Assembly: GCF_900108065.1 (NCBI RefSeq)
Contig: NZ_FNVQ01000009.1
Span: 1-64,000, forward strand
Reading direction: 5' to 3'
Length of the DNA: 64,000 bases
DNA from: Marinobacterium lutimaris
GTDB lineage: Bacteria > Pseudomonadota > Gammaproteobacteria > Pseudomonadales > Balneatricaceae
Shown here: positions 1-64,000 of the stretch, one piece after another
How positions within the stretch are numbered: position 1 is the stretch's first letter
Layout: each line of letters starts with the position of its first letter
Program-made: the position numbers and the translations under genes
The notes under the pieces: generated by a model
What the model saw: the letters and a program-made list of their open reading frames with translations, nothing else
Databases searched by the model: none
What the model was told of the DNA's origin: nothing

Positions 1-88
1 ACTCGGCGCTGTATCTTCTGCGTTGGGTCATGAACACTCCTTTGGCACATTGTGCCTCTTTTCAGAAGTGTCCGCAGTAACGGGGTAG

Positions 89-436
89 AACCCCAAGAGC
101 GACGGTATAATTATCGGCACAGTGGCCAGACTGGATAGCAGTAAGATCGGACGACCTCTGCTTGCGTTCATCCATGTCGACACGTCTAGTTGGGCTGTAA
201 CCCGCTCGATCCTCGCTCTCAAGGAGCTCCCCGACGTAGAGGAAATTCACACGGTGGCAGGTGATAGTGCCATGTTGCTAAAAGTCAGAACCCAGGACAC
301 CCGCTCACTGGAAGATCTGCTGGAAGTGATTCATTCGATTGACGGTTTCAGCGGAACACGCAGCTACATTGTTCTGCCCCCCATCTGGAAAGGGGACCGG
401 CCCCGGTGCTCTCGAATTAGCATGCAGTGCTGTTAG
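89..436 (+). pseudogene. Lrp/AsnC-family regulator remnant (effector domain only)
   Basis: The translated stretch from about 89, which includes a possible GTG start at 122, resembles the C-terminal RAM effector domain of Lrp/AsnC transcription factors. It has the linker 'DGIIIGTVARLD', a beta strand 'LLAFIHVD', the turn 'AGDSAMLLKV' and the end 'YIVLPPIWKGDRP'. An in-frame TAG at 86-88 cuts it off, and no helix-turn-helix is readable upstream, so the DNA-binding half is missing or frameshifted. It lies directly before a decayed tct transporter operon that an Lrp-type regulator might once have controlled. A free-standing RAM protein is a weaker alternative. The family call rests on motif pattern only. 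Confidence 0.5.
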
Positions 437-449
437 CGCCGATTCAGAC

Positions 450-1039
450 AGGCTGACGCTCGTCTACCTACCGATCGGAGCCGTAGCCATCCAGCCGTTA
501 CTGCGCGCGCGTCCCGATAGCGTCGAAGACTATGCCTATGCTCCGCCGGTCTTCCTCCCGGTCAGCAGCGGGTCTGACCTGACTTCGGTCGATGATGTGA
601 TCACGGCCGGTAAAAGCGGGCGCGAGATCTACGGCTCTTAAGGACCGGGAACCATCTCCCATCTCGTTATGGCAGGGGGCGAGATCCAGCTCTTTGTCGA
701 CACCACGACCGTGCTGGAATCGAATGAAGTGAAAGCGCTCGCGATCTTCGCCGAAGAGTGCCTGGAGGCCTATCCGGAAATTCCTCCGCTGAAAGAGTTC
801 TGCTGTAACCTGTAGATTTCGGTCTGGCAAGACGTCTTTGCGCCTAAAGACATGTCGCAGGAAACGCTCGACGAATATGCAGCGGGCTGTGTAAAGCAGT
901 GCAGAGAGAAATCCATCCCTACCTGAAATACTCCCGCACCGGCTTTACCTATCGTGGTTCTGTGGCATTCGGGGAGTTCACGCGCAAGAGTGCCGCAACC
1001 AACGGCGATATCCTGAAAGATGCTGGCCTTGTTAAATGA
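450..1039 (+). pseudogene. Decayed tctC-like substrate-binding protein gene
   Basis: Pieces in several frames together resemble the C-terminal two thirds of a Bug/TctC periplasmic solute-binding protein of tripartite tricarboxylate transporters. Readable fragments are 'DLTSVDDVITAGKSG', then 'GTISHLVMAGGEIQLFVD', then 'VKALAIFAEECLEAYPEIP', and finally 'NGDILKDAGLVK' before a TGA at 1037-1039. Frame changes and stops separate them, for example the TAA at 640 and the TAG near 813. The order (binding protein, then a tctA-like gene downstream) fits a tct operon. The gene cannot make a functional protein as it stands. Confidence 0.6.
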
Positions 1040-1377
1040 AGCTTATCGTTGAAATCAAGTCTACCCCGCCATTAAAAGCAACCAGGTTGATGTGCAACGC
1101 CCTTTCAACAGCAATACCCAGCTTGCACTCTTCGAGCAGGGGCTGGGGATCGAGCTTTTGTGGGTGAGCCGGGCAGATGCTGAACGCGGCGCGACCGTGG
1201 AACTGCCGCTCATGCGGCTCAGACTCTGGATCGGCTTGTCGGCGGTCGTGCTCATCCAGTGTGTCCTCCAAGCCCGCATAGGCCCACGCAAAAATGGACT
1301 GGGTGAGCTACGGTCGGGCTGTCTCGCCACCTGCTTGAGATCCGGCTGCACTAACTGCTCCCGGGAGGTCTCTTCTG
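1040..1377 (+). other. Gap between tctC and tctA remnants, position expected for tctB
   Basis: In intact tct operons the small four-helix membrane protein gene tctB sits between the binding protein and tctA. This stretch has open reading frames, including one from 1092 with a hydrophobic run 'LRLWIGLSAVVLIQCVL', but no frame gives a convincing TctB. It is best read as a fully decayed tctB or unrelated filler. A good Shine-Dalgarno sequence (GGGAGG, near 1364) precedes the tctA start at 1378. Confidence 0.25.
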
Positions 1378-2729
1378 ATGGATACGGTTATGAACGCACT
1401 CGGCCTCGTCTTTTCGCTGGGCCCTATCTTCGCCATCCTCTTGTGCACGGCATCGGAGCGTTGCCGGTGCTGGCCTCGGTCGTCAGTATCTCGATCTGCC
1501 TGCTCTTCACCTTAAGCATGGATGCCGTCACCAACATTACACGGTTGCTCGGCGTCTACGGCGGGGCCATCTCGGCCATTCTTATCAATTCGCCCGGTAC
1601 ACCACATTCGGCAGTCACCATACTTTACGGCTATCCAATGGCGCGACTAAATGAGGCCGGCAAGGCGCTGGGCTGAGTGACGCTGTCCTATGTGATTGGC
1701 GGACTGATTTCCTGTATTGCACTAATAATTGCAGCGCCGCAGCTGGCGAACTTCGCCACCAATTTCGGCTCCGTCAAAATCTTCGCCCAGATCGTGCTGG
1801 CGTTAACCTACATTTCGGAGGTCTCGAAAGGTGCCATGAACAAGGGATTGTTGATGGGCATCGTGGGCTCGCGCTGGCGCTGATCGACGCCGATCCGGTC
1901 ACCCGCAGCAGTCCCTTCACGTTAGACACCCAGTTTCTCAGGGTGCTGACCTCATCGCCGTGGTTATCGGCATCTTAGCGCTGTCTGAAGCCTTCATCCG
2001 CATTGCGCGTCCGGGCGAAGGCGGGATGGAGACCTCCGGCACTCGGATGACGCTGCCGAGCCTCGACTAATGGAAAGGCGTAATCAGTGTATTGTTGCGC
2101 AGCTTGGTTATCGGCAGCCTGATCGGCCCCCTTGCCCGGCAAGGGCCCGGCAAAGGTGACCTTTGTGGCCTACGCACTAGGCGAGCAATCATCAACCCGT
2201 AGCAAGAACTTTGGCTAGCGTGAGACGGCTGGGTTGATTTTATCTGAGTCGGCCAACAACACCGTGACCGATAGCGCCATGATTCCGACACTCGCGCTTG
2301 GTATTCCCGGCGAGGTTGTCACGGCGATTCTTGTAGGAGCCCTCGTCATCCAAGCTATGACACCGGGCGTGCGGCTGATGACTGAACGCGTCGAGACGGT
2401 CAACGCGATCTTTATTTCACTGATCCTAATCAACATCACGATGCTGTTCCTCGCCTTGCCCAATCATCCGGGTCTTTGGCTTCCTCGCGGTCATCCTGTG
2501 CGGCGGAGCTTTCCCGCCGGCACCTTTGGTCATCGGCCCGGTTCTCGGCCCGCAGTTCCAACAGAACCTGCGATTAGGGATGCAGATCCATGAAGGCAAT
2601 GACCTGGAGTTTTTCACTGCTAGCCCCATCGCCTCCCTGCTGTTCATCTCCATTGCACTGGACGTGCTCTGGCCACCCGTCTCGGTGTTTATCCGAGTAA
2701 GGCGGGTCACCCGAACACGCGAAGCCTGA
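1378..2729 (+). pseudogene. Decayed tctA-like large membrane subunit gene
   Basis: Broken remains of the large permease subunit of a tripartite tricarboxylate transporter. The start 'MDTVMNALGLVFSLGP' at 1378 has a good ribosome site. Fragments in different frames then follow the TctA order: 'GAISAILINSPGTP' and 'GYPMARLNEAGKALG' near 1560-1670; 'SYVIGGLISCIALIIAAP' near 1680; 'SANNTVTDSAMIPTLALGIPG' with its neighbour 'TAILVGALVIQAMTPG' near 2245-2370; and the terminal 'ASPIASLLFISIALD' near 2625. At least four frame changes and internal stops disrupt it, so the permease is dead. The two signature glycine-rich TctA motifs make the family call fairly firm. Confidence 0.7.
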
Positions 2730-3007
2730 GGGCGTCGTGTAAATTTGGGGGCCCTCTCGAAACCAGGTTCTCACGGAAACTGCCGACCACCAGATGGAGT
2801 CATTAAGACCGCAACGTCCCTGAACCCGGCCAATCGCCGCCGATGCCTTCTCTGTTAACCGGCATGCCGGCTGGTTAGGCCGTCACTAGCCGAACCGGCT
2901 CTCCAGCATTAATGCTGTGGCACTTCAGAGTTCCTCGGTTTTGCTTGAGGTCAACCTATACCGGCAAGCGGGTTCTCGCGACCGTGGTCAGCTGCCGCAT
3001 TCGGCGT
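2730..3007. other. Intergenic region between tct remnant and lpd
   Basis: No convincing gene. A perfect 12-bp palindrome, CCGGCATGCCGG at 2859-2870, sits within a larger imperfect hairpin. It is about 140 bases beyond the lpd stop on the - strand and lacks a T run, so it is at best a weak terminator candidate. Confidence 0.3.
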
Positions 3008-4399
3008 CTAGCAATTGATCGGCAAGCCGGACACCGCCATCGCCGCTTCCTTGAGCGCTTCCGAGTGCGTCGGGTGCGGATGACAGACGTAGGCGATGTC
3101 GACGCTCTTCGCGCCGAGGGCCATGGCCTGTGCTGCCTGAGAGATCATCGTTCCGGCGACGGAGGCGATCATCCACACGCCCAGCACCTGATCCGTTGCG
3201 GCATCGCTCACCACCTTGACGAAACCATCCGGCTCCAGGTTCGTCTTCGCGCGCGCATTGGCGAGCATCGGGAAATGGCCAACCTTGACCTCACCACGTG
3301 CACGGGCCTGCTCTTCGGTCAGACCGATGCCGGCGATCTCCGGCAGTGTGTAGATAACCGATGGAATCGACGTGTGGTCGGCTGCTGTCTGACCTGCGAT
3401 CCGATCGGCCACCGCGATGCCCTCCTCCTCGGCCTTGTGCGCGAGCATGGGGCCCGGCACCACATCGCCAATGGCCCAGATGCCGTCCACCGCCGTGCGA
3501 AGGTGCATGTCGACCTCGATCTGCCCCCGCGCGTTGGTCGACAGGCCCGCCTTGTCCAGGTCAAGCCCTTCAGTGTTCGGACGTCGGCCGATTGCAACGA
3601 GGACCGCGTCGGCTTCAAGGGTCTCCGACGCGCCTGTCTCGACCGATTCGATCCTGAGCCTGGCGCTGTCTCCCAACACCCGTACATCCGTAACCTTGGA
3701 CGAGAGCCTGAAGCCGAATCCCTGCTTCTTGAAAATCTTCAGCGCTTCCCGACGAATATCGGCATCCATGCCCGACAGCGGCAGGTCGAAGTACTCCACT
3801 ACAGTCACCTCGGCGCCGAGGCGCTTCCATACCGAACCCAGTTCCAGTCCGATCACGCCGCCGCCGACGACCACCAGGTGTCGGGGCACACTGGGCAGCT
3901 CCAGCGCGCCGGTCGAGTCGAGAACGACCTGCTGGTCGATCGCCACACCGGGCAACGGGGTCACCGAGGAGCCGGTGGCGATCACGATATGAGCCGCACG
4001 GACAGTGCGACCGTCGACCTGCACGGTGTTGCTGTCGACGAAGGACGCCTGCCCCTTGATCCATTCAATATTGTTCTTGCGAAACAGATAGGCCACTCCG
4101 TTGTTGAGCGACTTCACGACGCTCTTCCGATAGTTGTGCATCGCGTCCAGATCGAGACTGGCATGGGGCGTGTTGATGCCCAAGCGGGCGAACTTCCCGG
4201 AAGCGGCCTCGGCATAGATCTCCGAGGCATGCAGCAAGGCCTTGGATGGAATACATCCCACGTTGGTGCAGGTGCCCCCTAGCGCAGCGCTGCGCTCCAC
4301 ACAGGCCGTGCGCAGGCCGTGTTGGGCGGCGCGAATCGCGGCGGCGTAGCCGCCGGGGCCGGCGCCGATGATCAGTACATCGAAGATATCGTCAGACAT
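3008..4399 (-). CDS. lpd: Dihydrolipoamide dehydrogenase (E3), 463 aa
   Basis: A flavoprotein disulfide reductase that reoxidises dihydrolipoamide with NAD+. An FAD-binding GAGPGG motif lies at residues 12-17, the redox-active disulfide CTNVGC at 44-49 and the NAD-binding GGGVIG near 190. The C-terminal interface holds the catalytic His-Glu segment 'HPTHSE' near 442-447. The start at 4399 is preferred over the upstream ATG at 4429 because AAGGAG precedes it. The ATG overlaps the TAA of fabF by one base (TAATG), so the two genes are probably translationally coupled. No E1, E2 or glycine-cleavage gene is present in the window. The E3 therefore serves an unlinked complex or has a private role in this efflux operon. 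Confidence 0.93.
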   Translation of the reverse strand: MSDDIFDVLIIGAGPGGYAAAIRAAQHGLRTACVERSAALGGTCTNVGCIPSKALLHASEIYAEAASGKFARLGINTPHASLDLDAMHNYRKSVVKSLNNGVAYLFRKNNIEWIKGQASFVDSNTVQVDGRTVRAAHIVIATGSSVTPLPGVAIDQQVVLDSTGALELPSVPRHLVVVGGGVIGLELGSVWKRLGAEVTVVEYFDLPLSGMDADIRREALKIFKKQGFGFRLSSKVTDVRVLGDSARLRIESVETGASETLEADAVLVAIGRRPNTEGLDLDKAGLSTNARGQIEVDMHLRTAVDGIWAIGDVVPGPMLAHKAEEEGIAVADRIAGQTAADHTSIPSVIYTLPEIAGIGLTEEQARARGEVKVGHFPMLANARAKTNLEPDGFVKVVSDAATDQVLGVWMIASVAGTMISQAAQAMALGAKSVDIAYVCHPHPTHSEALKEAAMAVSGLPINC

Positions 4400-5679
4400 T
4401 AGAGTCTCCTTGCAGAAGTTGAATCCCAACGGCGAAGCAGGACGCTGGCGTTGACGCCGCCAAAACCGAAGCCATTGGAGATGGCATACTCCATCGGCAT
4501 CTGCCGCGCGCTACCCCGTACCAGATTCAGCCCCGCGGCAGCGGGATCCGGATGTTCCAGATTGAGCGTGGCCGGCGCGATCTGGTCGCGCAGGGCTAGG
4601 ATCGTCAAGATCGCCTCCAGTCCTCCCGCCGCGCCGAGCAGATGACCGGTCGCCGATTTGGTCGCACTGACCGCCACCTGGTCACCGAACAGTGCCTTGA
4701 TCGCGGCCAGTTCGCCCCGGTCGCCCAGCGGCGTGGAGGTGGCATGAGCGTTGACGTGCTGGAGATCGGCCGGAGTCAGTCCCGCCTGCGCCAGCGCGAT
4801 CTCCATGGCACGCCGGGCGCCACTGCCATCCTCCGGACCCGAGGTGATGTGATGGGCATCCGCCGTCGTGCCGTAGCCAACGATTTCGGCAAGGGGCGTC
4901 GCGCCACGGGCAAGCGCATGTTCAAGCTCCTCAATAACCAATACGCCCGCACCTTCGCCCATGACAAACCCGTCCCGGGCCCTGTCAAAGGGACGCGAGG
5001 CACGCGCCGGCGTGTCGTTGAAACCGGTGGAGAGGGCGCGAGCGGCGGCAAAGCCACCCAGGCTTACCTTGTCGATGCAGGCCTCGGCACCACCGCAGAT
5101 CGCCACATCCGCCTCGTTGGCTCGAATCAGCCGCGCGGCGTCGCCAATCGCCTGCACGCCTGCCGCGCAGGCGGTGACCGGCGCGCCGATCGGACCCTTG
5201 TAGCCGTAGCGAATTGAGATGTGACCGGCGGCCAGATTGACCAAGAATGAGGGCACAGTGAAGGGCGACAGGCGGCGGACGCCCCGGTTGTCGGTCGTGC
5301 GCACCGCCTCGGCAATGGCCGGAAAGCCGCCCACTCCGGACGCGATCACGGTGGCAGTGCGCTCCAGTTCGTGCGCATCGGTAGGCTGCCATCCCGCTTG
5401 GGCGACCGCCTCCTCCGCGGCCGCCAATGCAAACAGCATGAAGCGATCCATCTTGCGCTGCTCTTTAGGCGCGACAACGCGATCGGCATCGAATCCGGCC
5501 TCCGGGTCCTCCGTGAGATCAGGGACCACCCCGGCTATCTTGACCGGCAGGTCACCCACCAGAGTTTCAGGTAGTTGCCTGATGCCGGACTGTCCGTTCA
5601 ACAGCCGGGCCCAGGTAGGCTCTACGCCTACCCCCAAGGGCGAAACCAGCCCAAGGCCTGTAACAACAACGCGACGCAT
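4399..5679 (-). CDS. fabF: Beta-ketoacyl-ACP synthase II-type condensing enzyme, 426 aa
   Basis: A thiolase-fold decarboxylating condensing enzyme. The Cys-His-His triad is visible: C171 in 'TACAAG', H312 in 'NAHATSTPLGD' and H346 in 'KSATGHLLGAAGG'. The length is typical of FabF. The start 'MRRVVVTGLG' at 5679 follows GAGG at suitable spacing; a longer open frame upstream to 6060 overlaps the MFS gene and is not real. It probably makes or modifies an acyl chain in the cytoplasm. It sits 47 bases after the MFS gene and overlaps lpd. No acyl carrier protein or reductase beyond the nearby SDR is seen, so it could be a spare FabF copy conferring resistance to a FabF inhibitor. That role is inference only. 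Confidence 0.9.
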   Translation of the reverse strand: MRRVVVTGLGLVSPLGVGVEPTWARLLNGQSGIRQLPETLVGDLPVKIAGVVPDLTEDPEAGFDADRVVAPKEQRKMDRFMLFALAAAEEAVAQAGWQPTDAHELERTATVIASGVGGFPAIAEAVRTTDNRGVRRLSPFTVPSFLVNLAAGHISIRYGYKGPIGAPVTACAAGVQAIGDAARLIRANEADVAICGGAEACIDKVSLGGFAAARALSTGFNDTPARASRPFDRARDGFVMGEGAGVLVIEELEHALARGATPLAEIVGYGTTADAHHITSGPEDGSGARRAMEIALAQAGLTPADLQHVNAHATSTPLGDRGELAAIKALFGDQVAVSATKSATGHLLGAAGGLEAILTILALRDQIAPATLNLEHPDPAAAGLNLVRGSARQMPMEYAISNGFGFGGVNASVLLRRWDSTSARRL

Positions 5680-5726
5680 GCTCTGTTCCTCGTTTGAAAT
5701 TGGTAGATCTCTTCTAGCTCTTGCCG

Positions 5727-7205
5727 TTACAAGAGCGCAGGATCGACTTTTCGTTTTTTCGGTTGAGATTCGATGACCTTGGACAAGGTGTTGACGGGCA
5801 GACACAGAACTGCAGTCATCAACGCCAATGCCATGTGACACAGGTAGACCACATCGAAATCCGCACGCTGCAAACCGGCACTGCCAAGCAGCAGCACGGT
5901 GAGGGCAACCCCTATCACAGCGCCTATTTGCCGTATCGCCTGGTTGACGGCACCGCCTACGGCGTAATGTTCCAGTGGCAGGTGGCTGACAGCAGCGCCC
6001 GATAGCGAAGGCAACACCATACCCACGCCAATGCCGCTGAACAGCATGCCTGGTAGCCACTGCGTCAGATAGGCGGGCTCAGTGCCGGGCACCAGCAAAA
6101 ACCACAGTGCGCTGGCCGCGTAGATCAGGCACCCCACGACCAGCAAAGGTCGGTGACCATACCTGCTCGCCAACCGACCTGACAAAGCAGCCACGGGAAC
6201 TACCAGCAGTGGTCCGGGAGCCATCGCCAGCCCAGCCAGAGGCAGCGAGTAATGCCAGATTGAACGCATGTAGAAAAAGAAGGCAAAAAACATCATCGCG
6301 AACGCGATGCCGAAGCTCAACGTTGCGAGATTGACGTAACGGTAGGTGGCGTTGCGAAACAAACCCAAGTCCACCAGTGGCGCCACGGTAGTCCGCGCCC
6401 AGACGCAAAATCCGACGACGCACGCTAATCCGATGCCTGCAGCACCCAGAAGCTCGTGGCGTGACCAGGCAGGCGACTCCGCTTGCACGATGGACAGCGC
6501 CAGGGCGCCAATACCGACGATCAGCAAGCCCATCCCCACTAAGTCCAGAGGGCGCCCTCGGCTTGGCTGCCGGGCTTCCGTCAGCAGGGTTGCACCGCGC
6601 CATATGGCAACAATGCCCAACGGTACATTCAGGTAGAACGCCCATTGCCACCCGAGCGACGCGATAACGAACGCACCCAGGCTCGGCCCCACTGCAGCCG
6701 CCAGCCCACCGACCGCCCCCCATAGACTGACCGCTACAGCTCGCTTATTTATCGGGAACGCTGCCAGTACCAGCGAGAGTGATGCCGGCGTCAGTAATGC
6801 TGCGCCAATTGCCTGCAGAACCCTTGCAGCAACCAGCCACTCCACGCTGACAGCCAGGCCACAGGCAACGGAAGCCGCCAGAAACAACGCTACGCCAGCG
6901 AGAAACACCCTCTTGCGCCCATGCCTGTCCGCCAACCCGCCGGCTGGGATCAGCATCGCTGCATAAACCACGGTGTAGGCATTGAGCACCCACGAAAGGT
7001 CTGCCGCTGTGGCCTGCGGAAACCCTTCCCGCAAGGCACTGAACGCTGCAAACAGCATGGTGCCATCCATGGAGACAAGGAACACCGCCATACTGGCCAC
7101 CCAGAACACCGGCCATGGCGAGGCCGTACTGGTAGGCGAACTTGGCAAAGCCTGTTCCATGGCGGCAGGCGAGGAAATGATGGTCTGGCTGTTCGGAGCA
7201 CTCAT
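5727..7205 (-). CDS. MFS drug/metabolite exporter, DHA2-like, 492 aa
   Basis: An inner-membrane major facilitator with about 14 predicted transmembrane segments. The loop 2-3 signature 'GGLADRHGRKRVFL' is present, and TM5 carries 'SLWGAVGGLAAAVGPSLGA', the motif C-like feature of proton-driven antiporters. The N-terminal 30 residues are polar. Length and layout match the EmrB/QacA-type DHA2 group. GGAAGAA precedes the chosen ATG at 7205; a second ATG 16 codons in is possible. It is 86 bases downstream of the SDR gene and probably in the same transcript as the RND pump, making this a double-exporter operon. The substrate is not predictable. Confidence 0.88.
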   Translation of the reverse strand: MSAPNSQTIISSPAAMEQALPSSPTSTASPWPVFWVASMAVFLVSMDGTMLFAAFSALREGFPQATAADLSWVLNAYTVVYAAMLIPAGGLADRHGRKRVFLAGVALFLAASVACGLAVSVEWLVAARVLQAIGAALLTPASLSLVLAAFPINKRAVAVSLWGAVGGLAAAVGPSLGAFVIASLGWQWAFYLNVPLGIVAIWRGATLLTEARQPSRGRPLDLVGMGLLIVGIGALALSIVQAESPAWSRHELLGAAGIGLACVVGFCVWARTTVAPLVDLGLFRNATYRYVNLATLSFGIAFAMMFFAFFFYMRSIWHYSLPLAGLAMAPGPLLVVPVAALSGRLASRYGHRPLLVVGCLIYAASALWFLLVPGTEPAYLTQWLPGMLFSGIGVGMVLPSLSGAAVSHLPLEHYAVGGAVNQAIRQIGAVIGVALTVLLLGSAGLQRADFDVVYLCHMALALMTAVLCLPVNTLSKVIESQPKKRKVDPALL

Positions 7206-7291
7206 TGGGTTCTTCCGGTCATCTGGTGCACTTGCTCTCTCAGAGCTAGGCTCTTTGGTTGCCTACAAGCGCTAGTAAGGTTGTGATCGAT

Positions 7292-8098
7292 TCAGGCGAG
7301 CCCAAAGGTTTTCCTCAGGCCCTTCTCAACCGGGCCGGTGGGCATGAAGCGACGCAGTTTTCTCAACAGAGAGGCTTCACCCTTGGGTGTATGCCGCATC
7401 TTCCAAGCGCCCAAAGCAGCTTCGACTATCGTGGTGGCGACGCCATCTGGCTCGGGCGCTTTTTGGACGTTGTTCTGGATCGCCTGGGTCACGACACCGA
7501 GTTCCTTGCTGTAGTCCGGGATTCTGGTAGCCGTTTGGGGCGCATTGAGATCCAAGTTGGTCTTGGTAAAGGAGGGTTCGACCAGCGCCACTCGAATGCC
7601 GAACTGGCGCACCTCGTGATCCAGGCTTTCGGACAGCCCTTCGACGGCATGCTTGGATGCCGAATAGAGCCCCATATACGGCGCCGGCAGAAAGCCCAGC
7701 ACCGAACTGACATTGACGATACGACCGGAACGCTGCTCGCGCATGTGGGGCAGCGCAGCCTTGATCGTGCGCAAGAGGCCTAGAAGGTTGGTGTCGAACA
7801 GCGTCTGGGCCTCGGCAATCGAGGTTTCTTCCGTCGCGCCGAGCAGGGTGACACCCGCACTGTTGACCAGCACATCGATGCGCTCGGCCTGAGCGATGAT
7901 GGTCTGGATTCCTTGTTGAACCGATGCATCGTCACGGATATTCATCTCGACCAGTTCAACACCGGGGATCGGTTGCGCCTGTGCAGTGTTGCGCACGGTG
8001 CCGAAGACCCGGCAGCCACGCTCGAGAAATTTCACGGCGGCGGCACGCCCGATACCCGATGATACGCCGGTAACAACGACCACTTTTGAGTTTGACAT
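7292..8098 (-). CDS. Short-chain dehydrogenase/reductase, classical SDR, 268 aa
   Basis: A Rossmann-fold NAD(P)-dependent oxidoreductase. Residues 10-17 form [12 protein letters not shown] lies at 79-82, and the catalytic Ser132, Tyr145 and Lys149 are in 'YSASK'. An arginine after the nucleotide-binding loop suggests a preference for NADP(H), an inference. It starts 12 bases after the RND pump gene and is probably co-transcribed with it. The C-terminal 40 residues are basic. In an efflux operon it could modify the exported compound or a toxic carbonyl. The substrate is unknown. Confidence 0.9.
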
Positions 8099-8110
8099 GG
8101 CAGTTCCTCT

Positions 8111-11100
8111 TTATATGACGGTTTCGGATATTGAAACGCGACTTTGCGATGAAGCTTTGATCTTGAACCAGATTGAGTACATAGCCGGCAGGAATACCAG
8201 GGTCAGCACCGTTCCGGCGAAGGTGCCGCCGATCAGGGTGTAGGCCAGGGTGCCCCAGAACACCGACTGGGTCAGCGGTATGAACGCCAGGATGGCGGCG
8301 AGCGCGGTCAGGATGACCGGGCGCGCGCGCTGCACGGTGGCCTCGACCACGGCATGGAACGGCGCCAATCCAGCCTCCTCGTTGTCGCGGATCTGACCAA
8401 TCAGGATCAGCGTGTTGCGCATCAGGATGCCGGACAACGCAATCAGGCCGACCAGGGCGTTGATGCCGAACGGCTGCTGGAACGCCAGTAGCGTGGGCAC
8501 GACGCCGATGAGGCCCAGCGGCGCGGTGGCGAACACCATCGTCATGGCGGAGATCGAGCGTACCTGGAGGATAATGGTGATCAGAGTCAGCGCGATCATG
8601 ACGGGGAAGATCGGCAACAATGCGCTATTCGCCTTGCCCGACTCCTCGATGGAACCGGCCATCTCGATCCGGTAACCGGTCGGCAGCGTGGCGACAATCG
8701 GCTGGAGCTCCGTCCACAGGCGGGTGGAGACATCCGGCGGCTGCAGGCCCTCGGCGATATCGCCGCGCACGGTAATGGTCGGTGTGCGATCGCGGCGGCG
8801 CAGGATCGGATCTTCCATGCGCACGTCCACTTTTCCCACCTGCGACAGAGGAATCCGCTGACCGCTGGCGCCAACAAGGGTGAAGTCGGCGATCCGACTC
8901 GGATCGAGCCGCGTCTCGCCGGCCGACCGGGCCGTAACCTGCACCGAACGGATATCTTCGCGCACATCGGTGACCGGGATGCCGCTCAGCAGGAACTGCA
9001 GTTGCTGAGCCACGTCGGTGGAAGTCAAGCCTATGCTCTGCAAACGATCCTGGTCGAGGGAGAAGTGCAGCGTGGGTACGCGATCGCCCCAGTCGGTGTT
9101 GACCGTCCGCATCTGAGCATCGGCCTGCATCACGCCACTCACCTCTGCCGCGATCTCACGCAGCTGGTCCGGGTCCGGCCCCATGACGCGAAAGGCAACG
9201 GGAAACGGCGACGGCGGACCGAACACGATCTGGGTCACACGCACCCGCGCCTCAGGCGCCAAACCGTCGGCTATCGCCTGCCGCAGCCTGAACTTAAGCG
9301 CCTCCCGTTCCCTGTCATTGCCCGCGAGCACCACAATCTTGGCGAACGACGGATCGGGCAATTCCGGTGACATCGCCAGGAAGAAGCGCGGAGCGCCCTG
9401 GCCGATGTAGGCAGTCACAATTCTGGCCTCCTGCTGCTGCGCAAGCCAGGCTTCGACCTTCGCCGTCGCGGCACTGGTTTGCTCGATCGAGGTACCATAG
9501 GGCATCTGCACCTCAACCAGCACTTCGGGCCGGTCGGAGGTCGGGAAGAACTGCTTCTTCACCACCCCCATGCCCATCACTGCGATCACGAAGGCGCCGA
9601 TCACGCCGGCCGCGACCAGCCATTTGCGCCGGACCACCCATCCGAGCAGGCGGCGGAAACGCTCGTAGTTCGGCGTGGCGTAGATGGACGCGTGCCCGCC
9701 TGCTTGCTGCTCATAGTTCGGCAGCAGCTTCACCCCCAGGTAGGGCGTGAACACCACGGCAACGAGCCAGGAGGCGATCAAGGCAATGCCGACGATCCAG
9801 AACATGTTGCTGGTGTACTCGCCGGCGGTCGACTTGGCGAAGCCATTGGGCATAAAGCCGATCGCGGTCACCAGGGTGCCGGCGAGCATCGGCGCGGCGG
9901 TATGGCTCCAGGCATAGGCGGCGGCCTGTATTCGCTCGTAGCCCTCCTCCATCTTCACCACCATCATCTCGATGGCGATAATCGCGTCGTCTACCAGCAG
10001 TCCCAAGGCCAGGATCAGGGAGCCAAGCGTGATGCGGTCGAAGTTCTTTCCGGTGGCCGCCATGACGATGAAGACCACGGCCAGGGTCAAGGGGACCGCG
10101 GCCGAGACCACGATGCCGGCGCGCCAGCCCATGCTGAGGAATCCCACCAGCATCACCACACCGAGGGCGACGAAGAACTTGACCATGAACTCGTCGACCG
10201 CCGAGTGGATATTGACCGACTGGTCGGTGACCTTGGACAGACTCATACCTAGCGGCATCTCGGCGTTGATCGCTTCCGCTTCGGTCTCCAGCGCCTCGCC
10301 GAGATCGAGGCCGTTCCACCCCTCGCGCATGACCACGCCAAGCAGCAGGGTCGGTTCGCCGTTGTTGCGGATCAGGAAGGTAGCCGGATCCTCGTAGCCA
10401 CGCTTCACCTCGGCGAGGTCACCGAGCTTCAGCGTCTGGCCCCGCGCCGCGACGGGCGTATTGCGGATCGCTTCCAGATCGTCGATGGCACCATCGAGTC
10501 GGATGAAGACCTGTGGCCCCTTGGCTTCGATCGAGCCGGCGGGGGTCATCTGGTTGCGGCTATTCAGCGCGTCAAAGAGATCGCGTGGAGACACACCCAG
10601 GGTGGCAAGGCGGTCATGGGAGAACTCGATGAAGATCCGCTCGGCCTGCTCGCCAATGATGTTTACCTTCTTGACACCGGGCACGTGAAGCAGGCGCTGG
10701 CGCAAGGTCTCCGCATCGCGCACCAGTTGCCGATGCGGCTCGCCCTTGGCTTTCAGGGCATAGAGCGCGAAGGTCACGTCGGCGTATTCGTCGTTCACCA
10801 TCGGGCCGATGACGCCCCGCGGCAGCGTGAGCGCCTCATCACCGAGCTTCTTGCGTGCCTGATAGAACTGTTCAGGGACATCGGCGGGCGGCGTACTGTC
10901 GAGCAGCACCACCGTGGTGAAGGCCAGGCCCGGTCGCGTAAACGTCTCGGTGCGGTCATACCAGCGCAGCTCCTGCATCCGCTTTTCCAGCGGCTCGGCG
11001 ACCAACTCCTCCATCTCCTTGGCGGTCGCTCCGGGCCAGGCGGTGATCACGGTCATCTGCTTGATGGTAAAGGCGGGATCCTCTGCCCGGCCCAGCGTCA

Positions 11101-11197
11101 GGAAGGCGAAGACGCCGGCGATGAAGATCGCCAGCATCAGGAACAGGGTGACCGAGCGCTCGCGTACGGCGAGCGCGGAGAGATTGAAGCCGCTCAT
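8111..11197 (-). CDS. RND efflux pump permease (AcrB/MexB superfamily), 1028 aa
   Basis: The inner-membrane proton antiporter of a tripartite efflux system. It has TM1 at about 13-35, a first large periplasmic loop, and TM4 'GLLVDDAIIAIEM' with the paired proton-relay aspartates D403/D404. A second half repeats the arrangement from 'WLVAAGVIGAF'. The length is normal for the family. It differs from classic AcrB in the N-terminus ('FNLSALAVRERSVTLFLM') and looks like the RND group often found with a single lipoprotein adaptor. Its ATG overlaps the adaptor stop by four bases (ATGA), showing coupling. Export probably proceeds through the outer-membrane factor at 13271. The substrate cannot be read from sequence. 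Confidence 0.95.
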   Translation of the reverse strand: MSGFNLSALAVRERSVTLFLMLAIFIAGVFAFLTLGRAEDPAFTIKQMTVITAWPGATAKEMEELVAEPLEKRMQELRWYDRTETFTRPGLAFTTVVLLDSTPPADVPEQFYQARKKLGDEALTLPRGVIGPMVNDEYADVTFALYALKAKGEPHRQLVRDAETLRQRLLHVPGVKKVNIIGEQAERIFIEFSHDRLATLGVSPRDLFDALNSRNQMTPAGSIEAKGPQVFIRLDGAIDDLEAIRNTPVAARGQTLKLGDLAEVKRGYEDPATFLIRNNGEPTLLLGVVMREGWNGLDLGEALETEAEAINAEMPLGMSLSKVTDQSVNIHSAVDEFMVKFFVALGVVMLVGFLSMGWRAGIVVSAAVPLTLAVVFIVMAATGKNFDRITLGSLILALGLLVDDAIIAIEMMVVKMEEGYERIQAAAYAWSHTAAPMLAGTLVTAIGFMPNGFAKSTAGEYTSNMFWIVGIALIASWLVAVVFTPYLGVKLLPNYEQQAGGHASIYATPNYERFRRLLGWVVRRKWLVAAGVIGAFVIAVMGMGVVKKQFFPTSDRPEVLVEVQMPYGTSIEQTSAATAKVEAWLAQQQEARIVTAYIGQGAPRFFLAMSPELPDPSFAKIVVLAGNDREREALKFRLRQAIADGLAPEARVRVTQIVFGPPSPFPVAFRVMGPDPDQLREIAAEVSGVMQADAQMRTVNTDWGDRVPTLHFSLDQDRLQSIGLTSTDVAQQLQFLLSGIPVTDVREDIRSVQVTARSAGETRLDPSRIADFTLVGASGQRIPLSQVGKVDVRMEDPILRRRDRTPTITVRGDIAEGLQPPDVSTRLWTELQPIVATLPTGYRIEMAGSIEESGKANSALLPIFPVMIALTLITIILQVRSISAMTMVFATAPLGLIGVVPTLLAFQQPFGINALVGLIALSGILMRNTLILIGQIRDNEEAGLAPFHAVVEATVQRARPVILTALAAILAFIPLTQSVFWGTLAYTLIGGTFAGTVLTLVFLPAMYSIWFKIKASSQSRVSISETVI

Positions 11198-12438
11198 TGG
11201 CGTTCCCCTAATCCGCTCAGGGCTGCTCCCCCTGATTCGCTCATGGCTGCCCTCTCGCCATTGACGGCCAGGCCGTATGCGGCAGCGTTCCCGATCAGTC
11301 GCACGGGCTCGCCTTCATGCAGCAGATGGGCACCGAGCGCCACGACGCTGTCACCAACCTCCAGATCACCGACCACCAACGCCGTTTCGTCACTGAGACT
11401 GGCGACCTTCACCGCATGCCAAGTGGCGCGAGGCCCCTGCTCTTCGCTCCCCAGCCCCTCGACCAGCCAGACACCGGGGCCTTTGCCCGAATCGTAGAGC
11501 GCGCCTATTGGTACTTGGAGCATCGGTGCCTGGAGCGCCGGCTCGGAACTGCCGGCCGGCCTTTGTGTTGCCGAATCATGCTTGGCCGGATCCTGGTTGG
11601 TCGCAAGCTGAATGGAAACGGTGGAGCCCAGCGGCGCGTTCGCCAGTCCTTCCTCCAGCACGTATCGCGCCTCGAAGGTCCGGGTCTGGGGGTTGGCCGC
11701 GTCCGACAACTGGCGCAGTGTCGCAGAGCCGGTCTGCCCGCTGCTATATAGTGTCGCCCGGCCGGTGGATCCGATCACCGGACGCAGGGTTTCGGGGAGT
11801 TCGATAATCGCCTCGCGAGCCCCGGCATGTGCCACACGCACGACAACCTGACCGGCACCGACAACCTGCCCCGGCTCGGCCAGGGTCTCGACTACCACAC
11901 CATCCGCATCGGCCAACAGGACAGCGTAGCCGGTCTCGTTACGGGCTACCTCGGCCCGGGCCTGGGCCGCATTAAGCTCCGCCCGGGCTGCCATGGCGGC
12001 CGCCTTGACCTTGTCGTAAGCCGATGCCGACACCGCGCCCCTGGAGACGAGATCTCGGTATCGCGCCTCGTCCTCCGCGGTCTGGCGCGCAAGCGCGGCG
12101 GCAGCCGCAACCGCTTCCTCATAGGCGCGCGTGGCAAGCCTCAGATCCGTGGGGTCGATACGCATCAGCGGCTGACCGCGCTTGACCGACTGTCCGGTAT
12201 CGACCAGACGTTCCAGGATCTTGCCGGGTACACGAAAGCCAAGGCCGCTCTGCACCCGCGCCGCGACGACACCGGTGAACGCGCGCTCCGCCTGACCGGC
12301 TGTCGCCACCGTTGCTACCCGTACGAGGGGGCTTTGCGTGCGCGGATCGGTTGAAGAACTAGCGTCATTACATGCCGACAAGGCCAAGGGCAGCAGACCG
12401 ATGACAGCAAGGAGTGGGATATCACGGTGCTTAAGCAT
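11194..12438 (-). CDS. RND efflux periplasmic adaptor lipoprotein (HlyD/MFP family), 414 aa
   Basis: A membrane fusion protein that bridges the RND pump and the outer-membrane factor. A lipoprotein signal ends in the lipobox 'LALSAC' with Cys23 as the lipid anchor. A lipoyl half-motif 'LGFRVPGKILERLVDTGQSV' near 70, an alpha-hairpin of about 80 residues rich in Ala, Arg and Glu, and the returning half 'DGVVVETLAEPGQVV' follow. AGGAGG precedes the ATG. It is the first gene of the - strand efflux operon. Its promoter (TTGACG, 17 bases, TAGTAT) overlaps a perfect inverted repeat that is the likely TetR operator. Confidence 0.93.
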   Translation of the reverse strand: MLKHRDIPLLAVIGLLPLALSACNDASSSTDPRTQSPLVRVATVATAGQAERAFTGVVAARVQSGLGFRVPGKILERLVDTGQSVKRGQPLMRIDPTDLRLATRAYEEAVAAAAALARQTAEDEARYRDLVSRGAVSASAYDKVKAAAMAARAELNAAQARAEVARNETGYAVLLADADGVVVETLAEPGQVVGAGQVVVRVAHAGAREAIIELPETLRPVIGSTGRATLYSSGQTGSATLRQLSDAANPQTRTFEARYVLEEGLANAPLGSTVSIQLATNQDPAKHDSATQRPAGSSEPALQAPMLQVPIGALYDSGKGPGVWLVEGLGSEEQGPRATWHAVKVASLSDETALVVGDLEVGDSVVALGAHLLHEGEPVRLIGNAAAYGLAVNGERAAMSESGGAALSGLGERQ

Positions 12439-12466
12439 GGAGACCTCCTAAAGAGTGAATGTCCCC

Positions 12467-12502
12467 ATACTAGAACTAGTGACCATTTTCGTCAATGGTC
12501 AC
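12467..12502 (-). promoter_or_regulatory. Promoter and TetR operator of the adaptor-pump operon
   Basis: On the - strand, -35 TTGACG (12490-12495) and -10 TAGTAT (12467-12472) are 17 bases apart. Overlapping the -35 is a perfect inverted repeat, GTGACCATT, six bases, AATGGTCAC, at 12479-12502. The same half-site recurs before the outer-membrane factor gene at 13177-13200, preceded in both places by the identical bases AACTA. Repression by the TetR protein encoded between the two sites is inferred from this arrangement. Confidence 0.75.
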
Positions 12503-12521
12503 AATCAGTATTTACTAGCGT

Positions 12522-13139
12522 CTAAGGTGCCAAACTGCGCAACACCAGATTCGAAAGCTGTACCGGTGCCTCCTCGACAAGATCGAGGTTGTACTGCAGT
12601 TGAAGCGGATTGACATAGGGCTGCATGACCAAGTCGACCGCATGCACCGTCTCGTCCAAGGGAGTCTTGCGCTCGAACTCGCCGCTCTCCCGCCCTTCGC
12701 GGACCACCTCCGTCAGAATCTCACGAATCCGCTCGCAGTAGGAACGGGCGGACGGCCAGCCCTCGCCGGCGGAATACGCCGCGATGTCGTAAAGCTTGCG
12801 CTCATTGAAGAAAAGTCCCGCACCAGTCTCCACTAACGTCTTGAACATTCTACGAAATTTTTCGGATGGCGTAGTCGCATCGGCCACCGCCCGTTCGACC
12901 GCCGCGATCATCGTACTCAAAGTTTTGGCACAGATCGCCTCGCCGATCGCCTGCTTGGAATCGAAGAACTTGTAGATGTACGCCTTGGAAAAACCGATCG
13001 CCTTGGCCAGGTCGGAGACCGTGGTCTTCTCGTACCCGTAATGGCTGAAGTGCGCTTCAGCCGCCTCCACGATCTGCTCGCGAACACTGTGTTCGGCGGG
13101 GCCGCGCGACTGCGGGACAGAAGACTCGTTTTCACTCAT
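12522..13139 (-). CDS. TetR-family transcriptional repressor, 205 aa
   Basis: An N-terminal TetR helix-turn-helix is visible as 'YEKTTVSDLAKAIGFSKAYIYKFF' in two parts at residues 36-59. A helical ligand-binding domain follows. The length is normal. It lies between the adaptor operon on the same strand and the divergent outer-membrane factor gene, with the matching operators at 12479-12502 and 13177-13200 flanking it. The second operator also lies in its own upstream region, so autoregulation is likely. The effector is probably a substrate of the efflux system. The start at 13139 follows AAGGTG in 'AAGGTGTTCTTATG'. Confidence 0.92.
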   Translation of the reverse strand: MSENESSVPQSRGPAEHSVREQIVEAAEAHFSHYGYEKTTVSDLAKAIGFSKAYIYKFFDSKQAIGEAICAKTLSTMIAAVERAVADATTPSEKFRRMFKTLVETGAGLFFNERKLYDIAAYSAGEGWPSARSYCERIREILTEVVREGRESGEFERKTPLDETVHAVDLVMQPYVNPLQLQYNLDLVEEAPVQLSNLVLRSLAP

Positions 13140-13166
13140 AAGAACACCTTATCTCGATATTTTCGA

Positions 13167-13200
13167 TTGACAACTAGTGACCATATTGGACTATAGTCAC
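13167..13200 (+). promoter_or_regulatory. Divergent tetR / outer-membrane factor control region with TetR operator
   Basis: A consensus -35 TTGACA at 13167-13172 is followed after 17-19 bases by ACTATA/TATAGT as a -10, reading toward the outer-membrane factor gene. The operator at 13177-13200 reads GTGACCAT, eight bases, ATAGTCAC and fills the space between -35 and -10. It is the near-twin of the perfect repeat at 12479-12502. A repressor bound here would block RNA polymerase. Confidence 0.7.
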
Positions 13201-13270
13201 TTTAGCAACTCAACTACGTAACTCAATTAAGCAACTCAAGCTAACACCACTCAACTGCCGGAGAACTTCC

Positions 13271-14758
13271 ATGCTTACCCGCCCCCGCTCTCTTGCCTTT
13301 CTGCTGAGTGTCAGCGTCATGACGGGCTGCGCGGTCGGCCCTGACTACAGGGCACCCGAGACCAGCCTGTCGGCTCGCTTCCTCGGTCAGGACAGTGTCG
13401 AGCAGCGGCAGGCTCAAAACAGTGCTGAGCTGCAAGCCTGGTGGGCATCTTTCGATGACCCGTTGCTGACACGCTTCGTCACCCTGGCGCTCGAACAGAA
13501 CCTGGATATTGCACAAGCGGCGGCGCGAGTCGTCCAGGCGCGGGGGTCATTGCACCTGGCCGATGCGGCACTGCTACCGTCGGCGAATGTGAGTGCTCAG
13601 GGTGCGAAAGCCTACCAGTCGATCGAAACCCCGCTGGGACAGGTGCTCAACTCGACGCCCGATTTCGACCGCAGTGGCAGCGCCTACGAGGCCGACCTTG
13701 TTGCAGGCTGGGAGATCGACCTGTTCGGCGGCCTGCGGCGAGGCCGGGAAGCCGCACACGCAGCGTACGCGGCATCCGAAGCCGGCGCCGTGGCGACACG
13801 ACTCGCCGTGGCTGCACAAACGGCGGATCTGTACGTCACGATCCGAGGCTTGCAGGCGCGCATCGCGATCGCCGAACAGCAGGCCCAGACCCGCCGCCGC
13901 CTGCTCGACACGATCAGGTTCCAGTATGAGAAGGAGATCGCCGCCGAACTTCAAGTGAATCAGGCCGAGGGCTCGCTTGCTCAGGTCGAAGCCCGGATTC
14001 CCGTCCTCGAAGCGGGCCTCGATGCAGCGATGAACGCACTGGACGTACTGCTCGGCGCACAGCCGGGCACCTACCGTAACGAACTGACCCCGGTGGCGCC
14101 GATCCCGCTCGCGCCGGCGCTGGCCGAAACCGGCACCCCGGCCGAGATGATTCGCCGCCGACCGGATCTCATCGTCGCCGAGCGGCGCCTTGCCGCAGCC
14201 AATGCTCGCATAGGCGTGGCAATTTCGGAGTACTACCCCAAGTTCTCACTCGGCGCGCTACTGGGCAGCGCCACCACGATATCGAGCGGCAACCTGTTCA
14301 GCGGTGACGCCAACCAGGCCCAGGGCGTGCTCGGACTACGCTGGCGCCTGTTCGACTTCGGCCGCGTCGAGGCACAGATCGCCGCCGCGCGTGGCCAGGA
14401 AGCCGAAGCGCTCGCAGCCTACCGCCTGGCCGCGTTGAGGGCAACCGAGGAGGTCGAGAACGCCTTCTCGGCTCTGATCAAACGTGAGGCCCAATTCGGC
14501 ATTTTAACACGGGGAGAAACATATCTCGCCCGTGCCCGCGAGAACTCGCTTGCCGCCTACGAGGGGGGCGTCGTCAGCCTGATCGAGGTGTTGAATGCCG
14601 ACAGTAATCTGCTGCAGGTGAGTGACGCCAAGGCACAGGCGCAAACCGAGGCGACACGCGCCGCCATCGTCTCCTTCCGGGCACTCGGGGGTGGCTGGGA
14701 TCCGAGAAAGGCCAGCGACCTCTCGACGCCCTCCTTCTCTGGCAACAATCAAAGGTGA
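13271..14758 (+). CDS. Outer-membrane efflux factor lipoprotein (OprM/NodT type), 495 aa
   Basis: A TolC-fold trimeric outer-membrane channel of the NodT lipoprotein group. The signal peptide ends in lipobox 'VMTGC' with Cys20, followed by the usual 'AVGPDYRAPE' start of the mature protein. Two repeated halves each carry a 'RRPDLIVAERRLAAANARIG'-like segment near 295-314 and the coiled helical arms. Length is typical. It is divergent from tetR, with its own promoter containing a TetR operator, so pump and channel are expressed together from separate transcripts. The start is supported by GGAG 8 bases upstream. Confidence 0.94.
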   Translation: MLTRPRSLAFLLSVSVMTGCAVGPDYRAPETSLSARFLGQDSVEQRQAQNSAELQAWWASFDDPLLTRFVTLALEQNLDIAQAAARVVQARGSLHLADAALLPSANVSAQGAKAYQSIETPLGQVLNSTPDFDRSGSAYEADLVAGWEIDLFGGLRRGREAAHAAYAASEAGAVATRLAVAAQTADLYVTIRGLQARIAIAEQQAQTRRRLLDTIRFQYEKEIAAELQVNQAEGSLAQVEARIPVLEAGLDAAMNALDVLLGAQPGTYRNELTPVAPIPLAPALAETGTPAEMIRRRPDLIVAERRLAAANARIGVAISEYYPKFSLGALLGSATTISSGNLFSGDANQAQGVLGLRWRLFDFGRVEAQIAAARGQEAEALAAYRLAALRATEEVENAFSALIKREAQFGILTRGETYLARARENSLAAYEGGVVSLIEVLNADSNLLQVSDAKAQAQTEATRAAIVSFRALGGGWDPRKASDLSTPSFSGNNQR

Positions 14759-14928
14759 GCAACATGATCACGGAGGACCCATCACGGGTACTCATCACGG
14801 GCCGTCGCGCAGAATCGACGAGGCGATTGCCCGCCAACATGCCGAACAAGGCCGCTCGCTGGTCTTAGCGGCATACCGGCTGGGCAGGCCCTGGGTAACC
14901 ACGCACATGATCTCTAGAGGTTAACTGC
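14759..14928 (+). other. Short region with a possible small-protein remnant
   Basis: One frame reads 'RRIDEAIARQHAEQGRSLVL', followed by 'AAYRLGRPWVTTHMISRG' and a stop near 14922. This pattern resembles small helical proteins of 50-60 residues. No start codon with a ribosome site is found in this frame downstream of the outer-membrane factor gene, so it is more likely a remnant than a gene. The ATG at 14764 opens another frame that soon stops. Confidence 0.2.
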
Positions 14929-15480
14929 ATGACATTACACTGCGACGCTATGAATCCCGAAGAGACGCTGGCTCTCTGGCAGGCCGAGGACACCGCCATA
15001 CGGGCCAGGCTCCAGCCCACCCCCGGCGTGGCATCGCCGGCCCAGATCGCCAGGCGCAGCGGATTGCAGATATTGGAAGCGATCTCCGCCGGCGAGCTGC
15101 CGCTACCGCCGATGGCGGGCACGCTCGACTTCATCCCGGTTCACATCGAGTCCGGATATGCAGTATTCCAGGGACGGCCGGACTCCAGTTACTACAACCC
15201 GATGGGCACGGTACACGGCGGCTGGTACGCCACCATGCTGGATACGGCGATGGGATGCGCCGTGCACTCGACATTGCCGGCGGGAAAGGCATACACGACT
15301 CTCGAACTGAAGCTCAACCTCATTCGTCCCCTCTCCGAGGCGGTGCCGCTGGTGCGCGTGGAGGGTCGCCTGGTTCACGGCGGTGGTCGAGTAGCGACGG
15401 CAGAAGGCCAGATTTTCGGACCGGACGGCAAACTCTACGCACTCGCGAGCACGACTTGCTTGCTATTCAAACCGACGTGA
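14929..15480 (+). CDS. PaaI-family acyl-CoA thioesterase, hotdog fold, 183 aa
   Basis: A hotdog-fold thioesterase expected to hydrolyse an acyl- or aryl-CoA. The family motif 'NPMGTVHGGWYATMLDTAMG' lies near residues 88-107, with the HGG turn and the acidic residue of the central helix. A beta-rich C-terminus with 'GGGRVATAEGQIF' follows. The N-terminal 50 residues are an extra helical extension. The start at 14929 has AGAGG upstream; an alternative Met lies seven codons in. It is same-strand with and 170 bases after the efflux factor gene. The substrate is unknown, and a link to the FabF of the neighbouring operon is only a possibility. Confidence 0.85.
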   Translation: MTLHCDAMNPEETLALWQAEDTAIRARLQPTPGVASPAQIARRSGLQILEAISAGELPLPPMAGTLDFIPVHIESGYAVFQGRPDSSYYNPMGTVHGGWYATMLDTAMGCAVHSTLPAGKAYTTLELKLNLIRPLSEAVPLVRVEGRLVHGGGRVATAEGQIFGPDGKLYALASTTCLLFKPT

Positions 15481-15622
15481 TAACCATCGGCAGTTTTGGG
15501 GCGCAGATGAAAACTTCGTACTGAATTACCCCTAGTCCTCTAGACACCTCAATGCCATAGGATGGGCTTACCCCCGCCCTTGAAAATCCGGGGGTTGCAC
15601 TTCATTCTGCCAGCGGATCGAC

Positions 15623-16012
15623 TCAACTTGGGCCGTCGACATTGAGGAGGGTTTCGCCTTCGCCGATACGCACGAAGACGTAGTGAACATCGTCTCCGCC
15701 TTCCAAGATTTGGCACCGATGGATCGCCTGGCGCGGGAAATAGGCATAGTCGCCCTTGCCAATCTCGAAGGATTGCTCACCGTTTTCACCGTAGTCGACA
15801 CGAATTCGACCCGAGAGCATATACATCACGCTGTCGAAATCCTTATGATGATGCCACTGGCTTGGCGCGTTGAGTGCCGTGACGTGGCACTCGCCAACCC
15901 AAAGCGTGCCTGCCTCCAGTGCCTTCTTGCGATTCTGCCCTGGCGTCTGAGGCCCCTGGGTCAACTGCTCCGCTTTCACGAAGCCGATCTTTTCAAATAG
16001 TCCTCTGTTCAT
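15623..16012 (-). CDS. Small cupin-domain protein, 129 aa
   Basis: A single cupin barrel. Motif 1 'WHHHKDFDSVMYMLSGRIRV' provides the metal-binding histidines and the glutamate-like position is occupied by Asp. Motif 2 'GDYAYFPRQAIHRC' provides the second His. The ATG at 16012 is chosen over 16027 because AGAGG sits eight bases before it. It is divergent from an AraC-type regulator that itself carries a cupin sensor, with 67 bases between starts, so that regulator probably controls it. The function could be an isomerase, dioxygenase or binding protein. Confidence 0.75.
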   Translation of the reverse strand: MNRGLFEKIGFVKAEQLTQGPQTPGQNRKKALEAGTLWVGECHVTALNAPSQWHHHKDFDSVMYMLSGRIRVDYGENGEQSFEIGKGDYAYFPRQAIHRCQILEGGDDVHYVFVRIGEGETLLNVDGPS

Positions 16013-16079
16013 GTCGATACCTCTCATTGTTGGGCTATGCCTGTCTTGAAAGCAGTGAATTTCAGAGTATTCTGGTCGA

Positions 16080-16898
16080 ATGAAGATAACTGGACATTTT
16101 CTGTCGCCAACGCGACAGGCTGAAATTCTTCCGTTCGAGACTGCGTCGCGTTCGATCGTCGGGTTCGCATGCGACTACCCGGCAGGCCTGTCGTCGGGCA
16201 TGCATAGTCATCCAAGGGCGCAATTGCTCTACGCAACTTCAGGTGTCATGCGGGTGGACACGCAAGACACCAGCTATCTTGTGCCACCCACGACCGCTCT
16301 CTTTCTTCCCGCCAACGTGGAGCACGCCATCAGCATGGATGGCCCGGTTGCGATGCGAGCGCTGTTCATGCGGGAGGAGGTCGCCGCACGGGTGGCAAAT
16401 GTGACCAAGGTCATCGCGATTTCGGGCCTGCTGCGCGAACTCATCCTCGCGGTCTGTGCCGAGACGGTGGAGTGGGAACTAGAAGGCCGGGGGTATTACC
16501 TGACTGAATTGACTCTGGATGAGATCGCCAGGGCAGAGCCGCTTCCGCTCGGTCTGCAGTTGCCATCCGACGCACGCCTTCTAAGGGTGGTGATGGGGCT
16601 GTTGAAGCGTCCGCACGACAGGAGCAATCTTGAAGAGTGGTCGGATGTCGCTAGCGCGTCGAGCCGGACGCTCGCCCGATTGTTCCGGGCGGAAACAGGA
16701 ATGAGTTTTCGACAATGGCGACAGCAGGCGCGTTTGACGGCGGCGCTCAGTGCCCTGTCCACCGGGGGTTCTCCCGCCCGGGCCGCCGCCATTGCGGGCT
16801 TTGATTCGGTCCCTGCTTTTGGTGCTGCGTTCCGGGGGCTTTTCGGAATAACCCCAGGCCAGGCGCGTCGACGCTATTTCGGTTCTCGAGACGAGTAA
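16080..16898 (+). CDS. AraC-family regulator with N-terminal cupin sensor, 272 aa
   Basis: A cupin-like sensor domain (residues 20-100, with 'HSHPRAQLLYATSG' and 'PANVEHAIS') precedes a C-terminal AraC DNA-binding domain. In that domain the first helix-turn-helix is near 'ASSRTLARLFRAETGMSF' and the second near 'AAIAGFDSVPAFGAAFRG', ending with 'GITPGQARRRYF'. Length and layout match the AraC group that regulates an adjacent transporter or enzyme. No strong ribosome site precedes the start. It is divergent from the small cupin gene, its most likely target. Confidence 0.87.
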   Translation: MKITGHFLSPTRQAEILPFETASRSIVGFACDYPAGLSSGMHSHPRAQLLYATSGVMRVDTQDTSYLVPPTTALFLPANVEHAISMDGPVAMRALFMREEVAARVANVTKVIAISGLLRELILAVCAETVEWELEGRGYYLTELTLDEIARAEPLPLGLQLPSDARLLRVVMGLLKRPHDRSNLEEWSDVASASSRTLARLFRAETGMSFRQWRQQARLTAALSALSTGGSPARAAAIAGFDSVPAFGAAFRGLFGITPGQARRRYFGSRDE

Positions 16899-17031
16899 AC
16901 AGGTATTGTCCGATTGGCGATAGAAATTGTCAGGTTGCCATTCGTCCCGTCAGCTAGATTGTCTTTGGGCTGAATATCGCGGTGACACCCACCCGTTAAT
17001 CTCAACCAGAATTATTGCAGAGGAGACACCT

Positions 17032-17706
17032 ATGGATCTTTCAAATTGGCGTGGTGCCCCCCAACCTGAGCGGGTGACCCTACAGGGGAGATATGCGCGG
17101 CTAGAACCGCTTAGCGAAGCGATACACGGGGCGGACCTGTTTGCCGCCGCGATCGAACCCGGTGCGGATGGCCGGTTCCGTTACCTTCCCGACACTACGC
17201 CTCCAGACTATTCGGCCTTCACCAACTGGCTGCAAAAAGCGGAAGCATCGGCGGACCCAATGTTTTTCGCGGTTATCGACATGCGGACCGGCCGGGCGGA
17301 GGGGCGCCAGGCACTGATGCGCATCGATGCAGACAACGGGGTCGCCGAGGTTGGGCACGTACTCTGGTGTCCTGCAATCGCGCGCTCAAGGATATCGACA
17401 GAGGCGCTTTTCCTGATGGCGCAGTATGTTTTCGACGAGCTCGGCTACCGCCGCTTCGAATGGAAATGCCACAATCACAACTTGCCGTCAAAGCGCGCGG
17501 CTGAGCGGTTCGGCTTCCTCTTCGAGGGTATTTTCCGCAATCACCTGGTAGTGAAAGGTGAAAATCGCGACACCGCCTGGTTCGCGATGACGGATGACGA
17601 CTGGAAATCGATAAAGCCAGCCTATCTTGCTTGGCTTGATCCGACGAATTTTGATTCGAATGGACAACAACGCACCAAACTGGCGATCGGATTAAAGGCA
17701 TCGTAA
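17032..17706 (+). CDS. GNAT-family N-acetyltransferase, 224 aa
   Basis: A protein of the RimJ/RimL-like GNAT group that would acetylate an amine using acetyl-CoA. The start 'MDLSNWRGAP' at 17032 follows AGGAG, so the longer frame from 16927 is not needed. A RimJ/L-like signature 'EWKCHNHNLPSKRAAERFGF' lies near residues 143-162 and 'GIFRNHLVVKGENRDTAWFA' after it. The acetyl-CoA loop is atypical: 'CPAIARSRISTEAL' replaces the usual Q/RxxGxG/A, with Arg and Ile at the glycine positions, so activity is uncertain. It stands alone between the AraC gene and the IS66 element. Confidence 0.8.
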   Translation: MDLSNWRGAPQPERVTLQGRYARLEPLSEAIHGADLFAAAIEPGADGRFRYLPDTTPPDYSAFTNWLQKAEASADPMFFAVIDMRTGRAEGRQALMRIDADNGVAEVGHVLWCPAIARSRISTEALFLMAQYVFDELGYRRFEWKCHNHNLPSKRAAERFGFLFEGIFRNHLVVKGENRDTAWFAMTDDDWKSIKPAYLAWLDPTNFDSNGQQRTKLAIGLKAS

Positions 17707-17960
17707 CTAGACCGTTTCCCAGTCGTGTCGGAGGATACCTCACGCCTGACCATCGAACGCTGCCGCCCATCCATAAAGCGGTCAGACAGCCAAATTTTCA
17801 ACATCGCAATCTGTTGCGACGCAGAGCAATCCGGGGGCTTACGCTGACTGGTAATCTTTTTTAGACCAAACAGCTTTAAAAAGTGCCTCAGTTTACGTTT
17901 GCCTCCAGTCCTTTGTGTAGTGTTTCAATGATTCCGGACACCAATTTAGGTGGTACAGTC
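17707..17960. other. Intergenic region before IS66
   Basis: No gene is supported. The last stretch, 17925-17960, contains 'GATTCCGGACACCAATTTAGG', reminiscent of the outer end of an IS3-family element. It may be the far end of the IS3 element whose orfB resumes at 20370 on the other side of IS66. This is a weak reading. Confidence 0.3.
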
Positions 17961-17975
17961 GTAACCGTCTGCCGG

Positions 17976-19504
17976 TCACACCTTGTCAGCGGTAACCGGC
18001 GTCCAGTTATGCGGCAGTAACTCATCGATGGCACTGGCCTTCTGTTTCGGCAGCCGGGTGAGTACATCCTTCAGGTAGGCGTAGGGTTCATGTCCGTTCA
18101 GCTTCGCTGACTGGATCAGACTCATGATCGCGGCAGCCCGCCGGCCACTGCGCAAGGAGCCTGCGAAGAGCCAGTTCTTCCGACCCAACGCCCAGGGTCG
18201 GATCAGGTTTTCCACCCGGTTGTTATCGATCGGCACCGATCCATCAACAAGGTAACGCGTCAGGGCTGTCCAACGCTTCAGACTGTAGTCCAGCGCCTTA
18301 GCGGTCGCTGTCCCATGGGGTATTTTCGTACGTTGGGCCTGCATCCATTGATGGAGTGCGTCCAGTATCGGTTTGAATCGGCTTTGCCGGATCTGCTCCA
18401 CGGCTTGGCCGGCGATCTGACTTTTACCGCTGACCTCCAGTTCCACGAACTTGCGACGGGCATGGGCCATACAGGCGATCTCGGCGACCCCTTGGGCGAA
18501 GCTGGCCTTATATCCGCTGTAGTCATCACAGACCAGCTTGCCGCTCCACTCTCCGAGCATCTCTCGGGCGTGCTGTCCGCTCCGTCCGGGAGTGAAGTGA
18601 TAGATCACCGCGTTCAGGTTAGAGAACGGAGTGCTGGCGTAGGCCCAGATGTAGGCTTTATGGGTTTTCTTCTTGCCGGGAGGCAGCATCGGTACCGGTG
18701 TCTCATCCGCATGCAGCACCGCTTCCTTGAGGAGCGTATCGCGCAATGCATCGACCAGTGGCTGTAGCTGTACTCCGCAGACACCGATCCACTCGGCCAG
18801 GGTGGAACGCCGGCACGGGTAAAGATCTGTTCCTGTCGGTACAGCGGCAGGTGGTCTGCGTACTTGGCGATCAGCACCTGGGCGAGCAACACTGAGGTAG
18901 GGATCCCCTTGTCGATGATCTGTGCCGGCATCGGCGCCTGGATTAACGTCTCGCAGCGATTACAGGCCCACTTGCCCCGGATATGCCGCTCCACCGTGAA
19001 CACGCCGGGCGTATAGTCGAGCTTCTCACTGACCTCTTCGCCGATGCGCTTGAGCTGGCAGCCGCAGGTGCACCGGGTATTGTCCGGCTCATGGCAGATC
19101 TCGGTACGGGGCAGTTCAGGCGGGAGCGGTGAGCGCTTGGGCTGACGCTTTTCAGCAGGGGCGACCGCTGGAGCCTGTAATTGCTCCAGTTCGGTCTCTA
19201 TTCCGGCGATATCCGCATCCATTACTTCGTCCAGCAAGCTGATCTGAAGCACGTTGAGGTGTTCGCTACGCTGACCGAATTTATGCCGTCTCAGTAAGGC
19301 GACTTCGTAGGTGAGTTACCCGATTTTCAGATCGCGCTGCTTGATGGTTTGGTCACGTTTCTGGATGACCTGGTCGCGTTGCTGGAGAGCTTGATCGTGG
19401 GCCTGGATCACCTGGTCCTGTTGCTCGACACGGGTCATCAGCTCGGCGGCTAACTGGCGGAGCTGTTCAGGTGTGAGCTGGGTCAGGTCCGGGGATGCAC
19501 TCAT
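17976..19504 (-). pseudogene. tnpC: IS66 transposase tnpC, interrupted by a nonsense codon and a frameshift
   Basis: The large DDE transposase of IS66. It begins at 19504 with a coiled-coil leader rich in 'QRDQVIQKRDQTIKQRD'. An in-frame TAA at 19316-19318 then stops it, although the same frame continues directly with 'LTYEVALLRRHKFGQRSEHL', the normal next segment. A zinc-finger-like part (CTCGCQL and CNRC) follows. Near 18806 a net frameshifting deletion between 'RAGV' and 'STLAEWIGVCGVQL' moves the frame. The rest, 'HADETPVPMLPPGKKKTHKA' onward, contains the catalytic DDE core and ends at 17976. Two lesions make it inactive. Confidence 0.9.
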
Positions 19505-19596
19505 GCACGACAGTATGCCCGCATTGACCGAACTTGGGGATGCCCGGATCGGCTAATAGCCCGGCGAGCGTGCCTGTGCTCAACTCGGTTAAAGCC

Positions 19597-19932
19597 TCAG
19601 ATCTGCGTAATCACACCGGCGGCACCGACGTGCTGCCAAGGGAGCCCCTGTACCAGTGCTGTCAGTTGCTCGGCTGTTAATACCCGGTGATCGCCGCGCC
19701 AAGCCTCGGCCCAGTGGAACTTGCCCTGGTTGAGGCGCCGTGCGCACAACCAGATACCCAGGCCGTCATGCACCAACACCTTCATCCGGTTACCGCGCTT
19801 GTTGGTAAACAGGTAAGCGCAGTGTGGGCGAGCCTCACCGAATACCTTAATCACGCGTGCCAGAGCCGTATCCGGTCCCGCCCGCATATCCATGGGTTCG
19901 GTGGCTAGCCAGATCTCATCAATACGGATCAT
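19597..19932 (-). CDS. tnpB: IS66 accessory protein TnpB, 111 aa
   Basis: The IS66 Orf2 family protein, recognisable by 'EPMDMRAGPDTALARV', 'CAYLFTNKRGNRMKVLVHDG' and 'GIWLCARRLNQGKFHW'. The start at 19932 is chosen because its ATG overlaps the tnpA stop (ATGA), the usual coupling in IS66. Length is normal. It is needed for IS66 transposition but its biochemical role is not established. It appears intact. Confidence 0.92.
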   Translation of the reverse strand: MIRIDEIWLATEPMDMRAGPDTALARVIKVFGEARPHCAYLFTNKRGNRMKVLVHDGLGIWLCARRLNQGKFHWAEAWRGDHRVLTAEQLTALVQGLPWQHVGAAGVITQI

Positions 19933-20285
19933 TGCAGCAGATCCTGCAACCAGCGCAGACATCGGTCGCCGTCAGCCAGGGGCCAGTTCACGACGATGCT
20001 GCCGTTGGTTCGCGGGATCTCGATACGGATCACGCTTGAATCCGAAGCAGCGGAAGAAAGCGAAGGCGCTGAAACGGGCAGCGGTAGCTTCACAAAATCA
20101 TTCGGCGCCGGCAGCCTGCTTTGTTGGCGAGCCTTACGGATCCAAGTCTGAACTTGGTTAGCATTGAGTTCATGTTCACGCGCTACCTGCGCGACCGAAG
20201 TACCAGGTTGGAGGCAGGCAGAGATCACTGCGGCCTTGAACTCGGGAGAATGTCGGCGACGCTTGCGGATCGTGTCGGTCGTCAT
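19929..20285 (-). CDS. tnpA: IS66 accessory protein TnpA, 118 aa
   Basis: The small first gene of IS66. An N-terminal helix-turn-helix of the IS3/IS66 Orf1 type is seen: 'RRRHSPEFKAAVISACLQPG', then 'SVAQVAREHELNANQVQTWI'. A variable C-terminus ends 'GDRCLRWLQDLLQ'. It overlaps tnpB by four bases. It appears intact and probably binds the element ends. Confidence 0.9.
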   Translation of the reverse strand: MTTDTIRKRRRHSPEFKAAVISACLQPGTSVAQVAREHELNANQVQTWIRKARQQSRLPAPNDFVKLPLPVSAPSLSSAASDSSVIRIEIPRTNGSIVVNWPLADGDRCLRWLQDLLQ

Positions 20286-20610
20286 GATAAGTGCCCACTT
20301 AAATATAGATGGGCACTTATTGTTGGCGTACTGACTGGACCCGGAAAGATGGGTTTACCGGACGGTTACACCCAACCGCCTCAATAGGGAGTTTGAGCCA
20401 GCCGCACCGAATCAGGCGTGGTGTGGCGACATCACATATGTCTGGGTGCAGAACCGGTGGTGTTATCTGGCTGTTGTGCTCGACCTGTTTTCTCGCCGTA
20501 TTGTCGGATGGGCCTTCTCTGAACGTCCAGATGGTGCCTTGGTGGTGAAGGCGCTCGATATGGCCTTTGAGCAGCGAGGAAGGCCGGCTGGGCTTCTGTT
20601 CCACTCCGAT

Positions 20611-22281
<1,671 letters not shown>

Positions 22282-22388
22282 TAAGCCTTGAAATTCATCT
22301 GAATTGGAACATTTGGAATGTCCCAATTCCCCGATATTTTCGGGAACCCTCGTTTTACAGTAGCGCAATCCAGAATAAGGAGATTCGT

Positions 22389-23027
22389 ATGAAGATTTCG
22401 CGTGCAATAGCGCCGTCGCTTGTCGTCACTGCACTGTCACTCACTGTAACCGGCTGCATTACAACGCAAGGTGAAGACACCTACGTCAACGGCCAGTGCG
22501 TCACTTGCTGGCAGAACCCGCTTAGCATCGAATCCTCCACTGGCGCGAACTCACCGACTCCTAACACTGGTATGACGGTAAACGGCGTGACCCAAAGCTG
22601 CCGCCCGGCAACCTCTAAGTATGACCGTACTTGGCATGCTCATGATGAGCGGTGGTGCGATAACGTCACGCTCCCCGGCGCTAGCCTGTCTCCGAGTGTC
22701 ACGTACACAGAGACTGTGGCAGCGCCAGTGGACACGGCCTACATCAAGGCCAAACGCTTCCTGCGCTTTACTGACCCTGATGACAACCCCAATGGTGACT
22801 CACCCTTTGCTGCTGCTCGCTGGGACGCCCTCCCCGGCTCCTATTACAACGTCGTTGGCATGTACGGTGGGCCCATGCGGCAGATGCTTTGGTACGCCGA
22901 GTACGACTTGCAGCTGGAAAAAGTATCCAGCACGCGCACGAAAGTCAGCATTCGCAACCGCGTTTACAGCCGGGGCATGGATCCTGCTGAATTCCGCAAA
23001 CAGCTGATGAATGCCATCAAGAGGTGA
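22389..23027 (+). CDS. Putative outer-membrane lipoprotein of unknown function, 212 aa
   Basis: The signal peptide 'MKISRAIAPSLVVTALSL' is followed by lipobox 'TVTGC' with Cys23, so it should be lipid-anchored. The mature part has several cysteines (CVTC near 37-40, C64, C81) and no family I recognise. AAGGAG precedes the ATG. It is the first of four closely spaced + strand genes (3 bases to the next), so it probably belongs to one transcript with the DUF1173 gene. A surface or conjugation-related role is possible but unsupported. Confidence 0.7.
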   Translation: MKISRAIAPSLVVTALSLTVTGCITTQGEDTYVNGQCVTCWQNPLSIESSTGANSPTPNTGMTVNGVTQSCRPATSKYDRTWHAHDERWCDNVTLPGASLSPSVTYTETVAAPVDTAYIKAKRFLRFTDPDDNPNGDSPFAAARWDALPGSYYNVVGMYGGPMRQMLWYAEYDLQLEKVSSTRTKVSIRNRVYSRGMDPAEFRKQLMNAIKR

Positions 23028-23030
23028 GCC

Positions 23031-23543
23031 ATGAGCCTTTCATGCCGGGAAGTGGACAACATTTTCCAGTCGATCGTGATCCAAGTGCAAGATCCGCCGC
23101 AGATGCTGAATGCGTCTATGGCCGCCTTCAAGCCAGAAGATCCAACGCGGATGGAGTGGCGTTACGAGTTGCGCGGCTTTGTCCGCGGCCTGACTGTCAC
23201 TGGGCAACTGAATGGAAACGTATTAAAGCAGACGGACCGCCTGTTTCAGCAACCCAAGGATGGCCAAACCCGGCCAGGACGAATCCATCTGTTTTCCATT
23301 GATGTTTTTGCACACGCTCCCGGCAAGAAAGGCCGAATTTTCCAGTTCGACGTTGCAGCCATGAACCCGATGGATGCCTACGTCCAACTTACCAAACGCT
23401 TGGTATATCGCACTATCCCTGACGTTTACCAAGTTGAGGTATTTGAGTCGGCCCTTGCTGATCGTGAGGCCACCCAGCAACCCGCTCGCCTATTCGGAGA
23501 GGATGAGCTTATTTTTGTGACCGACAATGGACAGACGAAATAG
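23031..23543 (+). CDS. Hypothetical protein, 170 aa
   Basis: I do not recognise this protein. It is soluble-looking, with no signal peptide or membrane segment, mixed alpha/beta and contains 'WRYELRGFVRGLTVTGQLNG' and 'LFSIDVFAHAPGKKGRIFQF'. GAGGTGA, overlapping the preceding stop codon, serves as ribosome site, so it is coupled to the lipoprotein gene. Its end overlaps the next gene by 17 bases. Conservation of such packing suggests a functional unit with its neighbours. Confidence 0.6.
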   Translation: MSLSCREVDNIFQSIVIQVQDPPQMLNASMAAFKPEDPTRMEWRYELRGFVRGLTVTGQLNGNVLKQTDRLFQQPKDGQTRPGRIHLFSIDVFAHAPGKKGRIFQFDVAAMNPMDAYVQLTKRLVYRTIPDVYQVEVFESALADREATQQPARLFGEDELIFVTDNGQTK

Positions 23544-23895
23544 CAATTCCACAGTTGACCATTTATATCCGGACAAAACGCCTTTCACTGTCAAATTTGA
23601 GACGGACACTTGGATTTTTCTGCTTGATCTTGATGATGATTCGGCTGCGTCCATCATGGATTCTGCCGATTGGGTTATAGCCTCTCTCCGCGTGTACCGG
23701 GGCATACTGAGCAAAAAAGTCTACTTCCTCGACACCCGGGAAGGATTGCTTGAAATCACCCATAACGGTGAAGAAAAAACTGGCATCATCCGCTGCTCAC
23801 ACTCTCAACGGGTATCAATCGAACGCTTAATCCAAAACCAGAGGACACAGTCCAATGAGCATGGTTCAGATCCAGATCGCCGGGAATACCTATAA
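23527..23895 (+). CDS. Hypothetical protein, 122 aa
   Basis: Not recognised. It is acidic in the middle ('DLDDDSAASIMDSADWVIAS') and has no signal peptide. Its start overlaps the previous gene by 17 bases and its end overlaps the DUF1173 gene by 41 bases. It is open throughout and the coding style matches its neighbours, but its ribosome site is weak. It is either a real small partner gene or a chance frame in a compact operon; the former is favoured by the lack of any other gene in this gap. Confidence 0.5.
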   Translation: MDRRNSNSTVDHLYPDKTPFTVKFETDTWIFLLDLDDDSAASIMDSADWVIASLRVYRGILSKKVYFLDTREGLLEITHNGEEKTGIIRCSHSQRVSIERLIQNQRTQSNEHGSDPDRREYL

Positions 23896-25072
23896 CTCCC
23901 AGTCTGTAGGCTTTAAAGATGTGTTGAAACAGGCCTACGAAGGGCGGGAACGCCCTTTGTGCCTGTGCACTGCAAAAAGGCCGGAGCTCTATATCGCCAA
24001 AATCAACGACGGATACTTCCTGAAGCGCATGCCCGGCACCGGCATCGAGCATGATGCAGAATGCCCCCACTTCGAAATATCTCCTTTGCTATCTGGCCGC
24101 GGTAACTTGGAAGCCTCTGCCATCACCCACGACCTAACATCCAACACCACCCTCTTAAAGCTGGGATTTCCACTTTCCACGCACATTGGTTCTTCCAGGG
24201 GCGCCCCGCCCCCCGGCAGTAACAAGGCAACGCAAGAAGTTGCCAGCGTACCAGATCGGAAATTGAACCTGCGTAGCCTGCTTGACCTGATCTACGAGGA
24301 TGCACACCTCAACCGCTGGTACCCCGCTATGGAAGGTAAGCGGTTCTGGGGTATCGTGGCGCGGGAAATAGCCGGAGCGACGAAGCCCCTGCGTACCTCA
24401 CGCAGCTCCCTCTCCAGCTCATTCATGATACCCAAGTACGCCAAACGCGGCGAGTATGGGGGGAACAATGCGAGCTGTGCAGCCTTCATCGACCAACTGG
24501 CAGGCAAGGGCAGCAAACGCCCGAACGGCTTTGTGATCGGGGAGATTCACTCGATACACACCGACTATAACCGTCCCCGCCTGGTCCTGCAGTTTATGGA
24601 CACGGCCATTGAGCTGGACCCAACCGTATATACCAAATTTAGTGCAGTGTTTGAGGAAGAGCTGGCCCTTAATGAGGGCAACAATGACGTTCACTTGCTC
24701 GTGATCGTCTGCGTTCATAACGAAATGTCACGCCTGGTAGCCAACCAGATGACCGCCATGTTGCTTGATGAACATTGGATACCCGTTGGCCAGTCTGCCA
24801 CTGAAGTGCTGCTGCTAGAGTCAATGCATAATCAAAAGCGGGCGTTCCAGAGAATACTGCGCTACACAGCTCCACCCGAACAGGTTATGGCCACGGCGAT
24901 TCTTCTGGATACAGTTGAACCCACGCCAATCTTCATTGCGCCAGCCCCAGAAGATGAAGACGAGGCTAAACAGTATGTATCCTTGGTGAAAAATGAAGCA
25001 CCGGATGCGGTGATTATCTACCCTGGCTCAACGTTTGAGTTACCACCGAAACGGACTCAGCAAAGCAACTGA
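23855..25072 (+). CDS. DUF1173 family protein, 405 aa
   Basis: The N-terminus shows the pattern I associate with DUF1173: 'PLCLC' (Cys36, Cys38), 'YIAKINDGYFLKRMPGTG' and 'HDAECPHFE' with Cys70 and nearby histidines, a possible metal site. A variable linker and a C-terminal half with 'QFMDTAIELDP' and 'SVVKNEAPDAVIIYPGSTFE'-like elements follow. Family members are common on integrative and plasmid elements, and their function is not established. AGAGGA lies eight bases before the start at 23855. It closes the four-gene operon begun at 22389. Confidence 0.75.
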   Translation: MSMVQIQIAGNTYNSQSVGFKDVLKQAYEGRERPLCLCTAKRPELYIAKINDGYFLKRMPGTGIEHDAECPHFEISPLLSGRGNLEASAITHDLTSNTTLLKLGFPLSTHIGSSRGAPPPGSNKATQEVASVPDRKLNLRSLLDLIYEDAHLNRWYPAMEGKRFWGIVAREIAGATKPLRTSRSSLSSSFMIPKYAKRGEYGGNNASCAAFIDQLAGKGSKRPNGFVIGEIHSIHTDYNRPRLVLQFMDTAIELDPTVYTKFSAVFEEELALNEGNNDVHLLVIVCVHNEMSRLVANQMTAMLLDEHWIPVGQSATEVLLLESMHNQKRAFQRILRYTAPPEQVMATAILLDTVEPTPIFIAPAPEDEDEAKQYVSLVKNEAPDAVIIYPGSTFELPPKRTQQSN

Positions 25073-25174
25073 AGCTCAGTGGGCTGAACCACGCCCGTCA
25101 GAAGCTAAAATTCCTTCAAGGGTGTGACGGCACTCCTTATCGTGACAAGCGTACCCTCCCATTTTTTCCCCTGG

Positions 25175-25465
25175 TTAGCCTTTAGATTGCATCATCTGCG
25201 CTGTCATCGCCCGACTCTCCTTTGCAGTACGCGAGCAACTGCCGTGATTCCACAACGCCTTCGTGACCATGACGAACGCATCTATTTCATCTGGCGTTGC
25301 GCCTATTTCCGCCGCAAAGAGATCCAGGTTTGTGAAGTCAAACCGGGTCAGGTCGATCGGCTGTTTGATCTGATGCTCGGCAAAACCCCTGGCGTATTCT
25401 TCATCGAGTTCCGGGTTCTTGCTCATCGCCCGGTAAACCAATTCCTGCAGGTATTCCATCATCAA
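25175..25465 (-). CDS. Hypothetical protein, 96 aa
   Basis: A small helical protein, not recognised. It begins 'MMMEYLQELVYRAM' and includes 'IGATPDEIDAFVMVTKALW'. GGGAA precedes a run of three ATG codons, any of which could be the start. It is convergent with the DUF1173 operon (102 bases between stops) and divergent from the two small genes at 25574. Gene-like composition supports it, but there is no functional clue. Confidence 0.55.
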   Translation of the reverse strand: MMMEYLQELVYRAMSKNPELDEEYARGFAEHQIKQPIDLTRFDFTNLDLFAAEIGATPDEIDAFVMVTKALWNHGSCSRTAKESRAMTAQMMQSKG

Positions 25466-25573
25466 TTCCCTTGTCTAACTGAAAGAAAACCAGCTTCAGC
25501 GTGTGTTTTAAGTTCCTGAATTTATCACAGAATATCCTTATCTCATGAACATCCAGCAAGGTGATAAATCAAT

Positions 25574-25714
25574 ATGAGTCGTGAAGAATTGGAACAACTT
25601 GCTCTCTCTGCTGTGCCTGCTGACCTTTACTACGACCTGCAGGACACATTGAACGAGACGCCGGATGAGGATCTTTGGACGATCGTGAACGACGACCAAG
25701 AGCTCGAACATTGA
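25574..25714 (+). CDS. Small acidic protein, 46 aa
   Basis: A short open frame 'MSREELEQLALSAVPADLYY' onward, ending 'NDDQELEH', with AAGGTGA nine bases upstream of its ATG. It is followed nine bases later by a zinc-ribbon gene whose ribosome site (GAGGAGG) starts right at this stop. It is strongly acidic and probably helical. Function unknown. The paired arrangement supports expression of both. Confidence 0.5.
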   Translation: MSREELEQLALSAVPADLYYDLQDTLNETPDEDLWTIVNDDQELEH

Positions 25715-25723
25715 GGAGGATCT

Positions 25724-25897
25724 ATGTGTGAGGACAAAACGCCAGCTAAATGCCCCGATTGCGGGGTCCCGGCAGGACAATTACACCGTCCAGGATGCGA
25801 TGTGGAGATTTGCCCCGAGTGTGGTGGCCAAATGATAGATGATGAGTGTTATGTGCAATCACCCCGTATACCGTGGAGCGGTGTTTGGCCCGATTAA
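25724..25897 (+). CDS. Small zinc-ribbon protein, 57 aa
   Basis: Contains 'CPDCGVPAGQLHRPGCDVEI' followed by 'CPECGGQMIDDEC': two CxxC knuckles plus His and extra Cys, the pattern of a small zinc ribbon. GAGGAGG precedes the ATG. It lies directly behind the 46-residue gene. Such proteins are frequent on plasmids and islands. It may bind nucleic acid or a protein partner; no specific role can be given. Confidence 0.6.
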   Translation: MCEDKTPAKCPDCGVPAGQLHRPGCDVEICPECGGQMIDDECYVQSPRIPWSGVWPD

Positions 25898-26204
25898 CGT
25901 CATGCGCCCTTCAAGTTTGCTAATGTCCGGTTCAGATCCAACGTGATCCTGGCTATCGCCTGCACCGGGTGCGCTGTCGCAATGGGGTCAGCTACTACTA
26001 TTCGCTTTTTTCGCTCACCCCATTGTTCCATATTTGATCTGCACGTCGTTAGGGACCTGATTAGTGGAGCCGGGCATGGCACGTCTGCTCTAGGTAATGG
26101 CGATTTACCGCGCCTTTTTGCAAACCACCCGCGGACGCAGATCCTCTACTATCGACGCCCAGTTACCCTGTGCTGCTTCCCGCAGGCAAACCATAAAGAA
26201 GGAC
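25898..26204. other. Intergenic region, no supported gene
   Basis: About 300 bases between convergent genes. An open frame from 25943 exists but has no ribosome site and an unlikely composition. No hairpin with a T run was recognised. Confidence 0.4.
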
Positions 26205-26492
26205 TCATCTGGAATTGAATGCAGGATGGGCATCTGATTCTGCTGCTCGATGTTGGGCATCGTGCTCGTTCCAATACTGCAGATTGTTTAATAAAGCCTG
26301 CTCCCAACCCTCGTGGATTTGGATACACATAATCTCACCGTAGGGAGTATCTCCCCAATAGAATCCGGCCTCGTTTTCGAAGATCACGTCACAGCCGTTC
26401 GTGAAATGCACCATTTTACCGATCAGGTCCGGCAACAGCTCTACAACAGCAGCCAAGTCATCACAGTCTATCGTGACGCGCTCAATCCTCAT
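26205..26492 (-). CDS. Hypothetical protein, 95 aa
   Basis: An acidic protein, 'MRIERVTIDCDDLAAVVELL' onward, with 'GFYWGDTPYGEIMCIQIHEG' in the middle. It resembles small immunity or modulator-type proteins in composition but no family is recognised. It overlaps the end of the upstream secreted protein gene by 11 bases, so it is the third gene of a - strand operon running from 27560. Confidence 0.5.
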   Translation of the reverse strand: MRIERVTIDCDDLAAVVELLPDLIGKMVHFTNGCDVIFENEAGFYWGDTPYGEIMCIQIHEGWEQALLNNLQYWNEHDAQHRAAESDAHPAFNSR

Positions 26493-27276
26493 TGAGTTTG
26501 CTCCGACCCTGTAGCACTTCCCGATACGGATTATCCGGAGATTCCTGGGCCAGAATACTCATGGCTTTACGCATATCCTGCATGGTTTCAGCGCTGCTGA
26601 GATATCTCGGATCGCGCCTTGCCACTTCGACGCCGGCACTCAATAGCTCTATGCCTGCTTCCCTGGTGGTTACATCCTGCAGGTACCAGAATCCAAGCTG
26701 GAACTGGCACGGCGCGAATCCGATCCGTGCACAGTTGGAAAGGTACTGGAATGTGCGCAGGGCTTCGTCCGAGATTTCCCCTTCGCCCCCCTTCATCGGC
26801 GTTGGTATCGCACGCTGCTGCCACGCTTGTAATTGTCGTTCTGCCCAATAGACCTGAGCAGGCCAGTAGTCTCGAATAGCCGCGACTGATAGCAGCTTAA
26901 TTGCTGCTTGATCGCGCTCATCACCTGTAAAATTCTGGTCCTTCGCATATGTCAGAATCAGAGCGACATTCACTACCGTATCCAGACTGAGGGTTGTCTC
27001 CTGCTCGAACAGTCGCACCCAATACCCAGGGCCTGCTGTTGCAATATAGGGAATCCCGATCTGTTCTTGTCGCGTAGGTGAATTTTTTGACTGCTGATCA
27101 AATGCGATGGCTAGCAACAGTAGGCTTTCTGCCCTGTTCCCATGCTCGAGGCTATCACCAAATACTTCTTGGATATCCTGCTCTGTCGGGTTCGGGATGG
27201 AATCCGTGGCGGAGTCTGCAGCTGACAACTTGAGGCAGAATCCCAGCGTCAGTAGCAGCACTGCGCGCTTCAACAT
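26482..27276 (-). CDS. Secreted helical-repeat protein, 264 aa
   Basis: An N-terminal signal peptide 'MLKRAVLLLTLGFCLKLSAA' points to export. The body is alpha-helical with a segment near 180-220 ('APCQFQLGFWYLQD' followed by 'AGIELLSAGVEVA') that resembles Sel1/TPR-like repeats. It lies in a three-gene operon with seven-base overlap to the upstream gene and 11-base overlap to the downstream gene. A periplasmic scaffold role is plausible; no precise function can be given. Confidence 0.6.
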   Translation of the reverse strand: MLKRAVLLLTLGFCLKLSAADSATDSIPNPTEQDIQEVFGDSLEHGNRAESLLLLAIAFDQQSKNSPTRQEQIGIPYIATAGPGYWVRLFEQETTLSLDTVVNVALILTYAKDQNFTGDERDQAAIKLLSVAAIRDYWPAQVYWAERQLQAWQQRAIPTPMKGGEGEISDEALRTFQYLSNCARIGFAPCQFQLGFWYLQDVTTREAGIELLSAGVEVARRDPRYLSSAETMQDMRKAMSILAQESPDNPYREVLQGRSKLNED

Positions 27277-27560
27277 AAGCCCAGCTTCCCGCCTCTACCA
27301 GCTGAGAAGTTAGGAATATCCTCAGCAGGCATACCCTGCAATGCAAGACCTCTAATCCAGCGCTCATTCGCTATGTGGAAGTAAACTGTAATTGCTGAAG
27401 TGCCAGGACTGAAGGTAGCCTTTCTGGCCACCGTTGCTTGTGCTTCTTGAAGGTTTCCAGCAAGCATGCTTTTGCGGCTGACGTGATTAAAATTATCAAC
27501 TAACCCAACAGCGTATGAACACGTTCGTTGCGCGAAATCGACGTGAAGCAGGTTACCCAT
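27270..27560 (-). CDS. Hypothetical protein, 96 aa
   Basis: The start 'MGNLLHVDFAQRTCSYAVGL' at 27560 has GGAGGG just upstream and is preferred over 27644 in the same frame. The C-terminus 'GLALQGMPAEDIPNFSAGRG' is unusual. It is the first gene of the - strand operon with the secreted repeat protein. Family and function are unknown. Confidence 0.5.
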   Translation of the reverse strand: MGNLLHVDFAQRTCSYAVGLVDNFNHVSRKSMLAGNLQEAQATVARKATFSPGTSAITVYFHIANERWIRGLALQGMPAEDIPNFSAGRGGKLGLC

Positions 27561-28256
27561 AGTGCCCTCCATAGATGCTTGTGTGCATTCTAGGGCACCC
27601 TCAGTGTCTCCGTGTTGGTAATTAGAACATCCAATATGTCCCAATTATTAGGCTGACAGCATTCCAGGGGGCGAATGGCCTCCAGACTCTTATCGATCAG
27701 ATCCACAGCCATTGATTGGACTTCATGACCTTGGGCGAGAATCCCGAAGCAAGTCCTGGTTGGCACTGCTGAAGTCCCGTTGTAATAGCCGTTTGCAGAC
27801 GCTCGACTCGTAGTGCGCTATGAGTGCAATCGGCACTTAGCTGACGTTTGGCTCGCAGTGCTCCATACGAGCTACCGGCACAGAGCGGACGCTCATGAGT
27901 CATATAAATGACCGATACCTATGGTTTAGTGCGCACCAAAAATAGGAGCGATTCAGTGTCCACCTGAGTACCACAGTCCAGCATACTAATAACAACAAAT
28001 GGCCCAAGAGAGATATAAGGCACTACAAGAAAGCCGATGTGAAATCTGAGTCAGGACAGGTGTTTCGGGGCATCATCAGGCAGGTAGCCATTGAGCATGC
28101 CTCCATTGGTAACTGGGGTGTATCATCCTTTTTCGGGTGTAGTCCATTATGCTCATTGCATATTGTTACGGATAGTTGCCAAGGGCCGGTAAGACGAGGC
28201 ACACGCTATACGGAAATAGATCCAATCCCGCATTGCAGTGCGCCGACTCCGTCCCA
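27561..28256. other. Junction region between accessory genes and the catabolic block
   Basis: Almost 700 bases without a supported gene. It contains a diverged 45-base tandem repeat (27796 onward) whose length in whole codons explains an apparent open frame on the - strand. No tRNA, integrase or clear attachment repeat was found. The composition looks like decayed DNA and may mark an old insertion or deletion border. Confidence 0.5.
27796..27894. repeat. Diverged 45-base tandem repeat
   Basis: Two adjacent 45-base units (27796-27840 and 27841-27885) agree at about 31 of 45 positions by eye. Examples are CAGACGCTCG against CTGACGTTTG at the start and CAATCGGCAC against CTACCGGCAC near the end. 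A partial third unit starts CGGACGCTC at 27886. Copies are diverged, so the array is old. Confidence 0.5.
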
Positions 28257-30398
28257 TTACCTGTAAAGTATGCCGCTTTTACGAAATGCTTCACGGAAGC
28301 TTTGCGGCAACTGGTAGAGTGGTCCGTTTGCTTGGAGAGATTCGACCCGGTCTGCAAAACGAGAGGCGCCATACTGCTCGATATAACAAAGGGCACCGCC
28401 TCGGAATTTCGGAAATCCGAGACCAAGAATCAGTCCCATATCAACCTCTGCAGCGGTGGCCACTACCCCCTCACTCAGGCAGAGATAGGACTCCAGGCAG
28501 AGCGGTATCATCATCCGATCGATAATCTCTTCATCGCTGATATCGATCGAACGCGTTACCTTCTCTGAAATCAGCTTCAACGCTTGCTTAGTCGCACGCT
28601 TGTCGCGTGCGCCTTTACTGTAGTCGTAGAAACCTGTGCCATTTTTCTGCCCCAAAGCGCCCTGCTCCAGCAGCCATTCGATGATCGGCTTCTCAGCATG
28701 ACCCATCCGTTCAGGATAGCCCTCTTGCAACACCTGATCTGCGTGCACCATGGTGTCCAGACCGATGACGTCCGCCAGATAAGCCGGACCCATCGGCCAG
28801 CCGAATGCTTCCATAACCCGGTCGATGCGCTGGAAGTCGACACCGTCATGTAGCAGGCGGTTAAACGCGTTGAAGTACGGGAACAGTACACGGTTAACCA
28901 GGAATCCTGGACAGTCGTTGACGACAATCGGCACCTTACCAAGGCTCAATGCGTAGCTTAGCGTCGACGCGATTGTCTCATCACTGCTCTGCTTACCCCG
29001 AATCACCTCCACCAGCGGCATCAGTGGAACCGGATTGAAGAAGTGCATACCGCAGAACTGTTGGGGCCGCTTCAACCCTTTTGCTAGCTGGGTAATGGAT
29101 ATTGTTGAAGTATTTGAGGTCAGAATTACACCATCCGCGAATTTCGACTCGGTCTCCTGCAACACCGATGATTTCACCGCCTCGTTTTCAACTACCGCCT
29201 CTACCACCAGATCAACATCGGCAAGCAACGTGTAGTCCAGAGTCGTTGCGATCCGCTCAATGCAGGCAACCTCCTGCTCCACGCTGAGGCGCCCTCTCTC
29301 AACCTGCTTGTCAAACAGCCCATGTGCGGTTGAGATACCTAGATCCAGCGCCTCCTGACGAATATCCTTGAGCACCACCGGGGTACCGCTTAGCGCAGAC
29401 TGGTAGGCGATACCGCCTCCCATGATACCCGCTCCGAGAACGGCTGCCTTTTTCACCGGTTTCACAGCACCAGGGGCCTGCTTGGCGCGCTGGTACACAC
29501 GCTGTTCGTTAATGAACAGCCCCACCAGGCTTTCCGCTTCACTCGATCGGGCAAGCTTAGCGAAACACTCTTTCTCTCGCAGCAGCGCTTTATCGAAGTC
29601 TAATCCCGCATGTCCAGCCACCAACTCGACGATATGACCGGCAGCCGGGTACTGCGGACTCAGGTACTTGGCAAAGCGCTCGGTGAAAGTAGTGATATGT
29701 TCATTGATGGCGGGATCCTGGGCACTCAACGAGGCTTTTTTCCATGGCCGGGCGGTGCGCCAGTCAATCTCCATGGAGACAAGGCGCTCGAGATGAGCCA
29801 AGGCAACAGAGTGCAACTCGTCATCATCAACCGCAGAGGATGCGATTCCAAGCTCCACAGCTCGCTGCGCCTTGATCGGGTTGCCAGAGACCATCATATC
29901 GAGTGCTGGTATGGAACCGACCAGACGACTGAGACGCACAGTGCCGCCCCAACCTGGGCAGATACCCAGTTTGACTTCCGGTAACCCGACGCGGGTTGAG
30001 GTCGTCATAATGCGAGCATCGGCGAGCAACGCCAACTCCAGTCCTCCGCCCAGTGCCATACCATTCACCGCAGCAACGCTGGGGAACGGCAGGCTTTCAA
30101 TCCGGCAGAATAGTGCATGAGCTTTATCCAGCCATTCATCTAACACACCGTTACCCTGGGTGAAAAAAGTGGGAAACTCGAACACATCCGCACCCACGAC
30201 AAAAGTCGATTTGGCGCTTCTGATCAGCAACCCCTTTACATCGGGATCTGATTCAAGCTGTGTCACCGCCCTATCAAGTTCAGCCAGCGCTGCCTGGTTG
30301 AGTGAGTTCGCCGAGCTGCTCTGTTTATCGAGTACAAGCTCAACCAATCCCGATTTACCGGTCAACGGTTTGAGCCTCAACGTATTGCCACTGTACAT
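28257..30398 (-). CDS. fadB: Fatty-acid oxidation complex alpha subunit, FadB type, 713 aa
   Basis: A bifunctional enoyl-CoA hydratase / 3-hydroxyacyl-CoA dehydrogenase. The N-terminal crotonase domain has 'GMALGGGLELALLADARI' and the two catalytic glutamates E121 and E141. A Rossmann domain begins 'AVLGAGIMGGGIAYQSA' near 320 and carries the 'MHFFNPVPLMPLVEV' dehydrogenase His motif. The length matches FadB/FadJ. GAGGAG precedes the ATG. It is the last gene of the operon with ETF and glutaryl-CoA dehydrogenase, so it probably turns crotonyl-CoA into acetoacetyl-CoA. No thiolase (FadA) is nearby, so that step must be supplied elsewhere. Confidence 0.93.
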   Translation of the reverse strand: MYSGNTLRLKPLTGKSGLVELVLDKQSSSANSLNQAALAELDRAVTQLESDPDVKGLLIRSAKSTFVVGADVFEFPTFFTQGNGVLDEWLDKAHALFCRIESLPFPSVAAVNGMALGGGLELALLADARIMTTSTRVGLPEVKLGICPGWGGTVRLSRLVGSIPALDMMVSGNPIKAQRAVELGIASSAVDDDELHSVALAHLERLVSMEIDWRTARPWKKASLSAQDPAINEHITTFTERFAKYLSPQYPAAGHIVELVAGHAGLDFDKALLREKECFAKLARSSEAESLVGLFINEQRVYQRAKQAPGAVKPVKKAAVLGAGIMGGGIAYQSALSGTPVVLKDIRQEALDLGISTAHGLFDKQVERGRLSVEQEVACIERIATTLDYTLLADVDLVVEAVVENEAVKSSVLQETESKFADGVILTSNTSTISITQLAKGLKRPQQFCGMHFFNPVPLMPLVEVIRGKQSSDETIASTLSYALSLGKVPIVVNDCPGFLVNRVLFPYFNAFNRLLHDGVDFQRIDRVMEAFGWPMGPAYLADVIGLDTMVHADQVLQEGYPERMGHAEKPIIEWLLEQGALGQKNGTGFYDYSKGARDKRATKQALKLISEKVTRSIDISDEEIIDRMMIPLCLESYLCLSEGVVATAAEVDMGLILGLGFPKFRGGALCYIEQYGASRFADRVESLQANGPLYQLPQSFREAFRKSGILYR

Positions 30399-30463
30399 CT
30401 ATCTCTCCTCATTATTATTCTCTTGTCCGCCGTCAGATAGCGTCTAGCAACCCACATGGGGCC

Positions 30464-32122
30464 TTACATATTCGGATAGTTGGGACCGCCGGCCCCCTCA
30501 GGCACTGCCCAGGTGATATTCTGGGCCGGGTCCTTGATGTCACAGGTTTTGCAGTGCACGCAGTTCTGTGCATTGATCTGGAAGCGCGGACCCGATGCCT
30601 CTTCGACTATTTCGTACACCCCCGCCGGGCAGTAGCGCTGAGCCGGTTCTGCGAAGGTCGGCAGGTTCTGCTGCAGCGGGATATCCGGGTTCTTCAGCTT
30701 CAAGTGGCAGGGCTGATCCTCTTCGTGGTTAGTGTTGGAGATAAACACCGAGGAGAGCTTGTCGAAGCTGAGCTTGCCGTCCGGCTTCGGGTAGTCGATC
30801 TGTTTGCACTGGTCGGCCGGTTTGAGCTGGGCGTAGTCCGGTTTGTCATCGTGCAGGGTGATCGGCAGCTTGCCGCCGAAGAGGTTCTGATCGATAAAGT
30901 TGAAGGCGCCACCGAGGATCGGACCGAACTTGTGCATCGCCGGGCCAAAGTTACGGGAGCGGAACAGCTCGTCATAGGCCCAGCTGGCTTCGAATTTGTC
31001 CGTGAAGCTGCTCAGTTCTGAGCCGCCTTCATTACCAGCGGCAATCGCTTCAAATACCGCTTCGGCGGCCAGCATGCCGGACTTCATGGCGGTGTGCGTG
31101 CCCTTGATCTTGCTGAAGTTGAGAGTGCCTGCGTTGCAGCCGATCAGCAGACCACCGGGGAATGTCATTTTCGGCAGTGCGTTGAAACCGCCCTTGGTGA
31201 TGGCGCGGGCGCCATAGGCCACACGCTTGCCGCCTTCGAGATGCTCGGCCAGCACCGGGTGATGCTTCAGGCGCTGGAACTCGTCGAACGGGCTGAGCCA
31301 GGGGTTTGTGTAGTTGAGGTCGACGATCAGGCCCACCACTGCCTGGTTATTCTCCAGGTGATAAAGGAAGAAACCTCCGGTCGTGTCACCTTCAAGCGGC
31401 CAGCCGGAACCGTGAACCACCAGACCCGGCTTGTGCTTGGCCGGATCGATATCCCAAAGCTCCTTTAGGCCGATACCGTAGTGCTGGGCGTCAGCCTCGT
31501 TATCAAGCTTGAACTGCTCGATCAGCTGCTTGCCGAGATGACCGCGGCAGCCTTCTGCGAACAGGGTGTACTTGGCGTGCAGCTCCATCCCTTGCATGTA
31601 GTTGGGGCCCTGCTCACCGGCGGCGGTGATACCCATATCACCGGTGGCTATGCCTTTGACTGAACCATCGTCATTAAACAGGATTTCTGCAGCGGCAAAG
31701 CCGGGGAAGATCTCCACGCCCAGGCCTTCCGCCTGTTCCGCCAGCCAGCGGCAGACGTTGCCGAGACTGACCACGTAGTTGTTCAGATCCTGACCTGTGT
31801 TGTGCATGGTCTTGGGAATCAGTGCGTTGGGCAGTTTTTTGGCTGCCGTATCGCTTTTCAGCAGGTAGAGCTCATCCGAGGTCACCAGCATATTCAGCGG
31901 TGCGCCCATTTCTTTCCAGTCCGGGAAGAGTTCATCCATGGCGCGGGATTCGATCACCGCGCCGGAGAGGATGTGTGCTCCCACCTCGGAACCCTTCTCG
32001 ACCACGCAGACCGTCAGCTCCTGTTCTGCTTCCTGAGCCTGTTGCATCAAGCGACAGGCGGCGGACAGGCCCGCAACGCCTGCACCGACGATGACGACAT
32101 CAAATTCCATGGATTCACGCAT
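30464..32122 (-). CDS. Electron-transfer flavoprotein:ubiquinone oxidoreductase, 552 aa
   Basis: Passes electrons from reduced ETF to the quinone pool at the inner membrane. The N-terminal FAD motif 'VIVGAGVAGLSAACRL' and the central quinone-binding region are seen. The C-terminal [4Fe-4S] ferredoxin part is 'CPAGVYEI' and 'NCVHCKTCDIKDP'. Length is standard for ETF-QO. GGAG precedes the ATG. It follows etfA by 29 bases in the same operon, so the whole electron path from acyl-CoA dehydrogenase to quinone is encoded together here. Confidence 0.95.
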   Translation of the reverse strand: MRESMEFDVVIVGAGVAGLSAACRLMQQAQEAEQELTVCVVEKGSEVGAHILSGAVIESRAMDELFPDWKEMGAPLNMLVTSDELYLLKSDTAAKKLPNALIPKTMHNTGQDLNNYVVSLGNVCRWLAEQAEGLGVEIFPGFAAAEILFNDDGSVKGIATGDMGITAAGEQGPNYMQGMELHAKYTLFAEGCRGHLGKQLIEQFKLDNEADAQHYGIGLKELWDIDPAKHKPGLVVHGSGWPLEGDTTGGFFLYHLENNQAVVGLIVDLNYTNPWLSPFDEFQRLKHHPVLAEHLEGGKRVAYGARAITKGGFNALPKMTFPGGLLIGCNAGTLNFSKIKGTHTAMKSGMLAAEAVFEAIAAGNEGGSELSSFTDKFEASWAYDELFRSRNFGPAMHKFGPILGGAFNFIDQNLFGGKLPITLHDDKPDYAQLKPADQCKQIDYPKPDGKLSFDKLSSVFISNTNHEEDQPCHLKLKNPDIPLQQNLPTFAEPAQRYCPAGVYEIVEEASGPRFQINAQNCVHCKTCDIKDPAQNITWAVPEGAGGPNYPNM

Positions 32123-32151
32123 GGCGTACTCCTATTTCAGCGGGTGTCGGG

Positions 32152-33081
32152 TTATAGCTTCTCAGCCAGCTCCGGCAGCGCTTGGAACAGGTCAGCCACC
32201 AGACCATAGTCAGCGATCTGGAAGATCGGCGCTTCCTCGTCCTTATTGATCGCCACGATTACCTTAGACTCCTTCATCCCCGCCAGGTGCTGGATCGCAC
32301 CGGAGATACCCACGGCGATATACAGCTCAGGCGCGACGATTTTGCCGGTCTGCCCCACCTGCAGGTCGTTGCTGACAAAACCGGCATCCACCGCGGCACG
32401 GGAGGCACCAATGGCGGCACCGAGCTTGTCGGCCACGCTATCTAGCAGGGCAAAGTTCTCGCCGGTCCCCATACCGCGACCACCGGAGATGATGACGCGG
32501 GCACTGGCCAGATCGGGACGGTCGGACTTGGCCATCTCTTCGCTGACAAAGGCGGAGGTGCCAGCATCGCAGGCAGTCGTGATGGCGTTGACGATGGCAC
32601 TGCTCCCCTCAGTGGCAGCGGCATCGAACGCCGATGCGCGCACGGTGATTACCTTGACCTCGTCCAGCGACTGCACGGTGGCGATAGCGTTACCGGCATA
32701 GATCGGGCGTTTGAAGGTGTCGGCGGACTCCACAGCGGTGATCTCACTAATCTGGCCCACATCGAGCAGGGCCGCCACACGGGGCATCAGGTCCTTGCCT
32801 GTAGTACCGGCCGGAGCCAGGATGTGACTGAAGCCGGCCGCCTGTTCGACCACCAGTGCGGCCAGATTCTCGGCCAGTGCCTTGTCGTAGACCGGATTGT
32901 CAGCCAGAAGGACATTGCTTACCCCAGCCGCCTTGGCGGCATCGTCCGCCACGGCAGCGCAGCCGCTGCCCGCCACCAACACAGTAATATCGCCGCCGAT
33001 CTGCTGAGCTGCGGTCAACGCGTTCAGGGTGCCCGGATTGAGGGTCTGATTGTCGTGTTCTGCAATAAGTAGAATGCTCAT
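32152..33081 (-). CDS. etfA: Electron-transfer flavoprotein alpha subunit, 309 aa
   Basis: The FAD-binding subunit of ETF. The C-terminal FAD domain contains 'RVIISGGRGMGTGENF' and the family signature 'LYIAVGISGAIQHLAGMKES', followed by 'VIVAINKDEEAPIFQIADYG'. Length is typical. It is 10 bases behind etfB, with GAGGGG upstream of its ATG. It accepts electrons from glutaryl-CoA dehydrogenase and related enzymes. Confidence 0.96.
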   Translation of the reverse strand: MSILLIAEHDNQTLNPGTLNALTAAQQIGGDITVLVAGSGCAAVADDAAKAAGVSNVLLADNPVYDKALAENLAALVVEQAAGFSHILAPAGTTGKDLMPRVAALLDVGQISEITAVESADTFKRPIYAGNAIATVQSLDEVKVITVRASAFDAAATEGSSAIVNAITTACDAGTSAFVSEEMAKSDRPDLASARVIISGGRGMGTGENFALLDSVADKLGAAIGASRAAVDAGFVSNDLQVGQTGKIVAPELYIAVGISGAIQHLAGMKESKVIVAINKDEEAPIFQIADYGLVADLFQALPELAEKL

Positions 33082-33091
33082 ATTCGTCCCC

Positions 33092-33841
33092 TCAGATCAC
33101 TTTCGCTTCGTTTTTAAGCTTGTCCACCAACGCATCCACGCTGTCTACCTTAATACCGGCCTGACGGCTGGCCGGCGTTTCCACCTTCAACAACCGGCTG
33201 TGCTGCTTCAACTCCACACTTAGATCAGCCGGGGTCTTAACCTCGAGGGGCTTGCGCTTGGCCTTCATGATATCGGGCAGCTTGGCATAACGCGGCTCAT
33301 TCAGACGCAGGTCGGTGGTCACGATGGCCGGCAGGACCAGCTCGACGGTTTTCAGGCCGCAGTCCACTTCACGGGTTACCATAGCCTTCTCACCTTCGAC
33401 CTTCACTTCGGACGCGAAGGTGCCCTGGGGACGACCGGTCAGCGCCGCGAGCATCTGGCCGGTCTGGTTGTTGTCGACATCGATCGACTGCTTGCCGAGG
33501 ATCGTCAGGCCCGGCTGCTCGGCTTCCACCACCCTGGCCAGGAGTTTGGCCACGTTGAGCGGCTCCGGCAGATCATCGCACTCGATCTGGATAGCGCGGT
33601 CGGCGCCAAGCGCCAGCGCGGTACGTAGCTGCTCCTGAACCGCTTTCGGTCCGATGGAGGCGACCACTACCTCGGAGGCGATACCCGCTTCCTTCAGGCG
33701 GATCGCCTCTTCCACGGCGATCTCGCAGAAGGGATTGAGAGCCATTTTGACGTTAGCCAGGTCCACATCGGTGTTGTCGGCTTTGACCCGTACCTTGACG
33801 TTGTAATCGATAACGCGTTTTACACTTACCAGTACTTTCAT
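33092..33841 (-). CDS. etfB: Electron-transfer flavoprotein beta subunit, 249 aa
   Basis: The AMP-binding subunit of ETF, beginning '[20 protein letters not shown]' with '[18 protein letters not shown]' and the recognition-loop region '[14 protein letters not shown]'-like segment near 150. Length is normal. It lies 34 bases downstream of the CoA-transferase gene and immediately before etfA. Confidence 0.96.
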
Positions 33842-33875
33842 AACGTACCTTTCCTCAAAAAATCAGCCCGACGCC

Positions 33876-35111
33876 TTAACGGATCACACCTTTCGCTTCC
33901 AGGGTATCCAGTTGCTCTTTGCGCTTGGGTAAGAGTCTCTCCGTCCGCTCAGGTAACAATCTCTCTAGCACCTCGCGGGTATGCTCACCCAGTTGCGGTG
34001 GCGGCAAATCGGAGTTCACGTGCAGGTTATCGAAGCGGACAGGGTTGCTGACCAGAGACACCTCTCCCGCCTCGGCGTGAGGTAAGTTGAGTTTCATGCC
34101 TCGGTGCTGAACCTGGGGATCGGAAAACACCTGTTCGATGCTGTTGATTGGACCACAGGGCACGCTTTCACACTCCAGCTCACTTAGCCAGAACTGGGAC
34201 GGTTTGGATTTGATCAATTCTTCTATTTGCGGCACCAACAGAGTGCGGTTTTCGACGCGACTGCGGTTAGTGGAAAAACGTTGGTCCTGAGCCAGTTCGG
34301 GGCTACCGGCAACGGCACAGAAACGTTGAAACTGGGTGTCGTTTCCAACAGCCAGGATGATATGGCCATCCGCGGTCGCGAACGCCTGATAGGGCACGAT
34401 ATTGGGGTGGGAGTTACCCAGGCGTCCCGGGGACTGTCCGGAGGTCAGGTAGTTCAACGCCTGGTTGGCGAGAACGCCTACCTGTACATCCAGCAAAGAC
34501 ACGTCTATCCATGCCCCCTCGCCGGTACGATCACGACCAATTAGCGCCGACAAAATGGAAGTGGCGGCGTACATACCGGTAAACAGATCAACAACCGCGA
34601 CTCCGACTTTTACCGGCCCGCCTCCGGGCTCACTATCTGGCTTACCGGTTATTCCCATAAGACCGCCCATGCCCTGCAACAGGAAATCGTATCCCGCCCG
34701 TTTCGCATAGGGGCCGTCCTGGCCGAATCCGGTGATCGAGCAGTAGATCAGATCGGGCTTTACCGACTTCAGGCTTTCATAATCCAGCCCATAGCGCTTA
34801 AGCCCGCCAACCTTGAAGTTCTCCAGTACCACGTCGCAGTTTTTTACCAGATCGCGAACCAGCGCCTGTCCTTCCAGTTGTGCGATATCAATCGCGACCG
34901 ATTGCTTCCCTCGATTGGCACACAAGTAGTACGCAGCATCACCGGTATCACCCAGAAAGGGAGGCCCCCAACCGCGAGTATCATCACCGCGCTCTGGGTG
35001 CTCGATTTTGATCACCTCGGCCCCCATGTCGGCCAGATGTTGAGAACACCAAGGACCCGCCAGGATGCGGGAGAGATCGAGTACGCGAATTCCGGACAGA
35101 GGCTTGTTCAT
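33876..35111 (-). CDS. Class III (CaiB/BaiF) CoA-transferase, probably glutarate CoA-transferase, 411 aa
   Basis: A formyl-CoA-transferase fold enzyme: 'IRVLDLSRILAGPWCSQHLA' at the start, 'CANRGKQSVAIDI' at 64-76, and the probable catalytic Asp175 in 'VVDLFTGMYA'. It lies between glutaryl-CoA dehydrogenase and ETF in one operon, an arrangement known from glutarate catabolism where such an enzyme moves CoA from succinyl-CoA to glutarate. This substrate is inferred from context. A CoA-transferase for another dicarboxylate is possible. GGAGG precedes the ATG. Confidence 0.85.
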   Translation of the reverse strand: MNKPLSGIRVLDLSRILAGPWCSQHLADMGAEVIKIEHPERGDDTRGWGPPFLGDTGDAAYYLCANRGKQSVAIDIAQLEGQALVRDLVKNCDVVLENFKVGGLKRYGLDYESLKSVKPDLIYCSITGFGQDGPYAKRAGYDFLLQGMGGLMGITGKPDSEPGGGPVKVGVAVVDLFTGMYAATSILSALIGRDRTGEGAWIDVSLLDVQVGVLANQALNYLTSGQSPGRLGNSHPNIVPYQAFATADGHIILAVGNDTQFQRFCAVAGSPELAQDQRFSTNRSRVENRTLLVPQIEELIKSKPSQFWLSELECESVPCGPINSIEQVFSDPQVQHRGMKLNLPHAEAGEVSLVSNPVRFDNLHVNSDLPPPQLGEHTREVLERLLPERTERLLPKRKEQLDTLEAKGVIR

Positions 35112-35166
35112 CTTATTTCCTCCAGCATAAAGGGAGGCCCCAGCCTCCCCATAACATCACAGGCGG

Positions 35167-36354
35167 TTAGCAGAACGCTTGCAGACCTGTTTGAGCGCGA
35201 CCCAAGATCAACGCATGGACATCATGAGTCCCCTCGTAGGTGTTCACCGATTCAAGGTTGACCATATGACGCATAACACCGAACTCATCGGAGATACCAT
35301 TGCCACCATGCATATCACGCGCGATACGAGCTATTTCCAACGCTTTCCCGCAGTTGTTACGCTTGATCAACGACACCATCTCCGGTGCCCAGTTGCCGCT
35401 ATCCATCAGACGACCGACCTGCAATGCGGCCTGCAGACCCAGAGTGATTTCGGTTTGCATATTGGCCAGCTTTAGCTGAACCAGCTGATTGGCGGCCAGA
35501 GGACGACCGAACTGCTTACGATCCAAGGTGTACTGACGCGCCGCATGCCAGCAGAACTCCGCCGCACCCAAGGTGCCCCAGGCAATACCGTAACGGGCTT
35601 TGTTGAGGCAGCCGAACGGACCGGACAAACCACTTGCGTTAGGCAACAGGTTCTCCTCCGGCACAAACGCCTCGTCGAGGACGATCTCACCGGTAATTGA
35701 TGCGCGCAGGCTCAACTTGCCTTCGATCTTCGGTGTAGAGAAACCCTCGGTACCGCGCTCGACGATAAAGCCGCGAATTTTGCCCTCATGCGCCTCAGAC
35801 TTGGCCCAAACAACGGCAATGTCAGCGATCGGACTGTTGGTGATCCACATCTTCTGACCGGTTAGCAGATAACCGCCATCGACCTTCTTGGCGCGGGTGA
35901 TCATCGAGCCCGGGTCAGAGCCGTGATCGGGTTCAGTCAGCCCGAAGCAACCAACGATTTCACCGGTGGCCAGTTTGGGCAGGAACTTCTGCTTCTGCTC
36001 TTCAGAGCCGTAACTCTCGATGGGAAACATCACCAGGGAGGACTGCACGCTCATCGCTGAGCGGTAACCTGAATCGACACGCTCCACTTCACGGGCGATC
36101 AGGCCGTAAGCCACATGGTTCAAACCGGCACCGCCGTACTCCTCGGCCACAGTTGCGCCGAGCAGGCCCATCTCGCCCATCTCACTCATGATGTTGCGGT
36201 CAAAACGCTCTTCACGGTATGCACTAAGCACCCGCGGCTGCAGCTCGTTCTGGCAATAGGCCCGTGCGGCCTCACTGATCTGACGTTCATCTTCCGTCAG
36301 CTGTTGATCAAGAAGCAGCGGATCGTCCCAGTTAAAGCTTGAGGAGTGTGACAT
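35167..36354 (-). CDS. gcdH: Glutaryl-CoA dehydrogenase, 395 aa
   Basis: An acyl-CoA dehydrogenase fold flavoenzyme that oxidises and decarboxylates glutaryl-CoA to crotonyl-CoA. It matches the GcdH pattern in detail: '[18 protein letters not shown]' at the N-terminus, '[18 protein letters not shown]', '[16 protein letters not shown]', and the catalytic Glu374 in '[20 protein letters not shown]'. Length is standard. GGAG lies upstream of the ATG. It heads the - strand operon gcdH - CoA-transferase - etfBA - ETF-QO - fadB and is divergent from a GntR regulator, which probably controls it. Confidence 0.95.
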
Positions 36355-36549
36355 TTTTTTAATCTCCGTAACCTGTGTCCCATCCGTTCGAACCCCAACG
36401 TCCGAACCAATATATTCGAATTAGAGTAGCGGCACCTTAGAAAGAGACCGTTTATTATATTTATACTAATAAATAGAATAATACAACCAAGTCGCCAACA
36501 AGATCTGTTTATGGCAGGATGAGCTCCCACCGGAGGTAGCAATACAGAG
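36355..36549. promoter_or_regulatory. Divergent control region gcdH / GntR regulator
   Basis: A 195-base AT-rich gap between divergent genes. Two short palindromes, GTTCGAAC (36386-36393) and ATTCGAAT (36414-36421), share the core TTCGAA and could be regulator sites. The region 36440-36490 is very AT-rich. Exact -35/-10 boxes are not certain. Confidence 0.35.
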
Positions 36550-37311
36550 ATGCAAGAGAAAAAATTCAGCGCGCCGAAGCGAGTTAAACGTGCCGATCAG
36601 ATCGTCGAGTCAGTCAAACGTTGGGTCGCCATCAACGGCAAACAACCAGGGGACCGGTTGCCAAACGAGCGTGAATTGATGGAACAGTTTGACTGCTCCA
36701 AAGGCACCGTCAGAGAGGCGTTAAAGTCACTGGAGGTTCAGGGACTTGTCTCGATCCGCACTGGCCCCAACGGAGGCGCGACGCTGGAACGCGTACCCTA
36801 CGAGAAAGCCAGCGAGCTACTGCGCAACTTCCTGCATTTCGAACAACCCTCCGGCCCGGAAATCTACGCGCTACGCACACTGATCGAGCCCGAGATTGCA
36901 GCACTTGCCACCCCGAAACTGAACACTGAAGATCTGGCGCAGCTGGAATCTCTGGTCAAACGTTGCGAGAGCGCTCCCCAAACATTCGAAGAGCGTATAG
37001 AGCAACGCATCGCAGAACTGGAGTTTCATGTTCTGCTCGCACAACGCTGTGACAACGCCATGCTCGCGTTCATTGGTCGCTTCGTAAACGACATGATCCG
37101 CGACCTGGTAATCTTCAAGAAATCGGCACTGCCCGAGCAACATGAGTTCTCCTGCGCCAATCTGAAATACCATCAACAGCTGCTGCAGGCGTTCCATGAC
37201 AGAGATGCCAGCCGGGCCCGCGCGCTGATGCTGGAGCATATGCAGTCGGCCGAACAGTTCAATCGCGAGCTGGAAGGCCAGCTGAACCAGCACTTTTTAA
37301 CGCCACAATAA
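36550..37311 (+). CDS. GntR-family regulator with FCD domain (FadR-like), 253 aa
   Basis: An N-terminal winged helix includes 'GDRLPNERELMEQFDCSKGT' and 'VREALKSLEVQGLVSIRTG'. The C-terminal all-helical FCD effector domain includes 'YALRTLIEPEIAALATPK' and the metal-site histidines 'EFHVLLAQ' and 'KYHQQLLQAF'. Length is typical of FCD members that sense dicarboxylates or acyl compounds. It is divergent from gcdH, so it probably represses the glutaryl-CoA operon and responds to a pathway intermediate. Confidence 0.9.
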   Translation: MQEKKFSAPKRVKRADQIVESVKRWVAINGKQPGDRLPNERELMEQFDCSKGTVREALKSLEVQGLVSIRTGPNGGATLERVPYEKASELLRNFLHFEQPSGPEIYALRTLIEPEIAALATPKLNTEDLAQLESLVKRCESAPQTFEERIEQRIAELEFHVLLAQRCDNAMLAFIGRFVNDMIRDLVIFKKSALPEQHEFSCANLKYHQQLLQAFHDRDASRARALMLEHMQSAEQFNRELEGQLNQHFLTPQ

Positions 37312-37335
37312 GGACACGCCTGGTGCCATGATCAG

Positions 37336-37368
37336 TGACGGGGACCGCGACAGCACAAGTTCCCGTCA
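37336..37368. terminator. Hairpin between convergent GntR and cupin genes
   Basis: TGACGGG at 37336-37342 pairs with CCCGTCA at 37362-37368 around a 19-base loop. It lies between the GntR stop (37311) and the convergent cupin stop (37390). There is no T run, so it is a weak two-way terminator candidate. Confidence 0.35.
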
Positions 37369-37389
37369 GAAACGCCAAACAGACAAGCT

Positions 37390-37920
37390 CTAGACTATGG
37401 CACCTTGCATAAAGAAGACCGCTTTAGCCGGCTGATCGGAACGATTACGCCAGGCGTGACTCGTGCCGTTTTGGATCACCACATCACCGGGGTGAAGGAC
37501 CCGTGACTCGCCGCCCTCCAACTCCAACCAAAGCTCACCCTCCAGCAATACACCGTAGTCAACGGTCGGCGTCTTATGCATACCGGGGCGTTCGGGATCG
37601 AAGCATTCCAGCAGACCGGGAAGCTCCTCAGCCATCTGCGCGAAGGCACGCTCTGGATTCCTAGGTTGAGCCATAACACTGTCTGGCGGCAAGCTCACCA
37701 TCAGCATCGAAGTACCGCCCGTACCGGGGATAAGCGATCCCCTCGCGGCGGTCGGATCATCGGTCGCCGTCGTCGTGCTGGGATACTCAGTGCTCCATAG
37801 CTGAGCGAAACCATAACCCGGGATATCGGCAAAATCAGCGGCCCGGGGTGTATTGTCATCTGAAATGAAAACCGGTTGTCCACCAGCATCGTGGCCGGTC
37901 ACGACTCTTCTTACCTGCAT
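37390..37920 (-). CDS. Cupin-domain protein, 176 aa
   Basis: A C-terminal single cupin barrel: 'KTPTVDYGVLLEGELWLELE' and 'LHPGDVVIQNGTSHAWRNRS', with His residues in motif 2 and Asp/Tyr in motif 1 where His is common. Metal binding is therefore uncertain. The N-terminal 90 residues are an extra domain ('RRVVTGHDAGGQPVFISDD'). The start 'MQVRRVV' at 37920 follows AAGGA. It is the third gene of the - strand group DUF1185 - zinc alcohol dehydrogenase - cupin (73 bases to the dehydrogenase). It resembles cupins found near catabolic gene sets. Role unknown. Confidence 0.8.
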   Translation of the reverse strand: MQVRRVVTGHDAGGQPVFISDDNTPRAADFADIPGYGFAQLWSTEYPSTTTATDDPTAARGSLIPGTGGTSMLMVSLPPDSVMAQPRNPERAFAQMAEELPGLLECFDPERPGMHKTPTVDYGVLLEGELWLELEGGESRVLHPGDVVIQNGTSHAWRNRSDQPAKAVFFMQGAIV

Positions 37921-37993
37921 CTCACAATCCTTCAAAACACAAACACTTCACTTGAGGGTGGCCACTGCCGAAGGCAGCGGCCACTAGACACTA

Positions 37994-39115
37994 TTACGGA
38001 CAGATCACGAAGTTACCGAAACCGCCCGCGCGGTTTTCGATACCGTTGATCGCCTTGTTCACATCCTCAAGCGGGAAGGTGTTGTGTTCGAAGAAAGAGA
38101 GATCAAGAACGCCGGACTCGACCATGTCCGCCATCTCCTGCCCCTGCCCAGTTGTAAACCAGGCGGAACCCATCAGTGTCTGCTCCTGGTCCATCATGCG
38201 GTGGATATCTACCGGCAACTGACCAGAGACCGCACCGATGTTCACCAGCGTGCCGGTACGTTTCAGGCTGCGCATAGCATCGAGCAGAGTCTCCTGAGGA
38301 GCTCCCGGTCCCAGCGCATCAATGACGATATCGACACCATCACCCTTTGTCACATCGTATGCCCAATCCTCGATACTGCCGCTACCAAGCTGATGGATCT
38401 CGATACGCCCAGCCGGTGCCGGTGCAAGATCCTTAACACGCTGGAACAACGCTTCGTTACGCGCAGTACCGATGATCTTACGGACGCCGATTGCAAGCGC
38501 ACAAGCCAGGACACCGATACCCAGAGTTCCGCTGATACCGTTAATCAGCACAGTGCTGTTGGGACCCGCACCAGCCTTGCGCAGCGCGCGGTAACCGGTA
38601 CCGACGTAGCCCAAACGCGCTGCTGTATTGAAGTCCATATTGTCCGGCAGTTTTACCAAGCTGTACTGAGGGGCCGGCATGTACTCGCAGAGACCGCCGT
38701 AGGGGTAATCCTCAAAGATACGAGCGCTGTTCTTGGTAAAACCAAAGTAGCCATTAAAGGTATAAGAGGTACAACCAGTAGAGTTACCTGAACGGCAGGC
38801 ACGGCATGAGCCGCAGTAACGTGCGGGGTTAACGTATACGCGATCACCAGGTTTGAAGTCATACACCTGATCACCCACCGCCTCGATAACCCCTGTGGGG
38901 TCCAGCCCGAAGATCGCCGGTAACGGCGGCAACGGCATATGAGGGAACCAGCTCACCCAGTTGGTCAGAATATTATTCAGGTTGGGAACAATGCCACAGG
39001 CCTCGACCTTAACCAGCACTTCCGTCGGGCGAATCTGAGGAACCGGGATCTCCTCGATCACCATCGGCTGACCACACTCATACATACGAGCAGCGCGCAT
39101 CATTTTAGTCGACAT
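37994..39115 (-). CDS. Zinc-type medium-chain alcohol dehydrogenase, 373 aa
   Basis: An MDR-family oxidoreductase. A GroES-like N-terminal domain is followed by the four-Cys structural zinc loop 'CGSCRACRSGNSTGC' near 96-110. The catalytic zinc ligand position holds 'CGIVPNLNN' instead of the usual CGICGxD. The nucleotide-binding segment is 'INGISGTLGIGVLACALAIG'. AAGGAG precedes the ATG. The altered catalytic loop, with Pro-Asn following, makes it an atypical member that may use another substrate class. It is co-oriented with the DUF1185 gene upstream (105 bases away) and the cupin downstream, and probably oxidises a pathway alcohol or enol. Confidence 0.85.
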   Translation of the reverse strand: MSTKMMRAARMYECGQPMVIEEIPVPQIRPTEVLVKVEACGIVPNLNNILTNWVSWFPHMPLPPLPAIFGLDPTGVIEAVGDQVYDFKPGDRVYVNPARYCGSCRACRSGNSTGCTSYTFNGYFGFTKNSARIFEDYPYGGLCEYMPAPQYSLVKLPDNMDFNTAARLGYVGTGYRALRKAGAGPNSTVLINGISGTLGIGVLACALAIGVRKIIGTARNEALFQRVKDLAPAPAGRIEIHQLGSGSIEDWAYDVTKGDGVDIVIDALGPGAPQETLLDAMRSLKRTGTLVNIGAVSGQLPVDIHRMMDQEQTLMGSAWFTTGQGQEMADMVESGVLDLSFFEHNTFPLEDVNKAINGIENRAGGFGNFVICP

Positions 39116-39164
39116 AGCTTTCTCCTTTATTTTTCTTATAAAAACTGCAAGACCGTTTCTCTTA

Positions 39165-39174
39165 GGGGGGGGGG
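39165..39174. repeat. Homopolymer run of ten G
   Basis: A run of ten G in the 105-base gap between the DUF1185 and alcohol dehydrogenase genes. It lies 49 bases upstream of the dehydrogenase start on the - strand, where it reads as C10. Such runs slip during replication and are also error-prone in sequencing. Confidence 0.8.
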
Positions 39175-39220
39175 CGTGACCCTGCAGATCGCTGTGGTAC
39201 TTCTTTTTATTGCAGCCCGA

Positions 39221-39802
39221 TCAACGCAGGCCGTCCTCACCTTTCACATCGTCCGCAGATAGCCCCCCCAGGCGCGCATGAATGCGACCACCGGTAGACA
39301 TCGCCAAAGCGAACAGTATCTCATCACGACGGGGACCATCCCATACGGTCACTTCCGCGACACCGAAATGGCTACGTACATAAGCAGCTTGAATATGACC
39401 CAGCGGCACCATCAGTCGAGTTCCTGGACCTGAAATGGTCTTAGCAGAGGGAACTATCGCTTTCGGGTTACCCAAGGCTTCACGCATGGCCCAACCACCC
39501 GCTTCGTGCCAGATCGCACCATGCTCCAACTCACCATCTTCACCCACGATGGCAGCCTTGCCGTAGGCCTGAATCTTATCAGCACCACCGAGTGCAGCAA
39601 GCAAACGCTTGGAAAGCTCAGTACCCAATGAGCGAAGCTCGCCCATAAAAGGCATCAAATCATCTACATACTGCCCCGCATAAGGGTTTGCGATAACAGC
39701 AGAGGCAACTGCGACCTTCAGCGGAGTGGACGCAACCGGCCCGCGTTCATGAAACACCTCTTCGACATCAAGCTTGTACTTGCGGACTTGTATCAACGAC
39801 AT
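39221..39802 (-). CDS. Amino acid synthesis family protein (DUF1185), 193 aa
   Basis: Recognised by 'IVGEDGELEHGAIWHEAGGW' and 'VPLGHIQAAYVRSHFGVAEV', with 'DGPRRDEILFALAMSTGGRI' near the C-terminus. This is the DUF1185/AA_synth family, whose biochemical function is not established despite the name. GGAGGGT precedes the ATG. It is the first gene of a - strand unit with the dehydrogenase and cupin and is divergent from the FAH hydrolase gene. Placement in a catabolic cluster argues for a role in turning over a ring or carbonyl intermediate, an inference. Confidence 0.8.
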   Translation of the reverse strand: MSLIQVRKYKLDVEEVFHERGPVASTPLKVAVASAVIANPYAGQYVDDLMPFMGELRSLGTELSKRLLAALGGADKIQAYGKAAIVGEDGELEHGAIWHEAGGWAMREALGNPKAIVPSAKTISGPGTRLMVPLGHIQAAYVRSHFGVAEVTVWDGPRRDEILFALAMSTGGRIHARLGGLSADDVKGEDGLR

Positions 39803-39867
39803 GCTGACCCTCCATTCATTGCCTTATATTAAGTTTTGCACTCTAGGGCTTCCATAATATGCACGTT

Positions 39868-39904
39868 TATAGCTATAGTGCAATAATATTACTTTGTGCA
39901 CAAA
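39868..39904. promoter_or_regulatory. Palindromic operator candidates, DUF1185 / FAH divergent region
   Basis: Two perfect palindromes lie in the 122-base gap: TATAGCTATA (39868-39877) and TTTGTGCACAAA (39893-39904). The nine-mer ATAGCTATA and the TTTGTGCA half-site both recur at 49140-49161, before the GlcG-like gene and next to a GntR/FCD regulator. This points to one regulator acting at both places. The second palindrome ends 20 bases before the FAH start, a position suited to repression. Confidence 0.55.
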
Positions 39905-39924
39905 AACAAAAAATGGAGTCAATT

Positions 39925-40779
39925 ATGAGATTTATCTCTTACACCAAAGACAACAAGCCTGGTTTTGGCGTTGTTACTGCGGATAATAAGGTTATTGAAC
40001 TGGCCGGCAAGGTCGCTGGCGCGGATTGTCTGGCAACGCTCGTGGGCAGTGAAGAGCTGTTGGGCAGGGCTAAAGACTATGCAGCAACCGCCACTCCCAG
40101 CTGCGACTACGATGCTATCACCCTGGAGCCGGTCATTCCGCAGCCGAGCAAGATCATCTGTGTCGGTATCAACTATGTAGCTCACGCCGCCGAGGCTGGT
40201 CGCAAGGTGGGACAGTATCCGGTTATTTTCCAGCGTTTCGCCGACACACTGCAGGCAGCTGACGCACCGATTATCCGTCCAGTGGTGTCTCCTGAATTCG
40301 ACTTCGAAGCTGAGCTCGCAGTTGTTATCGGCAAAGGCGGTGGCCACATCGCTCCTGAAGATGCCATGAAGCATGTAGCCGGCTACACCTGCTTCAACGA
40401 TTCAAGTGTGCGTGACTGGCAGTTCCACACTCACCAGTACGGCATGGGTAAAACCTTCCGCAAAACCGGTGCGCTCGGCCCCTGGTTGGTAACTACAGAC
40501 GAGATCGCGGATTACCGCGAGCTGGAGATCAAGGGCGTACTGAACGGTGAGCAGATGCAGGAGGGCAAGCTGTCCGAGCTGGCATTCGACATTCCGCACC
40601 TGATTTCATACGTATCCCAGGCCCTAGACTGGAATCCGGGAGACATCCTCGCCACCGGAACCCCGAGTGGAATCGGCTTCAAACGCAATCCGCCGATTTT
40701 CCTCAAGCCTGGCGATGTGTTTGAGGTGGTTATCTCGCAGATCGGAACGCTCACCAACACCGTAGCCGACGAAGCCTGA
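39925..40779 (+). CDS. Fumarylacetoacetate hydrolase (FAH) family protein, 284 aa
   Basis: A FAH-superfamily enzyme that hydrolyses, decarboxylates or isomerises a 1,3-dicarbonyl-type intermediate. The metal-binding segments 'PEFDFEAELAVVIGKGG' and the following 'AGYTCFNDSSVRDWQ' are clear, as are 'GKTFRKTGALGPWLVTTDE' and the C-terminal 'GDILATGTPSGIGF'. Length is normal. The start 'MRFISYT' at 39925 follows GGAG, so an upstream ATG at 39913 is less likely. It begins a + strand operon FAH - VOC - aldehyde dehydrogenase. This trio resembles a ring-fission lower route, but the substrate is not known. Confidence 0.9.
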   Translation: MRFISYTKDNKPGFGVVTADNKVIELAGKVAGADCLATLVGSEELLGRAKDYAATATPSCDYDAITLEPVIPQPSKIICVGINYVAHAAEAGRKVGQYPVIFQRFADTLQAADAPIIRPVVSPEFDFEAELAVVIGKGGGHIAPEDAMKHVAGYTCFNDSSVRDWQFHTHQYGMGKTFRKTGALGPWLVTTDEIADYRELEIKGVLNGEQMQEGKLSELAFDIPHLISYVSQALDWNPGDILATGTPSGIGFKRNPPIFLKPGDVFEVVISQIGTLTNTVADEA

Positions 40780-40833
40780 TCGCCAGCCAAGTGCAATGTG
40801 ATTAACAATCAAATAACAACAAGAGAGACAATC

Positions 40834-41391
40834 ATGAACACCTTGCCAAAACTGCACTTCACCCACGCCGGTATCCACTGCGTTGACGTGGATATGATGG
40901 TCGAATTCTATACCAGCAAACTCGGCCTGGTCATCAGCGATCAGGGGGTAGCATCCACCGGCCACCGTCTGTTCTTCATGACCCTGGATCCAGAAATTCA
41001 CCACCAGTTTGTGCTGTTTGACGGCAAACCGGAGGGGATGAATTTCAACCCCGTCAACCAGCTATCCTTTCTAGTGGATAGCCTTGGCGACCTGCGAAAC
41101 TATTACCGCTTCGCCACGGAGAATGGCATCCAGAATATTGGCCAGGTTGACCACGGTAACGCTTGGTCGATCTACTTCAAGGACCCGGAAGGCAACCCCG
41201 TCGAAGTGTACGTGGACAGCCCCTTCTATACAGCTCAACCCTGCCGCGAACCGCTTGATCTGAGCACAACTGACGAAGAGATTCTCGCTCGCACAGAAGC
41301 AATGTGCCACAACCGCCCGGATTTCCAGACACGCGAAGAGTGGATTGAATCAACACGCCAGCTGATCGCCGACAAGCGCGCCCGCTTGTAA
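40834..41391 (+). CDS. VOC-superfamily protein (glyoxalase/single-domain dioxygenase type), 185 aa
   Basis: A vicinal oxygen chelate fold protein: 'THAGIHCVDVDMMVEFYTSK' at the start and 'WSIYFKDPEGNPVEVYVDSP' near 111-130. The metal ligands by position would be His11, Gln76 (in 'NQLSFLVDS') and Glu124, so the usual second His is replaced by Gln. It could be a one-domain extradiol dioxygenase, an isomerase or a lyase. The C-terminal 45 residues are an extra charged tail. It lies 54 bases after the FAH gene and 58 before the aldehyde dehydrogenase. Confidence 0.8.
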   Translation: MNTLPKLHFTHAGIHCVDVDMMVEFYTSKLGLVISDQGVASTGHRLFFMTLDPEIHHQFVLFDGKPEGMNFNPVNQLSFLVDSLGDLRNYYRFATENGIQNIGQVDHGNAWSIYFKDPEGNPVEVYVDSPFYTAQPCREPLDLSTTDEEILARTEAMCHNRPDFQTREEWIESTRQLIADKRARL

Positions 41392-41449
41392 CTCAAAGCG
41401 TCTCGGCCCTGCCATGCAGGCCGAGACTCTCACCGGGAAATAGAACACT

Positions 41450-42880
41450 ATGCATAAGAACCTAATCGGCGGGCAATGGGTTGACGGCCGAGCCGAGCGC
41501 ATCAACCTAAACCCCTCGGATACCAACGATCAGATCGGCGTGTATGCTCAGGCCTCGGCTGAGGATACGCTAGTCGCAATCGATGCCGCGGAAGCGGCGC
41601 AGCCTATCTGGGCATCACTGAGCCTACAGCAGCGTGCCGACGCTCTGGAGTTCATTGGTACTGAGATTCTGTCTCGCCAGACAGAGCTGGGCACCCTGCT
41701 CGCGCGCGAAGAGGGCAAGATTCTACCCGAGGCTGTCGGAGAGGTAGTTCGCGCCGGACAGATCTTTAAATTCTTTGCCGGAGAAATCCTTCGCCCCCAG
41801 GGGGAACATCTGGACTCCGTGCGCAGCGGCATCGAGGTCGATATTGTGCGCCAGCCGGTTGGCGTAATCGGCATCATTGCCCCATGGAACTTCCCGATCG
41901 CCATTCCCGCCTGGAAGATCGCACCGGCACTGGCCTATGGCAACGCCGTGGTGTTTAAGCCAGCCGACCTGGTACCCGGGTCAGCCTGGGCGCTGGCCGA
42001 GATCATCTCTCGCGCCGGTCTGCCGGACGGTACATTTAACCTGTTGATGGGCCGCGGCAGCGTTGTTGGCCAGTCTATGGTTGAATCTCCCAAGGTCAAG
42101 GCGATCAGCTTTACCGGTTCAGCCGACACCGGACGCCGGATACTGACCACTGCAGCTCCCCGTCTGGCGAAACTACAGATGGAGATGGGTGGCAGTAATC
42201 CACTGGTGATCCTCAACGACGCCGACCTCGATCTAGCAGTGGATGTGGCCGTTCAGGGCGCGTACTTCTCGACCGGACAGCGCTGTACCGCTTCTTCCCG
42301 CTTTATTATCGAAAAAGGGATCTACTCCCGGTTCACCGCGGCGGTGCAGGAAAAACTGCAATCGCTGGTAGTTGGGCATGCCCTGGACCCACAGAGCACT
42401 ATTGGCCCTGTCGCCGACAAGGCGCAGTTTGAGCTCAACTTGAGGGATATAAAAGCAACACGAGCCGAGGGCGCTCGGCTGGCGTTTGGGGGCGAAGCGC
42501 TGACACGGGAAACACCGGGATACTTTATGAGCCCAGCTCTCTTCGTTGATGCGGAACCCGGTATGCGTATCGCTCAGGAGGAGTTTTTCGGCCCGATCGC
42601 CTGTGCGATACCCGCCGTCGACTACGAACACGCTCTGCAGCTGGCAAACGACTCCTCTTACGGACTCTCAGCCGGCATCTGCACCAACTCGCTCAAGTAC
42701 GCCACCGACTTCAAGCGCAAAGTGCAAAGCGGAATGGTGATGGTGAATACCCCCACCGCCGGCGTTGATTATCACGTGCCGTTCGGCGGCACCAAGGGGT
42801 CGAGTTATGGTTCACGCGAGCAGGGTCGCTATGCGGCCGAGTTCTACACCACAGTAAAGACGGCTTACACCCGATACTGA
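41450..42880 (+). CDS. NAD(P)-dependent aldehyde dehydrogenase, 476 aa
   Basis: The full ALDH fold is present. Catalytic Cys279 lies in 'GQRCTASSRF', the general base Glu245 in 'LQMEMGGSNPLV', and the oxyanion Asn147 in 'APWNFPIAIPAWK'. The NAD-binding motif is 'SFTGSADTGRRI'. Its pattern resembles semialdehyde dehydrogenases. If the pathway feeds glutaryl-CoA dehydrogenase, oxidation of glutarate semialdehyde to glutarate is an attractive role, though only inferred. It ends the FAH - VOC - ALDH operon and a hairpin follows. Confidence 0.93.
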   Translation: MHKNLIGGQWVDGRAERINLNPSDTNDQIGVYAQASAEDTLVAIDAAEAAQPIWASLSLQQRADALEFIGTEILSRQTELGTLLAREEGKILPEAVGEVVRAGQIFKFFAGEILRPQGEHLDSVRSGIEVDIVRQPVGVIGIIAPWNFPIAIPAWKIAPALAYGNAVVFKPADLVPGSAWALAEIISRAGLPDGTFNLLMGRGSVVGQSMVESPKVKAISFTGSADTGRRILTTAAPRLAKLQMEMGGSNPLVILNDADLDLAVDVAVQGAYFSTGQRCTASSRFIIEKGIYSRFTAAVQEKLQSLVVGHALDPQSTIGPVADKAQFELNLRDIKATRAEGARLAFGGEALTRETPGYFMSPALFVDAEPGMRIAQEEFFGPIACAIPAVDYEHALQLANDSSYGLSAGICTNSLKYATDFKRKVQSGMVMVNTPTAGVDYHVPFGGTKGSSYGSREQGRYAAEFYTTVKTAYTRY

Positions 42881-42930
42881 GCTTTCATCGAAGATCCAGA
42901 TGCAGACAAATCGTCTGCATCGACGAAAGC
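42881..42930 (+). terminator. Hairpin after the aldehyde dehydrogenase gene
   Basis: Nested pairing: an outer stem GCTTTC (42881-42886) with GAAAGC (42925-42930), and an inner perfect nine-base stem GATGCAGAC (42899-42907) with GTCTGCATC (42913-42921) around a five-base loop. It follows the stop codon directly. It lacks a T run, so it may act as an mRNA-stabilising or weak terminator structure. Confidence 0.45.
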
Positions 42931-43169
42931 CGTAACCCGGCTAACGCAGCTATAGCTGCTTGATAGACCACCCTGAGCCGGTCTTTCTGAGAGATATGCG
43001 GTAGTATCAAGCACGGCCCCCGCTCGTTCCCCCAGTTGAACCTGGGGCTTGCTTGCTGCTGTTCGTCAGTCCGAAACCTTGACCGCTTTCAGATACTATT
43101 GCACGCCGACTCGGTGTTTCGTTGCACCTGGTTCGCTTATCAGGCCCGGTTTATTCCCTCACTGATCGT

Positions 43170-44105
43170 TCACTCACTGTTTTTTACCACCACACCCAAT
43201 GGAGGGCGCTGCCGATGCTCAGCAGAAACTTCGGCCAGAATTTGCCTGATCCATTTATGCAGGCCAGAAAAATGTGTTCGCTCAGTCCAATACATATCGA
43301 TGGCTATGGGCACCTCCAGCGGGAAAGGCTTGGTCACAAGTCCATCACCTAATACGTTCGCCAGCCGCCCTGGGATGGTAGCCACAAGGTCACTGCCTCG
43401 AATCATTTGACCCAGGTTGTCGTGGCTGGGGATAGAGAGATCCGGGGCAAGGTTGATACCTTGTAGACGCAGGACAGAATAGAACAAGGCCTCCCAGTGT
43501 CCGTTGTGGGTAACCGCAATATGCTTGGCGTTGCAAAATTGCTCCAAGCTCAGCGGCTGATCTGCCAGATAATTATCAACATCCATCAAACAGATATATT
43601 GATCTGTAAATAGATTACGTCGATAAAAAACGTCCCCTATGATCGCCACTGGGCCGAGCAGGATATCGACCGTATTCTCCAAGAGCTGACGCTTGCCATC
43701 AACAGCCGCCTCATGCAGATCGATTTTGATATGGGGTGCTTCACGCCTAATACGCCGAACCGCTTCCGGGATCAGTGCTCGTCTTTCATGATAGTTACAA
43801 CTGATAACAACCCTACCCTGCGCTTCCTTCGGCTCAAAATCCTTCTTTGATGCCAATCGATCAAGGGTTGTCAGAATATCCCGCACCTCTTCAACGATTT
43901 CGTGGCAACGATCGGTAGGTTCAATCTTGTTTCCGGTACGCACAAACAGAGGGTCTTCGAAACTGTCGCGCAGAATTTTCATGGTGTAGCTGGCGGTCGA
44001 TTGATTGATCCCGATTAGATGGGCAGCTTCGGTAAACGAACCACGCTCATAAATCGTAACGAGAGTCCTGAACATATTTATATCGAGCTTCTCAAGCTTC
44101 TTCAT
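43170..44105 (-). CDS. LysR-family transcriptional regulator, 311 aa
   Basis: An N-terminal winged helix, 'MFRTLVTIYERGSFTEAAHL' with 'INQSTASYTMKILRDSFEDP', is followed by a LysR substrate-binding domain ending near 310. The ATG at 44105 is chosen over an in-frame GTG at 44123. It is divergent from the P450 gene, with 120 bases between the starts. A perfect 7-7-7 inverted repeat at 44132-44152 is the likely binding site. It should act as the activator of the P450 operon. The effector is probably the P450 substrate or product. Confidence 0.9.
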   Translation of the reverse strand: MKKLEKLDINMFRTLVTIYERGSFTEAAHLIGINQSTASYTMKILRDSFEDPLFVRTGNKIEPTDRCHEIVEEVRDILTTLDRLASKKDFEPKEAQGRVVISCNYHERRALIPEAVRRIRREAPHIKIDLHEAAVDGKRQLLENTVDILLGPVAIIGDVFYRRNLFTDQYICLMDVDNYLADQPLSLEQFCNAKHIAVTHNGHWEALFYSVLRLQGINLAPDLSIPSHDNLGQMIRGSDLVATIPGRLANVLGDGLVTKPFPLEVPIAIDMYWTERTHFSGLHKWIRQILAEVSAEHRQRPPLGVVVKNSE

Positions 44106-44131
44106 ACACGTACCAGCCAGCACATTTAATA

Positions 44132-44152
44132 TTTAGATGACCTGAATCTAAA
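44132..44152. promoter_or_regulatory. LysR-type operator between lysR and P450
   Basis: TTTAGAT (44132-44138), seven bases GACCTGA, then ATCTAAA (44146-44152): a perfect inverted repeat containing the T-N11-A pattern of LysR sites. It is the only strong palindrome in the divergent gap and lies 74 bases upstream of the P450 start, a typical position for activation. Confidence 0.6.
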
Positions 44153-44225
44153 CCATACCATTGCTCAATACAGATTACCTCCCTAAAGTCTCATACAACA
44201 AAAATAAATAAATATGGAGCTGTAG

Positions 44226-45401
44226 ATGCCCAACATCCCCGTAATTGGCGATGTCACCATGTCTGACATTCTGGCCAACCCCTACCCCATTTATGCCCGT
44301 GCTCAACAGATGGGCCCTGTCGTTCGTGTAGAAGCCGCAAACCTGATGCTGGTAACACGGTTTGACGACATCATGGAAGTTGAGCGCGATCCCGTTACCT
44401 ACTCTTCCGAAAACCCCCACTCTCTGGTGGTAAAAGTCTGCGGCCCCAACCTGATGCGTAAGGATGGTGAAGAGCATCAGGTAGAGCGTAAGGCGGTGGA
44501 ACCCTCTTTGCGTCCCGGTACGGCAAAGCGCTGCTGGGCGCCCAAGCTGGAGGATATCGTCGATGAGATTATCGAGGCCTTCGAAAAAGATGGTGAAGCT
44601 GATCTGTTTGACGCTTATGCCAGCCCGATGGCAGCCCGTGCTCTGGTGGCTGTTCTGGGTCTGGGTGATGTAGATTGGCAGACGGTTGCCCGCTGGTCTC
44701 AGGCGATGATGGATGGCAACGGCAACTATGGCAACGATCCGGAAATCGCACGCCGTGCGAAACAGGCGACCGATGAGATCGAACAAGCCATCGACGCCAT
44801 GATCCCCTACCATCTGGAAAATCCAAACGAATCGGCTTTGTCGTCGCTGCTGCAGGCCGACCAAAGTAAAAAGCAGATCTACGGTAATGTAAAAGTCTTT
44901 ATCGGCGGAGGCCATAACGAGCCACGCGATGCGATCCTGACACTTGTCCTGGGCCTGCTGCAGAACCCGGATCAATTAGCCAAAGTCAAGGAAGACCCCA
45001 GCCTATGGGAAAAGGGCTTTGAAGAAGCCGTACGCTGGATTTCGCCGATCGGCATGTATCCGCGCCTGGTTACCCAAGATGTGGAGCTCTCCGGCGTTCA
45101 GCTTAAAAAAGGTGATCAGATTGGCCTGTGCATAGGCGCTGCCAACCATGACCCTACACACTTCGACTCCCCTGAGAAGTTCGATATTTTCCGTCCAAAA
45201 CAGCCCCATTTAGCGTTCGGCGCCGGTGCGCACTTCTGCGCCGGAACCTGGGTAGCACGTATTTTAGTATCAAAACTGGCTGTCCCACGTTTATTCGAAC
45301 GCCTTCCGAATCTTCGTTTGAAAGATCCTGAAGCGGTAAAAATCAGTGGTTGGGTTTTCCGGGGCCCTACCTCCTTGCCAGTCGTTTGGGACGCTAAGTA
45401 G
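44226..45401 (+). CDS. Bacterial cytochrome P450, 391 aa
   Basis: A soluble class I P450 monooxygenase. The heme-thiolate motif FGAGAHFCAG puts the ligand at Cys338, and the ExxR helix K motif is EAVR at 267-270. The I-helix reads GGGHNEPRD (227-235) rather than the common acid-threonine pair, so oxygen activation depends on a different residue set, as in some P450 groups with an NEP motif. GGAG precedes the ATG. It starts a four-gene operon: P450, [2Fe-2S] ferredoxin, ferredoxin reductase and an SRPBCC-Gfa fusion. The fusion hints that formaldehyde is released, so O- or N-demethylation is the favoured reaction. Simple hydroxylation is possible. Confidence 0.93.
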   Translation: MPNIPVIGDVTMSDILANPYPIYARAQQMGPVVRVEAANLMLVTRFDDIMEVERDPVTYSSENPHSLVVKVCGPNLMRKDGEEHQVERKAVEPSLRPGTAKRCWAPKLEDIVDEIIEAFEKDGEADLFDAYASPMAARALVAVLGLGDVDWQTVARWSQAMMDGNGNYGNDPEIARRAKQATDEIEQAIDAMIPYHLENPNESALSSLLQADQSKKQIYGNVKVFIGGGHNEPRDAILTLVLGLLQNPDQLAKVKEDPSLWEKGFEEAVRWISPIGMYPRLVTQDVELSGVQLKKGDQIGLCIGAANHDPTHFDSPEKFDIFRPKQPHLAFGAGAHFCAGTWVARILVSKLAVPRLFERLPNLRLKDPEAVKISGWVFRGPTSLPVVWDAK

Positions 45402-45412
45402 TAGGTGCTGTC

Positions 45413-45730
45413 ATGACAATAATTACATTTGTACAACCTTCAGGTAGTAAAGCGACGGTCGAAGTGACCGAAGGCCTCTCGTTGATGGAAGCTGCGTTGC
45501 ACAATGGCGTCGAAGGAATTCTGGCTGAATGCAACGGTGCGGCTGCGTGCGCTACCTGCCATGTGGTGCTGCCGAAAGAGGTTTATGACCGGCTGGATGC
45601 ACCGGAAGATCATGAAGAAGATATGCTGGATTTCACCACGGCTGACCGTCAACCCTGTAGTCGCCTAAGCTGCCAGGTCAGTATTTCTGAAGATATGAAC
45701 GGCATGGTCGTACATATCCCGGGCGAATAA
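45413..45730 (+). CDS. [2Fe-2S] ferredoxin, putidaredoxin/adrenodoxin type, 105 aa
   Basis: The small electron carrier that feeds the P450. Cluster ligands are Cys40, Cys46, Cys49 and Cys87, with the spacing CX5CX2CX37C typical of vertebrate-type P450 ferredoxins, as in 'CNGAAACATCHVVL' and 'RLSCQV'. It is acidic around residues 64-75, the surface patch for partner binding. It lies 11 bases after the P450 gene and before the reductase, completing a class I chain. Confidence 0.96.
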   Translation: MTIITFVQPSGSKATVEVTEGLSLMEAALHNGVEGILAECNGAAACATCHVVLPKEVYDRLDAPEDHEEDMLDFTTADRQPCSRLSCQVSISEDMNGMVVHIPGE

Positions 45731-45835
45731 CCGCTCCTTCTCTGGTGGCGGTTTGACACCTGTCTCCGCCGCCTCGTCTGTTAATTCGACACCCTGTTAA
45801 ACGGGATAAATGCCGAACAGGATCGGAGATGAGAA

Positions 45836-47050
45836 ATGCAAACTGTAGTCATGATCGGTGCGGGGCAGGCTAGTTTAGCTTGTGCTGCAAAATTACGATC
45901 TAAAGGCTTTGACGGAGAGATTATTATAATTGGTGATGAACCAAATCTTCCTTATCAACGCCCACCGCTTTCCAAGGCTTATTTATTAGGGAAAGTCGAA
46001 AATGAACGTTTATTACTGCGCCCGCAAGCCTGGTATGAAAAAGAAAAAATCGAGTTACTAACGTCCAATAAAGTTGAACGAATTGACCGCAGCAACAAAA
46101 ATATTGAGCTGTCTGACGGCCGCTTACAAAAATATGATGCTCTTGTCATCGCCACTGGATCAGCTGCCCGCAACCTACCGCTATCGATGACCCGTTCAAT
46201 ATCGGGCATCCATACCATCAGAGACCTGGCCGACATTGAAAGACTGCGCCCCGAATTGGACGTGGCCAAAAACATGGTGGTAATCGGCGGTGGATACATC
46301 GGACTGGAGATGGCCGCCGTTGCCAAAGGCTTGGGGCTGGAGGTTAATGTCATCGAAGTCGCACCCAATATTTTGGGACGTGTCGCATCGAAAGAGACCG
46401 CCGATTACATATTGAAACTGCATCAGGATCAGGGTGTTCAATTTCATGTAGGCGAGCAGATCAAGGAGCTGACTGGCGAAGAAAAAATTCAGTCGGTGGT
46501 TCTTGAAAACGGCAAAGAGATACGGGCTGATATTGTCGTCGCCGGCATTGGCGCTATGCCCAGGGTAGAACTTGCCGAACAAGCCGACCTGGAGATCGCC
46601 AACGGAATTCTTGTCAACGAGCTTGGCCAAACCTCCGATTCAGATATTTACGCGATTGGCGATTGCGCCTGCTACCGCTTGCAAAACGGTGATATCCGCC
46701 TGGAAAGTGTCGGTAACGCTATCGATACCGGCGAACTTGTCGCCTGTAACATTCTTGGTGAAACGGTTTCCTACGAGCCTAAACCCTGGTTCTGGTCCGA
46801 TCAGTTCGATATGAAACTGCAGATCGCAGGGCGGATTTCCACCCAGGACTGCGTCACTGTCCGCGACGTCGAAGGTGAAGGGCGCTCCCATTGGTACCAC
46901 CGCGATGGGCAGTTGGTCGCTGTCGATGCCCTCAACGCGCCACGTGCCTACCTGATCGGACGCAAGATGGTTTTAAACGGCTTGTCACCAACTGGGGAGC
47001 AGCTAGCCAACCGACAGAAATCACTGAAAGAGATCTTCGAGAGTTTATGA
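45836..47050 (+). CDS. NAD(P)H ferredoxin reductase (putidaredoxin reductase type), 404 aa
   Basis: An FAD-dependent pyridine nucleotide reductase. The first Rossmann motif is 'VVMIGAGQASLACAAKLR' and the second is 'MVVIGGGYIGLEMAAVAKGL' near residues 140-160. The FAD contact 'SDIYAIGDCACY' follows. Length and order match reductases that reduce [2Fe-2S] ferredoxins for P450s and dioxygenases. The gene is AT-richer than its neighbours for its first 350 bases. GGAG precedes the ATG, and it is 105 bases after the ferredoxin gene. Confidence 0.95.
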   Translation: MQTVVMIGAGQASLACAAKLRSKGFDGEIIIIGDEPNLPYQRPPLSKAYLLGKVENERLLLRPQAWYEKEKIELLTSNKVERIDRSNKNIELSDGRLQKYDALVIATGSAARNLPLSMTRSISGIHTIRDLADIERLRPELDVAKNMVVIGGGYIGLEMAAVAKGLGLEVNVIEVAPNILGRVASKETADYILKLHQDQGVQFHVGEQIKELTGEEKIQSVVLENGKEIRADIVVAGIGAMPRVELAEQADLEIANGILVNELGQTSDSDIYAIGDCACYRLQNGDIRLESVGNAIDTGELVACNILGETVSYEPKPWFWSDQFDMKLQIAGRISTQDCVTVRDVEGEGRSHWYHRDGQLVAVDALNAPRAYLIGRKMVLNGLSPTGEQLANRQKSLKEIFESL

Positions 47051-47122
47051 ATCGAGCAGTAGACCGCTGAAAAAGACCTACTCCTCCTTTTATGAAGCTT
47101 AATTTCGCAAAGCGTGAGAAAG

Positions 47123-48130
47123 ATGGAAAAAACATTAGATACATCAATTAAGATCAATGCACCGGCCCATGTAATCTGGGCCATATTGGATGACATTGAA
47201 CGATATCCCGAATGGAACCCTCTGGTCCCTGAGCTGAAGGGAAAAACGATGGTTGGCCGCCAGGTGGAAGGTATCTTGACTCGCGAAGGTATGCCCACCG
47301 TTCCACTGAAGCCGACGCTGACAGCTATTGTCGGTGCAAGAGAGCTACGCTGGCTCTCCGAGCGCCCCACTCCCGGCGAGTTTCGTGCAGAGCACTACTT
47401 CGTTCTGGAACAGAATGATGACGGTACAACCACCCTTATCCATAACGAAGATTTTTCCGGAACCTTCCTGACTCAGGTCTGGGATGGGATCAATACTCTG
47501 GGGCGTGCGGCTTACATCAGGATGAACGAAGCCCTGAAGGAGCGTGCAGAAGCGTTGGCCACCGAAGAACCCTATGTCCACGCCAGCCTTGATAACACAC
47601 CGTCAGATAAGGTTTCGCTGCAGGGAAAAACCCTGAAATGCTCATGCGCGGAAAACCCTGTCGTTATCAACGTCAATGCGCCGATTTACCATAACCACCT
47701 GTGCGGCTGTAGCAAATGCTGGAAGCCTGAGGATGCGTTGCTGGCGTTGATCGCAGTCGTGGCGGATGGACAGCTGACCGTTGCAGAGAATAACGACAAG
47801 CTGCAGATTGTCGATGAAACCCAATCCATCAAGCGCTATGCCTGCTCATCCTGCGGCACGCATATGTACGGTACGGTTGAAGACAGGGATCATCACTTTT
47901 ACGGTCTGAACTTCATCCACCCTGAACTGGTGACAGATGGCCAGATACCGGTACCTGAATTTGCGGCGTTTGTTTCCTCGTTGGTTGAAACCGGATTGGA
48001 ACCGGCTCAGATGGTTTCAATTCGTACCAAACTTGAGGACCTCGGGATCCCATCCTACGACGTATTTTCTCCGGAAATCATGGACCTGATCGCCTGGCAT
48101 AAGGTCAAACTGGAAAAGTGCGACCAGTAG
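47123..48130 (+). CDS. SRPBCC-Gfa fusion protein, 335 aa
   Basis: Two domains in one chain. Residues 1-145 form an SRPBCC (START-like lipid/ketide-binding) domain: 'SIKINAPAHVIWAILDDIER', 'YPEWNPLVPELKGK' and 'GLGRAAYIRM'-like C-helix. Residues about 160-330 match glutathione-dependent formaldehyde-activating enzyme (Gfa): Cys173 and Cys175, 'HLCGCSKCWKPEDALL' (Cys194, 196, 199) and 'CSSCGTHMYG' (Cys241, 244), which are the two zinc sites, then 'FAAFVSSLVETGLEPAQM'. Stand-alone Gfa is about 190 aa and lacks the first domain. Gfa traps formaldehyde as S-hydroxymethylglutathione. As the last gene of the P450 operon, it probably captures formaldehyde from P450 demethylation. The fusion is unusual. 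Confidence 0.88.
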   Translation: MEKTLDTSIKINAPAHVIWAILDDIERYPEWNPLVPELKGKTMVGRQVEGILTREGMPTVPLKPTLTAIVGARELRWLSERPTPGEFRAEHYFVLEQNDDGTTTLIHNEDFSGTFLTQVWDGINTLGRAAYIRMNEALKERAEALATEEPYVHASLDNTPSDKVSLQGKTLKCSCAENPVVINVNAPIYHNHLCGCSKCWKPEDALLALIAVVADGQLTVAENNDKLQIVDETQSIKRYACSSCGTHMYGTVEDRDHHFYGLNFIHPELVTDGQIPVPEFAAFVSSLVETGLEPAQMVSIRTKLEDLGIPSYDVFSPEIMDLIAWHKVKLEKCDQ

Positions 48131-48174
48131 AGATATGGCATGGAATGCCGGGTATCGATCGCCGTTACCCGGTT

Positions 48175-48202
48175 ACGTTTACCGCCCCTCTTCGGTAAAC
48201 GT
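48175..48202. terminator. Hairpin between convergent fusion gene and GntR gene
   Basis: A perfect ten-base stem, ACGTTTACCG (48175-48184) with CGGTAAACGT (48193-48202), and an eight-base loop. It lies between the stop of the SRPBCC-Gfa gene (48130) and the stop of the convergent GntR gene (48259). Without a T run it is a modest bidirectional terminator candidate. Confidence 0.5.
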
Positions 48203-48258
48203 CGTGCTCAACCGTTAAAGCGATCTTTCCCGGGGTGTTGCAGTAGTAATCATGATGG

Positions 48259-48948
48259 TTACTGCAGAGTGGCGCTTTCCTGCAGGCGCAAAGCGGCGGT
48301 CACATTCTTCAATGTGCCCCTGATGTGCGCATCCAACAGTTCCGCAGCGCCCTTTGCATCCCGCTCCAACGCAATATCCATCAGCCGCTGGTGCTCATCG
48401 CTCTTATTGCGAACCGCGGTGCGATGAAGTGCAGAGTAGCGCCTATAACGCTCGGCCTGATCGAATAGAGAATCGATCAGCCGCAGCAGACGATCTGACT
48501 TGCACGCGGAAAAAAGCGCGAAGTGAAACGCTTTGTGGCGCTCGGTCCAGTCATCGTCCAGCACTACGGAACGCCCAGCCAATTTCTTCTCCGCCACCCT
48601 CAGACGATGGAAAGCACCAATCACGTCGGCTTCCCAAGCATCGTCGCCATTCTCGATTGCATCGACCAGCGCCTCACACTCCAGCAAACATCGCAACCGC
48701 GTGATCTGCTCGAAGTCGTCGATTGTAAGACTGGAGACTCTAAAACCCCTGTTTTCACTGGCAACGACCACGCCTTCCTGCGATAGACGATTCAGTGCCT
48801 CACGAATGGGAGAGCTGCTCAGGCCATAAGACTTGGACAGGTTGGCTACCTTGAGCTTCTCACCGGGAGCAAGCTCACAACAGATGATCGCTTTCTTCAT
48901 CTGCTGAAAGGCCACCTCAATGAGTGATCCTTCTTGGGTGTTTTGCAT
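48259..48948 (-). CDS. GntR-family regulator with FCD domain, 229 aa
   Basis: A winged helix-turn-helix, 'LSKSYGLSSSPIREALNRLS' with 'GVVVASENRGFRVSSLTI', precedes an FCD effector domain containing 'WTERHKAFHFALFSACKS' and the metal-ligand His 'DEHQRLMDIALERD'. Length is normal. It is divergent from the GlcG-like gene and the DUF1302 transport operon. Motif copies TTTGTGCA/TTTATGCGCAAA flank its start, and the same motif lies before the FAH gene 9 kb away, so it is the best candidate for a shared regulator of both. Confidence 0.9.
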   Translation of the reverse strand: MQNTQEGSLIEVAFQQMKKAIICCELAPGEKLKVANLSKSYGLSSSPIREALNRLSQEGVVVASENRGFRVSSLTIDDFEQITRLRCLLECEALVDAIENGDDAWEADVIGAFHRLRVAEKKLAGRSVVLDDDWTERHKAFHFALFSACKSDRLLRLIDSLFDQAERYRRYSALHRTAVRNKSDEHQRLMDIALERDAKGAAELLDAHIRGTLKNVTAALRLQESATLQ

Positions 48949-48983
48949 GGTAATGGTTACCTAAAACTAATAATTGAGTAAAT

Positions 48984-49009
48984 TTTATGCGCAAAATTTT
49001 ATTTGTGCA
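48984..49009. promoter_or_regulatory. Operator candidates upstream of the second GntR gene
   Basis: TTTATGCGCAAA (48984-48995), which is the reverse complement of TTTGCGCATAAA, and TTTGTGCA (49002-49009). They match the sites at 49150-49161 and 39893-39904. They sit 36-61 bases upstream of the GntR start, a position for autoregulation. Confidence 0.45.
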
Positions 49010-49037
49010 ATTTTTAGCCGCACCTCCAAGTAGCTTT

Positions 49038-49050
49038 CCCCCCCCCCCCC
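49038..49050. repeat. Homopolymer run of thirteen C
   Basis: A run of 13 C lies in the 292-base gap between the GntR gene and the GlcG-like gene. It is between the two groups of operator candidates (48984-49009 and 49140-49161), so length changes would alter spacing. Slippage or a sequencing artefact are both possible. Confidence 0.8.
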
Positions 49051-49139
49051 GCCATATCCTGCCATTAAGCCTTTTTCGGCCATTTTTACGGGTGTAAATG
49101 TGCCCTGCCAACTCAACCACCGCTTGACTAAAAATTTAC

Positions 49140-49161
49140 ATAGCTATATTTTGTGCATAAA
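49140..49161 (+). promoter_or_regulatory. Operator candidate upstream of the GlcG-like gene
   Basis: ATAGCTATA (49140-49148) directly followed by TTTGTGCATAAA (49150-49161). Both elements also occur before the FAH gene (39868-39904). The site is about 80 bases upstream of the GlcG-like start. The surrounding 50 bases are strongly AT-rich, as expected for a promoter. Confidence 0.5.
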
Positions 49162-49240
49162 GAAAGATTTTGTATTAATATTATAATTAAAAACATATTA
49201 CCTATTATTATGCGTAACAATATCCACTTCAGGGGACCGC

Positions 49241-49642
49241 ATGCGAACACGTTTGGAGCTAGACGCAGCTGAGATAGACAGCATGATCGCTGCAGCGAAC
49301 GACGAGGCATCCTGCAATAGCTGGGCTGTCTCTATCGCCGTAGTTGATGAAGGCGGGCATCTCCTGGCATTTCGTCGTCTGCCCGGCGCATCACGCTCCT
49401 CCGTCCAGATCTCGATCGACAAGGCCCGTAGCGCTTCGCTGACACGCCGTCCTACCAGTTTTTTTGAACAGATGCTGCAGGAGGGCAAAGCCGGTACCCC
49501 CACACTCCATGACGTCATCCCCATGGCAGGGGGACTGCCGATCGAGGTCCAGGGACAAGTCGTAGGTGGCATTGCCGTCAGTGGCGTGAAATCTGAATTT
49601 GATGTGCAGATCGCACAAGCTGGGCTAAACGCCCTCAGTTAA
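49241..49642 (+). CDS. GlcG/HbpS-family protein, 133 aa
   Basis: A small PAS-like fold protein of the GlcG/HbpS family, seen in 'WAVSIAVVDEGGHLLAFRRL', 'ISIDKARSAS' and 'GGLPIEVQGQVVGGIAVSG'. Some relatives bind haem or small ligands; others are annotated in glycolate gene clusters without known role. No signal peptide is seen, so it is likely cytoplasmic. AGGGGA precedes the ATG. It opens the + strand unit leading into the DUF1302 transport genes (119 bases to the next start). Confidence 0.88.
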   Translation: MRTRLELDAAEIDSMIAAANDEASCNSWAVSIAVVDEGGHLLAFRRLPGASRSSVQISIDKARSASLTRRPTSFFEQMLQEGKAGTPTLHDVIPMAGGLPIEVQGQVVGGIAVSGVKSEFDVQIAQAGLNALS

Positions 49643-49761
49643 TTTCTCTTCCATTTCAACGCAGCAACAGGAGATCGGCACAACAGACCACCCAGATACG
49701 CTCGCTCAACGCGTTCGATAGCAAACCCAAAAATAAAGATAAGAATGCAAAAGAGGTTTTC

Positions 49762-51399
49762 ATGACTACGCCTAGAAAGATCCAGGTAAACTGGAACTGC
49801 TTTCGACTACCCCTGTACACCGCAGGCATCGCTGCAGCACTGCTGACTTCGTTCAACACCTACGCGTTTCAGATCGATACTGGCGACTCTGGAGTAAAAG
49901 CCAGTTGGGAAAATACTATTAAGTACAGCACAGCCTTCCGTGTCTCCGATCTTGATGAAAGCGTTGCCGCTACCAGCACCAATCCAAACGTCGATGATGG
50001 CGATCGCAACTTCGATAAGGGACTGATCTCCAATCGTCTCGATCTTCTCTCTGAATTCAACATCCGTTATCAGAACATTGGGGCTCGTATCAGTGCCGCC
50101 GCTTGGTACGACGACGTCTACAACAACTCCAACGACAACGACTCCCCCGCCACCTTCAATGGGCTGAGCGTGGATAACGATGAGTTCACCGACGATACCA
50201 AGGAGCTGCACGGCCGTGATATCGAGCTGCTCGACGCCTTTGTCTACGGCTCTACCAATATCGGTTCATCTCACATCTCGGCTCGCCTGGGTCAGTTCAC
50301 CGAGATCTACGGCGAAAGCCTGTTCTTCGGCGCCAACGGTATCGCTAGCGCTCAGGGGCCGGTCGATCTAATCAAGCTGCAATCGGTCCCCGGCTCGCAA
50401 TTCAAGGAGATCTTGAGACCCGTTCCACAGCTATCCACCAGCCTGCATCTGAGCAACGGCATCAACCTCGGCGCCTATTACCAGTTTGGCTGGGAAAAAA
50501 CGCGACTTCCCGCATCAGGGAGCTACTTCAGCAATGGTGATTTTGTCGGCGAAGGTGCAGAAACCGTCAACATAGGCTTCCCGTTGATTCACGCATCCGA
50601 CCTCGAGGCAAAAGACTCAGGTCAGTTCGGTGTACAGATGAAGTTTTCCTACAATGACTGGGATTTCGGCCTGTATGCAGCCAAATACCACGCCAAAACT
50701 CCCCAGTTTTACTGGCAGCCCGCTTTCGCAGGTGGTGACGACACCTATAAAGCGGTGTATGCGGAGGATATCAAAACCTATGGCGCTAGCTTCAGCACCC
50801 TGGTGGGCGAAGCCAACGTGGCAGGTGAAGTGTCTGTCCGTATCGATACCCCATTGGCCGCCCACGGTGGTGTAGTGTTCGGTGCCCCGCTCAGTGCTGA
50901 CAACGGCGATAATGCTGCTTACCCAGTGGGTAACTCCCTGCATGCTCAACTCTCGATGATCGACCTCTACGGCGAGAGCAGCCTCTGGGACGCCGCTGCG
51001 CTCGTCGGCGAAGTGGCGTACAACCGTCGTCTCAGCGTGAAGAAGAACAAGGCGATGCTCGATCCGAACTCGACTCGTGACGCCGTGTCACTGCGCTTCA
51101 CCTTCGAGCCTCAGTACTTCCAGGTGATACCCGGCGTAGATCTGCAGGTTCCGATCACCGTCGGCTATACCCCTTACGGCCGTTCATCGGTCACCCCGCT
51201 GGCCTTTGCACCTGAGCATGGCGGCGATATCACCATCGGTGTCAAAGCTGACTATCAGAAAACCTGGTACGGCTCGCTGAGCTACACCAACTTCTTCGGT
51301 AGTGGCGGCCCTATTGTGCGCTCCGACAACAACTACAGCTTCGACCAAACCATGGCGGATCGTGACTTCATTGCTCTCTCGATCCAGCGCAAGTTCTGA
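49762..51399 (+). CDS. DUF1302 outer-membrane beta-barrel protein, 545 aa
   Basis: The signal peptide region ends near 'FNTYAFQIDTGDSG', after a hydrophobic stretch 'LYTAGIAAALLTSF'. The mature protein is rich in alternating beta strands with many aromatic and Asp/Asn residues and ends 'DFIALSIQRKF', a terminal-Phe outer-membrane signature. The pattern and the neighbouring DUF1329 gene identify the DUF1302 family, typical of catabolic regions for hydrophobic compounds. It probably forms an outer-membrane channel or receptor. AGAGG precedes the ATG. Confidence 0.88.
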   Translation: MTTPRKIQVNWNCFRLPLYTAGIAAALLTSFNTYAFQIDTGDSGVKASWENTIKYSTAFRVSDLDESVAATSTNPNVDDGDRNFDKGLISNRLDLLSEFNIRYQNIGARISAAAWYDDVYNNSNDNDSPATFNGLSVDNDEFTDDTKELHGRDIELLDAFVYGSTNIGSSHISARLGQFTEIYGESLFFGANGIASAQGPVDLIKLQSVPGSQFKEILRPVPQLSTSLHLSNGINLGAYYQFGWEKTRLPASGSYFSNGDFVGEGAETVNIGFPLIHASDLEAKDSGQFGVQMKFSYNDWDFGLYAAKYHAKTPQFYWQPAFAGGDDTYKAVYAEDIKTYGASFSTLVGEANVAGEVSVRIDTPLAAHGGVVFGAPLSADNGDNAAYPVGNSLHAQLSMIDLYGESSLWDAAALVGEVAYNRRLSVKKNKAMLDPNSTRDAVSLRFTFEPQYFQVIPGVDLQVPITVGYTPYGRSSVTPLAFAPEHGGDITIGVKADYQKTWYGSLSYTNFFGSGGPIVRSDNNYSFDQTMADRDFIALSIQRKF

Positions 51400-51422
51400 G
51401 CCCCTCTCTTCAGGAGAATAAT

Positions 51423-52775
51423 ATGAATAAGTACCTTCTGGCTTTTTCCGCGAGTCTCACGCTTGGGCTCGCATCCTCTTCCTCTTTTGCAGCGGTATCC
51501 GCCGACCAGGCCGCCGAGCTCAAGAGTAAGCTTACCCCTCTGGGCGCCGAGCGTGCAGCGAACGCCGACGGCAGCATCCCAGCTTGGGATGGCGGTATGA
51601 CGCAGGACCCTGGTGGCGCCAAATTCGGCGATGTACCTGCCGATCCGTTTCCTGGCGAGAAACCACTGTTCCGCATAACTGCCGAGAACGCGGCTCAGTA
51701 CGCTGACAAACTGACCGACGGTACCAAAGCGCTGATGCAGAAATACCCGGACAAGTTCTTTGTCGATGTCTACCCGACTCACCGTACCGCAGCGGCACCG
51801 GACTGGGTGTATAACAATACGCTGAAGAACGCCACCGACTGCAAACTGACCGACAACGGTCTGTCGGTAGACGACTGCTATGGAGGCATCCCCTTCCCGA
51901 TTCCGCAGAACGGTAGCGAAGCGATCTGGAACACCCTTCTGCGCGTCGAAGCCGAGTCGGTGGAAATGGGTTACGTCAACATAGTCGGTAACGCTGACGG
52001 CACGCGTACCCTGGCCAGCCGAGGCGTGGAGAACTGGCAGTACCCCTACTACTACAAGGAGGGTGACGCGGCCGATTGGTCTGGTCTCTATGTACTACTG
52101 CGCTTCCTGACCAACGAACCACCCTACAAGGCAGGGGAATCGTTGGTCACTCACGACAGCATTGACCCCAAATCACCCCGTTCAGCCTGGCAGTACCTGG
52201 TTGGCCAACGTCGCGTGCGCCGTGCGCCGACTGTGGGTTACGACACCCCTGACTTCGTAGCATCGGGCGCTAACTACTTTGACGAGGTGCAGGGCTTTAT
52301 CGGCCACCCGGACCGGTACGACTGGAAACTGATCGGTAAGCAGGAGATGTACATCCCCTACAACACCAACAAGTTCCACAGCGAGAAACCGGACGACGCC
52401 TTCTCCGAAGACGTACTGAACTCCGAAAAGATGCGCTGGGAACTGCACCGTGTCTGGGTTGTGGAGGCCAACGTATCTGAAGGCAAGCGCCATGCCGTAC
52501 CCAAGCGCCGCTTTTACATCGATGAGGACAGCTGGACCGTGAGTCTGGTCGATGGCTATGACGCAGAAGACAAGCTCTGGCGCGTAACTCAGGTGATGCC
52601 TTTCGTCGTACCGTCAATACCGGCTGTCGTGGTTAAGCCCATCGTGGTTTACAACCTGCAGGGCGGCATCTACAGCGTGGTACAGGGACTGAATGGCGAA
52701 AGCTATGAAGTAGTGCCTCGGAAAAACGATTACTTCTTCACCGGTAACTCCATGATTTCGGACTCCGTCCGCTGA
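51423..52775 (+). CDS. DUF1329 periplasmic/outer-membrane protein, 450 aa
   Basis: A clear signal peptide 'MNKYLLAFSASLTLGLASSS' ends near 'SFAAV'. The mature protein shows DUF1329 features: 'RTAAAPDWVYNNTLKNATDC' and 'GGIPFPIPQNGSEAIWNTLL' near 120-180, then 'VGQRRVRRAPTVGYDTPDF' and 'RRFYIDEDSW'-like 'KRRFYIDEDSWTVSLVDGYD'. This beta-rich fold resembles LolA/LolB-type lipid carriers. It follows the DUF1302 gene by 23 bases with AGGAG before its ATG. The pair is a recurring unit, probably for handling hydrophobic molecules between membranes. Confidence 0.9.
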   Translation: MNKYLLAFSASLTLGLASSSSFAAVSADQAAELKSKLTPLGAERAANADGSIPAWDGGMTQDPGGAKFGDVPADPFPGEKPLFRITAENAAQYADKLTDGTKALMQKYPDKFFVDVYPTHRTAAAPDWVYNNTLKNATDCKLTDNGLSVDDCYGGIPFPIPQNGSEAIWNTLLRVEAESVEMGYVNIVGNADGTRTLASRGVENWQYPYYYKEGDAADWSGLYVLLRFLTNEPPYKAGESLVTHDSIDPKSPRSAWQYLVGQRRVRRAPTVGYDTPDFVASGANYFDEVQGFIGHPDRYDWKLIGKQEMYIPYNTNKFHSEKPDDAFSEDVLNSEKMRWELHRVWVVEANVSEGKRHAVPKRRFYIDEDSWTVSLVDGYDAEDKLWRVTQVMPFVVPSIPAVVVKPIVVYNLQGGIYSVVQGLNGESYEVVPRKNDYFFTGNSMISDSVR

Positions 52776-52853
52776 TCACTGCCGGGACCGGAGCGCTTAC
52801 CCACTCCCAAAATAAGTGTGCGCTCCGTTCAGCCGAACTCGAGGTTCTACATC

Positions 52854-53987
52854 ATGCAAAAAGAATACAAACAACCGACTCGGTACTCCCACATGTCACT
52901 GGCTGTTCTTTCGGTGCTTGGTCTCAGCGCAGCCCTGCTGTCACCGAGTGCAGTAACTGCAGCAAGTGCAGAAATCAGCAACAACCTCTACGAACAGACT
53001 GCCATATCCAGCGGTCTGGCCTCGCACTCGTTGATGTTGGATGTGGCGGATACCGGGGATCGCCTCGTCTCTGTCGGTGAACGCGGGTTCATTCTAATCT
53101 CCGACGATGCTGGCCGTTCCTGGCAACAGATTCAGTCGCCGGTGAGCGTTACCCTGACACGGGTGGTTTTCGCGACTCCGCAGCAGGGCTGGGCTGTCGG
53201 TCATGCCGGTGTCGTCCTGCATACCAAGGATGGCGGACTGACGTGGCAGAAGCAGCTAGATGGCATGCGCATCGCGGAGCTTGAGGTTACCGCAGCAACG
53301 GATGCCTACAACCTCGATCCCAACCAGGAAAACGAGTTCAAACTGAAGATGGCTAAGCGTCTGGTCGAAGACGGGCCGGACAAGCCACTGCTAAACCTCT
53401 ATTTCTCCGATGCGCATAACGGCATGGTGATTGGTGCCTACGGTCTGGCACTGACAACAGAGGATGGTGGCGCCAGCTGGCACAGCATCAGTAATCATCT
53501 CGATAACCCTTCCGGATTGCATCTGTACGATATCATCGAGAACAACGGCACCCTGTATATCGCCGGGGAACAGGGACTATTACTCGCCTCTTACGACGGC
53601 GGCGGCTCTTTTGAGGAGCTGAATTCACCCTCCATGGGCTCTCTATTCGGCCTGGTAAGCACTGAAAACGGCGCGATAGTCATATACGGACTCCGCGGTG
53701 GAATCTATCTCTCCGAGGACAGCGGCGACTCCTGGCAGGAGATCCCCAACCGCCTGCCCATTACCATTACCGCCGGTGCCCGCCTGCAGGATGGCAGCCT
53801 GCTGTTGCTCGACGAGTCGGGACGGACTCTGCGCAGTAGCGACAACGGCCACAGCTTCAGCGCCACCCCCATAGCCGAACCTACCTACCTGACCGGGCTG
53901 ACTCAGACACAGGATGGTGAACTAATCCTCACCGGTCTGCGCGGCCCGATACGGCTAGCCGAAGGCAGCCACGATAGGGAGTCCTGA
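52854..53987 (+). CDS. YCF48-related beta-propeller protein, 377 aa
   Basis: The start 'MQKEYK' at 52854 follows GAGG. A signal peptide 'MSLAVLSVLGLSAALLSPSA' leads to export. The mature part has repeated BNR/YCF48 blades such as 'ILISDDAGRSWQQIQSPVSV', 'VVLHTKDGGLTWQKQLDG', 'ALTTEDGGASWHSI' and 'IYLSEDSGDSWQEIPNRL', forming a propeller. YCF48/HCF136 proteins help assemble membrane complexes, and here it may assist the RND protein encoded two bases downstream. It belongs to the DUF1302-DUF1329-YCF48-RND unit. Confidence 0.88.
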   Translation: MQKEYKQPTRYSHMSLAVLSVLGLSAALLSPSAVTAASAEISNNLYEQTAISSGLASHSLMLDVADTGDRLVSVGERGFILISDDAGRSWQQIQSPVSVTLTRVVFATPQQGWAVGHAGVVLHTKDGGLTWQKQLDGMRIAELEVTAATDAYNLDPNQENEFKLKMAKRLVEDGPDKPLLNLYFSDAHNGMVIGAYGLALTTEDGGASWHSISNHLDNPSGLHLYDIIENNGTLYIAGEQGLLLASYDGGGSFEELNSPSMGSLFGLVSTENGAIVIYGLRGGIYLSEDSGDSWQEIPNRLPITITAGARLQDGSLLLLDESGRTLRSSDNGHSFSATPIAEPTYLTGLTQTQDGELILTGLRGPIRLAEGSHDRES

Positions 53988-53989
53988 CA

Positions 53990-56434
53990 GTGAATGCGCC
54001 CATGAACAAACAACCGATAGAATCCGTGACCCATCAAACCGCCTTCGATAGACATTCTGGCAACATCATTGAGCGAGTCCTGTTCAATAACCGGATCGCG
54101 GTGATCGCAGTCTGCCTGCTTGTCAGCCTATTTCTGGGCTATCAGGCACTCGGGCTCAAACTGAACGCCGCGTTTGAGAAGATGATCCCGATCGATCACC
54201 CCTACATCCAGAACTACTTCGAGAACCGAACCCAGCTGGGCCAGGGCAGTAATGTGCTACGCATCGCGGTCAGCACCACCGAGGGTACGATATACGACGC
54301 CGACTATCTGGATACACTGAAGAAGATCAGCGACGAGGCGTTCCTGATCAAGGGTGTCGACCGCCCCTACATGAAATCCCTGTGGACGCCGGCCACTCGC
54401 TGGATCGGTGTAACGGAAGAGGGATTCGACGGCGGTCCGGTGATTCCTGACAGCTATGACGGTTCGACACAGAGCCTGGAACAGGTACAGCAGAATGTGG
54501 ACCGCTCTGGCGAGATAGGCCGACTGGTCGCTGCGGACCTTAAATCCAGCATCGTGCTGCTGCCACTGCAGGACGCTGCAGCGACCGGATCCGAAGAGGC
54601 CAAACCGATCGATTATGAGGCTCTCTCGCAGCGCTTGGAAGAGATCCGTAAGACCTACGAAAGCGATACGATCAAGATCCATATCACCGGTTTTGCTAAA
54701 GTCGTTGGAGACCTGATCGACGGTCTACAGCTAATGCAGCTCTTCTTCGGCATGACGCTGGCGATCTGTACTCTGGTGCTGCTCTGGTACACCCGCTGCG
54801 TACGCAGCACGGCGCTAGTGTTATCCTGCTCACTGATCGCGGTAGTCTGGCTGCTGGGCCTGCTGCCTCTACTAGGCTTTGATCTGGACCCCTACTCTAT
54901 ATTGGTGCCCTTCCTGGTATTCGCTATCGGCCTGAGTCATGGCGCCCAGAAGATGAACGGCATCATGCAGCAGATCGGCCGTGGATCGGAGAAATACGCC
55001 GCCGCACGACTCACCTTCCGCCGCCTTTTCCCGACCGGCATGATGGCGCTGACTACCGACGCCGTAGGTTTTGCCGTACTGATGGTGATCCATATCCCGG
55101 TTATCCAGGATCTGGCTCTGACCGCCACCATCGGCGTAATGATATTGATCCTGACCAACCTGATCGTTTTGCCGATACTGCTCTCCTACACTGGCGTCAG
55201 CAAAAAGGCAGCAGCACGGGAAGCGGAATCCGCCCGTGTCGACCCGCACGATACCGAGCATCAGCGCCACCCGACCTGGGCGTTTCTCGATCACTTTACC
55301 ACCAAACGCTGGGCAAGCATTGTCGTAGTGGTGGCCATCGTACTGGGTGCCGGTGGCTTCATCATCAGTTCCAAGGTAAAAGTGGGAGACTTGGATCCCG
55401 GTGCACCGGAGCTACGCGCCGACTCGCGCTACAACCGTGACAACGCTTTCATGGTGGCCAACTACGCCGCCAGTAGCGACCGGTATGTGGTGATGGTCAA
55501 GACACCACTGTATTACTGCGCTAACTACGACACACTGGTCAAAGTGGATGCGCTGGAAGCCCAATTGCAGCAGCTGCCGGGTGTGGTATCGACCAGTTCG
55601 CTGGCGGCGCTGAGCAAGTACGCGGCGGCAGGCATGAACGAGGGCAGCATGACCTGGTACGAGATCCCCCGTAACCAGGGCCTGTTGAACGCCATCATCA
55701 CCCGCGCGCCGCGCGAGCTGTTCAACCAGAACTGTGACCTGATGACGATAAACGTGTTCCTGTCAGATCATAAGGCCGACACGCTGAACCGCGTCGTAGA
55801 TTTGGTCGACAAGTTCGCAGCCGCCAACAATACAGACGATATCCGGTTTATGTCTGCCGCCGGTAACGCCGGTATCGCCGCAGCCACTAATATCGTCGTG
55901 GAGCAGGCCAACACGCAGATGTTGATTCTGGTGTACGCAGCAGTAATCGTGCTCTGCTACCTGACCTTCCGCAACCTACGTGCGGTGGTCTGCACCGTAC
56001 TGCCGCTGATGCTGACCTCTATTTTGTGTCAGGCACTGATGGTGGAGCTGGATATAGGCTTGAAGGTTGCAACACTGCCAGTTATCGCTCTGGGTGTCGG
56101 TATCGGCGTGGACTACTCGCTCTATATCCTGAGTATCACGTTGAACAACCTTCGCCAGGGTGCCCCACTATCCAACGCCTATTACGCAGCACTGCTTTCC
56201 ACCGGCAAGGTCGTAATCCTGACCGGTATCACGCTCGGCATTGCCGTTGCCACTTGGTCGCTGTCACCGATCAAGTTCCAAGCCGATATGGGCATCTTGC
56301 TCGCCTTCATGTTCATCTGGAACATGCTCGGCGCGCTGATCCTGACACCCGCGCTGGCCAGACTGCTGCTGCCAAGCATGAGCAAGGCATCCAGCGAGGA
56401 ACCGGCGACGGCCATGAGAGCAGTCAGCGAATAA
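53990..56434 (+). CDS. RND-superfamily (MMPL-like) transporter, 814 aa
   Basis: An inner-membrane transporter with two halves, each with one TM segment, a periplasmic loop and five TM segments, typical of the MMPL/HAE3 branch. The GTG start at 53990, two bases after the YCF48 stop, is preferred because AGGGAG is well spaced before it. TM and motif stretches include 'LVPFLVFAIGLSHGAQKMNG' and 'LPVIALGVGIGVDYSLYILS', the paired TM4-type segments. This branch moves lipids, sterols or hydrophobic compounds. With DUF1302/DUF1329 it probably exchanges a hydrophobic substrate across the envelope. A strong terminator follows. Confidence 0.9.
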   Translation: MNAPMNKQPIESVTHQTAFDRHSGNIIERVLFNNRIAVIAVCLLVSLFLGYQALGLKLNAAFEKMIPIDHPYIQNYFENRTQLGQGSNVLRIAVSTTEGTIYDADYLDTLKKISDEAFLIKGVDRPYMKSLWTPATRWIGVTEEGFDGGPVIPDSYDGSTQSLEQVQQNVDRSGEIGRLVAADLKSSIVLLPLQDAAATGSEEAKPIDYEALSQRLEEIRKTYESDTIKIHITGFAKVVGDLIDGLQLMQLFFGMTLAICTLVLLWYTRCVRSTALVLSCSLIAVVWLLGLLPLLGFDLDPYSILVPFLVFAIGLSHGAQKMNGIMQQIGRGSEKYAAARLTFRRLFPTGMMALTTDAVGFAVLMVIHIPVIQDLALTATIGVMILILTNLIVLPILLSYTGVSKKAAAREAESARVDPHDTEHQRHPTWAFLDHFTTKRWASIVVVVAIVLGAGGFIISSKVKVGDLDPGAPELRADSRYNRDNAFMVANYAASSDRYVVMVKTPLYYCANYDTLVKVDALEAQLQQLPGVVSTSSLAALSKYAAAGMNEGSMTWYEIPRNQGLLNAIITRAPRELFNQNCDLMTINVFLSDHKADTLNRVVDLVDKFAAANNTDDIRFMSAAGNAGIAAATNIVVEQANTQMLILVYAAVIVLCYLTFRNLRAVVCTVLPLMLTSILCQALMVELDIGLKVATLPVIALGVGIGVDYSLYILSITLNNLRQGAPLSNAYYAALLSTGKVVILTGITLGIAVATWSLSPIKFQADMGILLAFMFIWNMLGALILTPALARLLLPSMSKASSEEPATAMRAVSE

Positions 56435-56457
56435 TCCTTTTCCGCGCCCGCAACTTT

Positions 56458-56483
56458 CCGCCGCTCTTGCGGCGGCTTTTTTC
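56458..56483 (+). terminator. Rho-independent terminator after the RND gene
   Basis: Stem CCGCCGC (56458-56464), loop TCTT, stem GCGGCGG (56469-56475), then C and a run of six T. It lies 24 bases after the RND stop codon and ends the GlcG-DUF1302-DUF1329-YCF48-RND transcript. The downstream transporter gene at 56692 must therefore have its own promoter. Confidence 0.9.
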
Positions 56484-56691
56484 TTGATGGGGTAAAGACC
56501 CGGAAAAGCCGACGGATGGATTGAGACCACACCACCTGCACAATATTCCGGCAACGCTTCGGCGGTCGTTCCTCGTGTACGCGGCCTCGACCCACAGATC
56601 CTAACCCTGGAACAACGGGTCTTGATCGCCAATGCGACTAAACGGGCCGTATCGGTTTACCAGCGATTACCGACTGAAGAAAGATAGAGTT

Positions 56692-58113
56692 ATGACAGCG
56701 AATACATCGGAAAAGCCTACATCCCTAGCAGAAAAAATATCAACGACGGCATTGGTCTGTGTTGTAACCAGTGTATTAATTCAAGCCACCTCTAGTCTGA
56801 AAGATGCGGTCTGGGTCGCCTCTGTCGGGTTGGTCATCTATTGGGGGCTGGAGGCGCGTCGTACCGGCAACATTGGAAAGATTATTCTAGCGACAGCCTG
56901 CGCCCTCACCGTCGCCGCGATATCCACTCTGCCTCAGCCACTTACCGTAATTAGCCATGCATTGGCCGAATCCAGCTTTGTTATCGGGTTGTTCATCTCA
57001 TTGGGATTGCTGCGCGAGGCGGCGGACAGTTCACCGCTGATACAGGCCTGTGGTGAGAGCATCGTCAAGCAGCCCCCAAGACGCCGCTACCTCGCGTTGA
57101 CGTTTGGCAGTCATGCAATTGCAATCATCCTAAACTTTGGAGTGATGCCGCTGCTGGGTGTGATGATTAACAAGGGCAACACACTCGTTGCGGCTGACAA
57201 CGACCCCGATCTTAAAGCCGCCCGCCAGAAAAGCATGATGATGGCGATCTTCAGGGGATTTGCTCTGATGACCGCTTGGTCGCCACTGTCGATCGTGTTC
57301 GCTATCGCGCAGTCGATACTGCTTGAGGTGCCTTGGTGGCAACTGATGGGGTTGCAGTTCGTGATCACAATGGTGCTGATACTGTTCGGGGCGCTGCTAG
57401 ATACCAGGCATAGACCACAGTCCGAAGCTCTCGACCAACCCGAAACCGGCACCAGCAGCCCCCTGATGTGGCTGGCGCTGCTGATCGGCGCGATCGTCTG
57501 CGTATCGATCCTGATCGCCGAACTCTTGGGTGCGCGGATGGTTATCGGAGCCATGCTGACGATCCCGCTTTCGGCCTGGGGCTGGTTGATAGTTCAGGAA
57601 TCGCACAAGGGGATTGACGCGCCTATAGCAGCCAGCAAACGGCTGGCAACGCGTGTCTCCAAATCTTTTCCCGGCAGCCGAAACGAGGTCGCGTTGATCG
57701 GTGGTTCGATGTATACCGGGATTGTAGGCGCCTCGATGCTGCCATCTGATTTGGTTGGCGACTTCCTTTCAAGTGTCGGTATTCCTCCGGTGGTGCTAGC
57801 GATAGGTATGGCGTGGGCAATGATGATTTTGGCTCAGATCGGCATCTCTCAAATCATCACCCTGGCATTCTTTGCAGGGTCGATTCAGGTATTGGCAGAG
57901 ATGGGCCTTAATCCGCTTGTTACTGTTAGTGGTTTAATGACCGCTTGGGCGCTTTCTATATGCACCACTCCCGTCGGAGCGGGCGTAAACATCGTATCAA
58001 GACTAAGTGATGTTCCGGTACAAACGATAATACGAGAATGGAACTCAATGTATGTATTAGGGGGAGCACTAATTGTTGGTGTCTGGATGGTTTTAATCTC
58101 TTTCATGCTTTAG
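56692..58113 (+). CDS. Polytopic membrane transporter of uncertain family, 473 aa
   Basis: About 11-12 predicted membrane segments, starting 'ALVCVVTSVLIQATSSL'. Conserved-looking loops are 'LIGGSMYTGIVGASMLPSDL' and 'SICTTPVGAGVNIVSRLS'. The re-entrant Gly/Pro-rich loops recall the ion-transporter (IT) superfamily of carboxylate or ion carriers, but I cannot name the family. The start at 56692 is an internal Met of a longer frame. It lies 257 bases after the RND gene, beyond a strong terminator, so it is a separate transcription unit. It might import an organic anion for the catabolic genes; this is an inference from location. Confidence 0.75.
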   Translation: MTANTSEKPTSLAEKISTTALVCVVTSVLIQATSSLKDAVWVASVGLVIYWGLEARRTGNIGKIILATACALTVAAISTLPQPLTVISHALAESSFVIGLFISLGLLREAADSSPLIQACGESIVKQPPRRRYLALTFGSHAIAIILNFGVMPLLGVMINKGNTLVAADNDPDLKAARQKSMMMAIFRGFALMTAWSPLSIVFAIAQSILLEVPWWQLMGLQFVITMVLILFGALLDTRHRPQSEALDQPETGTSSPLMWLALLIGAIVCVSILIAELLGARMVIGAMLTIPLSAWGWLIVQESHKGIDAPIAASKRLATRVSKSFPGSRNEVALIGGSMYTGIVGASMLPSDLVGDFLSSVGIPPVVLAIGMAWAMMILAQIGISQIITLAFFAGSIQVLAEMGLNPLVTVSGLMTAWALSICTTPVGAGVNIVSRLSDVPVQTIIREWNSMYVLGGALIVGVWMVLISFML

Positions 58114-58583
58114 GATTGATGCCCAAGCAGACAGTAAAGAAGCGGCTGCTCCCAACTAAGTGGCACACTGCTCAGTTCCCAATAGGGGCGATGTACTAAG
58201 CGGTCGTTCGTGGCAAATATACCCCCCGATCCGGAGAACTCTATACGTCTAGAACGTTCCTATTGTTCTGGCTCTATCTGAAGACCGGCGTATTTCTCGC
58301 CAAACAAACTCTGACAATTGAACGTGGTGCGTCTGAGCACAGCGGCAGCTATGTATATGGACTCCTCCGGTTTCGCAATGCAGAGCTGGCTCAGAGTAAA
58401 GACGCGTACGTATATCCGGTTTCTGACGGAGAAGCTATCTCCTAACCCACTATGTATGCGCATCCCGATTCCTCTTTGGGTCGTTGGTCTCCAGGCCTCA
58501 AAGCTGAACAGGTTTGATCAGGATGGATATCTCTATCTGATATTGGCTTGCTTGCGGAACATGTCACTTCTTCTATCTTTAGC
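58114..58583. other. Intergenic region before IS110-type transposase
   Basis: No gene is supported in this stretch of about 470 bases. Short frames exist but have no ribosome site or family pattern. The left end of the IS110-type element probably lies in its last part, but no repeat defines it. Confidence 0.4.
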
Positions 58584-59626
58584 TCACTCTGCTACCAGGC
58601 TACCCTTCTGGCTTATCCGGTACTCAGTGCCCTTGGTCAACAATGCCCATGCCGTACTACATTTTTATTAGCCAGCGCGACGGCTGCTTTTCCGTATCCC
58701 GCTCGCTGAATCAACTCCCAGAGCCACCGCTGCTTTGGTGTTTTGGGCTCTTTCAGCTTATGCACATACGCCCGAGCACCCTGTATCAGCACCGATCTCA
58801 AACGGTGATTGGCTACATGCTTGCTGATTCCAATCATGTTTGCTCTTCCCCCGCTACTGTACTGTTTAGGTGTCAGGCCGATGTAAGCTGAGTATTCGCG
58901 ACCATTTTTGAAAGCTTCACCGGTCCCTAGAGTAGAAAACAACAACACCGCACTTATTGGCCCGACGCCCTCTATAGCCGTCAGGCGATTACAGCCATCA
59001 TTTTGCTTCACAATCTGTTTAACCTGCTCGTTGAGGAAATCGATATCCTCCCGGAGTTTCAGATACCGATTAAACATACGGTGCAAAGTGGGTCGGTAGA
59101 TGTGGGGAACACCGTTCTCTGCATCTTCGAGGACGAATGGAATCCGATAGTTTAGGGCAGCAAAACCTTTCGGAATCACCACACCGAACTCCAGAAGCAG
59201 CCCGCGAATGTGATTCGAGAGTGAGGTTCGTTCCTGAACCAATAGTTCACGCGAACGCTGTATCGCTTGAATGCCCTGCTGCTCAATAGTCTTGAGTGGT
59301 GCTTCCTTAATGTTGGGACGGTTCGCCGCTTCAGCGACGGCCAATGCATCATTTTTATCTGTCTTATGACCTTGCCTAAATGGCGTCACCGCTTTTGCCG
59401 GAATGATCTTGGTACGATGCCCCTGCGCTTGGGCATACCTCGCCCAATAATGGGCGGTCGCACACGCTTCAAATGCAACAAGGGATGGCTTTTGCTTCGC
59501 AAGGAACTCAGCGAATTTGGTACGTGTTAGCTCGGTATTCTGAAGCTCAATACCGGATGTCGAGACGATGGAAGATTGGATGACGTTTTTGGCTAAATCG
59601 ACGCCAATGGTATTTGTCGTGGCCAT
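58584..59626 (-). pseudogene. IS110-family (IS1111-like) transposase with C-terminal frameshift
   Basis: The DEDD domain is visible: 'IGVDLAKNVIQSSIVSTSG', 'VAFEACATAHYWARYA' and 'KTDKNDALAVAEAA'. The transposase-20 part includes 'GVGPISAVLLFSTLGTGEAF' and 'GLTPKQYSSGGRANMIGISK'. After 'KAAVALANKN' near 58672 the frame ends quickly as 'VVRHGHC'. The family's normal tail, 'STAWALLTKGTEYRISQKGS', is found in another frame and stops at 58584, so one base was probably lost. It differs in sequence from the IS110 copy at 20886, so these are two distinct elements. It borders the catabolic block on its right side. Confidence 0.88.
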
Positions 59627-59854
59627 GCCTGAAGCCCTCTTTTTTATTGTTCTTGATCGAACCTAAGACTAGCGCCGATCAGGGGAGGAGGAGGAGTCCA
59701 TACATTGGGTCGAAAGTGACGTCTGAAGCCGATCCCTGCAACGTCCGCTATGCGAAATCAAGCCCCTTTAACCCCAGCTCCCTACCAGGTGCAAAGAACA
59801 GTGAGGAAGGCATCACCGTGCCCCCCATCTCCCACCAAACTCAAATAGTCACTA

Positions 59855-60481
59855 TCAAAAGATGTCCGTCTGGCCCGTTTCGGTGATTTGTCGCTTCTTC
59901 TGCTCCGCTCGGTGGCACAAGTACAAGAGGAAACAGGCCTGGCTAATGCGCTCTTCTGTAACCATCCAACGGGCCAAACGACCGCGGCGCTGCTGCACAA
60001 TCACCCGAAGATTGCCAAAGGACAGTATTTCAGGATCGTACGCGGCCAACTCCAGCGCCTTCCGGAAATCAACCCGGCTCGCGGTTTCCATGACCTGAAT
60101 ATAGGCGTTATCAAGTACAGATCGGTCTCGTTCTTCAATGAACCCGATAGGCGTGAACCGGCGGACCTGATCGGTCAGTGTTCGCTTCATCGGGAACAAC
60201 AGCCGCTGCACCATGACGATCACTGCTGCACCCCCAAAGCCCTCGAGCACGAAACTACCGAAAGCCTGGACAGTGTTCGCAATGTCTTCGTCTGGAATCA
60301 CAGGTGCGTACCAGAACAGCACAAGCAAGCTCACCAGAAGAAATACGCTGATTGCCCATGCGAAGACCCGCTGACGCGCCGTTGACCGGCCATACATCAG
60401 CAGGACGGATACATCGAGATTTTGGAAATGCATCAAGAGTTTTGCCCTATAAGGTTGCGTTGCTGCCAATGATGAAAACAT
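59855..60481 (-). CDS. Membrane protein of unknown function, 208 aa
   Basis: Two hydrophobic segments, 'RVFAWAISVFLLVSLLVLFW' and, after a 14-residue periplasmic loop, 'FGSFVLEGFGGAAVIVMVQR', anchor the N-terminal half. A cytoplasmic C-terminal half of about 110 residues is rich in Arg and Glu ('SRVDFRKALELAAYDPEIL'). No family is recognised. Starts at 60481 or at an internal Met at 60433 are both possible. It is divergent from umuDC and close to its LexA box, so it may also respond to DNA damage. This is speculative. Confidence 0.6.
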   Translation of the reverse strand: MFSSLAATQPYRAKLLMHFQNLDVSVLLMYGRSTARQRVFAWAISVFLLVSLLVLFWYAPVIPDEDIANTVQAFGSFVLEGFGGAAVIVMVQRLLFPMKRTLTDQVRRFTPIGFIEERDRSVLDNAYIQVMETASRVDFRKALELAAYDPEILSFGNLRVIVQQRRGRLARWMVTEERISQACFLLYLCHRAEQKKRQITETGQTDIF

Positions 60482-60543
60482 AGGTTTCGATACTTACAAG
60501 GGTAGAGCTTGGCGCCTTGTGGCAATTCTGTGTAGAATTTTAA

Positions 60544-60559
60544 CTGTATATATAAACAG
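60544..60559. promoter_or_regulatory. LexA (SOS) box
   Basis: CTGTATATATAAACAG fits the gammaproteobacterial consensus CTGT-N8-ACAG exactly, with flanking A/T bases typical of strong sites. It lies 18 bases before the umuD ATG at 60578. UmuDC expression should be induced when LexA is cleaved after DNA damage. Confidence 0.92.
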
Positions 60560-60577
60560 TATTTAGGCGTGCGTGTG

Positions 60578-61027
60578 ATGAGTGTAGTGATCCTGGGGCA
60601 GTCCCTTAATCCGGAAGGTTTGTCCGTCCAACCCTTACGTATCCCTCTGTATCTGGAACACGTTGCTGCAGGCTTCCCCTCGCCCGCTCAGGACTATGTT
60701 GAAGACACTCTTGATCTGAATGAGCTGTGTATCCAACGCCCAGCTGCGACCTTCTTTGTTCGTGTCGAAGGTGAGTCTATGACGGGTGCGGGAATCTTTC
60801 CAAAGGACATTCTGGTTGTGGACCGTTCACTGACTGCTACTCACGGGGATATTGTGATCGCCTGTATCCACGGTGAAATGACAGTTAAAGAGCTGGAGCT
60901 GAAACCTTGCGTTCGTTTGCTGCCACACAATCCAAAGTATTCCCCGATCGATATCTCCGCCGAATCCGAGTTGGAAATATTCGGTGTCGTCACCAACGTG
61001 GTGCGTCGTGTCCGGCGGTCTCCCTGA
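60578..61027 (+). CDS. umuD: UmuD-like autoproteolytic subunit of DNA polymerase V, 149 aa
   Basis: An S24/LexA-fold protease domain. The nucleophile is Ser67 in 'VEGESMTG' and the general base Lys104 in 'MTVKELE'. The predicted self-cleavage bond is Ala31-Gly32 in 'HVAAGFPSP'. Distances from the cleavage bond to Ser (36) and Lys (73) equal those of E. coli UmuD. The ATG at 60578 is used although an in-frame GTG lies nine bases upstream. It is controlled by a consensus LexA box and followed after three bases by umuC. Confidence 0.95.
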   Translation: MSVVILGQSLNPEGLSVQPLRIPLYLEHVAAGFPSPAQDYVEDTLDLNELCIQRPAATFFVRVEGESMTGAGIFPKDILVVDRSLTATHGDIVIACIHGEMTVKELELKPCVRLLPHNPKYSPIDISAESELEIFGVVTNVVRRVRRSP

Positions 61028-61030
61028 ACG

Positions 61031-62305
61031 ATGGCCAATAGCATCTTCGCACTGGTGGACTGCAATAACTTCTATGCCTCTGTAGAGCGCCTATTCAGAC
61101 CGGACCTCAAACACACCCCTATCGTCGTGCTTTCAAATAATGACGGCTGTGTTGTAGCCCGCTCCCCCGAAGCCAAAGCGCTTGGCATAAAGATGGGCAC
61201 CCCTTTCTTCCAAATTCAGGATCTGGTCCGCCAACACGGCATAGTGGCATTCTCCTCGAATTACGCACTCTATTCTGATATCAGCTCCAGAGTGATGAGC
61301 ATTCTGGAGGAACTAGCCCCCAGAGTAGAGGTTTACTCGATAGATGAATCCTTCATGGGTCTGAGCGGGGTAGCAAATGCGGTTGCTCTGGAGGACTTTG
61401 GCTACCAGGTACGATCGACTGTCCAGCAGTGGACCGGTATTACGGTATGCGTAGGTATTGCCCCGACGAAGACGCTTGCAAAATTGGCCAACCATGCGGC
61501 CAAGAAGTATCGAGCCACCGGAGGCGTCGTGGATCTAACCAGCACGGTTCGGCAGCAAAAGCTGATGTCGTTGGTTCCCGTCGATGAAGTCTGGGGTATC
61601 GGTCGCCGGCTGTCTCACCGGCTGCAGGCGGAAGGAATCAAAACCGCCCAGGACTTAGCCAAATCAAATCCAAAGTGGATCCGGAGAAACTACTCCGTCG
61701 TCGTCGAGCGCACCGTGCGAGAGCTTAACGGAGAATCCTGCCTATCACTTGAAGACGTCACCCCAACCAAGCAGCAGATTATCTGCAGCAGATCGTTCGG
61801 ACAGCGAATCACCGAGTACGAAGACATGCGCCAGGCTATCTGCCAATACACCTCAAGAGCAGCTGAAAAACTGAGAGGAGAGGATCGATCAGCCAAGGTA
61901 CTGACCTTGTTCATGCGAACCAACCGCTTTAACCCGGATGAACCTCAGTACACTCCCTCACTGAGCACCGAGCTTTCAATTCCAACAGCCGATACCCGGG
62001 ATTTGGTGGTTGCGGCCATGAGGCTCCTGCAGGCGGCCTGGCGGGATGGGTACCGATACATGAAAGCCGGTGTCATGCTGTCCGACTTCTACGAACCTGG
62101 TGTCTATCAGCCAAGCCTGTTTGATGACGCCATATCCCGTCCCAACGCCAAAGCACTCATGTCCGTGGTGGATCGGATCAACAGCAGCGGCAAAGGGAAT
62201 ATCTTCCTTGCCGGACAGGGTACTCAGAAGGCATGGGTTATGAAGCGGGAAAGGCTGTCTCCAGCCTACACGACACGATGGGACGAGATCCCGTTAGTAC
62301 GATAG
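61031..62305 (+). CDS. umuC: UmuC-like Y-family DNA polymerase V catalytic subunit, 424 aa
   Basis: An error-prone translesion polymerase. The palm motifs are 'FALVDCNNFYASVERLF' with the first metal Asp and 'EVYSIDESFMGLSGV' with the Asp-Glu pair. Helix-hairpin-helix 'WGIGRRLSHRLQAEGIKTA' and the little finger domain follow. The length matches UmuC. It is translated right after umuD. Plasmid-borne umuDC (RumAB, MucAB, ImpAB types) are common on mobile elements, which fits the surrounding toxin-antitoxin and Toprim genes. Confidence 0.95.
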   Translation: MANSIFALVDCNNFYASVERLFRPDLKHTPIVVLSNNDGCVVARSPEAKALGIKMGTPFFQIQDLVRQHGIVAFSSNYALYSDISSRVMSILEELAPRVEVYSIDESFMGLSGVANAVALEDFGYQVRSTVQQWTGITVCVGIAPTKTLAKLANHAAKKYRATGGVVDLTSTVRQQKLMSLVPVDEVWGIGRRLSHRLQAEGIKTAQDLAKSNPKWIRRNYSVVVERTVRELNGESCLSLEDVTPTKQQIICSRSFGQRITEYEDMRQAICQYTSRAAEKLRGEDRSAKVLTLFMRTNRFNPDEPQYTPSLSTELSIPTADTRDLVVAAMRLLQAAWRDGYRYMKAGVMLSDFYEPGVYQPSLFDDAISRPNAKALMSVVDRINSSGKGNIFLAGQGTQKAWVMKRERLSPAYTTRWDEIPLVR

Positions 62306-62333
62306 CGCCATGGCTACAAACTTCACATTATAC

Positions 62334-62371
62334 ATATATGGAGTATACTTAAAATAAGTATATATATGGAG
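62334..62371 (+). promoter_or_regulatory. Repeats in the toxin-antitoxin promoter
   Basis: The direct repeat ATATATGGAG occurs at 62334-62343 and 62362-62371. Between them is a perfect inverted repeat ATACTT (62345-62350), five bases, AAGTAT (62356-62361). The AT-rich block is right before the antitoxin start at 62380. It is the expected site for autorepression by the antitoxin or toxin-antitoxin complex. The second GGAG also serves as part of the ribosome site. Confidence 0.6.
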
Positions 62372-62379
62372 AAAAGGCC

Positions 62380-62787
62380 ATGAGCTCATACCAAGTACCT
62401 GCAGCAGCACAGTTAACCCAAAAGCAGGGACATGCGGCTCTGAGAGCAGTGCTGAATATCTTAGAAAAGTGGGGCTGCACCAAAGAGGAAAAGAAGGCCG
62501 TTCTGGGTATCGAAGCAGACTCTACGTTCTTCAAGTACCAGAAAGACCCGACCACAGCCAAAGTGTCACGGGACACCATGGAGAGGCTTTCCTATCTACT
62601 GAATATCCACGCAGCCCTGAGAATCCTGTTCTCCGAATCTGACTCGGTCTATGGATGGGTTAAAAAGCCCAACAACCACCCGTTTTATGCCGGTCGTAGC
62701 GCCTTGGACGTAATGAAGCAAGGCAGAGTTGTTGACCTGTACGAAGTGATGTCTCGACTCAATAGTGAGCGTGGAGGCTGGGCTTAA
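62380..62787 (+). CDS. Xre/MbcA/ParS-type antitoxin of a RES toxin pair, 135 aa
   Basis: An N-terminal helix-turn-helix region, 'NILEKWGCTKEEKKAVLGIE', precedes the C-terminal DUF2384 (MbcA/ParS) toxin-binding domain: 'VYGWVKKPNNHPFYAGRSAL' and 'DVMKQGRVVDLYEVMSRLNS'. Length and order with the RES gene match type II Xre-RES systems. Its stop overlaps the toxin start by one base (TAATG), giving coupled translation. It should neutralise the toxin and repress its own promoter. Confidence 0.92.
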   Translation: MSSYQVPAAAQLTQKQGHAALRAVLNILEKWGCTKEEKKAVLGIEADSTFFKYQKDPTTAKVSRDTMERLSYLLNIHAALRILFSESDSVYGWVKKPNNHPFYAGRSALDVMKQGRVVDLYEVMSRLNSERGGWA

Positions 62788-63473
62788 TGGCCGAGCTGAC
62801 AAGCTTTGATGGCCAAAAATGCTATCGATTAATTCCGAGCAAGTTCCCACCAATCGCGTTATTCGAAGACGTTGCAGATGCGGAGGACTTTGAAAGCTTG
62901 TATGCCGTTCAGGAGCTCACAAATCCACGACTGAGAGAGGAAGTCGGGGACCTGAGTCTGGTGCCGGAGAACGAACGAATATTCGGTGTCCCTGGGGCTG
63001 GCTATATCATGGCCGCGTTCACTCACATCAACCCCGATGGCAGCCGATTCAGCAACGGCGACTACGGTATTTACTACGGGGCAGCCTCGCTCAACGATGC
63101 GATTGAAGAGACCAAATATCATCGAGCAAAGTTCATGAGCTATACAAACGAGCCCGCACAGGAAATCGATATGCGCTGTCTGGTGGCCAGGTTTACCGCT
63201 GACCTCACGGATATTCGGTCACCGAAGTATCTGGGCACGCCGCTATATGACCCAATAGATTACAGCCACGGCCAAAAGCTCGGAATGGAGTGTAAGTGTA
63301 ATAAGATCGACGGCATCGCCTACGCTTCAGTCAGAGGAGAAGGCGACTGCTTTGCCCTGTTGAAACCCAATCTTTTCTCCGATTGCAAACAGGCCAGTCA
63401 TTTTGGCTACATCTGGGACAGTGAGACCATCACGACGGTTTACAAGAAAGAGCTCAACTTTAAGGGTCCCTAA
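62787..63473 (+). CDS. RES-domain toxin (NAD+-degrading family), 228 aa
   Basis: A RES-family protein, whose characterised members deplete NAD+. The key family positions are visible: an Arg in 'CYRLIP' near residue 14, the 'NGDYGIYYGAASLNDAIEET' segment with the Glu residues near 91-110, and the Ser in 'ASVRGEGDCFALLKP' near 180-194. It is translationally coupled to the antitoxin. The pair would stabilise the carrying element or act in stress or phage defence. It appears intact. Confidence 0.92.
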   Translation: MAELTSFDGQKCYRLIPSKFPPIALFEDVADAEDFESLYAVQELTNPRLREEVGDLSLVPENERIFGVPGAGYIMAAFTHINPDGSRFSNGDYGIYYGAASLNDAIEETKYHRAKFMSYTNEPAQEIDMRCLVARFTADLTDIRSPKYLGTPLYDPIDYSHGQKLGMECKCNKIDGIAYASVRGEGDCFALLKPNLFSDCKQASHFGYIWDSETITTVYKKELNFKGP

Positions 63474-63487
63474 CCGCGCACAGACCC

Positions 63488-64000
63488 TCAAGCGAGGGTC
63501 TGTGGCTGGGGTGCTGGCGTTTCAGCACCGTGGTTAAGGACATTCACAAACGCCGTTCTGGCAACCTGCATGCCCTTGGAGTCCGTTTCAAGATCCGCAT
63601 CGAGTTGGTCGGCCCAATCGACACTTTTCCTGCTCGGATCTCGTTTGAGCAAAGGCACCTGAAAAATCACCCGGACACCCTGTTCCTTGAGATTTTCCTT
63701 GAGCGCTTGTGCGGCCTCCTGACCTGCTCCGCTGCGATCAATATCCACGAAGATAAGCAGCGTATGCACACCCGCCGGCGGCACGAACTGAGGCATCATG
63801 GATGCTGACAAGCAGCTCCAGACCGGAACACCTGCACCTTGAATCACCGCCAGCGCAGTTTCCAGACCTTCCGCAAGGCCCAGAACACCGCCCACCGGTT
63901 CAGCAAGACAAATGACCCGTCCTTCGGTATCCGATACCGAAGGCGTCTGTTTCCGCGCCGGACCAGAGCCTTCCAGCCGCAATTTCTTACCTTCTGGCGT
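63488..64000 (-). CDS. Toprim-domain protein, 5' part outside the window
   Basis: An open frame running out of the window at 64000, so only the C-terminal 170 codons are seen. It contains a Toprim-type segment 'GLAEGLETALAVIQGAGVPV' and 'HTLLIFVDIDRSGAGQEAA', with the conserved Glu and the DxD-like Asp pair. These resemble the Toprim_3 domain of plasmid and phage primase/helicase-like proteins. It is convergent with the RES toxin gene. The context supports a mobile-element backbone here. The exact protein (primase or zinc-binding primase-helicase) cannot be fixed without its N-terminus. Confidence 0.8.
   Translation of the reverse strand, partial: TPEGKKLRLEGSGPARKQTPSVSDTEGRVICLAEPVGGVLGLAEGLETALAVIQGAGVPVWSCLSASMMPQFVPPAGVHTLLIFVDIDRSGAGQEAAQALKENLKEQGVRVIFQVPLLKRDPSRKSVDWADQLDADLETDSKGMQVARTAFVNVLNHGAETPAPQPQTLA

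Follow-up and report, generated by a model that had tools for sequence, protein, structure and literature searches.

The window analysed here is a stretch of 64,000 nucleotides of contig NZ_FNVQ01000009.1 of Marinobacterium lutimaris. It holds an intact open reading frame, running from an ATG start to a stop codon, in which an SRPBCC domain is joined to a Gfa domain (Table 1); an in-frame GTG at 47114 could extend the N-terminus of the protein by three residues. The fusion gene follows those for a cytochrome P450, a ferredoxin and a ferredoxin reductase, all on the forward strand and separated by gaps of 11, 105 and 72 bases, and is thus the last gene of this operon, as the first-pass annotation of a class I P450 operon had it. 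No promoter-like or terminator-like site was listed on the forward strand between 43900 and 48400, and an Rfam scan of the 64-kb window at gathering scores gave no match. No Gfa other than the fusion was found in the M. lutimaris genome, and the S-(hydroxymethyl)glutathione dehydrogenase (AdhC) of this genome, 65% identical, is encoded on another contig.

Table 1. Positions in the window of the fusion gene, its domains and zinc-site codons, and the neighbouring genes
Feature	Positions	Strand	Remarks
LysR-type regulator	43170–44123	-	divergent, upstream; also beside the same P450 group in related loci
Cytochrome P450	44226–45401	+	nearest solved relatives 6g71 and GcoA
2Fe-2S ferredoxin	45413–45730	+	PF00111
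FAD ferredoxin reductase	45836–47050	+	PF07992, PF14759
SRPBCC–Gfa fusion gene	47123–48130	+	335 aa; one of 20 aligned intact members
SRPBCC domain (Polyketide_cyc2, PF10604)	47135–47551	+	residues 5–143
Gfa domain (S-(hydroxymethyl)glutathione synthase, TIGR02820)	47576–48106	+	residues 152–328
Zinc-site cysteine codons C173, C175, C194, C196, C199, C241, C244	47639–47854	+	from the 1x6m alignment
GntR regulator	48259–48948	opposite direction	convergent, 3' of the fusion gene

Both domains are recognised by profile. The SRPBCC half matches PF10604 above its gathering score (39.9 bits against a cut-off of 27.4), and the Gfa half matches PF04828 over residues 172–261 (36.2 bits against 24.3) and TIGR02820 with a margin of less than 1 bit over the equivalog cut-off (235.4 bits against 234.55). 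Of the Pfam families originally put forward, PF10604 and PF04828 were thus recovered, whereas PF03364 (Polyketide_cyc) fell just below its gathering cut-off (23.0 against 23.4). The score against the NF003829 (PRK05417) Gfa subfamily lies under the curated cut-off (242.9 bits against 249), and the fusion is therefore not placed in that subfamily. All 20 intact members of the family carry both domains, with matches to PF10604 at E ≤ 0.001, to TIGR02820 at E ≤ 1e-5 and to PF04828, the comparison with the TIGR02820 cut-off being given for the window protein.

The Gfa half is homologous over its full length to the Gfa of Paracoccus denitrificans (1x6m/1xa8), with the same fold. It aligns with 1x6m at 2.2e-55, and each of the seven zinc-site cysteines, all of which had been picked out at first sight, falls on a cysteine of 1x6m and is invariant in the 20 fusions. 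In a predicted structure of the window protein (pLDDT 80.9, with low confidence for residues 31–80 of the SRPBCC half), residues 146–334 superimpose on 1x6m with a Z score of 22.5 (185 aligned residues, rmsd 4.1), consistent with a Gfa fold. Residues 1–150 of the model resemble MSMEG_5634 (7wa9; Z 16.0, 139 aligned, rmsd 2.5) and the TcmN aromatase/cyclase (2rez; Z 14.2, 147 aligned, rmsd 3.2), both consistent with a helix-grip fold, so that the N-terminal half is like these SRPBCC/PF10604 proteins by profile as well as by fold; aromatase/cyclases and norcoclaurine synthase are among the proteins nearest to it in fold. Members of the SRPBCC fold family, such as Bet v 1, PYL and TcmN-type proteins, bind small, often aromatic ligands.

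Three residues of the SRPBCC half, D23, T42 and W120, are invariant in all 20 fusions and absent from all 23 stand-alone SRPBCC rows used for comparison, 22 of which are different. The conserved polar residues of this half are E90, H91 and E109. For the one pair compared, the window protein and its relative from Marinobacter halodurans, dN/dS is 0.06 in the SRPBCC half and 0.12 in the Gfa half, from which it follows for this pair that both halves are under purifying selection; two more distant pairs gave no usable dS for either half.

Nineteen further intact fusions align with the window protein at 46–85% identity and come from alpha-, beta- and gammaproteobacteria; they rule out a frameshift or sequencing error near codon 150 as the origin of the fusion. 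By tblastn against plasmids, this architecture was also found at 51–54% identity in Agrobacterium and in Aminobacter sp. MSH1, where the proteins are annotated merely as 'SRPBCC family protein'. When species genomes were scanned with the SRPBCC half, further fusions came to light in Marinobacter halodurans, Leisingera, Thalassospira, Sphingobium, Rhizobium, Mesorhizobium, Bradyrhizobium, Polaromonas, Hydrocarboniphaga and others. The closest relative, that of M. halodurans, keeps the entire P450 cluster at 83–94% identity. Two broken copies were also seen, one in Rhizobium sp. NXC24 with three in-frame stops (L020, 8986–10000) and one in Mesorhizobium tianshanense in which the frame is lost (L040, 9998–10777).

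The fusion is sparsely distributed. Of 398 genomes sampled evenly across the phylum, 34 had a Gfa match (E ≤ 1e-20), and in two of the 34, one of them the window's own genome, the Gfa was fused, which bears out the early remark that Gfa proteins normally stand alone. The window P450 gave matches at E ≤ 1e-60 in 27 genomes of the phylum sample of 398, the Gfa and P450 samples being treated as identical on the grounds of equal size and tallies; the two genomes with P450 identity of at least 60% (the window's own and G757) have the fusion, and in the remaining 25, with identity of 47% or less, no fusion was seen. Among 390 genomes sampled from the order, 14 gave a match: four with full fusions (the window's own and three of one genus), eight with stand-alone Gfas, one with a fusion fragment at a contig end, from the same genus as the three, and one with an SRPBCC-only match. 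Within the window's genus, seven further genomes gave no match at E ≤ 1e-10. In a check by genus, six genomes of one genus held three full fusions and one piece at a contig end, and Thalassospira has the fusion in one of 29 genomes. Of 247 genomes from one alphaproteobacterial family, 41 gave a match, and none of the matches covered both domains.

In a tree of 48 Gfa domains, the fused domains occupy one side of a branch with support of 100/99 that is present in 100% of 200 bootstrap trees, and the 28 stand-alone Gfas lie apart; long end branches were flagged in this tree (L025, L019, L018 and others), and stand-alone members of the fused branch could escape a search in which the fusions were found mainly via their SRPBCC half. 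That the fusion occurs patchily in alpha-, beta- and gammaproteobacteria suggests spread by horizontal transfer. It probably has a single origin and would be carried along as catabolic P450 clusters pass between lineages.

A split version of the pair was not seen: none of 54 loci with non-fused SRPBCC matches has a Gfa gene nearby, and 11 of the 54 have a P450, ten of these 11 being mycobacterial (L005 and L051 among the 54 are apparently the same contig entered two times, the flanks are short in three loci, and a number of the matches are partial). D23, T42 and W120 likewise set the fusions apart from non-fused SRPBCC proteins. In an Acidimicrobiia MAG, a stand-alone SRPBCC gene directly follows a P450 gene (L049, 617–2862), a possible unfused pairing of the two folds. 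In an Anaerolineaceae MAG, two SRPBCC genes of the fusion's kind adjoin one another (L041, 3488–4497).

Gene neighbourhoods were scored for each locus with profiles for P450, ferredoxin, reductase, AdhC, FghA, Gfa and SRPBCC, over about 10 kb or to the end of the locus. The 22 fused loci are the window, L018–L020, L022–L035, L040, L095, L037 and L038; the two broken copies, L020 and L040, were counted as loci and excluded from alignments and trees. Dropped from the set were L036 (the contig of L095), L133/L109 (the place of L024), L107/L015 (the contig-end piece) and L021 (a plasmid Gfa without a fused SRPBCC match and with short flanks). As controls, 28 loci with stand-alone Gfas were used, nine from the order sample and 19 drawn from the matches in the phylum sample.

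A P450 gene lies within 10 kb of the fusion in 20 of the 22 fused loci, against none of the 28 stand-alone loci, some of which have shorter flanks (L101, L102, L105 and L152 among them). With loci left unweighted, Fisher's test gives p = 5e-12, and a chance pairing of the fusion with a P450 operon is ruled out by these counts. Because all the fusions form one clade, the loci are not independent events; collapsed into hand-set lineage groups, a P450 is nearby in 14 of 15 against 0 of 10, and the independent part of the association is the seven groups of P450s described below. A ferredoxin and a reductase are both present in 16 of 22 fused loci against none of the 28 stand-alone loci, near which SRPBCC genes of the fusion's kind were also absent (0/28). 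The stand-alone Gfas thus differ from the fusion in lacking a nearby P450 and the N-terminal SRPBCC domain, and in standing on a separate branch.

Genes for the subsequent steps of formaldehyde metabolism were scored with AdhC and FghA seeds that reach the equivalog cut-offs of TIGR02818 and TIGR02821, respectively. AdhC lies within 4 kb in 15 of 22 fused loci (14 scored, plus L027, in which it is interrupted by the contig end), compared with 21 of 28 stand-alone loci. Within 2 kb it is found at 12 of 22 fusions and at 21 of 28 stand-alone Gfas, and therefore marks Gfas in general and not fusions. FghA is nearby in nine of 22 fused loci compared with three of 28 controls. The arrangement of the fused loci varies. 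Four of 20 loci have the P450 on the opposite strand to the fusion, and about 7–8 kb separate the two in most rhizobial loci. In one gammaproteobacterial genus with three fusions, two of these (L095 and L037) have no P450 in reach, and AdhC is absent from the vicinity of all three; the neighbours of the fusion at L095 include genes for a TonB receptor, an amidohydrolase, a sulfotransferase and a DUF1214 protein.

Single-linkage clustering at 40% identity puts the 20 fusion-linked P450s into seven groups, a second and incomplete P450 at L031 being excluded, and the other groups fall to about 22% identity to the P450 of the window. Nearest solved structures were looked up for seven of the 20, one for each group. 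In four groups, which hold 17 of the 20 P450s, the member looked up is nearest to GcoA-like or CYP199-like enzymes. The P450 of the window is nearest to 6g71 (342 bits), which we take to be CYP1232A24 of the papaverine pathway, and then to GcoA (217 bits), several structure entries of which are labelled 'Aromatic O-demethylase'. The Agrobacterium P450 is nearest to 8u09 (281 bits), presumably SyoA, followed by 9ia1 and GcoA. The P450s of Aminobacter and Polaromonas are nearest to CYP199 enzymes, that of Polaromonas closely so, scoring 493 bits against 2fr7 and 482 against entries for CYP199A4, a 4-methoxybenzoate demethylase. GcoA-like and CYP199-like enzymes are O-demethylases, and O-demethylation releases formaldehyde. 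Judged by sequence, the nearest characterised relatives of the window P450 are O-demethylases. At three loci the relatives are of other kinds: the Sphingobium P450 is nearest to 6kbh (393 bits) and RhF (357 bits), the latter presumably a CYP116B enzyme, and those of Hydrocarboniphaga and of one uncultured gammaproteobacterium are nearest to CYP144. We know of no demethylase role for RhF-type and CYP144 enzymes. Since the P450s fall into seven groups within the single clade of fusions, unlike P450 groups seem to have joined the same fused partner several times.

Taken with the predominance of demethylase-like P450s among those looked up, this pairing suggests that the fusion is probably a formaldehyde-handling partner dedicated to P450-catalysed demethylation, in which the SRPBCC domain would place the Gfa domain at the product or at the enzyme. 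It is the gene neighbourhood that suggests the link to formaldehyde, and the job of the SRPBCC half is inferred. The link to P450s proposed at the outset is borne out by the neighbourhoods, whereas the accompanying description of the Gfa half as a formaldehyde trap was overstated: according to the available part of PMC4682968, the Paracoccus Gfa binds glutathione and, in the conditions of that study, did not accelerate formation of the adduct. The authors of that study propose instead that Gfa co-localises glutathione (PMC4682968, in the part available), an idea that the fusion would fit.

The events at such a locus can be pictured in four steps. The class I chain of reductase, ferredoxin and P450 would oxidise a methoxy (or N-methyl) carbon, and the resulting unstable hemiacetal would split into the demethylated product and formaldehyde, as proposed for GcoA and expected here from homology. 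For GcoA, the accessible text of PMC6021390 reports roughly one aldehyde formed per NADH for five of the seven substrates that yield an aldehyde, four of the five giving formaldehyde and guaethol giving acetaldehyde, and it proposes that the hemiacetal breaks down in solution. The SRPBCC domain may then bind the product of the P450, or the P450 system itself, and so keep the Gfa domain close to where formaldehyde is set free. There the Gfa domain, whose zinc ligands are evident from the sequence and whose glutathione binding is expected from the Paracoccus homologue, would hold glutathione, such that formaldehyde may become S-(hydroxymethyl)glutathione rather than diffusing off. Finally, AdhC would oxidise the adduct and FghA would free formate, a flux consistent with the observed positions of their genes.

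What the SRPBCC half recognises is a matter on which the P450 groups bear directly. It may be purely a docking arm for the P450, the ferredoxin or AdhC, which binds no small ligand and raises the local concentration of the Gfa domain. The steadiness with which P450 chains accompany the fusions would suit such an arm, and D23, T42 and W120 could mark a protein interface. However, the same kind of partner is shared by all seven P450 groups, across which a P450-specific interface would be hard to maintain, and AdhC lies within 2 kb of 21 of the 28 stand-alone Gfas, every one of which manages without an SRPBCC domain; docking alone is thus possible but unlikely. Because one kind of fused protein accompanies seven P450 groups, recognition of the product or the hemiacetal is favoured over a P450-specific docking site, with modest confidence.

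A more specific form of product recognition, tentative and in our estimate rather unlikely, is that the immediate product of the P450, the aryl-O-CH2OH hemiacetal (or its N analogue), is taken up in the pocket of the SRPBCC half and guided to break down beside glutathione held on the zinc site of the Gfa domain. The fusion would then be a hydroxymethyl transferase from hemiacetal to glutathione, and formaldehyde would never be free. If true, this would explain how one protein can serve unrelated P450s, which would have in common a leaving group and not a surface, and it would also explain the purpose of Gfa.

It is improbable that the SRPBCC half is instead a pathway enzyme, such as a cyclase, a dehydratase or a ring-modifying enzyme, and that the fusion is merely bifunctional. 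The aromatase/cyclases and norcoclaurine synthase among its fold neighbours, together with the conserved E90, H91 and E109, are in keeping with catalysis, yet the SRPBCC half is conserved across loci whose substrates probably differ, given that the flanking genes vary by locus and the P450s belong to seven groups. Distinctly improbable is an ordinary Gfa for general formaldehyde detoxification, with the SRPBCC half as a passenger or stabiliser. Being the only Gfa found in its genome and scoring as an equivalog, if by a narrow margin, the window protein could be expected to serve in this way. Against this, the constraint on the SRPBCC half is at least as strong as that on the Gfa half in the one pair compared, the half is kept in 20 of 20 intact members (found by a search with the SRPBCC half, which losses would escape), and the stand-alone Gfas show a P450 link in none of 28 loci. 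That the Gfa half has shifted to another small aldehyde or metabolite made by these P450s is highly improbable, for although the P450s of three loci have RhF-type or CYP144 enzymes as their nearest relatives and the catalysis of Gfa is itself disputed, genes for formaldehyde-specific next steps lie near many fusions (AdhC at 15 and FghA at nine of 22) and most of the P450s looked up resemble O-demethylases.

Formaldehyde is the expected by-product of the GcoA/SyoA (CYP255A) and CYP199A4 systems, which are nearest to most of the fusion-linked P450s, and the available portions of PMC6021390 and PMC13101465 mention no fused formaldehyde-handling partner. The system in the window, unlike these, has a three-part class I chain. 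According to the accessible part of PMC10380055, which names no Gfa and no fusion, the caffeine N-demethylase (ndm) cluster of Pseudomonas also carries genes for S-(hydroxymethyl)glutathione dehydrogenase and S-formylglutathione hydrolase. The ndm enzymes are of the Rieske type, and their own SRPBCC domain is an iron catalytic domain.

Both domain families, and demethylase clusters with formaldehyde genes (PMC10380055, in the part available), are therefore already known. The fused architecture and its association with P450 clusters are apparently new: in agreement with the first-pass annotation, which knew of no such protein, a description of either did not turn up in the open-access literature, as far as its text was available, and nothing was found there that joins SRPBCC, formaldehyde and P450. 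In bacteria with the fusion, which probably use a P450 to demethylate small molecules, the toxic by-product is perhaps caught at its source. The role of Gfa is debated, as the protein binds glutathione but does not accelerate the reaction in vitro (PMC4682968, available part), and a Gfa bound in a fusion beside P450s that probably release formaldehyde offers a context for probing whether it acts by co-localisation. As aryl O-demethylation is a frequent bottleneck in lignin conversion (PMC6021390) and the formaldehyde from it may slow growth (PMC13101465), both according to the accessible parts of these papers, a formaldehyde partner that is naturally linked to a P450 would be a useful building block.

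The wider surroundings of the operon contain several further gene sets. On its 5' side, at 39859–42880 on the forward strand, lie genes for an FAA-hydrolase, a single-domain VOC protein with a weak likeness to extradiol dioxygenases and an aldehyde dehydrogenase, a set through which the ring of the demethylated product could be cleaved. Reverse-strand genes at 28257–36354 read as those for a 3-hydroxyacyl-CoA dehydrogenase, ETF-QO, ETF, a CoA-transferase and a glutaryl-CoA-dehydrogenase-like protein; the P450 cluster of M. halodurans is also adjoined by a CoA-transferase and an ETF gene (L022, 2939–4980). Downstream, at 49762–56434 on the forward strand, is a set named by reading as DUF1302/DUF1329/YCF48/MMPL-like, and sets of this kind commonly accompany hydrophobic substrates. 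The catabolic region is flanked by genes that read as IS110-like transposases at 20718–21806 and 58637–59626, the second of which is followed by umuDC-like genes at 60569–62305, and the 81.8-kb contig may be a plasmid or an island.
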